Under the pieces are notes generated by a model. It did not search any database. It was not told the DNA's origin and saw only the letters and a program-made list of their open reading frames with translations. This document shows positions 1 through 64,000 of a DNA stretch of 64,000 nucleotides, in pieces (positions within the stretch are counted from its first letter, which is position 1; each line of letters starts with the position of its first letter). This stretch comes from Blastobasis lacticolella (taxonomy: Eukaryota; Arthropoda; Insecta; Lepidoptera; Blastobasidae). Where the stretch lies: NCBI GenBank assembly GCA_905147135.1, contig LR990061.1, forward strand, positions 8,098,026-8,162,025, written 5' to 3'. Position numbers and translations under genes: made by a program.

Positions 1-6
1 GGCGAT

Positions 7-528
7 TTGAATACAGATATAAAACAAAATAATATTGATCCCATATCGCACGAGTACTTAACACTAAATGCTTCACATGATTTGCTTCCTGCCCATGTCC
101 ACCCCACGAGAGTTGATAATTGCCTGGATCACGTACTATTAAAAACTAAATTAAAGTCTACTGTACTGATTTTGGACACCCCTATTACGGACCACCTGCC
201 AGTCCTATTAATTATAAGTATTAACTATGCGACCTCCAAACCTAATAAATATAATAAAAAGTACAATTATACAGCTATACAGCATGATATTGAAAGACTT
301 GATTACACGCCTATAATAACTTCTTTAGATGCTAATGTCGCATCAATTCAGCTTGTCTGTTCCATAATGAACATAATCTCCAAACACTCATGGGAAGCCA
401 AAGTTTCTAGGAAGAACAGAAACCTAAAACCATGGATAACTCCGGGTCTGCTCCGATGCATTCGAAATCGAGATGATATGCACAATAAAGTTAGAAGATC
501 CCCTGATAGGATTATGGGATCATTATGA
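7..528 (+). pseudogene. LINE endonuclease C-terminal fragment
   Basis: This open frame of 173 codons carries the end of an APE-type endonuclease: TRVDNCLDHVLL followed by ITDHLPVLL, matching the terminal S/T-DH-P motif of LINE endonucleases. It then runs into the linker before the RT. The N-terminal catalytic half lies outside the window. It overlaps the next frame by 4 bp, which marks a frameshift rather than a genuine gene boundary. The product would nick target DNA for target-primed reverse transcription in an intact element. Confidence 0.75.
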
Positions 529-1727
529 AGCTCACTTATAAGCGCTACAGGAATTACTGTAATGATTTGCTACGGAAACTGAAAATTGCGTATGAAAAAG
601 AAGAGCTATTAAAAGCCAAAAATAATGCAAAAGAGACACGGAAAGTTATAAAAAACATTACTAATATAAACAAAAATTGTGCACCCCCTTTGAATTTGCT
701 TAAGTTATCTAGAAATAATGATACTTCACTCGAGCAAATTAATAATAACTTTGTCGAAATGGGCTCTAATCTGGCCTCTGCTTTACCCCTCTATCGTGAT
801 CATTTTTATTCAAGCTATCTCTCTCCATATGTACCTTCAAATTCAATGGCTCTACTGGAGATGGATGAAGCGGAGGTTGATTGCATTATTAAATCGCTAA
901 AAGAGAGTTCCGCTGTTGGGTGGGATAGCATTTCAGCCAAAATTGTAAAGACTTCTAGTCATGTTCTCGTCCCTGTAATTACACACATCGGAAATCTGTG
1001 CATTAGAACTGGAATTTTCCCCGACGTATTTAAAAAGGCCATCGTGCATCCTATACACAAGGGTGGGGATAGGGATTGTGTGAATAACTACAGACCAATC
1101 TCGGTCTTGCCAACACTGTCAAAAATACTTGAGAAAGCATTTAATTCCCGCTTAATCAATTTTCTTCAAACGAATGACATCCTCTCTAAACACCAATATG
1201 TGTTGGTTGGTTTTCGCGCGGGTGTTTCAACAGAAGACGCAGTTGTTGATTTGGTGGAGAAAGTTGTCAGGACCTCGGACAGCAACAACAAATGTATTGG
1301 AATATTCCTGGACCTGTCCAAAGCGATCGACACGGTCCATATCCCTACCCTGTGTACTAAGTTAGAAAATATCGGTGTTCGTGGTGTCGCATTGGATTTA
1401 TTTAGAAATTATTTATCTAACCGAACTCAACGAGTAAAAATAGGTAATTATATAAGTACAGAGGTACCCATCAAGTACGGTGTGCCACAAGGCTCGATTT
1501 TGGGCTCAACATTATTTAACATCTACATAAACCATCTTTGTAACCTATCTATTCCAAATTGTGATATTTTTACATACGCTGATGATACAGCTTTAATTAT
1601 TCGGGGGACAAACTGGTGTGATGTTGTGAATAGTGCAGAGCATGCGGTGCAGTTGGTTAACAGCCAATCTTCTTACACTAAACATCGAGAAATCCAAATA
1701 TATTGTTTTCTCAATCAGAGCACATGA
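525..1727 (+). pseudogene. LINE reverse transcriptase fragment
   Basis: The 400-codon frame covers most of an RT domain. Motifs run from GWDSISAKIVK (about residue 135) through NNYRPISVLP, FLDLSKAIDT and GVPQGSILGSTLF to FTYADDTALI near residue 350. The usual F of the LSKAFD box is I here. The frame fails just after the catalytic YADD box and continues in the +1 frame at 1633. It is a decayed retroelement gene with no host role visible. Confidence 0.85.
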
Positions 1728-2349
1728 CCAGCCTTCCACTACAAAAAATATTAGAGTGCACTCTTGCCATATCTCTTCCGCAGACTGTCGCTGCCCTACC
1801 TTATCACGCGCTTCTGAAATAAAATATTTGGGTGTCCATTTAGATGCCCGAATGAACTGGAGTGTGCAATTGAAGGCTCTATCATCTCGAGTCCGTCGAC
1901 TTATTTTTATCTTTAAGTCTCTTAGGAAGGCAGCTGACCTAGAAACGCTAAAATTTGTATATACCGCCCTATGTCAGTCACTGCTTTTGTACTGCATTCC
2001 AGCCTGGGGTGGTTCCGCAAAGAGTTACATATTACAGCTTGAGAGGGCTCAAAGAGCGATCCTAAAGGTTATGTATGTGAAACCTTTTAGATTTCCGACC
2101 ATTGAACTGTATTCTCTTTCTAAAGTATTAACTGTGCGACAACTTTTTATCCTTCGCACTGTCCTTCGTCGACATACACATAATAGCCCCACAATCGATA
2201 ACAGTAAGAGAAAAACTAGAAATATCTGTTTAGTCGATTCGCATAAAACTACATTTGCTTCGCGTCACTATTATATAATTAATTCGATTCTTTACAATAG
2301 AATGAACATAATCCTTAATATAAATTCCCTAACCAAACATGAAATTTAA
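1633..2349 (+). pseudogene. LINE RT C-terminal region, frameshifted
   Basis: This frame continues the RT after a frameshift. It has NIEKSKYIVFS and the KYLGVHLD strand, then the conserved C-terminal string of CR1/Jockey-like elements: SLLLYCIPAWGG, LERAQRAILKVMYVKPFRFPT and TVRQLFILRTVL. Nearly the same motifs occur in the copy at 37666-38583, so both belong to one family. Confidence 0.8.
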
Positions 2350-2459
2350 ATAAGATCCAGCCCTGGCTGCAAGCGTTAACTTACAAGGAAACTGAACAAT
2401 TATTAACGAGTTAATCATTTAACTTATACCGACTCACACACACTCTCTAACGCAAACAC

Positions 2460-2468
2460 GCACGCACA

Positions 2469-2517
<49 letters not shown>

Positions 2518-2541
2518 ACACATACACACACACACACATAC
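2460..2541. repeat. (CA)n microsatellite
   Basis: A run of CA dinucleotides with a few CT and AT interruptions lies in the 3' part of the LINE. It may have grown from a short CA run in the element. Confidence 0.95.
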
Positions 2542-2944
2542 TGATCTCATGTAATCCATGGCTAGATAAATTTTTGTTCTTGGTAACATGCTTTTGATAA
2601 ATTGCCTTTTGTATTTTAGTAAAAGATATGTGTAAATTACCAAATATTTAAACAACGCACGAGCATTCGCTGATTTCTAAAATACAGGACTTTCCTAGTT
2701 TAGAAATCAGGATATTATAATCTTATGTCAACCCCACACCTCATTCTAATACCACTAATTATGTACTTATAGATTTAAGATAAAATGTACTCTATTTGGT
2801 AAATAAATAATTTTATTATTATTCTCCTTATTTATTTACATTCTTAAGTCTAAATTTTTTACAATATATATGAAAAATAAATATTATAAAAAACCTAAAC
2901 CTAGAGTACCACCAGCACCGGGGCGAGGCCCAAGCTACCGGCGG

Positions 2945-4336
2945 TTAGGGCTGCAGAGACAGGAACCTCCTGACAATACGCGCCGTCTCCAAGAGAACCG
3001 CTTTCTGAATCTGGCCCTTGACCCAACCATCTAGCGAGAGACTTTTGAGATGTTGGTCGAGGCTCTTCGCTATGAGACCGTTCACTGAAACGACTATCGG
3101 AACAATGATCGTCGAATCAACATCCCACATGGCGGTCACCTCGTGAGCCAAGTCAAGGTACTTACACTGTTTGTCCTTCTCGGCCTTCACAAGGTTTCCG
3201 TCATGCGGGATGGTGACATCGACGAGCACTGCTCGGCGCTTCGATCGATCTGTGAGCACGATATCAGGTTTATTAGCTACAATAGTCCTGTCCGTGATCA
3301 CAGATCGATCCCAATAGAGTGTGGCAAGACCATTTTCAAGAACTAGCGCTGGCACGTATTTATAATATGGCACCTCAGACTCCACAAGACCATATTGAAG
3401 AGCAAGTTGCTGGTGAATAATCCTGGTTACCAGATTATGTCTGTGCAAGTACTCAACATTAGCAAGACGACCACAACCGGATGTAATATGCCTGAGTGAC
3501 TCTCCAGGACAGCGACATGCACGACAGATGTCAACCGTACCATCCTTCAGGATATACCTCCGGTAGTTGTTCGTCATGATAACCTCGTCAGCAATTGCAC
3601 AAACAAAACCCTCTGTTTCCCCGAAGAGATCACCGAAGCGTAGCCAGTTCACCGAGGCGAGCAGATCTACATCAGGTCCTGTCAAGGCCCTGTAGAACCG
3701 CCCATGTAGCTCCTTGCTCTTCCATACGTCCTTGCGGTCTATGGTGCTTAGGACCTTTGGTTTGCGCCAGTTCTCGTTTGCCAAGGACAGCGGGGTAAGG
3801 CCTCTGTCCACCACCGCCACAGCACGATGCATCTCACACTCGTTGTTAAGAAAGTAGTCTCTAAGACTGCACACCTCACGATTGTGGGTCTTGGCGCTTA
3901 AGAAGCCACGACCTCCACATTTACGTGGGATGTACAGTCTCATGACAGACGAGCGTGGGTGCAGCATACGGTGTGTAGTGAGCAGAAGACGGACCCTTCT
4001 ATCCAGGGCGTCCAACTCTGTTTGAGTCCACCTTAGTATGCCAAAGGAGTATGTGAGCAGGGGCATCACCCAAGCATTGAAGGAGCGCACCTTGTTGCCA
4101 CCCGACAAAAGACTATTAAGTACTTTTGTTAGGCGACAGAAGAAACGCTCCTTCACTGCCTGTTTTACACCCTCGTCCACGATACCCAAAGACTGTGACA
4201 TACCAAGGTATTTGTAAGTTTCGGCTTCAGAGAGAGATCTGAAAGACATTGTCTCAGAAAGTTGCAAATTTGTTGTTATTGCAACTTTCCCCCGCTGCAC
4301 ATGCATGACCGCACACTTATCTGCACCAAACTCCAT
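2945..4336 (-). pseudogene. R4/Dong-like RT C-terminus with restriction-like endonuclease
   Basis: The 463-codon frame begins MEFGADKC, the conserved F-G-DKC strand after the RT palm, and continues with YKYLGM. A zinc-knuckle-like CRACRCPGESLRHITSGC follows at about residues 270-287. An endonuclease core comes next: NKPDIVLTDRSKRRAVLVDV, matching the PD-X12-14-D pattern of R2/R4 elements. It ends AVLLETARIVRRFLSLQP. It is in the same frame as the ORF at 4337-4849, separated only by one TGA codon, so the two are a single gene with a nonsense mutation. Confidence 0.8.
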
Positions 4337-4849
4337 TCAGATGGCATTACTAAAAATTTCGGTTATTTTCAATAACTCCATCAGATCCTGGCGTTTTGGT
4401 GCAAACAACTTGAGGTCATCCATGTACAGCAGATGTGAGATGACCTCGCCCTCTCTTTGAAGCCGGCAGCCCAGCTCTGAATGCTTAAGCAATGTGCTAA
4501 GCGAATTCAAAGCTAAGCAAAACCACAGTGGACTCAAACTGTCGCCCTGAAAAATTCCTCTCTCTATCCTTATAAAGTCCTGGGGAGGAGAATGGTCAAT
4601 TCCGCCCACTGGTTGACTAAGGACTGTGATCCACTGCCTCATACATGCATCTAAGAAAGATCTTAAAGTTGCATTGATCTTATACAACTCCAAGACCCGT
4701 CTCAGCCATGAGTGAGGCACCGTATCATAGGCCTTCTTATAGTCAATCCAGGCAGCCGAGAGGGACCTCCTGCTCCGCCGGACTTGTTGGCATATGGTCA
4801 TGTCTATGAGGAGGAGCTCTTTAGTACCACGAGACCCAACCGAATCCAT
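4337..4849 (-). pseudogene. R4/Dong-like RT palm fragment
   Basis: This frame has GSRGTKELLLID, AAWIDYKKAYDTVPHSWL, IFQGDSLSPLWFCLALN and LLYMDDLKLFA, the RT palm with a YMDD catalytic box. It ends at a TGA that is in frame with the downstream part at 4336. Its start is false: RT sequence continues upstream (to about 4921) in another frame, giving a frameshift near 4849. Confidence 0.8.
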
Positions 4850-4921
4850 TTTGTGACAATGCTAAAATATTATTTTCAATAATGTGGTTATTAATTTTCT
4901 TTCTCAAAATGGATGTAAGGA

Positions 4922-4948
4922 GCTTATTATTATTATTATTATTATTAT
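4922..4948. repeat. (TTA)n microsatellite, likely R4-type target
   Basis: About nine TTA units directly abut the truncated 5' end of the R4/Dong-like copy. TAA/TTA repeats are the known target of Dong-type elements. Confidence 0.9.
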
Positions 4949-5071
4949 GTCATCCTATACCTATATGGAACATTATAATAATAAACTATCACATAAATGT
5001 CAAATAAATGTAGTAATCAAACCTAATATTAACGCAGTGAGCTAGAGTACACCCCGGGTCCCCATTGTTTT

Positions 5072-5443
5072 TCAGGTTTCTATGGGTATTACGTCAAGGC
5101 TATTAGATTTTCCGTTCTTCATACGTTCCAGAGACCTCTCTACCTCGTCTGGGGTAATCGGGCTTATCATGCCAAGGTGTGCAGGAAGCTGTGGTGTGTG
5201 GTCACATGTAGTTGTTGGTCGCGTTAGACAGTTCCTTGAAATGACAGCACCACCGGTCTTTATAATGGAGTTTGCGCTTTGAACTAAACGTCTGCTGTCC
5301 GTACCTTTTATGGCATCACACTTTGTCACATACAGACTGGCTCGCCTCCGCGATTTTGCCAGCTTGTAGACGAGCCCCTCCACAGAATCCAACGCATCGT
5401 AGAGCGGAGCCAGCTGGGCCGGACGCGTTTTAGCGACCGCCAT
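5072..5443 (-). pseudogene. RTE-like RT N-terminal piece
   Basis: The frame begins MAVAKTRPAQLAPLYDALDS and ends EVERSLERMKNGKSNSLDVI, the E----+-MKNGK--G-D-IP box that opens RTE reverse transcriptases. The element is cut off about here, just upstream (on +) of the R4-type copy. Confidence 0.75.
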
Positions 5444-5472
5444 TTTAGATCGCCGCGATCGCCCTACTTGAC

Positions 5473-5808
5473 CTACACTTCCTTATCCGATAGTGAATTA
5501 CTGTGCTGCCATTTCTTGAAACATGCCTTTTTGTCCCTAACTGCTTCCTGTACCTCACTATTCCACCATCCCGTATCCTTATCAATTCGTCGGCCGCCCT
5601 TCGACGTGCCGAGTACTGTTCCTCCGAGTTTCAGGATGGATTTCTGGTAATGAGACCAGAGCTCATCGGAGGATTCGCCCTTTGCGCTGCAATCGAAGCC
5701 TTCGGCTACCTCCATGAATTCCTGGTTCCTGCTGCTCAGAGTCCACCACTTAATAGACGGTACGCAGCGTTCTGCCGTAGGCCGTCTACTAATTACCCGG
5801 ATGTCCAT
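5473..5808 (-). pseudogene. RTE-like linker piece
   Basis: The frame includes RRIDKDTGWWNSEVQEAV and KKACFKKWQ, the W-W--EVQ--V---K--FK-WQ linker seen between endonuclease and RT in RTE elements. The start is a frameshift artefact. Confidence 0.7.
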
Positions 5809-6053
5809 GACAAGGATTCGGTGCTGTGTAGTGAGGCATTCCCCCAGGATGATCTTGCCCTGGGATACGTAGTCGATGTCTTCGGATCATCAGATAATCG
5901 ATGTGATTGGTGCGGGCCACTTTTATTGGAGATGAGGTGTTCAGGACTTTTCTGGAACAAAGTGTTAACTACGGCCAAGTCAGCGGCCAGTGAGGTTCGG
6001 AGAATATCTTCTCCCTCACTGTTTCGCTGGCCGTAGCCAAAGCCACCATGCAC
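5793..6053 (-). pseudogene. RTE-like endonuclease middle piece
   Basis: HGGFGYGQRNSEGEDILR followed by LAVVNTLFQKSPEHLI is a very typical RTE endonuclease stretch (the HGG-GYG-RN-EG motif and the NT-F motif). The frame is lost around the SGPHQSH segment. Confidence 0.8.
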
Positions 6054-6277
6054 CCGACCGAATTCCTCGCTCCTCTGACATTACCGTTGAGGTCCGCACT
6101 AACCACAATCTGTTCGGAGGATGGTACCTATATGTCGCAAGGTATTTTCGAAACTGTTTTAAAAGGCAGTCTTTTCGGTGTCGGCGTAGCCGGACGGGGG
6201 AGCATAGGCGCTAATTAGGTTGGTTGTTATACCCTCAATTTGCGCCTTGATCACCATGTGTCGATCGCTCACCCTGT

Positions 6278-6514
6278 TCACCTCCAGAATGCCGTTCCGG
6301 AACTCGTCGCCCTCCACAATAGCGACCCCATTCCTCCCTTCTGTAGATCCGGTTTACAGAGCTTGTATCCCTGCCCTATTTCCACGGAGAACGATTTCCG
6401 ATTTCCTGCCCCATTTGGAGCCACGCCACCTTGTCTCTGCAGGAATTCCACCTGAACGCGGCGCCTATGCAACAAGTCGGCCAGCTCTTTAAACCGGCCG
6501 GTCAGAGAACGCAA
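6278..6514 (-). pseudogene. RTE-like endonuclease N-terminal piece
   Basis: The frame reads MRSLTGRFKELADLLHRRRV, the usual N-terminal string of insect RTE endonucleases (N-R-SLTGR--ELAD-L-RRR). It continues to a region with GQGYKL and WR, and it is frameshifted before the next piece. Confidence 0.7.
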
Positions 6515-6869
6515 CGTTCAGGGTGGCGAAGCGGAGCTTCCTACTACTTGGCGCTAACTTCTTTTACCCTGCCCGCGCGTGACAGGGTAGCCCTAGCCCA
6601 CTTATCGCAGGTGTAGGGCGATATGCCTGCGGGTCGTTTAACGGCGACGCTCTAGCATGGTGTTGTACATTTCGTGTAGCGGACCTTTCCATACTTTTGT
6701 TCGGTGTTTTGGCTTTTTATGTGCGGCGACTACCATCCGCCCCGCACAATCCGTTAGGGAGAAGCCGGTTCGCCAGAGTTCGTCCCTTTGTCAGCAGGGG
6801 GACCGCGGGCAGGTGAGGTTGGCTTGGGCCAATGAGATGGTGGTTGGACCCCCTTACCCCCCAAAATAA

Positions 6870-7325
6870 CAAGACGATAACATACAGTTAACATGAAAAG
6901 AAGCTTTTCGGAAACCCAAAATTACCTTAATCGGCCGCTAATTCGAGATTGACAATCCGTTGACAAACTGTTAACAAACTGTCAATTGGTCTTTTCAGAA
7001 ACCCAAAGTGCATTTAATCATAGATTAACAAGTTTTTACGTAATTATTGCGTTGACAAGCGTTTCAGAAACCGGTTGTAAAGCTTGTGTCCCCCCAGTGC
7101 CCCAGCGCGCTTCGTACAAACGTATAGAGCGTTCAATGTTACGCTACGAAAACCAATGCAACCAATATCTATGCTTGTAGCTTGTCAGATTTTCGTTAAA
7201 AGATGTCGTCTTAAAGTTGCACGGGATTTATAATTAATTGTATGGAAATCTTAAATCCCGTGTAATCTCTAATTGCTTTTTACGCCGCATTCAATATTAT
7301 CAAATCTCAATTGTTTTGTCTTATT
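6870..7325. other. Non-coding spacer
   Basis: No gene is seen. Two similar strings with AGAAACCCAAA or GGAAACCCAAA lie about 100 bp apart (6915 and 6998), and a short hairpin with arms ACGGGATTTA/TAAATCCCGT spans 7219-7262. It may be old transposon sequence. Confidence 0.5.
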
Positions 7326-7585
7326 CTAATAAATAAAATAAATATTCGTGGACAAATTCACACAGCGCCATCTAGCCCCAAACTAAGCAAAGCTTGTGCT
7401 ATGGGTGCTGGATAACTGATATATTACTTAAATACTTTTAAATACATACTTATTATACATAGAACACCTAGACCCGTAACAGAAATTAAAATTCATCATT
7501 TCAATTTCTGCCCGGCCGGGAATCGAACCCGGGACCTCTTGCCTGGCAGACCGGCATGTTGACCATTGAACCACTCAGGTCGTCC
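7326..7585 (-). mobile_element. SINE family A (tRNA-headed), full copy
   Basis: Read on the - strand it has an A-box region (CTGAGTGGTTCAATGGT) and a B-box (GGTTCGATTCC) at 7510-7582, then a body, and a tail of AAATAAATA type at 7325-7345. Related copies are at 16686-16947 and 22398-22618, with a fragment at 56245-56310. The head resembles a tRNA but cannot fold as a full tRNA gene. Confidence 0.85.
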
Positions 7586-8975
7586 CCAGGTCAGGTCGTC
7601 AGGTCGTCAGGATAGAACGAATGGTTAGAACAACATGGTTCCTACTAATCACACACGAACATGACAGCCTGACAGCACAAAATAGAAAACTAACAGAAGG
7701 TCCACTCCCGTCGTCATCGAAAATTATTACCTAAACTTGCCGACTCACTAGGGTCGCTACTGTTTTTATTCTGAATTTTGAAAAGGGTATTTAAAAGATC
7801 GAATAGAATTTTAAAGGTCGTTTATAATAACATGTCCCTTGCAAAGGACCAATATCTAATCCTTGCCATAATGTGATCATAATTGCTTCACAAGCTGTTG
7901 AGATTGTGTTCAAGTGTATTAGATTTTCCATACCAGCTTCAGACATTATGCCTTTAGTAGGCGTAATAATAATCTATTGTTTTTTTTTTATTTATTTTTT
8001 TATGTTACTTAGCAGACAAACAGGCAAGCGGGCCACCTGATGGAAAGTGGTCACCGCCGCCTATTCACTATTTATTCACTTTTTAAAAATTCATCGTTAC
8101 CTTATTATAAATCCTTATTATATCATCAGACCCTGAGAATAACGTTTAACTGATCTGGGATTTGATCCACATTTGACAAGATCTTCGTCAAACTCGCTTC
8201 ACCATCGGCATTAGAACTCGTGGCGGGTTTTGACTAGCCTAAAGTCTGAAATGGTCATCCATCAGTTCTTGGATTCTGCGTGTGTTGCTTTTATGTTATT
8301 AAGTAACCTTAGTTACGTACAATTACTTTTATTTTATCAATAAAAATATCGTTTAATAAAATAATATTCAATTTAAGTCGACAATACAACGAATTCTCGC
8401 GTTAACAATTGCGACCGAGCACTGCTTGAAACTGCGTGGTAATGCCTGTAAACGTAACGTCAATGTGTGCGTGACGGAAATGGCGCATTGTTTCTAGCGG
8501 ACTTTCTGCTTGGCGCAGGCCGTTCTTTATTTTGTGCTGACAGCGACAACTTTCCACTGTTATTAAAAATATATATTCCCATCAGTCGCCATGCTTCAGA
8601 GTCATGGTAAATTGCGTTTGAAACCGCTTGCATTGCATGTGACTCCGATAGCCGTTTCCAATTATTTTTCCATAATGAATTATCCAGTAATTAAATCTGT
8701 ACAGGCTTAGTAGTTGTATGGAAAAATATTCGTATGAGTATGAACTTTGATGTTTTAATGCTTAGCATTGCCCTAATTTTGACCCCTAAAAATACTAGAC
8801 TGGACTGGGAGATAGTCGGTTCTTGCATTAAGTTTCGAAACTGCTTACGTGCACGACGAGCAAAACGATTATAGTAAACTTGTCGACCACATGGTAAACT
8901 TGCAATTCCATCCGTCAGAATTCAATGCAAAATAAATCAAGTCCCTGATACGGAAAATCTAATTTATTACCAGTC
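7586..8975. other. Non-coding spacer upstream of the protease homologue gene
   Basis: No ORF of note. At 7586-7620 the string CAGGTCGT is repeated next to the SINE. A Jockey-type 3' tail on the - strand lies at 7980-8066 (poly-T, then GGGCCACCTGATGGAAAGTGG). The rest (8070-8975) is unassigned and may include promoter elements for the gene that starts at 9045. Confidence 0.5.
7980..8066 (-). mobile_element. Jockey-type LINE 3' tail fragment
   Basis: The reverse complement reads CCACTTTCCATCAGGTGGCC, then CTTGCCTGTTTGTCTGC and a poly-A run. The same tail ends other copies here at 11276-11337 and 25975-26040. Confidence 0.75.
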
Positions 8976-8980
8976 TGTCG

Positions 8981-8986
8981 TATAAA
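8981..8986 (+). promoter_or_regulatory. Candidate TATA box of the protease homologue gene
   Basis: TATAAA lies 59 bp before the chosen ATG at 9045, a plausible distance for a short 5' leader. No clear initiator is visible, so this is a weak inference. Confidence 0.35.
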
Positions 8987-9044
8987 TTCTTAATTGGTTA
9001 TTGGCCAAGAATGTCCAGAAGTTATTTCGTTCGCTTGCTATAAA

Positions 9045-9099
9045 ATGTTTACAAGTAAATCTGCCATTCTTCTTGCATTTAGTGTATTTTCTATTCAAT
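9045..9099 (+). CDS. Protease homologue exon 1 (signal peptide)
   Basis: ATG is preceded by AAA. It encodes MFTSKSAILLAFSVFSIQ, a basic residue followed by a hydrophobic core. The donor is GTGAGT at 9100 and the exon ends in phase 1. Reading on past the donor reaches a stop soon, which supports splicing. Confidence 0.75.
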
Positions 9100-12000
9100 G
9101 TGAGTACATTTGCAGTAGTGAATAATTAATTACCTATAGTAAATGTGACTACATAGATTAGGTTTTCGTTGAATGCTATGACGTGACCGATAGTAGTATG
9201 CATTGTTGTTCGTTCCAAAAATATAGTTTCAAGGCTTAGCTTATATTTACAGAGGACTGTGATACGAAGTTTTACGAACACAGTCTTTGTTTTACATAAT
9301 AACTATAATAATTATTCTTCAGTTTGCAATGCAGGACGAAGAATTATGGATGGCAGAGATGTCACAGCGCCAAAAAGGTTTATGGTAAGTGATATTAGAT
9401 TGGTTTCTTATGTGGTAACAGATTTAGGACTGGTTTTCAATCGTTTAACAATTGCTGCTGTTTTCGCTTTTGAGTTTGACGAACAGACTATAAACGTGTA
9501 GTACTATACTATTTAATACTACTGTACTGTTACACGAACAAATTTAGTTTGAAGTATGCGTCTATAGGAAGAGTCAGCGTGGGTAGGTCTCCCACAAGGT
9601 GGACCGACGACCTGGTAAAGATCGCAGGTACCAGCTGTATGCGGAAGGCACAGGACCTTCCTTTGTGGAGATCCTGTGCCTTCCCTTGAAGATCTTGTTG
9701 ATCTCTGGGGGAGGCTTATGTCCTGCAGTGGGTCTTTCGACCGATGACATTGGCAATCGTTGACATTGGGAATTGTGCATTTAGGCTTCTTTAAAACAAA
9801 ATGTAAAATTATTATTGATACCTAATATTATAAATACTAGGTATTAGTGTTCGGGTTATATTGTGTTTAATAGAGACCTGTAGTATTAATATGGCTTGCT
9901 TGTATGCTTGTGGATTTTGAAATTGGTGTTTTTTAATTTTGCATTTCAAAAGGCATCCTTTCAAGCAATTGCAGATCTGTCGCCCATAACATCTACATTT
10001 CTACAATTCATGTACTTCAGTTTCAAGAAACAAAAATACAGAACCGCAGTACTGTTGTCCCTGTGAGAACATCAAAAGCAATATCCCTTTAAACCAGTAC
10101 ACAATAAAAGTATATATTATTGCTTGGCTGTAGAAATAGGCAGGTATAACAAGGTGGTGGTCCCGGACCAAGCGGAACCATTGTGGATAGCGGAACAATT
10201 GAGGATGATGGTGATTCATTTCGAATAACAATATAATACAACAGTGCAATAGAGAAAGCTAATTTATTGGGTGCTCTCTTTGCCTCAAACTCGACCCTGA
10301 ATGACGAAGGCGCCGACCCGCCTACCATCCCGTGGTTCCACAAATTTATGCCGGAAATATCAATTTCTTAGGAAAAGGTACGACGGGCTCTTCTCTTTCT
10401 AGATGTTCCAAAGTCGAGTGATCTTGATGGTATTCCGGCGGTGATGCTTAAAGTGTGTGCTCTCGAATTGTGTCCTGTACTAACGCGCCTCTTTGCGCTC
10501 TCATACTCCATTGGGATAGACCCGTCTTCATGGAAGACTGCCCACGTGCACCCTGTGCCCAAAAAGGGTGACAGAAGAGACCCATCGAATTATAGGATGC
10601 CATAAAGGATCCTTTTGTCATGGTGCCGCAGTTCCAAGGATCACCCCTTTCCATCTCAAATAGTATCGGGATCCTTGGTGTCGACATATCGGATAGCGTG
10701 CGATTCCGGAGTCACCTAGAAGGTAAGGCCAAACTGGCTTCAAAAAAGCTTGGAGTGCTTAACCGGTCCAAGCGATACTTCACCCCAGGGCAGCGCCTGC
10801 TGCTGTACAAGGCACAGGTGCGGCCTCATATGGAGTATTGTTCCCATCTTTGGGCCGGCGAAACTGCCGACCTGCTTAATCCTCTGGACTCCGTACAGAG
10901 ACGCGCCGTACGAATTGTCGACGATCCCATACAAACAAGCAAGTTAGAACCACTGGCTAACCGAAGGGACTTTGGCTCCCTGTGTGTGTTCTAGGGGAGT
11001 ATTCCGAGGAACTTTTCGATCTGGTGCCAACAGCACAATTCCGCCATTGCACTACCCGCCGTGGGTTCACCATCCCCACTACGTAGACCGACTGTTGGTC
11101 ACCACGCAAAGGTTTGAAAGAACGTTTCTCGCTTGTACTATTCGGATGTGGAATGAGCTCCCAGCCACAGTGTTTCCTTTGGACTATGACATGGGATCGT
11201 TCAAGAGGTATATTAGAGGTCTCTTTAGAGGCAACGCATTGGTGACTCCCCTGGTGTTGCTGATGTCCATAGGCGGCGGTGACCACTTTCCATCAGGTGG
11301 CCCGCATGCCTGTTTGTCTGCCGGATAACATAAAAAAAAGGCCTATCGCTATTACCTCCCTTCTCTCTAAAGTGATGGAGCGAGTTATAACCACACAGCT
11401 CCTTAGTTACCTAGAAGAACATGATCTCTTGAGCGACCGTCAATATGGTTTCCTAGATTGTCGCTCAACAGGAGATCTTCTAGTGTAGGTATCTAACACC
11501 GTTGGGTTTAAGATGTTGATAGTCAAGGTGAGCCACTCACTGTTGTCATGTCTATGTCTATGTTGGCCTAGATTTGGCGAGGGCGTTCGATTGGGTCTGG
11601 CACTGGGGTTATCTATCGAAGTTACTATCATACGGGCTTCTTGAGGGATTGTGCAAATGGGTAACTAGCTTTTTGTCGAGTAGATGCATCAAAGCCGTAG
11701 TTGACGGCTGTTCTTTCGATAGCTTGGCCATTAGCGCTGGTGGGATACCGCTAGGCTCGGTGGTGTCTCCAACTCTGTTCCGCCTTCATATGAATGATAT
11801 GCTGTCTATTGATGGCATTAATTGCTATGCGGATGACTGGAGACGCCTTTTATACGGGTCGTGCCAATTTCTCTCGTGTCATAGTGGAGGAAAGACGCGA
11901 AGTACTTGTCTAAAATCGAGAGTACTCTATCTGGAATCTCCGATTGTGAACGACTAAATCTAGTCCAATTTAACCCCACGAAGACTTAAGATTGCGCGTT

Positions 12001-15000
12001 CACCGCCAAGAAAGCTATTCGTTGCTAAGCTAGCTATTCGCTGTAGCTTCTCTCGTAGACACAGCACTTCATACAAAAATGCGCTTGAAATCTGTCGCCT
12101 AATTGACTATACTTTTGTACGTAGCAATTTATTGGCTAAATACGCACGCCCGAATCAAAATGCCATTACGTACAGAATCGTATTTACCCAATATCAATTT
12201 TTTTTTCATAATTATAAAGCTCAAAATTGCTTTTCGCGCTGTGGATAATGCTGCGACTCCATTTCTTTTTGTGTGCAATCATTGTTTTCGCTTTAACGCA
12301 TGAATGAGACAACTGACGTGATGTCTGACACTGACAATATGTTTATGATTAAAATAATAGTTTTTGATGGTTTTTTATGTGTAAATCGCTATATTTATGC
12401 ATGATAACATGTATAATGTGTTTATTCACGCAAAATATGAAATCCCATCATTTTTCGTCGTTTACGGCTATTGTTTCGACAATTTTTGAACGCGCACTTG
12501 GGCATGCTTACGTGCCGACGGCTAATGACGGACTACGGAAAAGGACTGCTTGACTAGCGATTAAGCAGTCCTTCACGGGCCCACTTTTCAAGCTTTCATG
12601 CGCTATCTACGGTTAGTAATATATCAATGGTTCCAGGATACACCGCTTACCATCTCTATGAGCATATCCATATCCTAGGTGTCGACATCTACAGTGACGT
12701 CCAGTGTTTCAGCAATTTGGAAGAAAGCTCGCATCTAAAAAACTAGGTGTAATTAACAAATCGAAGCGATTTTTCAATCGAAAACAATATCAAATTTTAA
12801 ACTAAAATTAAAAGCTTACCTATTAACGTTTGAGCACTAAAATATGTAGCTATAATGAGTACGTCATCATCATCATATCAGCCAGAAGACGCCCACTGCT
12901 GGGCATAGGCCTCCCTCAGAGATCTCCACAAAGACCGGTCCTGTGCTTTCCGCATCCAGCTGGTACCTGCGATCCTTACAAGGTCGTCGGTCCACCTTGT
13001 AGGAGGCCTACCCACGCTGCGTCTACCGGTACGTGGTCGCCACTCGAGAACTTTACTGCCTCATCGGCCATCTGTTCTTCGAGCTATGTGCCTCGCCCAC
13101 TGCCACTTCAGTTTGGCAATCCTTAGAGCTATGTCGGTGACCTTGGTTCGCTTGCGGATCTCCTCATTTCTGACTCGATCGCGCAAAGAAACTCCGAGCA
13201 TAGCTCTTTCCATTGCCCTTTGGGTAACAGTGAGCTTTCTTATAAGGCCCATAGTGAGTGGCCACGTTTCAGATCCGTAAGTCATCACTGGCAACACACA
13301 TTGGTCAAAGACCTTCGTCTTGAGACACTGCGGTAATTGGGACGAAAATATGTGGCGTAGCTTCCCGAACGCTGCCCAAGCGAGTTGGATTCGTCGATTG
13401 ACCTCTTTCTTGAAATTGGATCTACCTAGCCGGACTATTTGTCCTAGGTATGTATAGTCGTCAACAACTTCAAGTGGAGTGCCTCCAACTGTCACTGGAG
13501 TAGGCACAACATGGACATTCGACATAATTTTCGTCTTGTCCATGTTCATTTTAAGACCTACTTGTTGAGAGGCCCTACAGAGGTCATCGAGCATGATCAC
13601 GTGATTGCATGGAAATGGTGCTAGACAATGTTGCGGGTATACTGGTGGGGGTATATGCCTCTATTGTATCGGTATGTTTTATTGGGCATATTTTCTAAAT
13701 GTACTTATGGTAATAATAAATTATCAGATGACAGGATTTTATGGGGCGGTGTAGGATCTCTAATCAGTAGCCGTATTCACAATGGCTCGGAAATCGGATT
13801 CGGATACGGAATCGACAAAGGACCCCGCAAAAGTTCTTAGGAAAATGTGGTTTTTGATGAAATTTTCATATGTTATAGAGAGTAGAGTTTCCGTGGAATC
13901 TATCGGGATTCTGAATAACAGTTTTTGAATCGATCGACACGGATTCGCCGCTCACGAATTTCGTGTCGAATCGTTAGGAAACGGTTTCGAATCATTGTGA
14001 ATACGGCTACAGGACCGTTAAAATGAGCCCAAACACGATGGGGTGATCTTGTCGCGTTCAGTGGTTCCTATGGCCATAGGCTGATGAACCTTCCGGTCAT
14101 CATCGGAACATGGGTTTCGCGTTGGGGTAAAGTACTCATTATGACCATTTCAGAGAGCACAAACAATGTCATCTAACGTCTAATACTACCTAATTTCCTA
14201 TGGCCACCTTTTCATCGTCATCATCTGACCTTGAGTGTCATCTGGGGGTGTTGTGGGGTAAACTGTACAATAATGGTCCCCGATTTTAGGGGTTTTGGGG
14301 TTTGGGGGGGGGAGGCGGGGGGGGGGGGTAGGGACCCCCCAAACCTACCCCCAACCAAAGCAAACGCATACTCTTAGAGATATTCAAGATTGAAATTTGA
14401 GGTTAGAAATCAACAAAAAGCTCCAATTTATGCACTTTACTAGCAAATTTAGGAGTTGGGGGGAGGGGGCACTTCGAAGTTGGAAAGAATTTTAATCAAT
14501 TTATAAGCGAATAACGCATATTAATTGATTCTGGCATGTGGTGGTTCATAACAACTAACACGCTCGTCGCTTCGCTCCTCGCAACCTAACCCCTCTGTGA
14601 CCTAATGACGTTTTTGATAGATTCTATACCAAGAACAAATTTTATACCAAAAGATTATTATATTTAACGTTAGAAAAAGTGAAACTGAGAATGGCAAATC
14701 ACTGACGCAATCAAAATGGCGTCCCGTCTTTGTTGCGTTTCGTTTCTCGCAATAGCATAAATTTGCTTTTACTTTTTCTTTAATTTCTCTCTGAGATAAC
14801 GATTAATTTAGCATTAAACATTATAATTAAGTGTAAATAAGTATATTTTATAAAAACGATACAGTAATTGTTATTTTACAAACCATTTGTGTTTTACCCA
14901 ACAATAATTTAGTTTTATTTGTGGCTGTATGATATCAAACCTTTGTCACATAGACTACAAACAACTAAAACATGAATGAAACCTGTCAAAACATTGCCAA

Positions 15001-18000
15001 ATATTACGAAAAAACTATAACTTTAATTATTTTTTTCTCAAAAACTACAAGTTTGCTTTGGTAGTGACTTTGCATAATTACTTATTAAGCATAGACCTTT
15101 TCACCAAAAAATTGCCATCTTCCAATTCGTGGACCATTATTGTACAGTACACCCGTGTTGTGTTCATCAGGACTATTCCAGGGAGCCCAAACTCGATGGT
15201 GTTTTTATGATGATGATTTTATTGCACACATATAAACACTGCAAGTTAATTAAAAGCTATTAAGTAAAAAAATTATAATATTTACCTTGCTTAGTTCAAA
15301 CATGTGGCGGTGGTGGTACTTTGGCGAAGAACGATCTAAAATAATGATTTGGACGAGGTAGGCAAGTACGCGCACTGAACACAAAGTGATTACAACCGGG
15401 TGCCTACGCACGCACGTGCACGAGAAAAAAAAACACTTATTGTAGTTGTTTTTCGCGTATTTTTCCATCCATGGGCTTGCTTTTGGATTTGGAATAATAA
15501 TAGTCACAATTTTCAACGGTATAGTTCGAATTTTGTTAGTCTAATCTGTTTCCGAGAACTACGAACAGGGTGTTGCAAAGACACATGCGTTGCGCGCGCG
15601 ACGAGCGATTCTAGACAGGCCGCCCGGCCCCAAGGGTGGCTACCCGCAGGCGCATGGTAGTTTCACACAAGCACTTCCGTTATACACACAAATATATATA
15701 AATTAGTTTATTTATTTGATTTATGTTTATTCTATAGTATCAAATTAATTATAAATTCATTTTATTGCTAAGAGAGTCCATTTACGCTGAATGCCCCCGA
15801 GAAATGACACTGGGAACCCTATAATTGTACCCGTGTTTTATATACCTTTTTTTTCATGTTAAATATAATTGTATTGCAAATAATAATGTCGTGGTGCCGT
15901 TTGTAATAAATTTTTCTTTCTTTCTTTCTTCCCGCTGGACCATTACTTCTTCTATATAAGGCTATTGCTCCCATCTATGGGCAGGAGCATTGGCATATCA
16001 GCTTGTTTCTTGTGACTCGATCCAAAAGCACGCTGTGCCAGCGGAGGGATTTCGCCTCCTTTCCTGTGTTCTACCGGTTGTACAACGGTGTTTGTTCCCA
16101 AGAACTTTTGGACATGCCTACAGCTACTTCTATCATCGCACCGCTCGTCACTGACAGTTCATCCTCGCACTATGGAGCCAAATTGGTCGCGATCTGTGCG
16201 GTTCTAAAGGAATTTTCTCCCACGTACACTAAGGTCTGGAGAGGTTTTCCCTGGAGAGTACAACATGAAGTTCTTCAAGAAAGGGGTGAAAAGGTTTTCA
16301 AGAATTTGGCAACACGTGGGTGACGAACTTGGTATTGCAAACGTCCATAGGCTGCGATGACTGCATACAATCAGGCAGGCCGTAAGCTTGTTTGCCACCT
16401 TGGTGGTATAAACAAAAACATTCTTCGCAGGTATACCTAACGAGGGCCGTGAGTGCCGATGTGAAGTACGACGCATGGATATGTGGCGGCGTGCTGGTAA
16501 GCAAGAACATGGTCGTCACCTCAGCGGCCTGTGTCGAAGACGTCCAATTCATGTACGCGATCGCTGGCTACAGTAAATATGTTAGATTCGACGAAATCGA
16601 GAACAACGAGTGCACCAGGGGGATCAAAAAGAAAATTGTGCAGACTTGCGTTCCTAAAAGTAAGAGCCCTAATTTTTTTTCGATAGGTTAAATAAATAAA
16701 TATGCTTGGACAAATCACACAGCGCCATTTAGCCCTAAAGTAAGCAAAGCTTGTGTTATGGGTGCCAGAAAACTGATAAACTACTTATACTTATTTTTTA
16801 AATACATACTTGTTATACATACAACTCCCAGACATGTAACATAAATTAAAATTCATCATTTCATTTTCTGCCCGGCTGGGAATCGAACCCAGGACCTCTG
16901 CGTGACAGACCGACATGCTAACCAAGTGAACCACTCAGGTCGTCAAGGTTATCTTAGCTAAGCTCTTTATTAATGGGAATTGGGCGCACCAGTCTTAATC
17001 TTAAATACCTAAAGCCAAGTATGTAAGTATCTATTCATAGAAAAGGAGCTAGCTACCTTAACTTTATTAATACGTCGTACTAACCTTACGTGGGTAGGCC
17101 TTCGCACAAGATGGACAGACGATCTGGTAAATATTGCAGATACCAGCTGGATGCGAATGCACAGGACCGGTCTTTGTGGAGATCTATGGGAGAGGCCTAT
17201 GCCCAGCAGTGAGGGTTTTCCGCTGCTATAATGATGATGATGATGACTATCCTTACACAACTTTCAGTTTACCACTTCGAATACCATAAGCTAGAAAAAT
17301 GGTCCAAACTGGATATAGCAATGGCTGTTTTGGAGAACGAGTACGATTTTAATGGTCCAGTCTCCCCTGGCTGCGAATATACACCCGACGAAATCCGCAT
17401 CAACTTCGATAGTCACTACCAGAAGCCGGGGACCAGCGGCTACGTCCTGGGTTGGGGTCACAAGGAGAAATGGAGACAGGTTAATTCATTAAGTCCAAAA
17501 CCCGGTAGTTCCAGAAATTGTCATTATTTCAATTTGAAATATTCGAAAATCGAGCCTATCTCAGGGCCGGTGTTGAGGGTAGCTAGGCTTGCAAAAATTT
17601 TTCAAAAAGAGTAGGTATAGGGTAAAAGCCGGATACTTGCCCCAGTGGGATAGTTGCCCCATTTTTGAATACACTATGTTAGGGATTTTGGTGGAGTTAG
17701 CCCTATACCACAATTGAAAGTGCTCCTCCCTAAGGCCTTAGTGCCATTTAATCCATCAGCGTAGGCGCACGCGTTTTGTCCTTGGAACAAAAATCTTCCG
17801 CGCTGAAGCTTTGACGGGCGTCAAAATTATTTTGGTAAGTAATTAATATTGATTATCTTTATTACTGATTATGGTATCAGTCTACTTTTTATTTATACAC
17901 ATTCATTAGGGTTGAAATTACATTGTATAATATGTTTTATTGTTTAATAAGTCTTATTTATTTAACAAATAAAAAGGGCAACTATCCGTATCAAAGGATA

Positions 18001-21000
18001 GTTGCCCCATTTACTTTGGCTGATAGTTGCCCCTTATTTAACAATAGCTGACTTTTTTTCTTTTGATATTTTTCCAACTTATTGGAACTTCTTGCTTTAT
18101 AAAATAAATATGTATTTGTCTGTGCTTTTATTCTATGTGAACCAAATGCCTCACAGGTACAAGCAAAAATCGGACGTGATGCCGCGCCACATTAGCTAGA
18201 CAGACAATAGTTGTCGATAAAGGGGGGGGGGGGACTAAAATTCAACATCCTCAGTCTGGCTCCACCGACTGCGAGACTGCCTTCTGGGATGGTCTCGAAG
18301 AAACGCAGCAACGCGGCGTATGCTATCTTCTGAACAGATCGTGGTTGGTGTGGATCTCCTGCCATGGTTTAGATGAGACCCAAGACCGGATAACTTTAAT
18401 ATAATGATGAGCAATTTACGTGCTAGATAAATCTTAAATTTTATTTACAATTTTTACTTCATAGTGTTAATAACTGGCAATTTTGTTTAAGTTGATCTTT
18501 CACTAAGTTTCTGCTGTTATGGACTGTATGATGGAATCATTGTAACAAAGCTTCTAGAGAACTTTATCTAGTGACTTGGTGTTTATTAGTTAAGAGCATT
18601 TTAAAAATTAATATACAATTCCATTAGGTACCATTGATTACCTATACAGTTTGCAGCTTAAAGTAAACCTTTCTGCAAATTGTGGGATAAGAATAATAAT
18701 TACATCTAGAATAAAGTTATAAAATAGAGAAGAAAAAGCAGTAAAGCGGATCCGGCCTGACAGACGCGGAATGGTGATGATTTTATAATTTAAATAATTA
18801 AAACTTAATACTACGTTTTTACAAAATTATTAATATTTTGATTAGTGCATAATACAGGATCTCAGTAAATAATAAACATTGTTTATATTGCACAAAATAA
18901 TAGTGAGGCGTCTATCCCCGCACGAGGCAACTATCCCCCGAAGCATTATTACCGTGGGGCAACTATCCGCCACAGTAGGCGACTTTCCCCCTTTTGAGAG
19001 GTCAAGTAAAACAGAATTTACTCAAAACTCGCTATTATAGAAGATTAAAGACATATGTTTTGATTTACATGTTGCATATTTCTTAGTAAGTACATATTTC
19101 TTCATGATAGAGCTTTTTCGAAAAGTGAGGCAAGTATCCGGCTTTTGATAGGGTAAAAGCCGGATACTTGCCTCACTTTTCGACTTTTCTGTTTCGGGTG
19201 TTTCCATTTAGGGTGTCAAAAAGTTGTACCTACCTATCCATATAAAAACTATAGTATAATTTATTTATTTATTTTAAGCGGGTTTATTACTTGTCGAATA
19301 GGTTGGTGCTATTCTTCCGGACAACATATGCTTGCACCATATGAATGCTTTAAAAATTACGTTACGTAGGTAGGTAAGATAAAGAAAAAGTGTAAGTTTA
19401 GATCAAATGGCTCTTATTATACACGAAGAAAGTATTGCCGCTGTATTGCTAAAATGATTTGGCTACTAAATATTTTCCAACAGTACATATACCTAGTAGG
19501 TATCTTGACAGTAGGATACTCGTCGTCGTCCTAGCGCTTATCCCGGCCTCTGCCAGGGTCCGATCTTCTCCTCTTCGCCCGGTCCTCGGCATCCTCGCGT
19601 CGTAAGCCGTTGGCTCTCGCAAATGACTCAGCGATGTCAATCCATCGCTTCTTGGGCCGCCCACGGGGCCTCTTTCCTGATACCGGCAGATTCAGGCACC
19701 TATTTCCCACATATCCCTGAGGCTTACGCAACACATGACCAAACCAGCGCAGACGAGCCTCCTCGATTCCTTCTGCGATACCTATGCCTCACGCCAAGGC
19801 TACCACGGATGTACTCGTTACGTACTCGATCGAGTTTCGTAACTCCGCACATCCACCGCAGCATTTACATTTCGTTGGCGTGGAGTTCGCGAACGTGTTT
19901 CGTCAGCATTGGCCAAGTCTCGCAGCCATAGAGCATTACCGGTCTTATTATACTCTTGTATATAAGCCCTTTGAGCTTTAAAGTTGTTTTAGGGCCACAG
20001 GTGACTACCGTGAGTTCCTGCCACTTGGCCCAAGCTGCAGAGATTCAAGACTTGACATCGGGGCCGATATCGCCGGACTCGTGCATCACGGATCCGAGGT
20101 ACTTGGATTTATCTGTTCTATTGACAGCTTCGTTACCTACAAGGATGGTTTCCGGATCTACGCTGCAGCTGGCCATATACTTTGTTTTGGCGACATTCAA
20201 CGTCAAACCACCGTTTTCTAGCATATCCTTCCACGTGTTTACTCTGGTCTCAAGATCCTGCCTAAGCTTGCTCACCAGTACAATGTTGTCAGCGTACTTC
20301 ATAAACCAAGGAGGCATGTCCTGAATTTCCGCTAAGAGGGCATCGAGCACAATGCAAAACAAGTAAGGGCTCAGCACCCTGGTGAACACCTACCGTAATC
20401 GGGAAGGGATCAGTATGGCCTACGATGGTTTTGACGACGGCTCAAGTATTGGCATACATATCTTGACAGTAGGATACTATACCACCTATATTACTCAATT
20501 TTCATTTTCGACATGAAATATTGAATAATGCATGACCCTATTCTTTCTATTTTTGAACCGTTCGCTTTTGATTTGCAAAAGTAATTAAAAATAATAATTA
20601 TAAAAAGTAAAAATCGTTCAACTCGAGGCGAGCGGTTCAAAAGCAGTATCCCTGAGTCCTAAGTTGTTGGTTTAATACATCTCAGCCAGGTATACCATAA
20701 TCTTAGCCTTTACCTTAGTGAGTGTAATTCCTAGTAAACCAAATCAGGTTTTTTATACTACTCAGTGACAAACGAGCAAACATAGTAATTAGGTTTCATG
20801 CTTACATGTAACAAAAATCTACACTGCAGGTAAGTTGTCATTGTGAGGACTAAGATGATATTATATCGGTGCTGAGTGCTGGCTACTATATTCTTCACAC
20901 AGGAACACAATGACAATCTTGTTACTTGCAGAACTAGATAAGATTGTTGACACCATCCAGGCGGTCTTTTCAGGCTTGACAAAATGTCCTACCACCGATA

Positions 21001-24000
21001 AAGTTCTTATTAAGTTTCTTACTTTTTAAGTTTATCTTCAAAGGAAAGGTTTATCTAAGACTTCGTTAGAATTACTTACTAACTTTCGTTTATTTTTCAA
21101 GCGAGATGATGACACAGACTTAAACGTTGAAACATTGAAGTACGCTCCACTAAAGATTGTTGATAATTCTGTCTGCAAGAATGCTTATTCTGATATAGTA
21201 CCGAAGTCATACCCCAATATAATTGACAAGTACATGTTTTGCGGAATGAACAAAGGTGACATGGACGACCTAGGGGAAGTTGTGACCAAAGCTAATGACC
21301 CCCAGTACCCGTATACCTTGGTAGACCATTGCAAATATGGCCCATTTAAGCCAGAGGTCAGTACCAGCTTTCTTTAATCGCCACACTTTCTTACTACCTT
21401 TTATAATCATCTTGGCATTAATTTGGGCCTCTAGTCCCTGTAATTTTTTTATTATTGCATCGCAATGTCAGTTTGAAACGTTTTTGTTAAACGAACGAAG
21501 TACATTAGTGGACTCGTGGCCCTGGTTGTGCTCCCACGCCTGAGGTCTGCCTTGACCATGATCCAGAATTTCGCAGATCAGGCAATTACAGTGGAGCGAC
21601 TGGCTTCTGACCTCCGTGATTGTGTTAACAAGGGAACAAATTGGATCGTAGCTACACATTCAGTTGAACAGTATCGCCGCCTCCGAGTTTGTAAGATATT
21701 TCACTCATTCTGTTCCCACGTTATGCAAGGGAAGTAAAACCGTTCACCCCCACTGAGCCCCGCATGTGGAGGTAAGATCATCATTATTGGCCTTAAACAT
21801 CTATTGTAGATGATAACAGCGTTATCGTTAGGGGTTTGTATACGGCACTTTCTCTGATGGCTGTAGAGCCCTACACGGGAAAAACAGATTCGGTTAACAG
21901 TCGGTTCGGTTCCCCATCTTACTTCATAGTTTCTCCCGCAGCGCTTTTCTTTTCTCTTGTCTTGTGAAAATATTTTTCCCAGCTTTATTGAGAACACTAC
22001 TGATCTGACCAGTGAATGTTTTTCTGAGTTTCTTGAGTTCCAAATTCGCGCTATACCTATACCTCTTTCGTCAATCTTCTTTCATCCATTCGCTCCACAT
22101 GCCTGAACCATCTCAACATCTCTTCCTCAACATACTACATATATAACTACTGTTTAGCTAACATTTTCTCGTATAAATTCTCTGTAAACATTTCAGTGCC
22201 GAGAAGGTAGGGGTGGAGGAGGAGGAATGCCGATGCCTACCGACGCAGCCAAATTCGCCAGTTACCATAAAGATCTTACTCGAAAGCAAAACGAAAATCG
22301 TACATTTATATCGAGAAGATATCCAGGAATATGTCAGGTATATTTATTTATAACTTTGTCGAGTTATGGTAATTCTTAACGAAAGTCATTATTCATGACG
22401 AATGGAGTAGTTCAGTAAATAACATACGCAGAGGTCCCGAATTCAATTATCGGCCGGGCAGAAATTGTAATGAAGAATTTTAATTTCTGTAACGGGTCTG
22501 GGTGGCATTTGTGTAATAAGAATGTATTTAAAAGTATAAACGTTGTTTATCAGTTATCTAACCCATAACACAAGTTTTGTTTACTTGGGTGCTAGATGGC
22601 GCTTATTTATATTATTTTTATTTTTTTTGTTACAGAATGACCACGGAGGTCCCTTCGTAAGCTGGATAGGTGGGCGCGAACATTTAATAGGCGTTGCATC
22701 AGTATTCAAGATAGATGACAATTCTGATTGTGAAGGTCCTTTCCTTTTCACGAGCACATACTGTAATTCACAATTTCTGCACTGCCTCTTGACCCAAAAC
22801 AAACGACAGACACGAAGACAATTCGACGAGGCGGTAATGAGTGGAAATGTAACAAAACATTACGTAGAATTAAATAGAGTCACCTATATTTATAATGGTA
22901 CTGATCAAAGTACGCCGCAAGTAATTAAGGAAACTGAAATAGTGCCATTGAAAGATACTCCCGAACAAAGTGAACTTGACTTAATGGATTGGAATGTGAA
23001 AGATATCTTTAAAAGTAAAGAAAATGACAAACAGTCTGAAATATACGGTGTTAATAACACTCTACCAGTACCCACGCAAAACAGTACAATAAACAATTTA
23101 AACGAATCTAGCACTGAACCAATAAGTTATAATGTGACTGGTAACTTCAGCCTCGACAATAGTAAAAATAATGATCAACAATATTCAACTCCATCAACTG
23201 AAAATTTTAATAACAAGGTTCTGTAAGTTTGCATTTATTCCTTTACAGCAGGACTTCCCCAACCACAGGACACGGCCCTTGTGGGCGTATAATAAGAGCT
23301 GTCCAATGCCGTAAAATAAGGGCTTATTGGGGGGGGGAGTATTTCTCTGGGCCCCTTCAACAACAACAACAACAACTAAACTAGCAATGCTTGCATTGTT
23401 GTGGTACGGTTTGAAAGATAAGATAAAGTAGCCAGCGCAGTTACAAGCATGAGGCATTTCATCTCAGTTTTGGCAGTGACAACGCACCTGCGGTTTTGCA
23501 TTTCTGTTACCTGCAACCTAAACCTAAATTATGATAGTCCTGCAAACCTTCTCTATGCGCAAATTCCTAATAGTTTGAGCTCTTTATTAATGTTTTCGTA
23601 CTTTGATTTAACCAGCCAAAGTTGTAATAATTATATTGTTTAATTGACTTTTTTAATCCTCATGAAAAATTAGTATTATTAATATTAATATATATTCTTT
23701 ATTCAGGAATGATATGTACAAAACAGTGTTACATTGGGTTCACTTAGTATAGGTTGATAAACATATTTGTACAAATTAGTTTTTAAACCCTGAGATCCAA
23801 ACAAGGCAATAGCCTGTATCTTGGAAGTCAAGTGTTCTGCCGTGGAAGCTATAAAATGAGTAGAATTTTAACAACCACATATACTTCATGACCTATATCA
23901 CAAATAGGAGGAGTAAGGGTGTGTATGTGTGTACACACACACATACACGTGTGTGGTTGGGTGAGTGAGTGTTAATGTGTATAACAACGTTCTCCTTCGG

Positions 24001-25287
24001 AAACAGCAAGAGCTGTTTGGCAGAAAATTTTCTGTCTCGTCGTAATTGAGTTGCAGTTGCATATTCATAGGATAACCTGCTGGGTTAACTTGATGATCCC
24101 TGAAAATTTCATCAAAATGGCCCAGCCGTTACAAAGTCCATAAAAGTTTTTTCTGTTCGTATGTCTCTCTGGTCCGACCGCTACCAACGTCGTTATGTGT
24201 AACATTTTAAATTAAAAAGAAATATTTTAGCGTTAATATTCCGGTTGTGTGTGGACCCGGAGTCCGCCTTAACCATGATCCATAATTTGGCAGATCAGAT
24301 AATGTGTAACATGTTAATATTTTTCAATAAAAATGATTCGATTTTCAGCCGCATGAATGTCGATATTTGCTACCAACCCGCTGCTCTAAGAGGGTTCGAT
24401 GTGACTGAGACAAGAATATCCTGGCGTGATCACCCTGACGGGTAAGTAAATACGTTATAAATAGGATTTATTTTTATATAAAATATATAAAGCCCGACTG
24501 TACGAAGAATGTAGCTCCAGTTCGTTAAGTTCCGGCGTGAACACAAACTATATATTATTTTTAAGCGTTAATGTGTTCTGCTGTGCATATTTTGGCACGC
24601 ATCAACATATAGGTTACTTAACCGACCTTTTCACTGGTCAAATCTGAGGGGACGGGAGCCAAGTTGTACAAAAAAGTGGGCACTACCCACCTTTTCTAGG
24701 AGCGTTTCGTCTTGTTTTCAGACCCTCATATATCCGGTCTAGATGACACCAGAACGCTTAAAATTTCAAAATAAGGTGTTCACAATAAAGTAAATAATAA
24801 AATATGCAAAATTTTTTACCTTTTATACTTTTTATACTTATGTACATAACTCAGAAAAGAGTCATTGGTACATGGCCGCAGCGGGATTTGAACCCGGTAC
24901 CTCTCGCTTACGAGTCGAATACCTTAACCACTCTACCACCGACGCTCCGGAATTTGTGTCTGTGGTATTTACTTTTTAATAACTATGGGCTCCTCGTAAA
25001 CGTATGTATTACTCAACAGGCCAGCGCAAAATGAGATACTAGAAGCACGAGGTATCGAAGTGAAAATGCCTACCTTCAAGCGTCCTCCAGCTTCGGGGTC
25101 CATCAGACAGGTCGTTACGCCGAACCAACGGCCTGTAGCCGTAACCCCCAGGAAAAACCCGTTCCCACAACAGAACTGGTATACCGACCGAAGACCTGTC
25201 ATGACACCACAGCAGGTGAGATCGCAGCCCTATGTGCAATCAATGCCATTAAGAAGACCTGTAATACCTCTTTCGCTGTATCAATAA
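9045..25287 (+). CDS. Serine protease homologue (catalytically dead), 9 exons, about 633 aa
   Basis: Nine exons join with GT-AG borders and a continuous frame: 9045-9099, 9323-9384, 16431-16659, 17268-17479, 21102-21356, 22197-22337, 22636-23222, 24349-24441, 25020-25287. Residues 1-22 look like a signal peptide. GRR-IMDGRDV at 23-32 mimics an activation site. The chymotrypsin fold follows: WICGGVLVS at 55-63, then TSAAC at 69-73 where TAAHC is expected (His57 is Ala72). LDIAMAVL keeps Asp102 (Asp131). GYVLGWG is present. CQNDHGGPF has His321 in place of Ser195. An unusual insert of about 80 residues, partly Gly-rich, separates the last two cysteine blocks. The long tail is rich in N, S, T and Q, then P and R. 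So it is a secreted non-catalytic S1 homologue; such proteins act as cofactors or binding proteins in insect immunity or reproduction, but its role here is unknown. Confidence 0.85.
9323..9384 (+). CDS. Protease homologue exon 2 (activation site)
   Basis: The acceptor TTCTTCAG precedes it and GTAAGT follows. Joined in phase 1 it encodes FCNAGRRIMDGRDVTAPKRF, with RR before IMDG as the counterpart of an R-IVGG activation site. It ends in phase 0. Confidence 0.8.
9565..9770 (+). mobile_element. RTE-like LINE C-terminal fragment (intron 2)
   Basis: It carries the GTGGGTAGG, CAAGGTGGACCGACGACCTGG and GGGGGAGGCTTATGTCCTGCA strings that end RTE-like elements (protein R-VGRP--RW-DDL). The same end is seen on the opposite strand at 12862-13620. 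Confidence 0.7.
10604..11337 (+). mobile_element. Nested 5'-truncated Jockey-type copy with poly-A
   Basis: This insert holds only the 3' part of a Jockey-type element: ILGVDISDSVRFRSHLEGKA, KLGVLNRSKRYFTPGQRLLL and HMEYCSHLWAG, then a tail with ACCACTTTCCATCAGGTGGC and TTTGTCTGCCGG, and an A8 run. Its left edge interrupts the codons for NYRP of the outer element. Confidence 0.75.
12030..12615. other. Insert in the Jockey copy, with a hairpin at its right end
   Basis: About 580 bp of AT-rich sequence with no ORF separates the AFTAKKAI region from the next Jockey segment. Near the right side AAGGACTGCTT and AAGCAGTCCTT form an 11-bp stem (12541-12573). It may be a non-autonomous element; no target duplication was recognised. 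Confidence 0.4.
12862..13625 (-). mobile_element. RTE-like LINE, RT C-terminal part (intron 2)
   Basis: On the - strand the copy starts inside the RT and runs to the end of the ORF, then to a (ATG)n-type tail at 12862-12875, as RTE elements do. Fragments with the same end are at 9565, 17085, 42655 and 56395. Confidence 0.8.
12889..13600 (-). pseudogene. RTE-like RT C-terminal ORF
   Basis: The open part at 13061-13600 reads MIMLDDLCRASQQVGLKMNM, TKIMSN, DDYTYLGQIV, AWAAFGKLRHIF, VLPVMTYGSETWPLT and KLKWQWARHIARR. After a frameshift at about 13061 it continues as WSSKVLEWRPRTGRR-like sequence, VGRPPTRWTDDLVRIAG and a typical WRSL-EAY end. It is truncated at its N-terminus and carries no catalytic YADD box. 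Confidence 0.8.
13768..14011. mobile_element. MITE-like element with 18-bp perfect inverted ends
   Basis: GTAGCCGTATTCACAATG at 13768-13785 is the exact reverse complement of 13994-14011. The inside is rich in ATTCGG/CGAAT strings that are also partly palindromic. The size (244 bp) and lack of coding capacity suit a MITE. No target duplication was identified. Confidence 0.6.
14252..15145. mobile_element. Non-autonomous element with about 18-bp inverted ends
   Basis: ACTGTACAATAATGGTCC at 14262-14279 is the reverse complement of GGACCATTATTGTACAGT at 15131-15148. The inside has G/C runs and AT-rich sequence without an ORF. GAGCCCAAACNCGATGG-type strings lie on both outer sides (about 14033 and 15182). 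Confidence 0.55.
14283..14352. repeat. G-run/C-run tract
   Basis: Several G4 to G10 runs are followed closely by C5-C6 runs. The tract could form a G-quadruplex or hairpin and may also be prone to assembly error. Confidence 0.8.
15150..15944. other. Intron 2 spacer
   Basis: No gene is seen. A (TTTC)n stretch lies at 15917-15938. The rest is unassigned AT-rich DNA with some CpG-rich patches near 15590-15650. Confidence 0.5.
15945..16420 (+). mobile_element. Jockey-type LINE C-terminal and 3' fragment (intron 2)
   Basis: The + strand encodes RRDFASFPVFYRLYNGVCSQ, the RR--A-L-VFYR---G-C--EL motif of Jockey C-termini. The 3' end follows with TGAAGTTCTTCAAGAAAGGG and GCTTGTTTGCCACCTTGGTG, also found inverted at 57560-57790. 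It stops just before exon 3. Confidence 0.7.
16431..16659 (+). CDS. Protease homologue exon 3 (His57 block)
   Basis: It encodes the first beta-barrel from VYLTRAVSADV to the Cys-Gly-Gly strand, then VVTSAACVEDV where the catalytic His is Ala. It starts in phase 0 after TTCTTCGCAG and ends in phase 1 at GTAAGAG. A LINE tail ends about 15 bp before it and a SINE begins about 30 bp after it. Confidence 0.85.
16686..16947 (-). mobile_element. SINE family A copy (intron 3)
   Basis: It has the same head, body and AAATAAATA tail as the copy at 7326-7585, with a B-box (GGTTCGATTCC) on the - strand. It starts about 27 bp after the exon 3 donor. Confidence 0.85.
17085..17250 (+). mobile_element. RTE-like LINE 3' end with (GAT)n tail (intron 3)
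   Basis: GTGGGTAGG, GATGGACAGACGATCTGGTA and GGAGAGGCCTATGCCCAGCA are followed by a (GAT)n tail at 17230-17246. It is a severely 5'-truncated RTE copy on the same strand as the host gene. Confidence 0.8.
17268..17479 (+). CDS. Protease homologue exon 4 (Asp102 block)
   Basis: It encodes KWSKLDIAMAVLENEYDF with the retained Asp, then GTSGYVLGWGHKEKW. The acceptor is ACTTTCAG and the donor GTTAAT. An RTE fragment with a (GAT)n tail ends only about 20 bp upstream of the acceptor. Confidence 0.85.
17619..19146. mobile_element. About 1.5-kb element with inverted ends and GGCAACTATCC motifs (intron 4)
   Basis: The left end AAAAGCCGGATACTTGCC (17625-17642) is the reverse complement of the right end near 19129-19146. 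Inside, copies of ATAGTTGCCCC (17651, 17998, 18023) sit near the left and GGCAACTATCC-type copies (18928, 18958) near the right, in opposite orientation. This looks like subterminal repeats for transposase binding. No transposase ORF is visible, so it is non-autonomous. Confidence 0.65.
19119..19182. repeat. 28-bp perfect palindrome, head-to-head element ends
   Basis: A 28-bp arm ending GTATCCGGCTTTT at 19119-19146 is followed by an 8-bp spacer and its exact reverse complement from 19155. The second arm looks like the start of another copy of the same element in the opposite sense, now truncated. Confidence 0.8.
19531..19734 (-). pseudogene. RTE-like C-terminal fragment
   Basis: It reads MLRKPQGYVGNRCLNLPVSG, KRPRGRPKKRWIDIAESF, then a basic tail. 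This is the ORF end of the second RTE-like family. Confidence 0.75.
20045..20389 (-). pseudogene. RTE-like RT palm fragment
   Basis: It reads VLSPYLFCIVLDALLAEIQD, PWFMKYADNIVLVSK and NVAKTKYMAS. The catalytic YADD is YADN, so even this piece is inactive. The following parts at 19535-20040 include YGCETWP and RNEYIRG in other frames. Confidence 0.8.
20479..21101. other. Intron 4, right part
   Basis: AT-rich DNA without a supported ORF or recognised repeat before exon 5. Confidence 0.5.
21102..21356 (+). CDS. Protease homologue exon 5
   Basis: It encodes LKYAPLKIVDNSVCKNAY, the usual L---L-IV----C strand of S1 proteases, and KYMFCGMNKGD, then an acidic stretch not found in standard trypsins. 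It is phase 0 at both ends (acceptor TTTTTCAAG, donor GTCAGT). Confidence 0.8.
21512..21680 (-). mobile_element. SINE family B tail fragment (intron 5)
   Basis: It has the CTTGACCATGATCCAGAATT and ATTACAGTGGAGCGACTGGC strings of the SINE B body on the - strand. The tRNA-like head is absent. Confidence 0.75.
22197..22337 (+). CDS. Protease homologue exon 6 (Gly-rich insert)
   Basis: It encodes a Gly/Met-rich start (CREGRGGGGGMPMP), then a basic segment ending SRRYPGICQ, whose Cys matches Cys191 before the active-site loop. It is phase 0 at both ends, with acceptor ACATTTCAG and donor GTATAT. Confidence 0.75.
22398..22620 (+). mobile_element. SINE family A copy (intron 6)
   Basis: The head is partly eroded (GGAGTAGTTCAGTAAATAAC) and the body is intact to TGCTAGATGGCGCTTATTTA. 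The copy ends about 15 bp before the exon 7 acceptor, so its AT-rich tail probably supplies the polypyrimidine tract. Confidence 0.85.
22636..23222 (+). CDS. Protease homologue exon 7 (Ser195 block and linker)
   Basis: It opens with NDHGGPFVSWIGGREHLIGV, where GDSGGP has become NDHGGP and the nucleophile Ser is His. After the last S1 strands (DCEGPFLFTSTY) comes a long polar tail of over 100 residues with several N-x-S/T glycosylation sites. The preferred end is the donor GTAAGT at 23223; reading on gives a stop at 23226. Confidence 0.8.
23223..24348. other. Intron 7
   Basis: No ORF is supported. It holds a short (CAA)n stretch at 23358-23377, a GT/CA-rich patch at 23920-23965, an ATTAATATTAATATATA stretch near 23670, and a SINE B fragment at 24241-24303. 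Confidence 0.5.
24241..24303 (-). mobile_element. SINE family B tail fragment (intron 7)
   Basis: GGAGTCCGCCTTAACCATGA followed by a TCCATAATTTGGCAGATCAG-like string matches the SINE B body in reverse. Confidence 0.65.
24349..24441 (+). CDS. Protease homologue exon 8
   Basis: It joins in phase 2 and encodes RMNVDICYQPAALRGFDV followed by WRDHPDG. The acceptor is GATTTTCAG and the donor GGTAAGTAA. No known domain is recognised. Confidence 0.65.
24849..24948 (-). mobile_element. SINE family B head (intron 8)
   Basis: In reverse it reads AGCGTCGGTGGTAGAGTGGT and GGGTTCAAATCCCGCTGCGG, the tRNA-like A- and B-box regions of SINE B, and ends soon after the head. Confidence 0.8.
25020..25287 (+). 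CDS. Protease homologue exon 9 (Pro/Arg-rich C-terminus)
   Basis: It joins in phase 2 after ACTCAACAG and encodes PAQNEILEARGIEVKMP, then a basic Pro/Gln-rich tail ending PLSLYQ and TAA. A poly-A signal AATAAA lies 54 bp after the stop. The frame is open to the stop in the predicted phase. Confidence 0.7.
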
Positions 25288-25340
25288 GTTTTATAATTAA
25301 TAGTTATTTTAATTGTAAAAACGTATTTTATTACTTCATC

Positions 25341-25346
25341 AATAAA
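25341..25346 (+). promoter_or_regulatory. Poly-A signal of the protease homologue gene
   Basis: AATAAA follows the stop codon of exon 9 by about 54 bp in an AT-rich 3' region. Confidence 0.6.
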
Positions 25347-25349
25347 TTA

Positions 25350-25890
25350 CCATAGCGTATACCCGACACTTCCACCACTCCTATAAGCCAATTGCTGAAC
25401 ACACTTAGTACCTATTTTTAACGCTAGAAATGCGTTGTTCACGTTACCCTCTGTCGGGCGATCGTCCATCGTCGGAATGGATGTGTTACGAGAGCAGCCA
25501 AAGCCTTGTCATCCGCGACACTTACGACGACCGCCCGTCTTACGCGACAGGCTTGCCATTCCCCCCTTGCGGGGGCAGAACACTTACTATCTACCTCAAC
25601 CTAACGGAGGAGATGTGAACATGATATTGTAGATGTCGGAAATGCCTACGACTGCTTAAACACCGACGTGAGCCTTTTAGGGCCGCGTTGACGTGACAGT
25701 TGCTAGCGAAACCTTGAGGTGGATACGCGCCCGTCGTCGCACCCACGTGGTCGTCGGGAGTGGTTTTTGACCAGTCCTCGTTGAGGAGCCGAGACTTAAA
25801 GGACTTCCTGCTATGTTTAAGTCACATTTAGTTATTGCAATTGCGAGGGCAGCAACGCTCTAGAAGGCACACTGGGATTATCATCACCCA
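25350..25890. other. Spacer after the protease homologue gene
   Basis: Short open frames at 25430-25632 look like chance. No repeat is recognised. Confidence 0.4.
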
Positions 25891-26040
25891 CTGTATGATA
25901 AAAATGTTTCGTATAGGAACAAATTCTGTTGGCACTGTGCTACACGGTTACTTACAAACAGTGAGGCGGGCAACGCTTTGGTAACTTTCCATCAGGTGGC
26001 CCGCTTGCCTGTTTGTCTGCCATTTAACATGAAAAAAAAA
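25890..26040 (+). mobile_element. Jockey-type LINE 3' end with poly-A
   Basis: GCAACGCTTTGGTAACTTTC, CATCAGGTGGCCCGCTTGCC and TGTTTGTCTGCC are followed by an A9 run, the same tail as at 11276-11337. Confidence 0.75.
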
Positions 26041-26180
26041 CCGACCATCGGTACAACTAGTGGAATCCTTGAAGGCATAATTTTGCTCCAGTTTCCGCTC
26101 ACGCTAGGTACATGTCAAGGAGGATGCGCACCTTAAACCTACTTAATACCAAGCTCTTTAAATAGGTAATCATAATAATC

Positions 26181-26325
26181 ATCTTGGCGTTAATGTCTCG
26201 GTGATGCTCTAGAGAACTCCGCCCGAAGTCCGCCTTGACCATGGTCCAGGATTTGGCGATCAGGTAATTACAGTTTAGCGACTACCATCTGACCTCCGTG
26301 AAACTGCTACCAGGGGATCCTGACC
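26181..26325 (-). mobile_element. SINE family B tail fragment
   Basis: CTTGGCGTTAATGTCTCGG, GACCATGGTCCAGGATTTGG and CTGACCTCCGTGAAACTGCT match the SINE B body in reverse. Confidence 0.7.
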
Positions 26326-26485
26326 AGATTCAATGCGGTCCACCACCACCTCGAGACTGAAAAGCCGCAGCTGCTGTTCCTCACTGAGACGCAGATCAGA
26401 AGTCCGACTGACGCGGCGTACCGCAGCTACCCAGGGTATACTCTCGAGTACAGGTTCGTACCTCGTGCCGGAGTCTGTGTGTACG
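26326..26485 (+). mobile_element. Jockey-type endonuclease N-terminal scrap
   Basis: The + strand encodes FNAVHHHLETEKPQLLFLTE, TQIRSPTDAAYRSYPGYTLE and YRFVPRAGVCVY, the first part of an APE endonuclease with the catalytic Glu of LTET. It is fused at about 26485 to a different LINE. Confidence 0.7.
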
Positions 26486-28630
26486 CTTGCGACGACATCG
26501 CTCAAATTAAAAATTGTTACAAAACTTATGTAAATATGATTGAGGACAACATTAACAGAAAACATATGAAATCTTTCTGGTCATTCGTCAAGTCGAAACG
26601 AAAAATCCATGGTAACATTCCCGGAGCAATGGTTTTGAATGACAGCAAACTTTCATCTCCAGAATCCGTTTTGTAATGCTTTTGCCAAACATTTTTCCTC
26701 GGTATACATAGTTGGGGAATCAAATTTGCTGCGTTTCAATTGCCTTGACTTTACTGCCAGCGATAATGCATTAGGATCTATTTATATGCCCTTAGACGAC
26801 ATTACAAAATCTTTAAGAGCATTAAACGTTGAGAAAGGACCAGGGCCTGACGGAATTCCGCCTATTTTTTATCGTGAGTGTGCCAGCCTCTGCATATTAT
26901 ATACAACAAACACATTTCCAAATTTATGGAAGATGGCTCACGTTGTGCCTATTGCTCAGACCGGTAACATTAATAATGTCAATAATTACAGACCAATCTG
27001 TCTCTTAAATACAGGGGCCAAGATTTTTGAATCCTTAGTGTACCCACACATATCGAACCGTGTAAGTGCAATTTTAGTACCAAGTCAACATGGGTTCCAT
27101 AAAAGAATGTCCACGACCATCAATCTTACTCAATGCTTAAGTGATTTAGCTGAATCTGTAGACCAAGGGCGTCAGATCGATACAGTATACACTGATATAA
27201 GCAAGGCGTTCGATAGAGTGAATCACGATTTGCTTATTTTGAAATTGTCCAGAGTGAGAGTTTGTGGTAGTTTACTTCGTTGGATGAAATCATACTTGTC
27301 ATCTCGCACACAAAAGGTAGCAGTTTGTAGGTACGTGTCGGATACATTTGAGGCCACTTCCGGGGTTCCCCAAGGATCGCATTTGGGTCCGCTACTGTTC
27401 CTCATATTTATCAACGATTTGGCATCTCGGATCACCCATACAAATTTTTTATTTTTTACTGATTTTTTAAAACTGTACATGGTTATCGAGGAATCTTCAG
27501 ACTCACTCTTACTCCAGCAAGATCTAGATAATGTGTATGAATGGTGTGAAATTAATCAACTACATTTAAATATCAAGAAATGCATGCATATAAAATTTAC
27601 AAAGAAAAAGTTATATAAAATCGGAAACAAGGTCCTGGATGAAGTAAAAAGTATTAAAGATTTTGGGGTTATCTTCGACAGTAGGCTTTCTTTCAATCTT
27701 CATTTGGATGAAATAGTTAAAAAATCTTATAGGATGCTAGGTTTCGTGTGGCGTAATTGTAAGAAATTTCGAACAGTATCTGCTTTGAAAATAGCCTATT
27801 TTTCCTTAGTTCAAAGTTACTTGAAATATTGCTCTAGTGTATGGAGTTCTCAGTACAGATGCAATATAGATAGGATAGAAAAAGTACAGAGAAGTTTCTT
27901 TATTATTTGTCAGTCCACCAAGGAAAAAAACATTATTTATCTTTCTACTCAGAACGCTGTGCCTTTTTTAAAGTGATACCACTTAGGAAGCGACGTTGGA
28001 TTGTTGATTTGATGTTATTGTACAAAATTGCCAATAGTCTGGTGAACTGTCCTCAACTGATTGAACAGTTGAACCTCAATGTTCCACGAATACATAGCCG
28101 CGTCGTAAACAAAATAACTTTTACCATTAAATATTGTAGGACTAATTTGGGCCTGCACTCCACAGTTCCCTGAATGGGTCGGGAATGCAATTATTTGTGC
28201 GGAGCGGCGGATGTAGATTTATTACACCTTAGGAGTATGAGTTTTAAGACCACTTTGTTCAGGCATGCTTTCGACACAAATGCGCCTTAGATCGCAAAGA
28301 AGCGCTGTAAATTAACATAGTTAGGTTCCAGTTTATACCATACCTACCCATATTTGAGATTCACATGATTTTTGTTTTATAATATTAACCTACACTAACC
28401 TGCAACACGTTATTTTTATTTTTGTTATATCTGTTTTAACTTACCTTAATATAAAATTACACACTGCCGTTGTTATGATTTCCAGTTAGTTATCAATGAT
28501 TAACGATACAAGATGTGTTTACCTATCATTGGTTTTACACTTAAAACTAGACTACAAAATGTATTTTTTATAGATTATACCTATGTATCTTGTGTACAAA
28601 CTGTTGGTGAACCAAAATAAATAAATAAAT
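26486..28630 (+). mobile_element. Jockey/I-like LINE with a damaged catalytic box
   Basis: It runs from pre-RT linker (26486-26676) through the RT (26639-27976) and C-terminal part (27907-28290) to a 3' end with (AAAT)n at about 28615-28630. Two frameshifts are visible. It lacks its endonuclease, which is replaced by the unrelated scrap on the left. Confidence 0.8.
26639..27976 (+). pseudogene. LINE reverse transcriptase, catalytic motif lost
   Basis: The 445-codon frame has KGPGPDGIPPIFYRE, NNYRPICLLNTGAKIFE, VYTDISKAFDRVNHDLL, GVPQGSHLGPLLFLIFIND and LKKCMHIKFT-like motifs in order. At the YADD site it reads LFFTDFLKLY, so both catalytic aspartates are not in place. The frame is otherwise open, which suggests the damage is recent or the reading frame survived by chance. 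Confidence 0.85.
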
Positions 28631-28639
28631 GTGACCATC

Positions 28640-30262
28640 TCATTTACGTGGCGGATGAAGCGAGGGAACGTTACCGTTAGCTGATCATCCTGGGGAATTT
28701 CAATGCCCACCACAAATAGTGGTTTTTCCCATACCAGGTGAGCAATCATGTTGGGAGAGAGGCGCGTAAACTAGCTGTCGCTAGATCTCACCCAGCTAGT
28801 AAACTGCGCCACGAGGGTACCGGATGTCGACTCCCATTCCGCCAATTGCTTAAACCTTCTGCTGACGATTGATCCGGACAGGCACTCAGTATTGGTTTCC
28901 GCATCGCTGGGTACATCCAACCGCTGCCTGGTGAAATTTGTACTATTCCCCACCCAAGCAAAGCCCATGCAACCCCCGACTTGTTTGGCGATACAAATCA
29001 GCAGATTTGGATAAGATGCGTCATTTCTGTTCATCCTATCCTTGGCGGCAGGTATGCTTCTCTTCGGGCGATCCGTCGAGTTGTGCTGAAGCCGTTACCG
29101 CGGTTATACGGCAGGGAATGTAATATTATATTTCATATTGTGACGTAGCGATGAACGGCAAGTCTCGTCCATGGTTCAGTGCTGACTGCAGTTGCGCTGA
29201 AGCGCTTATGTAGGTTAGTATACTCTGTCCGGGCTGAACCTCGCCGCCAAGTCTTGCAAAAGGATTCTACGCAGGGCTCGATTCGACCAAATAAGCCGGA
29301 TTGATTAGAAAAGTTATAAGTAAGAAAAGCTACCTTTGGGTACGTAGATGACAGCACAGTAACGGATAGATATCTGTCAGAGGCAAAAGCCAACAGGGAC
29401 GATATTCAGTCTTGTCGAGAGGCTATGGTTGATCGTTTGGACAAAGCTCTCAAGGCAGTCTCTGATTGGGGTGAAGCCAATTTAGTGGCGTTTAACGCAA
29501 CCAAAACTCAGGCGTATTTGTTTTCCGCCAAAAGGAGTCCATTTCATCTAACTTTAACTTTTCGGGATGTTCCAGTAATACCACAATACCGGCAACCTAC
29601 AACTTCTTGGGGTTGAACTATCTACAAATCTCAACTTCGGCCAGTACATCGAATCCAAGGCAAAGACTGCAGCAAAAAAACTTGGTGTCCTCTTGAAGGT
29701 TAGGCGGTACTTCACTTCAGAGCAGTTGCTTCAGTTATATCAAGCACAAGTCCGATCCTGCATGGAGTGCTGCTGTCACCTCTGGGATGGATCAGCCAAA
29801 TATCAACTGGCGGCTTTGGATTCGGTGAAAAACGTGCAAAGAAAATAATTTGTGACCCGTAGTTGACTGAAGCTAAGCTGCAGAGCTTCGACCATCGGCG
29901 TAGGGTTACGCGTCTGTCGGTTTTCTACAGGTTACATTTCGGAGAGTGTGCGAAGCAGCTGCACGACCTCTATCCGCCGGCCCCTTGCCGCCATCGGGAG
30001 ACGCGATCCGGGCAAGCGCTTCATCCTTATCTCGTGGGGATATTCCAGCTATCCGCACGAGCCGCTTTGGCTCGACTTTTATAATGCGTACGGTTAGGAG
30101 TGGAACGCGTTGCCTGCGAGTGTGTTTGCTGATGAATATAATCTAGATGCCTTCAAGGCTAGAGTGAATAGGCTGTTCCAAGACGGGCATGCTCCATCTT
30201 TGGCCGCATCGTCACTTACCAACAGGTGAGATGGTGGTCAAATGCCTGCCTTGTATATAAAA
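28640..30262 (+). mobile_element. Jockey-type LINE, internally deleted and decayed
   Basis: The endonuclease end is seen around 28640-29130 (LIILGNFNAHHK, then a Q-L-E--S-T--PDV-like part). The RT end follows with FAYVDDSTVTDRYLSEAKAN, KAVSDWGEANLVAFNATKTQ, LGVELSTNLNFGQYIESKAK, KLGVLLKVRRYFTSEQLLQL and RRRVTRLSVFYRLHFGECAK. The central RT is missing. It ends with an A9 run at 30262. Confidence 0.75.
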
Positions 30263-30544
30263 AAAAACTGTATGCACTTAAAAGCTAATGGCACTTAAAA
30301 GTAATGATAATAAAACAAATCAGCAACTTCGTCCACATTCCCAACTCGTCTACTTCTTACTGACCAGTAAATTTTCAAACCAATAAAATACCTAGACTTG
30401 AATGAACGAGCGTAGCAAACTCAATTTTTTTGTAAATTGTAAAGTGCCAAAGTTTAGGAATATTAGTAGATTATCATAGATTTATTATATACTTGAATGC
30501 TGTTGAGCGATCAAATAACTCTGACGATTACCGTAGTAAACAAG

Positions 30545-31112
30545 CACGAGCACCGCGGCCCCCGCGGCTAACGTCGAGCCCGCGGTCAACGGATGTAAGG
30601 TCTTAGCCGCCCCGGCCTTCGCGGCCTCCTCTGCCACCGCGGCTCACATCGTACCTGCGGTAGTCGGGCCCCACAAAGCCGCAGCTGCCCCGGCAGTCGC
30701 GGCCACCTCTTATGCCGCCGCTGCGAAGAGAACGACGCGCTCAACGGCCCACGCGGCCCACATCCAGCCCGCGGTCGACAAGCCATTCAAGGCTACAGTC
30801 GCACCGGCCATTACGGCCACCTCATATGCCACCATAGCAAGGAGATCGAAGCGCTCTACGGATCCCGCGGCCCACATCCAGCCAACGGTCGCCAGACCCC
30901 ACAAGACCTCAGCCGCCCCGGCCGTCGTGGCCACCTCTTATGCCGCCGCCACAACGACATTGGCGAGCACTACGGACGCGAGCACTACGGACACGGCAAA
31001 GGGTTCAATACGCACAATAATATATTCCGATTCACTTGGCAAAGGCATGGGCATATTAATAGGTAATCATGTCAATAAATCCGTTTGTAATCATAGTTTG
31101 CCAAACCGATAA
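30545..31112 (+). pseudogene. LINE ORF1-like Ala-rich repeat protein
   Basis: The + frame is open from before 30555 to the TAA at 31112. It consists of about four degenerate repeats of 35-41 codons, each with AAPAVAATSYAA and AAHIQPAV-like strings (30637, 30746 and 30868 mark unit starts). It then turns into a T-rich linker and IIYSDSLGKGMGILIG. The last part resembles the first block of an SGNH esterase, a domain present in ORF1 of some CR1 elements. This is inferred, not proven. The local GC is much higher than the neighbours because of Ala/Pro codons. Confidence 0.55.
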
Positions 31113-31130
31113 TTTAATGAGATAATAAAT

Positions 31131-31460
31131 GTGGCTAGTCAACAATGTAATAAAGACCGCACCAATATTATAGTAATGGTCGGAAATAGCATGGGAATAA
31201 CTAGAAATTATATTGTAGAGAGTTTTCCAAAAATTCAGTGCCATAATTTTAATAAAATTACTTTGTGTGCTTTCCTGTATACAAATAATGACCCTAAGTT
31301 AAATAGACGTATTCATAGACTGAATACATGTTTATATAATTTGACTCGTTATAGTAACGCATTTTTATTTTTTGACATCAACAAATTTGTTGACAATGTA
31401 ATTTGTACAAATGATATTTTGAGTCTCAAGAAACAGAACAAAAAGTGTATTGCTACATAG
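31131..31460 (+). pseudogene. LINE ORF1 C-terminal part
   Basis: It reads NIIVMVGNSMGITRNYIVES, FPKIQCHN, then LNTCLYNLTRYSNAFLFFDI. It looks like the continuation of the SGNH-like domain after a stop at 31112, with VGNS in place of a G-ND block. Confidence 0.45.
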
Positions 31461-31597
31461 TTAGCTTATAATATTAACCATGTTAATTTATTGATTTCTC
31501 CTACCGTAGGTAGATATGACCAGAGTGCCGATTTGTTAATAAACAAAAAGGGTCACTGTTCAAACTAGTATGTAAGACAAAGGAGCCGTCCTGTATC

Positions 31598-32086
31598 ATG
31601 TCAGCAGACTTGAATAGTAAATCCTTTGATATTGGTCAGAATATACAGGACTGCTCTGGCATAAAGTCATCAGTAAATAGTGATAATAAGCCTTTGGATG
31701 TACGTAAAGTAAAATGTTATAAAAATAAACAAAATTGTATAGTTAACTTAGTACATCAAAATATCCAAGGCATGACGAATAAAGAATTGGAAGTTGAGCT
31801 ATTCATGGACGGTGAGAATGTTGATATTTTTTGCATTACTGAACATTGGTTAAAAGATCACCAGCTCATATTTGGCTTTAACAAACATAAACTTGCAAGT
31901 TTGTTCACTAGAAGGCAAGCAATTCATGGGGGTTCCCTAATACTTGTTCGTAATTGCGTTAAATGTAAGGAATGTACTGATATTGTCAAGCTTTCTCTCG
32001 AACGAACTGCTAAAATTGTCTGTATAGAACTTGAGCGACTTATTGTAATGAGCGTGCGTATACAGACCACCAGCTTCATCATTTGA
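31598..32086 (+). pseudogene. LINE APE endonuclease N-terminal part
   Basis: It reads LVHQNIQGMTNKELEVELFM, then DIFCITEHWLKDHQL with the catalytic Glu, GGSLILVRN and an IVCIELERLIVMSVRI strand. A frameshift near 32060 moves the remainder to the next frame. Confidence 0.75.
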
Positions 32087-32102
32087 TCTGTTCAAAAAAA
32101 TT

Positions 32103-32444
32103 ATGGATGAAGCCCTTATTAAAGTTAGCAATTGTAATAAGAATATTGTTGTTTGTGGAGATTTTAATATAGATTTATTTGATGTATCTTGTAAATATAG
32201 TAGTAAGTTAATAAGATTATTTAAGTGTCATAATTTAAAAAACTTATTTTTAGAGCCTACCAGAATAACAAGTACTACATCTACTTGTCAAGACAACATT
32301 TTTTGTGATATCCAGGCATATAGCCAGTCTGTAATAAACAAACTACAATCCGATCATTGTGGTCAATTAGCTGTGTTTCATGTTGATATGAGGAAAGAGA
32401 CAAAAATACTATTAAATTTGTACCAATTAATAACAACCGTCTGA
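32103..32444 (+). pseudogene. LINE APE endonuclease C-terminal part
   Basis: NIVVCGDFNIDLFD (the GDFN motif), LEPTRITSTTSTCQDNIFCD and SDHCGQLAVF (the SDH motif) identify the end of the endonuclease. Confidence 0.8.
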
Positions 32445-32812
32445 ATAGTTTTAGAAATAACATTATAGAGAAATCATATAATTTAAAGCATTGTAATGAT
32501 ACAAATGAATATTATAATTCAGTTTTATACATGACAAAAACTGAAAGTAATCGTATATTCAAACCAAAGGTGAAGGCAATAAACAAAGCAAACTTATGTT
32601 TAGCGATTGGGCGACAGCAGGAATACATAAAAGTAGAAACAAATTATATGAGCTTTATGCAGAACGGGCGTATAATAATAGCGTAGAATTTGTTAAGCAT
32701 TACTCGAAGGTATTTAAACGCGTTTATGCTACAGCTAAATCGAATTTCTTTAAACACAAACTAAAAAATAGCAAAGATGTAGTGTGATGAATCACATGGC
32801 AGATAATAAATA

Positions 32813-33736
32813 GTGAAACTGGAAAAATACAATTTAAAAATAAATGATAATGTTGTTACCAAAAACTCGGAAGTTGCGGAGGCTTTCAATCAATTTTTTA
32901 CAGACATTCCAGTATCGACTACAAAATCATTAAATGCGTCTCCTGCTCTCGCTGAAACCTTGCTAAAACAGAATGTAGCCGATAATGTCATCGATTTTAA
33001 GTTCGAACATGTTACACCTCAAGATATAATTACGGCTTTTAAAAGCATAAAAATAAAAGCGACTGCCGACATCCATGATTTGTCAGTTAGAATTATTAGC
33101 TCTGTAATTGATGTTATTGCTGTCCACTCAGCGAATATATTTAATAAATGTGTTGATAATGGCGATTTTCTTGACCTGATGAAACATAGCAAAATTATTA
33201 CATTGTTTAAAACAGGTAGCACAACAGATCCCAAAAATTTTAGACCAGTTTCGGTGTTACCGGCGTTAAGTAAAATATTTGAGAAAATCATATTAAACCA
33301 ACTAAAAGTCCACTTTTATGGAAATAATCTATTGCATCCTAAACAATTCGGTTTTACTCGGGGTCGTTCAACAACAGATGCAGGTGTTGAACTAATTAAG
33401 CATGTCTTTGGGGCCTGGGAGGAATCACGTGATGCCTTAGGGGTGTTCTGTGATTTATCCAAGGCCTTCGATTGTGTTAATTATGAAACTTTGGTCAGGA
33501 AATTGCAACATTATGGAATAAATGGCTTAGCTCTAAACTTATTAAGTTCATATTTAAGTCAGAGAATTCAGAAGGTTAATGTGAACGGAAAAAGATCTGC
33601 AGGGTCTGTTGTCTCTATGGGGATCCCACAGGGGTCATTTCTGGGTTCGTTTTTGTTTCCTATTTATGTAAATAATTTGCCGTACTTTGTAAAAGATACT
33701 CACGAAATTGTTTTGTTCGCTGATGAAACATCTTAA
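32813..33736 (+). pseudogene. LINE reverse transcriptase, truncated at the catalytic box
   Basis: The frame includes NFRPVSVLPALSKIFEKIIL, QFGFTRGRSTTDAGVELI, VFCDLSKAFDCVNYETLV and MGIPQGSFLGSFLFPIYVNN. It ends VLFADETS, with the second Asp of the box replaced and a stop directly after it. Confidence 0.85.
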
Positions 33737-33784
33737 GTGTTTAAAATTAAAAGACAACAAACAAACAATTTTGATTGAATTCTT

Positions 33785-33977
33785 CGATTCGGCGTGCCAC
33801 GTGAAATTGCAACTGACAGAGGTACGGAATTTATATCATCAACAATGCAAGAAGTGTGTAAGTTACTTAACATCAACCAGTTAACAGCAACAGCTTACCA
33901 TCACGAATCTATTGGTGCCTTAGAAAACACTCATAGACATTTAAATTCTTACCTTCGTATCCAAACTAATCGGGATC
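33785..33977 (+). pseudogene. LTR-retrotransposon integrase fragment
   Basis: The + frame reads RFGVPREIATDRGTEFISST, a linker, then YHHESIGALENTHRHLNSYL. The Asp of TDRG and the Glu of GALE are 35 residues apart, as in the D-X35-E catalytic core of retroviral-type integrases. Similar to gypsy/Ty3 elements. No LTRs or other pol parts are seen nearby. Confidence 0.8.
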
Positions 33978-33994
33978 CTATTAGACCACTGCCG

Positions 33995-34376
33995 CGGACA
34001 GACGTGTTGTCTGAATCATCCGTATCAATTATATTCTTAATATATAAAATTCTCGTGTCACAGTTTTCGTTGCCATACTCCTCCGAAACGGCTTGACCGA
34101 TTTTGATGAAATTTTTTGTGCTTATCCGGTATCTATGAGAATCGGCCAACATCTATTTTTCATCCCCCTAAATGTTAGGGGTAGTCCACCCCTAAATTGT
34201 TTTATTTATTTTTTAGACAAAATTTTTAATTTCTATTTTTTTATGATACAACATACAAAAATACATACAATCCTCAATTTTCACCCTTCTTCGATCAACC
34301 CTTATTTTTTAATAGCCATTTTAGTAATTTAAATTATTTATATGGCAAAACAACGTTTGCCGGGTCAGCTAGTTAT
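33995..34376 (+). mobile_element. Helitron 3' end fragment
   Basis: The block begins with an AAATTCTCGTGTCACAGTTT string and ends CGTTTGCCGGGTCAGCTAGT, the CTAG-type end common to Lepidoptera non-autonomous Helitrons. The next base is T, as expected for insertion between A and T. Confidence 0.75.
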
Positions 34377-34500
34377 TTAATAACAATAAAAGCGTAGAAT
34401 CTGTGTCAACCTGTGTTAGCACGTTATAGACAGTGAATAAGTATAGTGCAGTTAATGTGTGTAGACTATGCAAAAGGCAAACATATGCAAATAAATAAAA

Positions 34501-35575
34501 ATGGATAGTCCATTTGCTAATAGAAATATGAGAATTTTACGTAGTCCTCCTCCGGAACGACATCATGTAGAGTCAGCCCCAACGCCTTCGGAGTCCCCAG
34601 CCGCGAGTTCTACCCTGGCCTGCGAAGTTGTCTCGACTGCTGAGATATCCGGCTGGCTTTCATCCATTTAACAATGCCTTAACGAGATATGTGTAATATC
34701 GAGTGAAGGTAAGGTCAACTCGGAGCAAAAACTAAAAATCAATAGCATTAGTAGAAATATAATGGGTGGAGTGTCCCAGCTGGCAGTTCAGTACCAATCA
34801 ATCAAGCAGAAACATATGTCAGGACTTTAATTAATTTAAAATCTGAGTAAGCAAGAACGTACAAATGATTTAATATCAGACCTCAAACAAAGCTTTGTGT
34901 CAGCCCAAAAATCACCATCGCATCCCTCCTTTGCCGACATAGTGGGAACTAGTAATAAAAAAATCGCAAACATTGATTTCTTCAGGTCTTAAGCTGGATG
35001 AAACATCCAAAAAACGGCCTAGAATAATCGTCCTTAATATGACCGAAAAAGAGGTGGTCCAGTGCATCTTCGAACAGAATATTATGGACAAGTACCCTAG
35101 TTTCGACAAGGATAAGTTCTACAGCTCAATAAAATTGAATCATAAATCCGGTAGGAAGGACGCCTCAACGTGTAATTTTATTATAGAACTCACAGGAGAA
35201 CTTAGAAGAATGATCATTGAACAAGGACGTGTTTTTATAAACTGGTCATCTTGCCCTGTACGTGACTACACCCTGCTGACTCGGTGTTACAACTGCCATC
35301 AGTATGGTCACTCTGCAAAACACTGCCGAGACACGACCCCCATCTGTGGTCACTGTGGGGATTCAGGACATACAATAAAGGAGTGTCTCAAAACAACAGA
35401 ACCAGCAAAGTGCGCCACATGCGCACGATATAAAAAAAGCAGCCAGCCATAAAACCGGCGATGTATCGTGCCCCGCAAAGAAGAGCGCTGAGGTAAGGTA
35501 TGTCAGCTTCATCGATTATGAGGGGCGCCTAGAGCGCCGCACTACTCGGGTGCTGTAGCACTAAATTAAAATGGG
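34501..35575 (+). pseudogene. LINE ORF1 with CCHC zinc knuckles
   Basis: A start region MDSPFANRNMRILRSPPPER at 34501 is broken by stops. The main open part is 34973-35452. It holds an RNA-binding region (RPRIIVLNMTEKEVVQCIFE) and knuckles CYNCHQYGHSAKHC and CGHCGDSGHTIKEC, with a third, CATCARYKK, cut by a frameshift near 35440. Two or three CCHC knuckles after such a domain are typical of ORF1 in R1, I or Jockey elements. No RT follows, so it is a lone ORF1. Confidence 0.75.
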
Positions 35576-35651
35576 TAATGCTACAAAAACCATAGTAGAC
35601 GATATTGATTCGGCATTTAAGTACAAATCTTTTCAATGTGACCCGGATAAG

Positions 35652-35905
35652 TGTTCATCATCTATACTATAATATTATAAAGAGGAAATGTTTGATATTT
35701 TGTTTGTTTGTTTGTTTGTTTGTTTGTTTGTATTGAATTGGCTTCGAAACTACTGGACCGATTATAAAAATTACTTCACCGTTGGGAAGCTACACTATCC
35801 GCGGGTGACATAGGCTATATTATATTTTCTAAAAAATTACGGAATAGTAACTCAAGGTGTAAAACAATACCCAAAAAATTCCTTACATCGCGTGTGCTGC
35901 GAAAA
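35652..35905 (+). mobile_element. Helitron 5' end fragment with (TTTG)n
   Basis: TCTATACTATAATATTATAA, then AGAGGAAATGTTTG, (TTTG)n at 35700-35731 and ACTACTGGACCGATTATAAA are the usual 5' part of Lepidoptera Helitron-like elements. The matching 3' end type lies upstream at 33995-34376, so these are separate copies. Confidence 0.7.
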
Positions 35906-36309
35906 CTATTGATGATAGAACAAAATAATGTGCTACGACTTTGCAGAACACATTATTATCTACAAAAAATGTCGCAACAGTATATGTCTAACTATTATAG
36001 TTATGTCACAATAAGTGTTCTTTTATTTACAAAATTTAATTGAAATGCCGCCGCTAAAAACGCTCTTTATTTGTACCTTGGTATTAATCCTTATCAAAAT
36101 CAATTACTTCATATTCACGACTGCTTCAATACCTTTATATAACTTTTTGAATTATTCAATTCAGACATTCCATTCCAAAGATATCACGAGTTTAAAAATG
36201 TGAATATTAGAAAAAAGTCGCGTGTTTGCCGCTCAGTCCGCTCGGCTATCTAGACATCACGGGGTATGGGAGGGGAGTCAATGTCATCAAGAAATAAAGT
36301 GCCACGCGG
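35906..36309. other. Unassigned spacer
   Basis: No supported gene. It may be interior of the Helitron-like copy. Confidence 0.4.
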
Positions 36310-36384
36310 CTAAAAAAGAAAAGTGAACATAACTTAAATATTTTAGTACAGAATATACGAAGTTTAAACTGTAATTTCGATGGA

Positions 36385-36717
36385 ATGTTGGCTCTGCATT
36401 GTAATATTAATTTAGATGTAGATATTATAGTCCTAACGGAATGCTGGTTACCCTCGGCTCCCACTATCCCTCAGTTAGACAGTTATAACTCCTATGTCAG
36501 TGAATCTAGCAACGTACTCCAAAATGACAGTGTAGCACTTTTCATTAAAGCGGACTGTACTAATGTTACGGTCGATGAACCCGACATTGCTGACGCAAAT
36601 TGCCTAATAGCTAAAATCGGTAATGATATAGTTATTGTGGCTATATATCGCTCACCGTCATACAGAAATATTGACAACTTCTTACGATCGCTAGGTACAA
36701 TACCCAGTCTTCATTAG
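36385..36717 (+). pseudogene. LINE endonuclease N-terminal part
   Basis: It has NINLDVDIIVLTECWLPSAP with the catalytic Glu, then SVALFIKADC and VIVAIYRSPSYRNIDNFLRS. It continues in another frame with VFVVGDINIDIKSG up to about 36890. Confidence 0.8.
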
Positions 36718-37665
36718 TACATAGTACCCTGTCTTCATTTAAGAATGTGTTTGTTGTAGGTGACATAAATATTGACATAAAATCTGGAAATCTTGACAGA
36801 AATTCGCCTGAATACCTAACCCAGATGGCATACCATGGCTTTATCCCTACCCACCTTAATCCTACTAGAGGACTAAACGAAAGACCCTAACAATCCAATC
36901 CTAAAAACTACCTATCACAGATATAGAAATTTTTGTAACAATTTACTAAAGAAATTAAAAAGACAATACGAGAAATTTCAAATAGAGAATGCAGGTCAAG
37001 ATAAAAAGAGGTTATGGCAGGCAATTAGAAACATAACAAACACGCACACAACTACAACATCGCCGCCAGCACTAATTGCTGACTCCGCTACTGCAAGTCA
37101 GAACATAAACTTAGTTAACAACTTTTTCGCTAGTATCGGGAAGACTCTAGCTGAAAAAATAAAGGTAAATAGCTCGTCCACAACCAGACCGACATGCACA
37201 ACAACCCAAATTCCCAAGTTAAACTCTTTCGTATTAATGGACACCGACGAAAATGAAGTGGAGGGTATCATAATGACCTTCAGAAATGACTGCGCTAGTG
37301 GTATTGACAACATTCCCTGTTCTTTTATTAAACTGCATAAAAAACATCTAATTGCGCCTCTGACCTACATATTTAACCTTTGCCTTTCAACCGGTGTTTT
37401 CCCTAAAGTTCTAAAAAAAGCTCTAATTAAGCCCATTAACAAAAAAAGGGGACAAGAGCTGTGTCAATAACTACAGACCCATCAGCCTACTGCCATCTAT
37501 ATCGAAAATACTAGAAAGAATAATCTATAAGAGACTCGTACAATACTTGGAATGTAATTAACTACTAGCACCGTCGCAATATGAATTTCGATCAGGACGT
37601 TCTACTAACGACGCGGTCGACAATCTCACTGATTACCTTGTGAGGCAACTCGACTCCCAAAAAAA

Positions 37666-38583
37666 GTGTTTAGCTATCTTTTTAGACTTGCCAAAGCTTT
37701 TGACACGGTAACAATCCCTATTCTTCTCGACAAACTTCAAATCCTGGGAATACGAGGGCTTCCCCATCGCCTGATAAAAGACTATCTCACTGATAGAACT
37801 CAACGTGTTTCTATTGACAATATAATTAGCGAGGAACTCCCCACTGAATACGGTATTCCCCAAGGAAGTATCATGGGTCCGATATTGTTCCTAATTTATG
37901 TTAACGAGTTATGCTCACTCCCTCACACTGATGGTAGAATAATTACATACGCTGACGATACTGCCCTACTTTTTAGCGACAATAGTTGGACCGAAGTTTT
38001 CAGACAAGCGCAACAGGGTTTCTACTCAGTATCCCGATGGCTCAAGAATAATGCACTTACACTAAATGCCGACAAGACCAAGTACATGACTTTCTGTTAT
38101 AATTCCTCTACCCAGCCTCCAGTAAACATGTATAATATTGTTGCTCATTCCTGTCTAACGACCGACCCGCTCAAACAAAATAGTACCTGCTCCTGTCCTA
38201 AAATTAGCTCTACCAAGTCAATGACATATCTAGGCGTGATTATTGACCAACATTTAAATTTTAAGTTGCATATCGAAGCCCTTACTACAAGAATGCGAAA
38301 ACTAATATACGTCTTCAAAAACCTTAGACATGCTGCCAATGAGGCTTTACGAAGATCCGTTTACCTTGCGCTGTGTCAATCTTTACTTCTATACTGCATT
38401 ACAACATGGGGTGGAACACATAAAACAACTATTATTGACTTGGAAAGAGCACAAAGAGCTATCTTAAAAGTTAGTACCTTCCGACCCTTCCGCTATCCGA
38501 CGACCCAATTGCTACATGAATGTGACGTTCTTTCAGTTCGTCAATTATTCATTTTGCAAACGGTTATAAAAAACATTCCCTAG
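37666..38583 (+). pseudogene. LINE reverse transcriptase, C-terminal two thirds
   Basis: It reads AFDTVTIPILLDKLQILGIR, GIPQGSIMGPILFLIYVNEL, IITYADDTALLFSDN (intact catalytic box), MTYLGVIIDQHLNFKLHIEA, SLLLYCITTWGG, ERAQRAILKVSTFRPFRYPT and LSVRQLFILQTVI. The upstream RT part is at 37237-37660 in other frames. Confidence 0.85.
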
Positions 38584-38625
38584 TGCCTTCAATCCCGAAA
38601 CCAGTCATAGACGTGCGGACATTTA

Positions 38626-39300
38626 TTTATTTATTTATTAAATCTTCATGCACAAAATAGTACAAAGGCGGACTTAAAGCTAAAATAGCCTTATCTACCA
38701 GTCAACCAGGAGATAAAGGGTAAAGAAAAAGTAAGACGGTGCAAGAGAAGCTACTAAACAAGATGGAGGAGGAGAACCGTTAATGCTAGCCGAACCAGAG
38801 ATAACAGTACAGATAAATAGATAGATCACTGAAAATAAGTAATATAAATATAATAAAGCTAGAAATAAACGTGAGTGAGTGGGTAATATAGCAAGAATAG
38901 ATAACCATACATATACTGCACAAGTAAAGGAGAGAGAAAACCAGAAGCTCAGTCAAACATGAGGGAGATCGGAGACAAACTCGTGAGCCCCAACACTAAA
39001 GATTATTGAGGTAATACTCACGAACAGCTTTCTTAAATGAGTATTTGCTGGAGAGCAATCTAAGATCGGGAGGGAGTTCATTCCAGAGCCTTACAGCCCT
39101 CAATACAAAATAATTAGAAATTAAACAAGTACGGTGAAGAGGAAGATTTAATATTAAGTTACTCGAGGAGCGAAGGTCACGGTCGTGGGTGTCAGAGAGA
39201 AACTTGAATTTAGTTTTAAGGTAGTTGGGGGTGGCTGGATCAAATAAGATGGAATGAAGTAGACATGGTGTGCAAATATGAATTATTCCGCACACAGCAC
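38626..39300 (-). mobile_element. CR1-like LINE 3' fragment
   Basis: On the - strand the frame at 38996-39295 reads DRDLRSSSNLILNLPLHRTC, SNYFVLRAVRLWNELPPDLR and a KAVREYYLNNL end, the usual C-terminus of CR1/Jockey-like RTs. A 3' UTR with (AAAT)n follows down to 38626. Confidence 0.8.
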
Positions 39301-39500
39301 TCTCACAGGTTTTTCTGTTTCCGTGGCACTTATCTTTATAACAAATTAAATTGCAACCTAAGTATCCACCTTATGAATAAATTTAATTGTAAATTAACTA
39401 TCATAGATTGGTTAAAAGGTAAGTCCTACGAGGAAACAGAGAAAATTCTGGATTGTTGGTTAACTTTAAACATAGTACGTAAGTTTTAGTACTTCAAACT
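39301..39500 (+). mobile_element. LINE RT C-terminal scrap
   Basis: The + frame at 39265-39489 contains RTQHSHRFFCFRGTYLYNKL followed by a FNCKLTIIDWLK-like end, similar to the last 50 residues of CR1/L2-type RTs. Confidence 0.5.
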
Positions 39501-40025
39501 CATCCTACTGTACCCTATACATACAATTTAAAAACTTTATTGTTTCACAAAATACATGTAAGAATTAACCTTTATATTAAGACCTTCTAACCTGGATGCC
39601 TAAGATACAAGTAAATCATTTACTTAGTTTAGATGTTTCATTCCAATATTTTATTGGAATGAAAAATGGATATTGACAATGTGGATGTGTATCCGTTACT
39701 TATAACTTGGAAAAATTCGATTTTGTAGTGAACGAGTGTTTTTTGTAATAAATAGCCAGGTAGACACAGACAAACCCATCCGGGTTTTGTGTCATTTAGT
39801 GTTAAGATACAAAATGTACTTTGAATTAAATAAATAAATACAAATACAAAAAATAACTAGAATTAAGTATCTATTATTATTTGTGCAAGATTTGCAAATA
39901 TGTAGCCTTTATTTTATTTGTACCCATTTACTATAAGTAGGTATGTTGTAATTTTTACCTAACTTGTAATTTTTGAATAATTTTATTTGAATAAATAAAT
40001 GTATTATTATTTATTATTTACATAA
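39501..40025. other. AT-rich spacer
   Basis: No gene is seen. TTATTATTTATTATTT at about 40003-40018 lies next to the R4-like 3' end and may be its TAA-type target. Confidence 0.5.
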
Positions 40026-40442
40026 GTTTATTTTTAAACTTTCTCAGCCTAAGCTGGTATTTAAGTAGCACCTACGGGCCAAAGCCAAGTATGTGCTACT
40101 CTAGGTAAGGTCGACGGCTGGGGAGGTGATGGTGTTTTCCTCTATTTGCAAGAACTTCCTTACTATCCTGCAGGTATTCAATATGGCAGCTTTCTACAAC
40201 AGTATGTACGACTTATCTGGCAAATCAAGAGCTTTCAGACTATTGCTCATATGATTAGGGATGACTCCGGTGGTGGATAATACTATAGGTATTATTTAAA
40301 CTTTTTCCTGTTTCCAGATCCTGATGACCTCCTCCTAAAGATCTTTGTATTTATTAATTTTTTCGGCTATTGTATTTTGTATTTTGTGAGTGTTTGGAAC
40401 TGCTATGTCGATCAGGTAAGTAATTTTCTTTTGTTTGTCCTG
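40026..40442 (-). mobile_element. R4/Dong-like LINE, endonuclease C-terminal part
   Basis: On the - strand the frame reads DKQKKITYLIDIAVPNTHKI, then AEKINKYKDL, a stop, EEVIRIWKQEKV, a stop, IIPIVLSTTGVIPNHMSNSL and ILNTCRIVRKFLQIE. It corresponds to the last third of the element at 61985-64000, which breaks off at PDITLQ, exactly where this part begins. Two or three in-frame stops show decay. Confidence 0.8.
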
Positions 40443-40640
40443 GGTACCGATTCTGGTGTGCAATGCAGTTGTTATTGTGTTGCAATGTTACTGTGATGTT
40501 ACTATAACTATGTTGAGGTATCGAGTCAGTCACAATAACATCGCAGCATAATCACAGCATCATCACAGCATCATCCCAGTTAAATTGCAGTTAAATCGTT
40601 AGTTGCATTCTTTCTCTCTATGGTTCAAAATCATGCAACC
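40443..40640. repeat. Left end sequence of a foldback-like element
   Basis: It starts GGTACCGATTCTGGT next to the R4-like break and continues with CACAGCATCATC repeats and TTGCAGTTAAATCGTTAG. A similar string, with ACATCAGAGTAACATCAGAG and TTGCAGTTAAATCATTG, is at 60478-60535. Confidence 0.55.
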
Positions 40641-40861
40641 ATGCAAAGAGTTTCTTCATTTTAACCACAAATATATTTTTAACATATTAATTATTTGTTA
40701 TTCTTAAGGCAGGTTTTCACTGCGGATCCTTACATTTTATAAAATAACGTCGCTTTACGCATCTATCTGTCTGTATCCGCTAACTCGTAAATCACGTCAT
40801 GGATTTTAATACGGTATTTACTATGATTTAGATAATTTATTCTGGAAGGTTTATATGTCAT

Positions 40862-41145
40862 CATCATCATCTTGGCAATATAGTCCCGGTTGTGCTTTCG
40901 CACATGTGAGCCCGGGGTCAGCCTTGGGCCAGAATATGGCGAAACAGGTAATTACACTGGAGCGACATCTAACCTCCATGACTTTCTTTATAGGGGAACC
41001 TCAAAAGATTATTTTCGCGGGTTTCGGCAGGCACGGGATAAAGCAGAAACTAGATTAAGCAGAATCGTATTTACGGCAGAAGTGTAGATGAGCAAAAAAC
41101 TTGATTGGATCATGGTTTGTCAGTCAGTCGTCTGAATATGCTGGT
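40862..41145 (-). mobile_element. SINE family B copy without head
   Basis: In reverse it reads from the CTGACTGACAAACCATGATC-like part to GGAGGTTAGATGTCGCTCCA, then GGACTATATTGCCAAGATGA, the SINE B body end. Confidence 0.7.
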
Positions 41146-41962
41146 TTTTCCCTTACAGTAAGAGCAGGGCAAGCGGACTTTCTTCGGGGCTAAAGTCTTT
41201 AACCGGGTCCGCTGTCTACCCGGTAAACCAAACCCATTTAACGTAACCATATTAATATTCTGAGGCCTAATACAGAAGGCGATCCTCCTGCACGTCGTCT
41301 TATCCTAGTATGGTCTTATTTCATTGCTTGTAAAATTAACTCGATATTGTGGCTTTCTACATACGGCGACTACCGTCTACACAACCCGTTCACAAGAATG
41401 GAAAAGTCTACTGCTATAAATACATATAGGTAATGCTAGTCTCTTGGTGTTGCTATGTGGTATCCCGCAGAGTAGAATAGTACCAACCCCTTACTCTCGT
41501 GGGTGTCGTATAAGGCGACTTATGTTTCTCTCTCTCGAGTCTCCGTGAGCTGGGAAATGGGCAGCACGTTTTCCATTTCTATATTGTCCAGATAAAACCG
41601 CATGAAAATCCATTTAGGAGTTTTTGAGTTTATCGCGAACAAGCAGACAGGGACTTTTGTTTTATGATATGTAGTGATGTTGAAACAGATTACAGTGGAA
41701 ACTTGGCTTTATCAAATAAATCATACGAAAGAGGTCAAGTGACGGAAAATTGACAATAAATCTATGGTTGGCTGTCATTGTAACCAATCAAACAATATTG
41801 TATTGTTCTCAAATAATTGATATATTTAATGTATTTATTCTAATGTAACTGATTACATGTGTAAAAAGTACACATCCATCAGAATAATACATAATTCCCA
41901 GTGCGCCTTTAGACAAAGCTCTAAGGAAATGGTAACGTACCCTGTTTCATCAATAAAGCTCG
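41146..41962. other. Unassigned spacer
   Basis: No gene. A moderately GC-rich part at 41430-41590 looks like decayed retroelement 3' sequence, but it could not be assigned. Confidence 0.4.
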
Positions 41963-42312
41963 TCATCTTGGCATTAATGTCCCGGTTGTGCTCTCGCGCA
42001 CGAGGGCCCGGGGTCCGCCGTGACCATGATCCAGGATTTGGCAGATCATATAATTACAGTGGAACAATTGCCATCTGACCTCCGTAACCCTGCTAAAAGA
42101 GGAACTCGGCCAGATTGGATCATGGTTGCACATTCAGTCGCCTGAAAGCGCAGGTTTCATCGCGATGATTTTCATCACCGTAAGGTTATCGATTAGTATT
42201 CAAATAATGTGCATTACTCAAAAAGAGTCATTGGTACATGGCCGCAGTGGGATTTGAACCCTCGGTACCTTGCGCTTACGATTCCGATACCTTAACCACT
42301 AGGCCACCGCAT
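41963..42312 (-). mobile_element. SINE family B, nearly full copy
   Basis: The tail (CATTAATGTCCCGGTTGTGC) is on the left and the head with A- and B-box (GGGTTCAAATCCCACTGCGG in reverse, with small indels) on the right. Confidence 0.8.
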
Positions 42313-42654
42313 CTAGGTTGTGCATTTTATTTTATAGGCTTAAATTGTCCAAGTCAGACAACACCAAATAAGTTGGATCTTTCCATAAAAGTCCTATCCT
42401 TTCTATTCTAAACCTACTATACAACGGAGAAGGATTGAAGCTTCAATAGAAGCGCTGTGTGCCAGACCCGGTTGAAGATATATGTAATGCTAAGCTGACC
42501 GCTAAGGCTATCCCCATGCTTTCAATGGCTGCTGCCCATTTGTGGGTCAGATATACTAACAGATCACCAGAAAATAGGCCCGATGGAGGCATTACTGGTG
42601 ATCGCTGATGAGCTGATGCTCTAGGTGACCTAGGAGTTGTTAATTAATAAAAAT

Positions 42655-42815
42655 TTCATTATTTTGGAGGTTGGCTGGTCACCGACCAGCGTGAAGAATT
42701 GCCAGCTTAAAGTGGGCAGGGCAAATAGCCGACAGAAGATGAAACAAGAACAAATGACCTATAGGACAGTAAAGTTCTTGAGTGACGACCACGTACCGGA
42801 AGACGCATCGTGTTA
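42655..42815 (+). mobile_element. RTE-like LINE C-terminal scrap
   Basis: AGAATTGCCAGCTTAAAGTG, GGCAGGGCAAATAGCCGACA and GACCACGTACCGGAAGACGC encode the RIA-LKW-GQIA-RR and EW-PRTGRR strings of the first RTE family. Confidence 0.65.
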
Positions 42816-42894
42816 ACTAATCATAACAATTACAAATACGAGTATGTACCACTTCCCGCTATCTATTTACAATGTTTATTTTTATTAGACTAGC

Positions 42895-43145
42895 CAGGCA
42901 CTTGACGGCCATCTCACAGGTAGCGTGTTCCATTCCTTAGCCATACGCATTATAAAGGTTGAACAAACGCGTCTCGGGCGGATAGCTAGAAGATCCACAA
43001 CAAAAGATGATGCGTTCGTCTGAATCGCATTTCCCGATGACGAAAAGGGGCCAGCGGAACGAGACTATTACCGACCGACTGTGCAGACCGACAGACGTGC
43101 AACCCAATGCCGATGTTCGATGCTCTGCAGCTTACTATGAATCAA
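42895..43145 (-). mobile_element. Jockey-type LINE C-terminal fragment
   Basis: On the - strand it encodes KLQSIEHRHWVARLSV, then PFRHREMRFRR and a RMAKEWNTLP-like end in broken frames. This matches the Jockey C-terminus at 29870-30150. Confidence 0.65.
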
Positions 43146-43261
43146 TTGCGGATCACAAATTATCTTCTTTGCACATTTTTCCACCAAATCCAAAGTCTGT
43201 TGGTATTTGGTTGATCCATTAACGTAGAATATTTATTTTATATCTAAGTATATCGTAAAAT

Positions 43262-43608
43262 AGAGCGTCGGTGGCCGGGCGGCTGAGTATTCGACTTGTA
43301 AGCGAGAGGTACCGGGTTCGAATCCCGCTGCGGCCATGTACCAATGACTCTTTTCTGAGTTATGTATATTAGTTGAATTCTTACCGATGCTCTTAGGGTG
43401 AGGGAAAACATCGTGATGAAACCTGCAAATTCAGGCAAATGAATTTGTAACCATGATCCAATCTGGTCAGGTTCCCCTCATAGCAGGGTCACGGAGGTCA
43501 GATGGTAGTCGCTCCATTGTAATTACCTGATCGCCAAATCCTGGATCATGTTCAAGGCGGACCCCAGGCCCTCGTCCTCGAGAGCACAACCGGGACATTC
43601 ACGCTAAG
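43262..43608 (+). mobile_element. SINE family B, full copy
   Basis: The head has GGTGGCCGGGCGGCTGAGTA and a B-box in GTACCGGGTTCGAATCCCGC. The body follows (TTCTGAGTTATGTATATTAG, CAAATCCTGGATCATGTTCA) and it ends with ACCGGGACATTCACGCTAAG. Confidence 0.85.
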
Positions 43609-43956
43609 ATGTTTTCTTTTTTATATCGTAAAACTATGCTCCACAGTTCTGAATTACATTTTCAGAACTACATTTTTGTTATAGCTATTTTTATATTGAA
43701 GCTAACCATACAGCTGCAACTGATAAGACAACGTCTCCAACGCCCAGATCCGATTCCCAAGGGTCAACACATGGTATGTAATAAAATTATTTAATACTGA
43801 TGTTTATTGTTCGTCAATCTAACTAAAATATACGACAGCAGTAAGAGTACTTGTCCTCTATATACTTACTAACCGCAATCTTCACGCATTTGTCTGTCAC
43901 ACACATGTTGTGTCAGCTTTTCTTTTGTCAACCAATTAGAAAGTTCTTGGTGGGAT

Positions 43957-44022
43957 TGTCCCGGTTGTGTGTTCGCGCACGAGAGCCCAGGGTCTGTCTT
44001 GACCATAATCCAGGATTTGGCA
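43957..44022 (-). mobile_element. SINE family B tail scrap
   Basis: CCCGGTTGTGTGTTCGCGCA to CCATAATCCAGGATTTGGCA matches the end of SINE B in reverse. Confidence 0.7.
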
Positions 44023-44169
44023 ATTTAATCTATCTGAAGGAAAACGACGACTGGTAATGACATCCTGAATGACATTTGCAAAGATGGTAATTTTAGGCTG
44101 AGGAAGGGAATGACAATTCCCTTTTTTCCCAGAGCATTTTTTTGCCAAGTTTTTAGTTAGTCGTAGTGT

Positions 44170-45965
44170 GATTTCCATCCTCGTTTTCCCCAATTCCTGA
44201 ATTGTGCCGCTATCGTAATTTCCATTTGCATTTTTCTTAATTGAAGTATTTTTACTTCTCTATAAATTTTCGCAGATTACCCCAGTTGAAATTACCGGGA
44301 GGACTTAAACCTGTACATGGACCTCGAATTTATTTTGGTCCGTGCGCCGTGTTATTGAACTGTTCGAATTGAATTAGTATGCGATTTAGCTACCTGTTTC
44401 TTTCAACCTTGTTGTAAATTACAACGAGTGTGAAATAGATAAGTAGCTAATTCGCATACGAATCTAGTCCTAACGGTAAAAAATGCGGGTCTTGGTCCTT
44501 GTTTTGGTCCTGGTCCTTGTTCTGGACTTGGTCCTTGTTCAGGTCCTGTTCCTTGATCTTGTCCTTGCACCGTATATTTGAACCTTTCGAATTGAACTCG
44601 TGGACGAATTAGCTACCTGTCTCTTTCAAACTTGTAGTAAATTGCAACGAGTATGAAAGAGATAGGTAGCAAATTCGCATACGAATCTAGACAGTAAGGT
44701 TTAAAAATGCGGCTCCTGGATCTGCGCCTGGAGCTGGACCTGGACCTGGACTTTTTTCTGGTCCTGGTCCTTGATCTTGTCCTTGCGCCGCATATTTGAA
44801 CCGTTCGAATTGAATTTGTATGCAAATTAGCTACCTATATCTTTCACACTTATGACAAACTGCAACGAGTGTGAAAAACATAGGTAGCTACTGCGCATAC
44901 GACTGTAATCAGAACGGGTTAAAAATGCGGCTCCTGGATCTGCGCCTGGACCTGGACCTAGTCCTTGTTCTGGTCCTGGTCCTTGATTTTGTCCTTGCAC
45001 CGTATATTTGAACCTATCGAATTGAATTCGTATGCAAATTAGCTACCTGTCTCTTTCAAACTTGTGGAAAATTGCACTGAGTGTGAAAGAGATAGACAGC
45101 TAATTTGCATATGAATGTAATCAGAACGGTTCAAAAATGCGGCTCCTGGACCTGCGCCTGGACCTGGACCTAGTCCTTGTTCTGGTCCTGGTCCTTGATC
45201 TTTTCTTGCACCGTATATTTGAACCTTTCGAATTGAACTCGTGGACGAATTAGCTACCTGTCTCTTTCAAACTTGTAGTAAATTGCAACGAGTATGAAAG
45301 AGATAGGTAGCAAATTCGCATACGAATCTAGACAGTAAGGTTTAAAAATGCGGCTCCTGGATCTGCGCCTGGAGCTGGACCTGGACCTGGACTTTTTTCT
45401 GGTCCTGGTCCTTGATCTTGTCCTTGCGCCGCATATTTGAACCGTTCGAATTGAATTTGTATGCAAATTAGCTACCTATATCTTTCACACTTATGACAAA
45501 CTGCAACGAGTGTGAAAAACATAGGTAGCTACTTCGCATACGACTGTAATCAGAACGGGTTAAAAATGCGGCTCCTGGATCTGCGCCTGGACCTAAACCT
45601 GGACTTTGTTCTTTTCCTGTCGCCGTATTTTTGAACTGTTTGAATTAAATTCGGATGCGAATTAGCTACCTATCTCTTACACACTTGTGGCTCCAATTGC
45701 GACGAGTGTGAAAAATATAGGTAGCTAATTCACATACGAATGTAATAAAAACGGTTCAAAAATACGACCTAGACCAGCGTCCTTATTCTGGTCCACGTTT
45801 CTGGTAATTACAACTGGGGAAATCTGCTGAAGAAAAATTTGTAGAGAATAGAAATTCATTGTTGTAAAAGTCATGAACGGGGAAAAATGCGATTGGAAAT
45901 TATGCTACTGGCAAAATTAAGAAATGCGGAAAAACTGGAATAGAAATTACGCTACTGGTAAAGCA
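44170..45965. mobile_element. Foldback-type element carrying a hairpin-repeat array
   Basis: The left flank (44170-44303, ending CCCCAGTTGAAATTACCGG) and right flank (45801-45965, starting CTGGTAATTACAACTGGGGA) are imperfect inverted repeats of about 130-160 bp; strings such as GCAGATTACCCCAGTTG and TATCGTAATTTCCATTTGCA have counterparts in reverse. Between them lies a tandem array. The structure resembles foldback transposons, whose inverted arms hold internal repeats. There is no transposase. Confidence 0.65.
44340..45800. repeat. Tandem array of about seven 195-225-bp hairpin units
   Basis: Each unit has an inner palindrome (arms like AATTAGCTACCTATCTCTTT and its reverse around a CAACGAGTGTGAAA loop side), then AAAAATGCGGCTCCTGGA and a run of GGTCCT/CTGGAC hexamers. 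Unit marks lie at 44480, 44705, 44923, 45136, 45346, 45566 and 45760. The segments 44613-44825 and 45254-45466 translate identically, so three units (641 bp) form a higher-order repeat. Confidence 0.9.
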
Positions 45966-46224
45966 TTGAAAAAAGGGGTACTGGGAAAATAATAGGAATG
46001 GAACAAATGTCAATAAGATATCACACTCCCCCCGCTGGGCTAATCTGAATATTGCCTGGAGAACACCAAAAATATTCTGGGGTAATCTTGAAGATTTCAC
46101 AGAAAATTTCACTAACCGACTAGTCAATGGTTGCGGTTAGACAATGTTAAATACTAATGGTACGTGATTACCTTCCAAGTGTTTTAATGAACACCCAAAT
46201 AATTTTCATTACCTTTCACAACGC

Positions 46225-46560
46225 GGTGCATGTGCGGAGTTACGCGGCTCGATCGAGAACGTAATGAATACATCCGTGGCAGCCTTGGCGTGAGGGATAT
46301 CGCAGACAAGATCAAGGAGGCTCGTCTACGCTGGTTTGGTCATGTGTTGCGTAAGCCTTAGAGATACGTGGGAAATAGGTACCTGAACCTGCTGGTATCA
46401 GGAAAGTGGACCCGTGGGCGACCCAAGAAGCGATGAATTGATATCGCTGACTCGGATGCAAGAGTAGTCGACGCGAGTATGCCGAAGACTGGGCGAAGTG
46501 GAGAAGAATGGGTAGGAAAGCGGACCTTGGCAGAGGCCGGGATAAGCTCTAGAACGATGA
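46225..46560 (+). mobile_element. RTE-like LINE C-terminal fragment (second family)
   Basis: The + strand encodes RLDRERNEYIRGSLGVRDIA, KIKEARLRWFGHVLRKP, a stop, then SGKWTRGRPKKR, a stop, and IDIADSDAR. It matches the element at 19521-20458. Confidence 0.8.
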
Positions 46561-48786
46561 TGATGACCTGCCAAAACATGAATTACCAAATTTGAAAACA
46601 AATAAATATTATATAGCTATGAATCACATAATATAGGTTGTTCCTAGATAATTCTGAAAGTTATTAATCTCGAATTTAATAAGTTAGCTGACCGAAAGAC
46701 GATGATTACCGTAATGATTACAGTGAATCAGCTTAAAACCACTTTTATCACGCTAAAACACTACTCGAGAACGTATATTCTTTTTCTGCTTTCATCCCAT
46801 GTCTCGCCTTGAGACGTATAGCGGATGGGATGACTGACGGCGGCATGGCGGCAACCGACGCTCTGAGGCTATTCATAATTTAAATAATTACACTTTAATA
46901 AACATGTGTTGACTGTATCCTATTTATTGCAGTTTATTTACAAATTATGAAGAAAGCACGTCTTTTTTAACATCTACTACAATATAAAAAATAACTCTTT
47001 ATCGTAATGCAGCTCGAACTTCAGTACCTCGCCGTCCTATACGTCGTCGCCCACGGCAGCAAGCAACGAGTGTAACATGTAAGATTGCAAATAACTTTAT
47101 TATAATTTTTAATAAAATTATGTCTAAGACATACGGTAATCAGTATAGTATTATTAAAGTCCTGCATAGTAGGTACCATCTAGTTAAATAACATGCAAAT
47201 AAGCGTCGCAAAACTAGTACGGCGCGGGCGCACCGGTGAACAACACTAGCCGTTCTCCCTAATACTGGTGTGCAAGAGGTCATCTATCTATACATAGTAC
47301 TAGTGGGCCCGGCGCAACTCCATTCGCGTGGCATCCTATCAACCTTACTCTACACTTACCCTACCCTACACCTACCCTACGCCTACCGTACGCCTACCCT
47401 ACACCTATCTTACGTCTACCATACATCTGCACCTACCACATGCGCTTATTACATTTGACTAAATTGAGTAACTAAATTCAGAAGCATCACTTATATTATG
47501 TTACGTGTCGCTCCGCTTTTCACAAGCCGTGATATGAAAATTGACCTTATGTAATGAGCAATACATTTCACTTTGTATTGCTCTCACGCTTTTTGCTTCT
47601 GAATTTAGTCAAATATAATCAGCGCATAACACCTACCCTATACCTACCCTACACCTATCCCACACCTACCCTACCCTTTTTTGTGCGGACAATTAGAAAA
47701 CAAACAAAAACAAGAATAAATTTCTGTTGGTTTTTGATACGTTGGGATATATTATTGCAATTTTCCTATATAGGAATATCTATTTATTTTGAAGATATTC
47801 TTAGGAAATATAAAATAGACCTAATTTCATGGGAAAAAAATCCAGTTTAATTTGCTCTCACGCTTTTTGCTTTTGAACTTTGTATTGTATTTAGTCAAAT
47901 GTAGTAATTGCATTAGTCTTAATATTTTATATTATAGTCATATTATTATTATTACAGATACCACAAGAAACAAATGAAAGAAGCCCAATAAAATTTTTCA
48001 AGACACATTAAAGTTGATCATTACTGTTTATTCTTATAGGCTTTAAGAATTTGGTTAATAACACTACACTTTCATCACACATATTATCGGGTTTGTTACC
48101 ACGGTCAGTATTGTTTTACGTCGAAATTTCGGCGCAGTTACATGCGTCATGGTCACGCTTATGGTGCCGCCTTATGAAGTCGGTCATAATATCTGTCCGC
48201 CCTCTTTCGGATTCAAACAGGGATGATTTTGATGTCGAATTATAAATTCCAAACCAAAAAAAATTTGTAAATAAAAAAAAATGGTTTTTTTAACTGTAAA
48301 ATTTTGTGTTAATCAGCACGCTCAAAACACTTAAAATGTGATGTTTTTTATGTTCTCTTCTTCAAGATATTTGCCTCTTAGTAAAATTTTTATCTTCCCA
48401 TTATTTAACAATTGGGGTTTTCCCTCGCCAGGATCAGACTTAGGTCAAATCTTATCTCTTTTGTCTCCAGTCAGTAGCTCAAAAATGATCTTTTGAATCG
48501 AACTATTTATAAGTTTTTGAGTCGTTTTCCTGCTATAGTTTTCTAAAGTCGGTATTACATTGGAGCTTAGTGCTCACGGAAATTATGACTAATGACTGAT
48601 AGTCCTTACCTAGAGTATTTGAACTCAAAATTATAATTCTTTCAACAGTGATCTCTCGTATGTGTATTGAATAAATTTTTGATATTGAGTGATGAAATAA
48701 TGAGCGGATTTGTATTTTTTACGTACAAATTTTCAGGCTTATAAAAGTTTTCACAGGTCCCACTTATCGATGTTAACAAAAAAAAA
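46561..48786. other. Unassigned region with short repeats
   Basis: No supported gene. It contains CCTAC-rich minisatellites (47345-47450 and 47625-47675). Strings with ATTTGACTAAAT and ATTTAGTCAAAT lie in opposite senses at 47452-47485, 47600-47620 and 47890-47905. A small ORF at 47554-47850 is AT-rich and unsupported. Confidence 0.4.
47340..47452. repeat. CCTAC-type minisatellite
   Basis: About nine units of 10-12 bp of the form CCTACACCTAC/CCTACGCCTAC. It is not the insect telomere repeat (TTAGG). A second short block of the same unit is at 47625-47675. Confidence 0.8.
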
Positions 48787-48855
48787 ATTATATTTAATTA
48801 TTTACGAAATTTAATTAATAGATTGAAGTTTGTAAGATCAAAGTCTATATACACT

Positions 48856-48892
48856 TTGATCTTAGCCATGAGGCCGAGAAGGCTTAATAAGT
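48856..48892 (-). pseudogene. U2 snRNA 5'-end-like fragment, copy 1
   Basis: The reverse complement reads GCCTTCTCGGCCTCATGGCT, then AAGATCAAAGTGTA, close to the 5' end of U2 snRNA (which has CGCUUCUCGGCCUUAUGGCU, then AAGAUCAAAGUGUA). Only the first 35 or so bases are present, followed by an inverted copy of GATCAAAGT. Confidence 0.65.
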
Positions 48893-49094
48893 CCTTCCCG
48901 CTTACTCCCGCAGTTGCCTAGGCTCCAAACCAAGTAATCAAAGATTGCAAGCATGAAAATCATTGAACTTGCAATCTTATTAGATGAACCTCATTCTCCG
49001 CCGTCCATCTTACGGCATTAAATAAATTATATTTAATTATTTACGAAATTTAATTAATAGATTGAAGTTTGTAAGATCAAAGTCTATATACACT

Positions 49095-49131
49095 TTGATC
49101 TTAGCCATGAGGCCGAGAAGGCTTAATAAGT
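49095..49131 (-). pseudogene. U2 snRNA 5'-end-like fragment, copy 2
   Basis: The same U2-like string as copy 1. It is fused to the end of the truncated ankyrin ORF and supplies its last residues and stop codon. Confidence 0.65.
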
Positions 49132-49433
49132 CCTTCCCACTTAACAAGGTCGTAGTTTTTACTAACAACAGCCTGATGAAGAACCGAATTGCCAGTTCGA
49201 TTCTTGGCGTTGATATTAGCGCCCAAACTCAAAAGTTTTTCCATCAGATCTATTGCAAGTTGCCCTGTATGAAGGTAGGCAACGATATGGACACATTCCT
49301 GTCCACTGCAGTTTCGTTCTTGCAGGAGAAACCTGTTTGAGGGCATTATAAACCGACTGACTCGTTCCAAAAATACAAGAGAGCCTTCGGTAACAATCTC
49401 ATGGAATACATTAGTGCCAGCTGATAAGGGCAT
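49101..49433 (-). pseudogene. Truncated bracovirus-like ankyrin (IkB-like) gene
   Basis: The 110-codon frame begins MPLSAGTNVFHEIVTEGSLV. It contains an ankyrin repeat (LMEKLLSLGANINAKNRTG, then NSVLHQAVVSKNYDLVKW) and then leaves ankyrin sequence; the last 11 residues come from the U2-like segment. The FHEI---G-L start and IkB-like repeats resemble viral ankyrins of bracoviruses, which in parasitised caterpillars bind and block NF-kB factors. The complete relative at 51864-52337 has 157 residues, so at least one repeat is missing here. It has its own TATA/initiator pair upstream, so a short protein may be made. Confidence 0.7.
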
Positions 49434-49519
49434 TTTTTTTTAAATATTTAAAATAGTTGCAGAATCCATTTTTTTAAGAAACATTACAGGAGTTAAGTTG
49501 TGACAGACGAAAATGGAGT

Positions 49520-49551
49520 ACTGAAAACTGGCACACAATTTTCCTTTTATA
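49520..49551 (-). promoter_or_regulatory. TATA box and initiator of the truncated ankyrin gene
   Basis: On the - strand TATAAAAG (49544-49551) is followed by TCAGT (49520-49524), a spacing of about 29 bp from the first T of TATA to the initiator A. Confidence 0.6.
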
Positions 49552-49898
49552 TGACCCATATCTGGGACTTAGATCGGTTTAACAATGAAAAGATTATAAT
49601 GTAGGTCATCTTTGGTCTATTTTTGCTCTAGAATGACAATACCATATGAGTATTCTTTTCATTTGATTGCTAGGCTGATAATTAGAAGAAAAAAAAAACA
49701 AAACGAGGGGTATGCGCGTCGTTTTATTTCGCGAAAATCACAGTGACAATTCCTTCAAAAGTTTTAATCAATTACGACATACATTCTAATAACGATTATA
49801 TATTGTTTCTGTGTAGAATATTGGCTCATAATTAGTACAAATGTGCACAATACATCAGTCAAGGGTCACAAAAGAGTTGTCTCACTTCAGAATACATG

Positions 49899-50120
49899 TC
49901 AAAATAGCCGCAAAAACTCATGAAGCACAGTATAAATAAATACATATTGTTCTACAGCGAAAACACTTGAGCGTCTTTGTTCTCGTATTTGTATCACAGT
50001 TTCGGGCACTGAAAGTTTCTCGGTCCTTGCTAATTGAGTTACACATGAGTTTATAGCACAAAACGTCCTACTTCTTCCAATCCCAGCACTGCAGTGAACA
50101 ATAACAGGTCCAGTGGGTGC
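49899..50120 (-). pseudogene. PTP C-terminal fragment (duplicate)
   Basis: The frame holds about 74 codons homologous to the C-terminal third of the PTP at 50317-51330. It includes VIVHCSAGIGRSRTFCAINS, a damaged signature where G-R-T-G has become G-R-S-R, then REQRRSSVFAVEQYVFIYTV, and stops early. Homology goes on to about 49850 past the stop. The 5' two thirds are deleted. Confidence 0.85.
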
Positions 50121-50131
50121 ATTTCATGGAA

Positions 50132-50297
50132 TTAAGTGGAATTAAGTGATAACTCATTCTTTATATCTATTGTAAGCCCCAAGTCCACATTATCAATGAC
50201 ATAACCATAAAATTTGTTTGTTTATAAAGACACTTTTCGCAGTAGATACGAATTTCTGAGAAACAGACTTGAGTTAAGATCATGTAAACTTTAATCA
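50132..50297. repeat. Direct repeat A of the PTP duplication
   Basis: About 160 bp (AAGTGATAACTCATTCTTTA to TTAAGATCATGTAAACTTTA) recurs at 51417-51575 with few differences. It includes the 3' end of the upstream gene on the - strand (a poly-A signal ATTAAA in reverse). Confidence 0.9.
50290..50295 (-). promoter_or_regulatory. Poly-A signal of the intact PTP gene
   Basis: ATTAAA on the - strand, about 22 bp after the stop codon. Confidence 0.5.
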
Positions 50298-50316
50298 AAA
50301 CAAACGTGTACATCAG

Positions 50317-51330
50317 TCAAGGCTCACAAAAGAGTTCCCTTATCATAGGATAAATTTCAAATAACTGCAATAAGTCATGCAGAACAGTGTAAATATATTT
50401 ATATTGTTCTTCAGTTAAAACACTTAAATGCCGCTGTTCGCGTATCTGCATTACAATTTTGGGTACTGAGACTTTTTTGGTTCTTGCTAGTTGATAGATA
50501 CAAGAATCTATAGCGCAAAAAGTTCCTGTTCTTCCGACCCCAGCACTACAGTGAACAATAATAGGTCCAGGTGCTGGCCCACTCACTGCTTTGTTCAAAG
50601 CGTTTTGATATTGCGTATTTATATCTCTAATAAAGTTTAAAAATGATTTACTGTTGGGAGGTGTTCCATGCTCTGGCCAATCTACGTACCGATAATGTAG
50701 TGTCACTCTCGTTTCATCGGTGGTAGAATTATAAACTTCAAATAGTGACCTAATGTATCCTGAATTGTCCTTGATCTCTAATAATGTTCTGATTGAAAAA
50801 TCATTGGTTTTAAAAATATCTTGTTTGTCACGAGAAGTAGCCCAGTATTGCGCACATTTTTCATTCCCATTATCCTGGAATCCTGTTAGCATGACAATAA
50901 TTGGAGAATTCTGCTCCCAGACCATCTGCCAAAATTGATTAACTGTTTTTTTCAGAGGTCCCTGAGTCGCCACAAACTTCTTGGGTCTTCCATAGTGATC
51001 AACATAATTAGCATGGATGTAATCAGTATTACCTTCTTTAGGCGTAATTGTCACCCGAGATTCGTCCCAGCAGGCGACGTCGAAGTAACGATTTTTGTCT
51101 TGATTTTCTGGCTTTGAAAAGTGCTCAAACGATCCAATGAGCGGCTGTGACGTGATGTAATTATGCTCCGACCCGACAACTTCTAAATAATTGGGTTGAT
51201 TTCTTCTGCTTCTAAATTCGTCCTCACTCACTGCAGCTACTTTTTGGTCATTTACTTCGATATTTAAGTACATTTTTAATTTTTTGACAATGCGACTGTA
51301 CGTAATGAGGTCCCGAAGAAGACTATACAA
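50317..51330 (-). CDS. Bracovirus-like protein tyrosine phosphatase, intact
   Basis: A single-exon PTP of 337 codons, the usual size for bracovirus PTPs. The KNRY motif (DKNRYFDVACWDESRV), YIHANYVD and KKFVATQGPLKKTVNQFWQM are present. The substrate loop is followed by VDWPEHGTPP (Trp218-Pro-Glu220, so the general acid Asp of WPD is Glu). The signature HCSAGVGRTG has Cys261 and Arg267. REQRHLSVLTEEQYKYIYTV supplies the Q-loop region. It probably acts as a cytoplasmic PTP on phosphotyrosine proteins, perhaps with slow turnover because of the WPE loop. The start is uncertain: Met20 (51273) fits a TATA/initiator at 51295-51328 as well as Met1. Neighbours are ankyrin genes, as in bracovirus genomes. 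It has no introns, unlike most insect PTPs. Confidence 0.85.
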   Translation of the reverse strand: MYSLLRDLITYSRIVKKLKMYLNIEVNDQKVAAVSEDEFRSRRNQPNYLEVVGSEHNYITSQPLIGSFEHFSKPENQDKNRYFDVACWDESRVTITPKEGNTDYIHANYVDHYGRPKKFVATQGPLKKTVNQFWQMVWEQNSPIIVMLTGFQDNGNEKCAQYWATSRDKQDIFKTNDFSIRTLLEIKDNSGYIRSLFEVYNSTTDETRVTLHYRYVDWPEHGTPPNSKSFLNFIRDINTQYQNALNKAVSGPAPGPIIVHCSAGVGRTGTFCAIDSCIYQLARTKKVSVPKIVMQIREQRHLSVLTEEQYKYIYTVLHDLLQLFEIYPMIRELFCEP

Positions 51331-51416
51331 GTATCTATCAACTGGCGCTTATATTAAATGACGAGTCAATGGATGACACTCCCGGGTCACGAACGTCTGC
51401 TGATAAGTCTATTACA

Positions 51417-51575
51417 TGGAATTAAGTGATAACTCATTCTTTATATCTATTGTAAGCCCCAAGTCCACATTATCAATGACATAACCATAAAATTTGTTTG
51501 TTTATAAAGACACTTTTCGCAGTAGATACGAATTTCTAAGTAACAGACTTGAGTTAAGATAATGTAAACTTTAAT
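51417..51575. repeat. Direct repeat B of the PTP duplication
   Basis: The counterpart of 50132-50297, 1285 bp or so away. Together they show that a unit of repeat plus PTP was duplicated in tandem. Confidence 0.9.
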
Positions 51576-51863
51576 TAAATTATACCTACATTCTAATGGC
51601 AATGATAATATTACTCTTAACTACAATATTGTAATAGTATAGACCAAACTAGTCGTAAGGGAACCTGTTGCTAATTTGTAATAAAATTACCTTGACTTAA
51701 AATTCACCCATTTAATAAAACACTTCAAACCTGCGGCTCATAAAATCAAATTATCCATAAAACTTATTACCTAATACTAATCAATACGATATAATTAATA
51801 GCTTCAAAATTATGTTTAAACACCCTAAAAATTACAATAAGCTGATGGACCTAAGCTTGTTCA
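51576..51863. other. Spacer between ankyrin and PTP genes
   Basis: AT-rich, with no ORF on the - strand. It holds the 3' flank of the ankyrin gene. Confidence 0.5.
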
Positions 51864-52337
51864 CTAAACACTCGGATTTTGTTTTTCTTTTTCACTCGAA
51901 AACATTTTCATCATTTTGTAATTATTGTTTTGTTCTGCCACTTCATACGCCGTTAGTCCACTGTTGTTTTTTATATTCATATCAGCACGCATTAAAACCA
52001 GCCAGTCGATGAGCACGTAGTCCTCTCGTTTTACTGCTATGTGCAAAACAGTGTCTCCTGTGCCATCTTGCGCGTCCAAATCCGCTCCCATGTCGAGTAG
52101 TTGAGCAATTATTCTTTCTGCTCGAGATTCTCTTAGGATCTTAGCGGCACTATGTAGACACGTGTCCCCGTCGTCATTCTTTATTTTCAGTATTGGCTCC
52201 AGTTCGTTTCGACGGGTCGCGTTCCAAATGCGATCCAAAATATGATCAAGGTCTGCTTCAGCAATCAAATGGAACATAGTATTATTTCTTTCAGACTTTA
52301 CTTGGCCAAAAATGTTGTTAAGTTTGCGCGAAGACAT
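51864..52337 (-). CDS. Bracovirus-like ankyrin (IkB-like) protein, intact
   Basis: One exon of 157 codons. The N-terminus (MSSRKLNNIFGQVKSERNNT) leads into MFHLIAEADLDHILDRIW, then three ankyrin repeats: NDDGDTCLHSAAK with LLDMGADLDAQ (about residues 53-93), DGTGDTVLHIAVKREDYVLI to MRADMNIK (94-126), and NNSGLTAYEVAEQNNNYKMM (127-146). There are no IkB phosphorylation or PEST regions, only the repeat block. That is the pattern of viral ankyrins thought to hold NF-kB/Rel factors permanently in the cytosol. It has a good TATA/initiator upstream and lies head-to-head with the PTP at 53255. Bracovirus origin is inferred from size, lack of introns and PTP neighbours. Confidence 0.8.
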   Translation of the reverse strand: MSSRKLNNIFGQVKSERNNTMFHLIAEADLDHILDRIWNATRRNELEPILKIKNDDGDTCLHSAAKILRESRAERIIAQLLDMGADLDAQDGTGDTVLHIAVKREDYVLIDWLVLMRADMNIKNNSGLTAYEVAEQNNNYKMMKMFSSEKEKQNPSV

Positions 52338-52376
52338 TTTTTAGAGAGCTTGGTTACTTCTTGACGTCCCGAATTT

Positions 52377-52412
52377 CAATGATACTACATCCTACTGGAA
52401 GACTCTTATATA
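52377..52412 (-). promoter_or_regulatory. TATA box and initiator of the ankyrin gene
   Basis: On the - strand TATATAAG (52405-52412) precedes TCATTG (52377-52382) by about 30 bp. The start codon is about 40 bp further on. Confidence 0.65.
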
Positions 52413-53160
52413 GCCAGCTGATATAATCAAATCTATAAATAAAAATAACTTCCATCGCCGGTTTTCCCGTAGGTTCAATGTCGTCGCGCTCGGAATTCAC
52501 GTGTCCTCCATATAGTTCGTTGCTAATCTAATTACTTCATATTGTTTACAAATCATGTGTGTACTTGTGTAAGCAAGTAAAAAGTTATACTTTTTTGGTG
52601 TAACTTGAAAAAGAATTTTTCTATGCATTCAAATAAATTTTAATTGAGTCAAATTATCAATTAATAAAACTAATAGATAAATATTAATGTTGTTTGTACA
52701 GCCGGGAACAAAGTTATGGTATAATTCATGATGCAATTCTTATTATATTGATCTTTTGATTACTTAAAGTTTACTCCATTATGGCGATTCACTTACTGTA
52801 TAGGAAGTATTACTTGAAAATTAATAGGGTAAAATAACAAAAAAAATATTTAATTTCATGTACTGAAACGTGATGCGTCATATCGACGCTTTAGTTATTT
52901 AAAGTCCATATACAGGATTTTTAATTATACCTAAATTTAACAATACCATTGTTAGGAACATTCAAAGAAAAAAAGTTCATGATAACATTATACTCGCTGA
53001 TAGGCTTGTTAATTAACCACAGGGGAATTTCGATTGTTAAAATTAATTTTTAATGATGATGAAATAAGTATTAAATTCAAAAGACTGGAACATCGTGCGT
53101 CATATTGGTTAGATTATCGATACTGGGAGGAAAAAGTTAATATTAATGCTGAAACAGGAC
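52413..53160. other. Divergent intergenic region, ankyrin to PTP
   Basis: AT-rich with no ORF. Two related strings, ACGTGATGCGTCATATCGA (about 52868) and ACATCGTGCGTCATATTGG (about 53089), lie 220 bp apart and could be regulatory repeats. Confidence 0.45.
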
Positions 53161-53196
53161 TATAAATATGCCACTCTGAGTACAAAAATTTTCAGT
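53161..53196 (+). promoter_or_regulatory. TATA box and TCAGT initiator of the second PTP
   Basis: TATAAATA (53161-53168) is 33 bp before the A of TCAGT (53192-53196), a textbook arthropod core promoter. The leader to the ATG at 53255 is about 60 bp. Confidence 0.75.
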
Positions 53197-53254
53197 TGAC
53201 ACTGATCTCTGGTTAAAACAAGGACTTTTATCCTACGAAAGTGAATTCTCAAAA

Positions 53255-54139
53255 ATGGGCGGAATTAGCACAAGACAACAGTCTGGAGCTAGTTACGATG
53301 AAGAAAGTATAATCAAGACCCTCGAACAACAGCATCGGAGATTATTAAACGAACGGGTTAATTACAGCTGCAAGATATCGATGCAGGCAGAAAATATTAT
53401 GAAAAATAGATACTGGTTCTTACCTTGTTTTGATTACAACAGGGTGATCCTACCAACAGAAAATGGAGAAAACAATTATATTAATGCCAATCATGTCAAC
53501 GGATACAAAACCCTGGACAAGTACTTGTGCTGTCAGGGCCCGCTTAAGTCAACAGCTGAAGATTTTTGGAAAATGGTGTTTGCTTATCAATCCAGAGTCA
53601 TTGTTATGCTGACAAAGACACAGGATAAAGGACGGGAAGCTTGTTACCAGTATTGGAGCCCGAAGAAAGGAAGGACAGTGTTCTTTGGCGACTTTACCAT
53701 TGAAACAAGGAAAATAAAGACCTTTCGTGACCATATAGTGACCAAGCTGCGGGTGACAGACGACAGTGGAGACTCATTGGACCTTACACACTTTGCCTAC
53801 ACTGACTGGTCTCATAAAAGCATGCCTCAGAGCCGATCAGACTTTTTCAACTTTGTCCTCAAAGCCAGAAAGGCTCAAGCATATGCGGAGTTGGACGGCA
53901 GGAGCTCTAACTTCCCTCCTATGGTGGTCCACTGTTCTGCTGCAACAAATCGCACGGGGGTCTTTTGCGCTCTAGACATCAGCATATCAAAATATGATGA
54001 GAGCGCGACGGTTGACCTAGAAACTGTAGTAAGGGATCTCCGCAAGAAGAGAAAAAACTGCTTATCTATACCTATGTACTATGCATTTTGTTATCTAACG
54101 ATTTTAGAATATGTTAAATTAGTTGCTAAGAAGACGTAG
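53255..54139 (+). CDS. Bracovirus-like PTP, probable pseudophosphatase
   Basis: A single-exon ORF of 294 codons. The start MGGISTRQ suits N-myristoylation (Gly2, Thr6). KNRYWFLPCFDYNRVIL, NNYINANHVNG and CQGPLKSTAEDFWKMVF are standard PTP motifs. The WPD loop reads DWSHKSMP (Trp185-Ser-His187) and has no acid. The signature is HCSAATNRTG: Cys227 and Arg233 are kept but the glycines that shape the P-loop are gone. The Q-loop region is poor too (KKRKNCLSIPMYY). Such PTPs in bracoviruses are thought to trap phosphotyrosine proteins. A conserved length and open frame suggest selection for binding. The poly-A signal AATAAA is at 54237. It is transcribed away from the ankyrin gene at 51864-52337. 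Confidence 0.85.
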   Translation: MGGISTRQQSGASYDEESIIKTLEQQHRRLLNERVNYSCKISMQAENIMKNRYWFLPCFDYNRVILPTENGENNYINANHVNGYKTLDKYLCCQGPLKSTAEDFWKMVFAYQSRVIVMLTKTQDKGREACYQYWSPKKGRTVFFGDFTIETRKIKTFRDHIVTKLRVTDDSGDSLDLTHFAYTDWSHKSMPQSRSDFFNFVLKARKAQAYAELDGRSSNFPPMVVHCSAATNRTGVFCALDISISKYDESATVDLETVVRDLRKKRKNCLSIPMYYAFCYLTILEYVKLVAKKT

Positions 54140-54236
54140 TGTTGATATTGTAATTTATTTTTAAGACTAGTCTCTTAGTATCAAAATTATTATTATAAGT
54201 GTTTTATACCTTAGATAAAAGTTATTTCATCAAAAT

Positions 54237-54242
54237 AATAAA
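54237..54242 (+). promoter_or_regulatory. Poly-A signal of the second PTP
   Basis: AATAAA about 98 bp after the stop, at the start of an A-rich run. Confidence 0.6.
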
Positions 54243-54249
54243 AAAAATT

Positions 54250-55228
54250 TATTATTGTCCTCTTTTACCCACTTTTTAATAGCAAACCTTGCAATTTAAA
54301 TTTAAAATAGTAGCTAGCGAATACAGAGTTTATAGTTCATTATAGTTAATCCCGCACTGCTGGTACAAAATGACTCACCCACAATACGTCGTTGTGACTT
54401 AATTAAGACTGGGTTTGAAAGCGCTATTGTATGAGTAATTGATTTTGGTTTCCCTGTAGTGACCATAAATCTATTTAATTGGGCGAAAGAAGTCCATGTT
54501 AGGCCATGAAGTAGTACCTATCCTTGAAACCTTGGAAATGTTATTGACACTTACTGAGTAAAACCTAGTTCATAGGTCAATGTTGACTGATAGTAACGTA
54601 GGCGCACTGGTGATCCAAATTTGTAGGTACCAACGATATTTGAAGTAAACAATTCTCGTTAACAATTATCTTTATTACTTCTTGGAAATGAAATGAACTA
54701 TCGCAATCTCATTACCGAAAGGTCAATCAATGATTGATTGGAGCTTATCGCTCCAAAATTCTCAGTAGTCATTAGTTGAAACGTTAATTATTTTATTAAC
54801 GGGTATATCGAGTTTATGTTTTCTTTACCTACTCTGTTGATGTTCTTTGAATACCGCCCCTTATACGAAGTATAATGGGCTCCATATGTTCACAATTTTA
54901 ATTCTAATCGTAAAAAGCTATACATTATCATTTTTATTCGCAAATTGTTTCACACTTATATCTAAATAATAAATAATTTATTCAAAAATTAAATTCGTTA
55001 TACATATACATTTATAGATGTATACATACATCAGTGCCAAATTTTAACTAAGTCACTATAGCTATCGAGTTTCGAGATCGATAACTTTCCTGTCAACGAT
55101 TGCCCTCACTATGAGTTCTCGAACCATTACCATTGTTACTCGCATCGTTTCCACTATTAAAATAATTGTATTTGGTTATTTCTATTGCCTGAGTGGCGAT
55201 CCGTCGACAGTACTTGGGGGTTATTAAT
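54250..55228. other. Spacer after the PTP gene
   Basis: AT-rich DNA without a supported gene or recognised repeat. Confidence 0.45.
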
Positions 55229-55375
55229 GATGGGTTTCGCTCTAAGTCAGGTGATGTGCTGTATCTGACTTCTGTACGTCTTTTGTTTTTTACATCTCAA
55301 ATGTGCCGACGATCATTCTTTTGGTTTAACCGATTCATTTTGAAGACACAAGGAGTATGACACCTGACTTTGAGC
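55229..55375. repeat. Inverted repeat with about 22-bp arms
   Basis: GGTTTCGCTCTAAGTCAGGTG near 55230 is, with one mismatch, the reverse complement of CACCTGACTTTGAGCGAAACC near 55351, and weaker pairing extends outward. The loop is about 100 bp. It may be a small MITE end pair. Confidence 0.6.
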
Positions 55376-55581
55376 GAAACCAATCATTGGATCGACTTAT
55401 AACATATACAGCTAAAACATTTTGTGAATTGAACAATCTGCAGATTTTAGATATTCTGCTAAAGATTGAGCCCAAAGATGATTTAAATAGTCTACCTTGT
55501 TTGTGGTGGTGTAAACAGACCGGGTATGTTTCTTGGGGAAAGTTGTTCAGTTTCATGAGTAGAATATGGGGTTTCAATTAA
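55357..55581 (+). CDS. Small hypothetical ORF, 74 aa
   Basis: The frame begins MTPDFERNQSLDRLITYTAK and ends KLFSFMSRIWGFN. It is not recognised. The start lies inside an inverted-repeat arm, no TATA/initiator pair is evident, and the composition (W, C and L rich) gives no domain. It could be a chance ORF or a decayed member of the neighbouring viral-like set. Confidence 0.25.
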   Translation: MTPDFERNQSLDRLITYTAKTFCELNNLQILDILLKIEPKDDLNSLPCLWWCKQTGYVSWGKLFSFMSRIWGFN

Positions 55582-56244
55582 TGCTAGCGGTCTTTTTACA
55601 CCTTGTATGTATAGATATTTAAACTAAATATTTTCAAATTCATGTTTAAAGTATTTCTGTAAAAACTTATAACTAAAATTTTAGATACCTAATTTTATTT
55701 CCTATTTTGTTTACATCTACCTTGGTATTGCTTGTTGTATACATATTAAAGAATGCTGTACATTACTGTTATCACTGCTGAATTGTATAACTTTACCTAC
55801 GCATAAGCTGTATTTTGTTATTTCAAGTAGTGCCTTTCAGAATAAATACATAAATAAATTGTAAATAAAAAATATAATGGTTTGGATTTCGTAATTTTTT
55901 TAAATCATTTTCCTTTGGGTCGTATGGTGTTAGGAAACCTTGAAAAGCATACGAAAGACTAATATCTTAGCCATATCGGCCACTGCGTCTTTTAAATCGA
56001 AATTTAAAAAGTAATGTTTTTGTTTTTGAACTCTGATCAATATTTTCGGCAAAACTTAGTCAAATGAGAAACCTAGATCTGACAAAACACATAATTTGTA
56101 TGTTTGTATGTAAATCCTCTTGACGCAAGTTCTTTAATTCTTAACTTTATGTTTCTAATGTTTTTTACAATTACTTTCACACCTAGGAAAATACTGTATT
56201 GTGAACCGAATCCGAAATTACTTTTGAAAGGGCTGTAACAGTCA
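55582..56244. other. Unassigned AT-rich spacer
   Basis: No gene or repeat recognised. Confidence 0.45.
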
Positions 56245-56310
56245 GATCCATAACAGAAATTAAATTCATCATTTCAATTTCTGCCCGGCCGGGGAATCAA
56301 ACCCGTGGCT
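56245..56310 (-). mobile_element. SINE family A fragment
   Basis: CATAACAGAAATTAAATTCA, CATTTCAATTTCTGCCCGG and CCGGGGAATCAAACCCGTGG match the B-box and adjacent body of SINE A in reverse. Confidence 0.75.
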
Positions 56311-56394
56311 TCTTATTGCTGATGACTTAGGCCTTGATGTCTCCCACATAGTATTTCCTTTACCATAGGTTTTAGCCCCAAATCTCCTACACGC

Positions 56395-56515
56395 ATAGAA
56401 GAGGCCCACTGCTGGGCATATGCCTCCCCCAGAGATCTCCACAAAGGCCGGTCCTGTGCTTTCCGCATCCAGGTGGTACCTGCGATCCTTACAAGGTCGT
56501 CGCTCCACCTTGTGA
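56395..56515 (-). mobile_element. RTE-like LINE 3' end fragment
   Basis: GCCCACTGCTGGGCATATGC, CCAGAGATCTCCACAAAGGC and CTTACAAGGTCGTCGCTCCA match the end of the first RTE family in reverse. Confidence 0.75.
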
Positions 56516-56925
56516 GTTCACTTGACCAGTAACTTCAGTATTTTATGATGTAGGTAACTTAGTAGGTAGGACGGAGCAATTATAGATATTTTGTATATTT
56601 TCGGTGTTGTAAGGTTAAATGTAATCTTATACTTTACTAAACATTTATGTATTTTATAATATGACCAGAATTAGGGTGTGGGATGACACTTTCCCATACA
56701 TTTGTTGGAGCTATTGTGCCCGTAGCCCGGTCAATTGTCCACTCTTGTGAAATTATGAATATTGTTATTGTATTCAATCTGTTAACCAAAGAATTTACGT
56801 AGCTTAAAAAGCATCCTAGTAAAGACTTCTATCCTAAAAAATTTAAAATCTATGTGGAGAACCCCCTTCGGCCTGAACGAAAACATCATAATATATTTAA
56901 GAGTATGACTCTTGTCGGTGGAGCA
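56516..56925. other. Unassigned spacer
   Basis: No gene seen. Confidence 0.4.
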
Positions 56926-57312
56926 ATCACCACTCTTTTCTCCTATCTGCCAACCTCTTCATCTCTTTATAATCTCCGGCGCTCACTTTTTCCATCACAT
57001 CCTTTCAATATTCATATCTTGGCCTTCCTCTTCCTCTCTTTTCTTTAACTTTGCGTTCTATTATCACTCTTAAAAAGTTGTCATGTCTTATTACATATCC
57101 TAGCATTTTCCAACTTCTGTTCTCAATAACTTTTAGTACTATTAGTTTTAGTAACTTCACTAAATTCAACACTTCTTCGTTTGTCTTTTTTTCCCTCCAG
57201 CTAATCCTTTCTATTTTCCTCCAGCATCAATTTTCAAATGCGTCCAATCTCTTCTTATCCTCCGCAGTCAGCGTCCACGTCTCACTCCCGTACAGTACAA
57301 TACTCCAGATAG
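56926..57312 (-). mobile_element. LINE RT C-terminal fragment (RTE-like)
   Basis: On the - strand it reads ILYGSETWTLTAEDKKRLDA, FENWCWRKIERISWREKKTN, then SWKMLGYVIRHDNFLRVIIE and KEKRGRGRPRYEY, the usual C-terminus of an RTE-like RT with GRGRPR. It is broken by one stop. Confidence 0.75.
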
Positions 57313-57559
57313 AAACATAAATTAATTGTTTTTTAAATAAATTTGCTATTTTTTATTTTAGTAAGTGCTTTTTCTTGTGGAAAACATATTTATACTAAAT
57401 TTAATACCTAGACATTCTGTTCATTATCTAGACAGGCATTGGTATTACCGTCTCCCACATTATTATTATAGTCTAAAGGAACAGAATATCTGAATTTTGT
57501 TAATACTATTTCAGACAAGACATTCAATACAGTTGCCAATGTATACACTATATTTTTTT

Positions 57560-57790
57560 AATACCACAAAGGTGGCAAACAAGCTTACGGCCCGCCCGAT
57601 GGTAAGCAGTCACCGTAGCTTATGGACGTTAGCAATACCAGGGGCATCACCCACGTGTAGCCGACCCCGTAAAAACCTTTTCACCCCTTTCTTGAAGAAC
57701 CCATGTTGTACTCTCCAGGGAAAACTCTTTGCGCATGTTCGTCGCGGCTTGGTTTACCAACCGAGGGCGGACCGAAAACAACAGCCCTAT
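57560..57790 (-). mobile_element. Jockey-type LINE 3' fragment
   Basis: In reverse it has the GAAGTTCTTCAAGAAAGGGG-like string and the ACACGTGGGTGATGCCCCTG and GCTTGTTTGCCACCTTTGTG strings also found at 16200-16420. Confidence 0.7.
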
Positions 57791-58081
57791 AGCAGATCAT
57801 AGGTCGAATTACCGCTTTATAGAGCAACATTGTTATTTATTTGTTTAGTGCCTATTTTATAGTCACGTACTTTGCGCGCGCAATTACTAATTTGTATTGG
57901 GTGGCTAAGCAAAGTAACTTTATTAAAATTAAACTCAAAACTACACTATAAAAAATAGGTATATTACTAATTATACAAAGCTTTAATCATTTTGTAGAAT
58001 ATTTATTTTCAATAGATTTTGTATACACATAATTTAGATAAAAAATTACAGTTTTCAATAAATAACTCCAGCAGAGGACTG
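57791..58081. other. Unassigned spacer
   Basis: AT-rich, with no gene recognised. Confidence 0.4.
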
Positions 58082-58351
58082 TTACGAGCTGCTTAGGATT
58101 TCTCCCTCCAAAGTCTGTGAACACGTCTTTGCTGTCGCTCCCGGCCTATATGCAGGTCCACAATTCTTCGCGCAGCCCCTATCGCAGCGGCCGCCGGCTC
58201 GGGCCCTGCCGCGCCGCTGGTAACCGCCTCTCCTCTGCCCAATCCTGTCTTGACATGGCTCGTATGGCATCATCGCCGCATGAGCCACATTATAGAGGTA
58301 GCAGCCAGCGTTTACAATTTTATCAGCGGTTTCGGGGTCATAATGCAGCAT
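58082..58351 (-). pseudogene. HARBI1/PIF-Harbinger transposase-like C-terminal fragment
   Basis: The 89-codon frame starts MLHYDPETADKIVNAGCYLY NVAH, close to the L-Y-P--A--IV-AC--LHN- segment near the C-terminus of Harbinger-type transposases (HARBI1-like). It continues with a basic RRGGYQRRGRARAGGR tail and ends at 58082. The catalytic DDE core is not present here. The assignment rests on one short segment. Confidence 0.45.
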
Positions 58352-58399
58352 ACGATGAACTAAAAGACATCTGCATGCACAATAAAATTTGTACCTATT

Positions 58400-59127
58400 A
58401 GTCTATTGTTTGGGTTAGATGTACTAACATCCAACTTTTTTGTTGTGTAGCTATTAAAGCTGGGGTATATAGGGTATAATTTATTTTGAAAACTGGAACA
58501 CCTGATGTAGAACCATTTATTTATTTATTTATTTATTTAACAGTTTATTGTGCACAATAATAGATCATCTAAACTATAAGAAATATGGAAATGGCGCCGT
58601 AGTGAGTTTGATGGAGTTTTCAGTTGGATAGTTTTGGGTTTTAAATCTAAGCCATGTTTCATCTAATTCGGTCGGGTATGACCAGAGATACAGCTTGACC
58701 TCTCCGTAGTACTAGCTGCCATACATTAGGGAGGTCATTTAAAATGGTCTTTTGGGAAACATAAACTGCCCTAAAACACGCGGACGAAGGAGCGACGATT
58801 CTCTCTCTTCATAGGGAAATTTATTTTCTTATTCATAACATCCGAGCGGGTTATCGCATCTACCACCTGGTGGATCGCTCTTGACGTGCTGAGTTGGCTG
58901 ACACTCGTTTTTGGCATCACCTACTACAGTTTGGTAGCTGCCGGTGGTCAAAAACACCTGTCATACTGTGTCACTGTGTCACGAGCACCTAAAACGAATA
59001 AGAAATTAATAAGCAGTGATTTTTTATTAAATATTATCATTCGTATTAGTTTCGTCTATAAAACCCCTTCCTGTTTGCTGTATATGTTCAAGAGGTTTTT
59101 GTCATTAGGTATTAGCTGTTCTGTGTT
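58400..59127. other. Unassigned spacer with (ATTT)n
   Basis: A (TTTA)n run at 58517-58540 followed by a TTATTGTGCACAATAA string looks like a reversed LINE tail. No gene is supported. Confidence 0.4.
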
Positions 59128-60000
59128 GTGCTTGATGCCCTCTCTGCTGGTCATCGTACTGACAGACTGGATATTGAGTTCACGTTCACGTTCCGCGCAA
59201 ATACGTGGAAAGAAGTGCTAGAAAACAGTGCAGCTAGTGCCAAACGGCGGGATTGTGACTCTATAATCCACATCAAGCTCAAGGGACTAGCCTTTATACA
59301 AGAGCATCATTATGTCTGTGGTACTACATGGCTGCGTGACTTGATCGGCGCTGACGAAGTATGTTCGTTTACTTCACGCCAACGAAATGAAAATGCTGCG
59401 GTGGGTATGTAGCGTTACGCGACTCGACCGAGACCGTAATGGTTACATCCATGAGAACCTTAGCGCGAGAGACATCGCTAATATGGTTAAGAAGGCTCGC
59501 CAGCGCTGGTTTGGATATACAGTAAATAGGGACCTAAACCTGACCTAAACCTAAAGAGCGTCGGTGGCCGAGTGGTTAAGGTATCCGACTCGTAAGCGAG
59601 GGGTTCCGGGTTCGAATCCCACTGCGGCCATGTGCAAATGACTCTTTTCTGAGTTAAGTACATTAGTTGAATGCTAACCGACGCTCTTACGGCGAGGGAA
59701 AACATCGTGATGAAATCTGCACATTCAGGCGACTGAATGTGTTACCATGATTCAATCTTCCATTGGTATGGTCACAGAGGTCAGATGGCACTCGCTCCAC
59801 TGTAATGACCTGATCTGCCAAATCCTGGATCATGGTGAAGGCGGACCCCGGGAGCGGCACAACCGGGACATTAACGCCAAGGTGATTATTTTATTATTTT
59901 AAAGACCTAAATCTGTCCGTATTAGGAAGAAGCGATGGGCTACGACGATGCGAAGGTGCCGATGACCGCACGAATTTGAGCCTATCCAGCCCTTATGATT
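59128..60000 (+). mobile_element. RTE-like LINE fragment (second family), split by a SINE
   Basis: The + strand encodes VVLDALSAGHRTDRLD-like RT residues, FRANTWKEVLENSA, then LHANEMKMLRWVCSVTRLDR-like sequence and RNLSARDIANMVKKARQRWF in broken frames, up to 59550. It resumes at 59905 with GACCTAAATCTGTCCGTATT, the DLNLSV(S)G part. A SINE B sits between. Confidence 0.7.
59554..59900 (+). mobile_element. SINE family B, full copy inserted in an RTE fragment
   Basis: The head reads GGTGGCCGAGTGGTTAAGGT, then TTCCGGGTTCGAATCCCACT (A- and B-box). The body and AACCGGGACATTAACGCCAA end are complete. GACCTAAA occurs just before (about 59541) and just after (59905), as expected for a target duplication. 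Confidence 0.9.
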
Positions 60001-60440
60001 ATTAGTGATTTTTTTAACATAAAAGAGCTACGTACCTCCCTTTGGCATCAAACACTAGTTACATGACTTTGTCTCTACGTCCCATCGATCCTGTCTTCTT
60101 GGCGAAGAAACGTATGAAGCGGCTGTGTTAATGAGGTCCATGGTTTGATCTTCTATTGAGGCGGTAGCGCTTGACAAAAGCAGATTCTGATGAGGAGGAA
60201 GCCCTATTTAGGGACCGAGTTTGTAGATTCCTTTTCCGAGTCTTGCCTGCATCACCTCTGGTCTGATCTGCATCGAGCGCCACCTCCGCTTCATCCATCC
60301 ATTGGATTCCTAGCATCTATTTTTATTTAATTTTATAATTTTTTAAGTAAGAATTCACTACCGTTCTTTGTCAAATTGTATTGAATATCACGTCTGATGG
60401 AATACTTTCATCTGACAGTAGTATAGTAGCAACTTTAATT
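60001..60440. other. Unassigned spacer
   Basis: A 62-codon - strand frame at 60128-60316 is not supported by any motif. No repeat recognised. Confidence 0.4.
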
Positions 60441-61984
60441 TAACTCCAACTCCAAGAGTTCAGAGCTCGATCACAGTAATATCAGAGTTACATCAGAGTA
60501 ACATCAGAGTAACATTGCAGTTAAATCATTGTTCGATCATATCGTTGACACTTTTCGTTGACAGAATTTAAGGCAGTTTGACAACTAAGAAGGATGCAAC
60601 CATGGACTTACTACCCAAAGGGACTGCGCACTGCTTTGACTAAGACCGGGCAGAGCGAGAGTTACCGTCGATAGTCCTGTGTCCCTTTCTAGTGTTGCCA
60701 CCATTGTTGATGCAAATTCCGAATTACTTTTATTATTTGGCGCGGACACCGACCTCAGGGCCAGGCAGAGCTGGACCGGGTGCAATCTGAAGGTCATGTT
60801 TTCACCAGGGTCCAGCCCAAGCTTACCCTACTACTCGGAAACTATTGGCCCTAGAACACTAGTTCCTAGAGTGAAATGATAGCACTCCTCGAGATCATCA
60901 TGTCGTATGACAGCTGTCAAAGTTAATTATTTTATAACTCGGTACCCATTGGTCCTAAAACACTACTTTCTAGAGAGAAATTATAGTACTTGTTGAGATC
61001 CACATTTCGAATATCACCTGTCAAACTTTGAACTGAAATAACTCCTAAACTATTGGTGCTATAACACTCGTTCTTAAAGAAAAATGATAGTGTTCGTCGA
61101 GATCTACATGTCGCATGATTGCTGTCAAACTTAGAACTGTTGTAACTCGGAAACGATTGGTCTTAGAACACTAGTTCCTAGAGCAATACGATAGTACTCA
61201 TCGAGATCTACATTTCAGATGACAGTTCCAAGTTTGACAGCTGTCATACGAAATGTAGATCTCGACAAGTACTATCATATCTCTTTAGAAACTAGTGTTC
61301 TAGAACCAATGGGTTCCGAGTTATAACACATTTAAGTTTGACAGCTGTCACCCGAAATGTAGATATCGACGAGTACTATCACTTCTCTTTAGAAACTAGT
61401 GTTGTAGGATAAATCGTTACCGAACTCTTTTATCTGTTTTGTGGAAAAAAAAGTCGTAGGTTAATAATTATGTCAACTCGACGTTTGTCGGAGAAACGTT
61501 CAGTAGATCAAAAGATATTCTGACAACTACTTTTCGGATTGTACGGATTACCTCATAATAATACCAAATTCACGGTAAATATATTTCTCCAATAATGGCA
61601 ACACCAAACATGACACTTGTCAATTTAGAATGACGGTGATTATGCCAATAACATTGTGTTTACACTGTTAGAAAGGGACAAAGGACTATCGATGGTGACT
61701 CTCGCTCTGCCCGGTTATAGTCAAAGCAGTGCGCAGTCCCTTTGGGTAGTAAGTCCATGGATGCAACTTAGCAATGCAACCATAATGCAACTAGAGTACC
61801 AGAAAACTTATTGTGGAACAGTTCTAACTCATGAAAGTTGCAACTCAATATCTGTCATTTGAATAACAATCACATGGAAGTTGCAACTCGATATCTGTCA
61901 TTAGATTAACAATCACACGTTTGACATGCGATGCAATTGTAATGTTACTGCAACTGAGACGATTTCCGTACCAGAATCGAAGCC
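60441..61984. mobile_element. Foldback element with nested tandem repeats
   Basis: The arms 60597-60706 and 61658-61757 are nearly perfect inverted repeats of about 100 bp (CATGGACTTACTACCCAAAG on the left, CTTTGGGTAGTAAGTCCATG on the right). Between them lie four forward units of about 104 bp (marks CTCGGAAAC or similar at 60833, 60937, 61041, 61146) and two inverted units (61230-61425). The outer left part has AACATCAGAGT repeats and the outer right has two CAATCACA units. There is no transposase. The right end abuts an R4-like element. Confidence 0.8.
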
Positions 61985-63694
61985 CTGTAGAGTTATGTCG
62001 GGTCTATTGTAGTGGATCGTCCTGTCGGTAAGTATTGCTCGGTCGTAATATAATTTATAAGAAGCATTTTCAAGTATTACCTGCGGAGTATATTTGTAAT
62101 AGGGTGTGTTACTGTTCTCTATAAGTTTGTGCTTAATCGCCAGCTTTTGATGTATAATATTGGATACTAGATTATGTCTATGGGTGTAGTCTGTCTGAGT
62201 GAGGTTGGTGCAAGCTCCTGTTATATGTTGTATGGTTTCTGAATGGGTTCGACATCTGCGACATTGGTCATTTATGGTGTTAGGGTCTTTAATTATATAT
62301 TTTCTATAGTTTTTAGTATTTATTACTTGGTCCTGGATTGCAATCATAAACCCTTCAGTTTCAGGGAATAAATGGCCTACTTTGAGCCATTTATTGGAAG
62401 CAATTTTGTCTATGTGAGGCTGTTCTAAATCGTGGGGGTGCCTACCGTGTAATACTTTATTTTTCCATTCTTCTATTTTTTGTTCTTGAACGTTTACTAA
62501 AGTTGGTTGGTGCGTATTGTCAATTAAATTAAGTGGTGTAAGATTTTTATCATTTTGAGTGATTGCTAAATGAATATTACTCGTTTGAGATTGATTGCTA
62601 AATAATTTTTTGAGTCCATTAATCTGCTTTTGCCAAAAGTGGTGGATATCTATGACACCTCTACCACCACTCTGTCTTTTAATTATAAGCCTTTCTACTG
62701 CAGATTTAGGATGTAGGTGGTTATTTCGGGTAAGTGTAGCGCGTGTAATACGTCCCGTTTGCTCTATATCTGTCTTTGACCATTTTCTTACCCCGAACGA
62801 ATAAGTTAGTATGGGTATTGCGTAAGTATTGACTGCTTTGGTCAGATGTTTTCCTAATAATTGTGATTTACAGATAGCAGATAATCTTCTTTTGTATTCA
62901 GTTATTAGTGACTGCTTTATTTCCGTGTGTTGTAAACCTTTTAGCTGATTGTACCCTAAATATTTATAAACATCTGTTGCTTCCATCGCTGTTATTATAT
63001 GGTTGTCGTCTATTAAATAGTCTCCTGCGTGAATTTTTCCTTTCTTAATATGCAAAGTTCTACACTTATCTAGGCCAAACTGCATATTAAGATCGTTACT
63101 AAATTTTGCCGTAGTCTCTACAAGTCTTTTCATTTCTATTTCAGTTCTTGCATACAGTTTGATGTCGTCCATATAAATTAAATGTGAGATAGCTGTTTCG
63201 CCAGCAGTATGTTTGAGACGATATCCCGCTCGACAGTTGTGTAGTAGATTGGACAGTGGGTTTAAGGCGAGGCAAAACCATAAGGGACTCAGTGAGTCGC
63301 CTTGGTAGATACCTTTTTCAATATTGATTTGACGCGTTGAGATAGGTTTGCTACCCTGTTTTAAATGTAAAGTTGTTTTCCAGGAAGTCATGATATTACG
63401 TAGGAATTCAACTATAGCCGGGTTTACTTTATAAATCTGTAGAATTTGTATTAACCAGGTGTGGGGAATACTATCGAATGCTTTCTTATAGTCTATGTAT
63501 GTGCAGTGCAGATTTCTGTTTTTAGCGTTGGCGTGTTTATGAATAGTAGAATCTATGATCAGTTGTTCCTTGCATCCCATATGTCCTCGTCTACAGCCTT
63601 TATTTCCTCTGCTAAAATTTGATTGTATTCGATATGTGATGTAATTTTTGAAGTAATTGCTGAAGTTAGGATTTTGTAAATTGTGGGTAGGCAA
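61985..63694 (-). pseudogene. R4/Dong-like RT and partial endonuclease ORF
   Basis: The frame is open for over 560 codons, from GNKGCRRGHMGCKEQLIIDS through YIDYKKAFDSIPHTWLIQIL, IYQGDSLSPLWFCLALNPLS, HLIYMDDIKLYARTE and MQFGLDKCRTLHIKKG. The knuckle CRRCRTHSETIQHITGAC follows, then AILTDRTIHYNRPDITLQ. It includes a clean YMDD box. Codons below 61985 (to the stop at 61913) come from the foldback element and are not part of the protein. One frameshift near 63600 splits it from the upstream frame. Confidence 0.85.
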
Positions 63695-63951
63695 GTTATA
63701 GGTCTGTACTGTGACGGTTGTGTGCAGTTTTTAGTTTTAGAAAGCATGTAAGTGATTCCCATTGTAATAAATTGTGGTATATTTTGTTTGCCTAGAATGA
63801 TGTCTGTGATATTTTTTGCTATGCATTTATGTAAGCTAGTAAGTTTTTTATACCAATAGTTATGGATTTTATCAATGCCCGGTGCCTTCCAGTTATGAAG
63901 TCTAACAGTAATATTTGCAATATCATCTTCAGATACTTCTTGGAACTCCAT
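63559..63951 (-). pseudogene. R4/Dong-like RT N-terminal part
   Basis: It reads WKAPGIDKIHNYWYKKLTSL, ITMGITYMLSKTKN, QYRPITCLPTIYKILTSAIT and HIEYNQILAEE, the opening RT motifs. Upstream residues continue to the window edge. It is out of frame with the larger ORF by a single indel near 63600. Confidence 0.85.
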
Positions 63952-64000
63952 TTCTTCTATTCCACTCCATTTAGCAGTTTCTTCGTTTATCCATTCTGCC

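Follow-up and report, generated by a model that had tools for sequence, protein, structure and literature searches.

A cluster of intronless protein tyrosine phosphatase (PTP) and ankyrin genes at 49.1-54.1 kb of a 64-kb stretch of moth DNA (the window) very probably represents bracovirus DNA that was endogenised in a lepidopteran germ line and then rearranged. Its genes are of a type carried by the domesticated viruses with which parasitic wasps inject caterpillars, and since they lie in moth DNA, such viral DNA has apparently passed into an insect germ line. PTP and ankyrin genes are two virulence families typical of bracoviruses, and the cluster would extend to them the set of wasp-virus genes seen in caterpillar genomes. 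Comparison with its relatives in the codling moth (Cydia pomonella) could date the transfer and serve as a test of domestication.

Gene content of the cluster

Five pieces make up the cluster, and none has an intron. On the minus strand are the 5' part of an ankyrin gene (49,101 to 49,433), a PTP fragment of 74 codons (49,902 to 50,123) whose open piece matches only the C-terminal part of the domain, with its P-loop, the complete gene PTP1 (50,317 to 51,273; 318 amino acids) and a vankyrin-like ankyrin gene (51,864 to 52,337; 157 amino acids). PTP2, on the plus strand (53,255 to 54,139), is complete and encodes a phosphatase-fold protein of 294 amino acids. Apart from the PTP fragment, all are open reading frames (ORFs) with Pfam matches: Y_phosphatase for PTP1 (E 2.8e-79) and PTP2 (E 1.1e-65), and ankyrin profiles for the ankyrin gene (E 4.5e-13) and the ankyrin fragment (E 1.1e-5). 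When the bases of positions 49,001 to 54,300 were shuffled 300 times, the longest ORF averaged 76 amino acids and reached at most 139, as against 318, 294 and 157 for the real frames. These data confirm the original prediction of five intronless PTP and ankyrin pieces within 5 kb. The classical PTP domain, by which bracovirus PTPs are assigned to their family, is present, and in PTP1 and PTP2 one uninterrupted frame spans all of it. Three of the five genes had been described as open, which holds for PTP1 and PTP2, but the frame of the ankyrin gene breaks near its 3' end, where the last 14 residues of its Cydia homologue P0121 match another frame (E 0.022).

Repeats lie beside some of these pieces. 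Two copies of a 169-nt repeat, 96% identical, lie upstream of the PTP fragment (50,131 to 50,299) and of PTP1 (51,411 to 51,579), and the fragment itself is 77% identical to PTP1 in nucleotides and 69% in protein over 70 codons. The ankyrin fragment, which shares 27% identity with the main ankyrin gene, is truncated by the second of two U2-snRNA-like 124-nt repeats (48,781 to 48,904 and 49,020 to 49,143; 98% identical), and its final codons lie inside that element. Both copies overlap matches to RF00004 below its gathering score of 46 (48,752 to 48,885 at 32.6 bits, and 48,991 to 49,124 at 34 bits); an Rfam search at the gathering threshold gave no match.

Seven further ORFs were compared with Pfam. 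Two have matches, three in total and all below the curated cut-off, including an ORF at 31,520 to 32,083 that resembles a toxin-domain profile (19.1 bits; cut-off 25) and, weakly, an endonuclease profile. We take these matches to be due to chance or to a retroelement.

Kinship of the PTP and ankyrin genes

PTP1 retains the P-loop HCSAGVGRTG and carries WPE as its WPD loop. In a protein search its best matches are from Cydia pomonella (70% identity over 64% of the query) and from Cotesia, bracovirus or nameless PTPs at 50-58%. A careful tree, among whose rows no PTP is named GfIV or AsIV, pairs PTP1 with the Cydia protein (100/96) and nests the pair in a bracovirus-type clade of 10 rows (100/99), several of them without a source name; the wider bracovirus-type clade has 26 rows (89/98). 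A quick tree of 121 rows agrees on this placement. PTP1 is thus of bracovirus type, as predicted, and, within the set of sequences compared, belongs to no ordinary family of PTPs, so that both trees reject an ordinary host gene as its identity. The search with PTP1 also detected bracovirus-type PTPs on 6.0 Mb and 22.8 Mb contigs of Colias eurytheme and Euphydryas editha, which in the careful tree group with bracovirus PTPs of Cotesia glomerata and Cotesia vestalis; judged by these sequences, PTP transfers from bracoviruses to Lepidoptera therefore look recurrent. A tblastn search of phage records with PTP1 found no match, and three scans of viral_contigs gave 1, 14 and 13 pattern matches, none of which was confirmed.

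PTP2 retains the CX5R motif, and its WPD loop reads WSH. Among viral structures it is matched best by a PTP of Microplitis mediator bracovirus (E 3.0e-38; 44% identity across 290 columns), with the second match at 31%. The Microplitis protein is absent from both trees, within which the best identity to PTP2 is a lower 36%. PTP2 forms a long branch: in the quick tree a starred branch (99) keeps it out of the bracovirus clade of 26 rows, and the careful tree, left free, groups it with the 25 other PTPs outside the bracovirus-type clade (89/98, not starred). Forcing PTP2 to join the bracovirus PTPs yields a tree that is not rejected (p-AU 0.551). The proposal that PTP2 is also of bracovirus type is therefore backed by its fold, which is nearest to a bracovirus PTP, but not by the trees, which do not place it there.

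A sequence search with the 157-residue ankyrin protein, which requires shared 5-residue words, returned four matches. Three are Cydia pomonella proteins with 61-77% identity, the fourth is a nameless ankyrin-repeat protein at 38%, and none of the four is labelled as polydnaviral. Its fold (structure model pLDDT 71) was also compared with BFVD, where polydnavirus proteins occupy ranks 2 to 6, 8 and 9 and nameless proteins ranks 1 and 7; rank 2 is named vankyrin (E 3.9e-8) and rank 9 I-kappa-B like. The expectation of a polydnavirus-type ankyrin is upheld, in that its fold is closest to polydnavirus ankyrin proteins. Against the PDB, the 50 matches listed are mostly designed ankyrin proteins, and the polydnavirus likeness is therefore one seen in the viral library only.

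In Cydia pomonella this ankyrin family is represented by three open reading frames. For the Cydia ankyrin P0121 and PTP P0007 alike, the longest contig listed measures 505,925 bp, and apparently the two lie on one contig.

Origin, fate and possible function

The events probably began with a braconid wasp that injected a piece of bracovirus DNA with PTP and ankyrin genes into a caterpillar, which survived. This piece would then have settled in the germ line of one lineage of Lepidoptera and been fixed there; of this, the data show the kinship of PTP1 and the lepidopteran nature of the flanks. The DNA was rearranged: a tandemly repeated PTP unit has lost the 5' part of one of its copies, either before or after the transfer, and one ankyrin gene now ends in a U2-like element. 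PTP1 and PTP2 are still open, and the main ankyrin gene is nearly so. The original prediction was of a resident bracovirus segment; bracovirus-type genes between lepidopteran flanks agree with it, but the term "segment" is unproven because no integration motif was found. An HIM-like 8+5 motif from Cotesia vestalis, with assumed order and spacing, has no match on either strand of the window, nor near the cluster when one mismatch is allowed; such motifs vary, and old borders erode. The AGCT core of the direct repeat junction (DRJ/WIM) of integrated circles is too short to be informative by itself. We counted this result against a bracovirus origin, together with the exclusion of PTP2 by the quick tree, the lack of a polydnavirus-labelled match in the ankyrin sequence search, and the ichnoviral names of the nearest named ankyrin folds.

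Compatible with a bracovirus origin, and given about even odds by us, is the view that the cluster is a neutral, decaying relic, useless to the insect, whose open frames reflect a young insertion. Both fragments and the 3' end of the ankyrin gene are broken, and a neutral simulation with assumed substitution and indel settings leaves the frames of both PTP1 and PTP2 open in ~10% of its runs when divergence is 1% and in 1% when it is 2%. Against neutrality are the three open ankyrin frames in Cydia and a dN/dS of ~0.2 between PTP1 and the PTP fragment (NG86, 70 codons), although this value may be older than the insertion. Use of the genes by the moth is unproven, with two frames open and the remainder decaying. 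A lepidopteran lineage that includes the codling moth might keep the captured ankyrin and the catalytically altered PTPs as immune modulators or decoys of its own, which we consider possible but rather unlikely. If true, a wasp immunosuppression kit would have acquired a resident function, such as tolerance of or resistance to parasitoids or viruses.

Both PTP1 and PTP2 keep the catalytic cysteine and lack the usual aspartate (WPE and WSH), features fitting weak phosphatases or substrate traps. According to a passage in PMC3573978, an altered aspartate favours stable substrate complexes, but the PTPs that this passage treats as traps also lack the cysteine that PTP1 and PTP2 retain, and a change of D to E is mild, which we counted against trapping. 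If expressed, the proteins would most likely act inside cells. By analogy with their families, the PTPs would bind phosphotyrosine proteins with little or no catalysis, as substrate traps, and the ankyrin protein would, like IkB, bind Rel/NF-kB factors.

A banchine ichnovirus of the Glypta or Apophua type, as a carrier of both PTPs and viral ankyrins, is an improbable donor in place of a bracovirus. PMC7602663 tabulates GfIV and AsIV as viruses of Banchinae in which viral ankyrins and PTPs rank with the most abundant families, and the nearest named fold matches of our ankyrin are ichnoviral (HfIV 32%, AsIV 27-32%, GfV 30%). Microplitis demolitor bracovirus H1 reaches 30% as a fold match, and on the modelled fold the ankyrin is equally near both virus types and by itself cannot separate them. 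The PTPs argue against an ichnovirus: PTP1 falls in the Cotesia and bracovirus-type clade (in a tree without PTPs named GfIV or AsIV), and PTP2, for which we reject this donor, has 44% identity to the Microplitis mediator protein versus 23-26% to the three GfIV PTPs ranked highest and 24% to the AsIV PTP ranked highest.

Genes of wasp-virus type could also mean that the contig comes from a provirus in wasp DNA, or that the assembly joined moth and wasp sequence into a chimera. The host gene predicted at 9-25 kb is confirmed as a spliced gene, from which five coding exons were read by eye, with one donor site ambiguous. It encodes a serine protease with 19 matches, of which all 18 with names are lepidopteran. 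In a tree of this gene the window's sequence has a branch of 2.91 and no starred set, so that the tree does not place its species. In addition, 15 repeat pairs connect the left and right flanks across the cluster, so that lepidopteran DNA is recognised on the left by gene kinship and on the right by repeats common to the left. Relatives of the cluster occur on Cydia pomonella contigs of 505,925 bp, 23.7 Mb and 24.4 Mb. We therefore reject wasp DNA, which had been named as grounds for abandoning a bracovirus reading, and likewise a chimera; both are most improbable.

Cellular genes often have intronless copies and the trees do not place PTP2 with bracovirus PTPs, but retroposition of ordinary lepidopteran PTP and ankyrin genes is hardly credible given PTP1's position within bracovirus-type PTPs, the viral fold match of PTP2 exceeding its best identity in the trees, and a nameless protein as the single non-Cydia match of the ankyrin.

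Comparison with known systems

An endogenised bracovirus-type remnant is a known kind of event. Massive polydnavirus integrations were reportedly described by Heisserer and colleagues in 2023, and that work may already list PTP or ankyrin insertions. In the literature examined, we found no report of the PTP and ankyrin pair for moths. PMC4574769 describes bracovirus BEN in Danaus and Bombyx and, in Spodoptera, BV2-5 and C-type lectins; the main text of that paper mentions tyrosine phosphatase once and ankyrin not at all. Our cluster resembles these cases as rearranged bracovirus DNA in a lepidopteran genome with partly open frames, and differs in its families, PTP and ankyrin.

The ankyrin gene encodes a short protein of ankyrin repeats that resembles the vankyrins and IkB-like proteins of polydnaviruses in size, in fold and in the genes that accompany it. 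It differs in sequence, sharing 22-38% identity with those polydnavirus proteins that carry names among the fold matches listed, and its close relatives are confined to Cydia pomonella. Bracovirus PTPs are intronless in the account given in part of PMC3573978, whereas a section of PMC4169385 describes introns of 60-120 bp in some Microplitis demolitor bracovirus PTPs, so the absence of introns is not diagnostic. With the bracovirus PTPs of Cotesia, Glyptapanteles and Microplitis, the genes studied here share a single intronless domain of ~300 amino acids and a retained P-loop; some members of that family also have an altered WPD loop, and PTP1 nests within it. Unlike them, PTP1 shares a separate branch with its Cydia relative, PTP2 is highly divergent, and the genes reside in lepidopteran DNA.

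Composition and repeats of the cluster

Five PTP and ankyrin frames lie within ~5 kb of the window (49.1-54.1 kb), in agreement with the original prediction. On the minus strand are, in order, an ankyrin fragment (49101-49433), a PTP fragment (49902-50123), PTP1 (50317-51273) and an ankyrin gene (51864-52337); PTP2 (53255-54139) follows on the plus strand. Four are ORFs with clear domains, and the PTP fragment is short. Composition-matched shuffles yielded no ORF longer than 139 aa (300 trials). Three of the genes had been described as open; the PTP1 and PTP2 frames are, but the 3' end of the ankyrin gene is out of frame relative to its Cydia pomonella relative, P0121.

The PTP fragment and PTP1 belong to a tandem repeat (units 49851-50299 and 50309-51579) whose common 3' coding part is 77% identical, and the first unit lacks the 5' part of the PTP gene. 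Upstream of both copies is a 169-nt repeat (50131-50299 and 51411-51579) with 96% identity, compared with 77% in the adjoining coding sequence; gene conversion, later duplication or constraint are candidate readings. A 124-nt element, present in two copies that are 98% identical (48781-48904 and 49020-49143), resembles the 5' part of U2 snRNA at a score below the Rfam gathering threshold, and the end of the ankyrin fragment falls inside one copy. Only this element and the cluster's own duplications are repeats that touch the cluster. Judging from the ORF list, repeated PGPEQG-like frames at 44403-45475 (minus strand) form a tandem array, and 47335-47685 holds two blocks of a short tandem repeat with 11-nt units, rich in CCTACCCTA.

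Kinship of the PTP and ankyrin genes

A protein search with PTP1 gave 1757 matches, of which the best 120 were aligned. The quick tree has 121 rows (PTP1, PTP2 and 119 listed matches above a length filter, one of the 120 aligned rows being dropped), and the careful tree has PTP1, PTP2 and 50 of these matches, namely 25 from the quick tree's bracovirus-type clade, the three lepidopteran proteins included, and 25 others picked by hand. PTP1 pairs with the C. pomonella PTP P0007 in both (support 97 in the quick tree; 100/96 in the careful), and this pair is nested in a group of ten PTPs (99; 100/99), among them rows of Cotesia glomerata and of Cotesia vestalis bracovirus. The group is termed bracovirus-type from its named rows, several others carrying no name. 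The proposed bracovirus kinship therefore holds for PTP1. Two other bracovirus-type PTPs, P0092 of Colias eurytheme and P0060 of Euphydryas editha, adjoin C. glomerata and C. vestalis bracovirus rows in the careful tree and, by sequence kinship, are likely to represent further transfers. Both are annotated proteins, on contigs of 6.0 and 22.8 Mb.

PTP2 forms a long branch. A starred branch of the quick tree excludes it from the 26-row bracovirus clade, with the tool's caution that long rows may be wrongly excluded, and the free careful tree sets it with the 25 other PTPs (89/98, not starred). Constraining PTP2 to the bracovirus PTPs gave a log-likelihood 1.12 higher than the free tree (p-AU 0.551), so the trees leave it unplaced. 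The top viral match of its structure model (pLDDT 89) is a Microplitis mediator bracovirus PTP (44% identity, 290 columns). Of the four matches after it, two are unnamed (31% and 28%), one is a Glyptapanteles indiensis bracovirus PTP (31%) and one a Glypta fumiferanae ichnovirus protein (26%). The kinship predicted for PTP2 is thus favored by structure.

The 157-aa ankyrin protein has four matches: three C. pomonella proteins, with local identities of 77, 74 and 64%, and an unnamed ankyrin-repeat protein (38%). Because the longest contig listed for P0121 is 505,925 bp, as it is for P0007, we infer that they share one contig; for the other two Cydia ankyrin relatives the contigs measure 23.7 and 24.4 Mb. 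The ankyrin structure model (pLDDT 71, from four sequences; one of five models good) has polydnavirus proteins as its best viral fold matches. An unnamed entry ranks first (39% identity). Ichnovirus proteins, from Hyposoter fugitivus, Apophua simplicipes and Glypta fumiferanae, take ranks 2-6 and 8 (27-32%), and a Microplitis demolitor bracovirus protein named I-kappa-B like is at rank 9 (30%). Taken alone, the modeled ankyrin gene does not tell a bracovirus from an ichnovirus source.

Lepidopteran flanks

Five exons of the host gene at 9-25 kb were spliced by eye and the translation used as a query. The product is serine-protease-like, with 19 protein matches at E up to 0.001 (local identity 38-53%); all 18 named matches are lepidopteran, and none of the 19 is a Cydia protein. 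A tree of this gene leaves the window's species unplaced. This gene (~9332-23226) has a long C-terminal tail and is surrounded by retroelement-like ORFs. Fifteen repeat pairs link the left and right flanks of the cluster. GC content is 0.346 at 48.0-56.3 kb, below the values to the left (0.407, 1-47 kb) and to the right (0.394, 56.3-64 kb), a dip that lends weak support because GC is even lower at 31-33 kb and 39-40 kb.

The 8+5 host-integration motif of C. vestalis, as given in an excerpt of PMC8460044, has no exact match on either strand of the window (0.09 and 0.16 expected) and none with one mismatch at 46.0-58.5 kb (0.475 expected), the order and spacing of its parts being assumed.

Selection, predicted activity and known transfers

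In a neutral simulation with parameters that we set, both PTP frames stayed open in ~1% of cases at 2% divergence and ~0.01% at 4%; selection on these frames is therefore likely if the insertion is older than the simulated divergence allows. Between PTP1 and the PTP fragment, dN/dS is ~0.2 (NG86, 70 codons), which may reflect selection before transfer; with YN00, dN is 0.14 and dS, at 1.9, is saturated.

According to an excerpt of PMC3573978, bracovirus PTPs with replaced aspartate and cysteine are likely phosphoprotein traps, and phosphatase activity may persist where the cysteine motif is intact. CX5R is present in PTP1 and PTP2. At the WPD loop, PTP1 and P0007 have WPE and PTP2 has WSH. Unlike the trap-type PTPs, both retain the cysteine, and they might act as weak phosphatases or decoys. 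The ankyrin protein could be an IkB-like partner with Rel factors as targets.

That bracovirus DNA occurs in lepidopteran genomes, as the original prediction stated, is established in the excerpted text of PMC4574769, PMC4190172 and PMC5704228. The paper listings searched and the excerpts of these three papers contain no report of PTP or ankyrin transfer to Lepidoptera. The PTP and ankyrin cluster is therefore probably an added case of a kind of event already known, the transfer of bracovirus genes to Lepidoptera.
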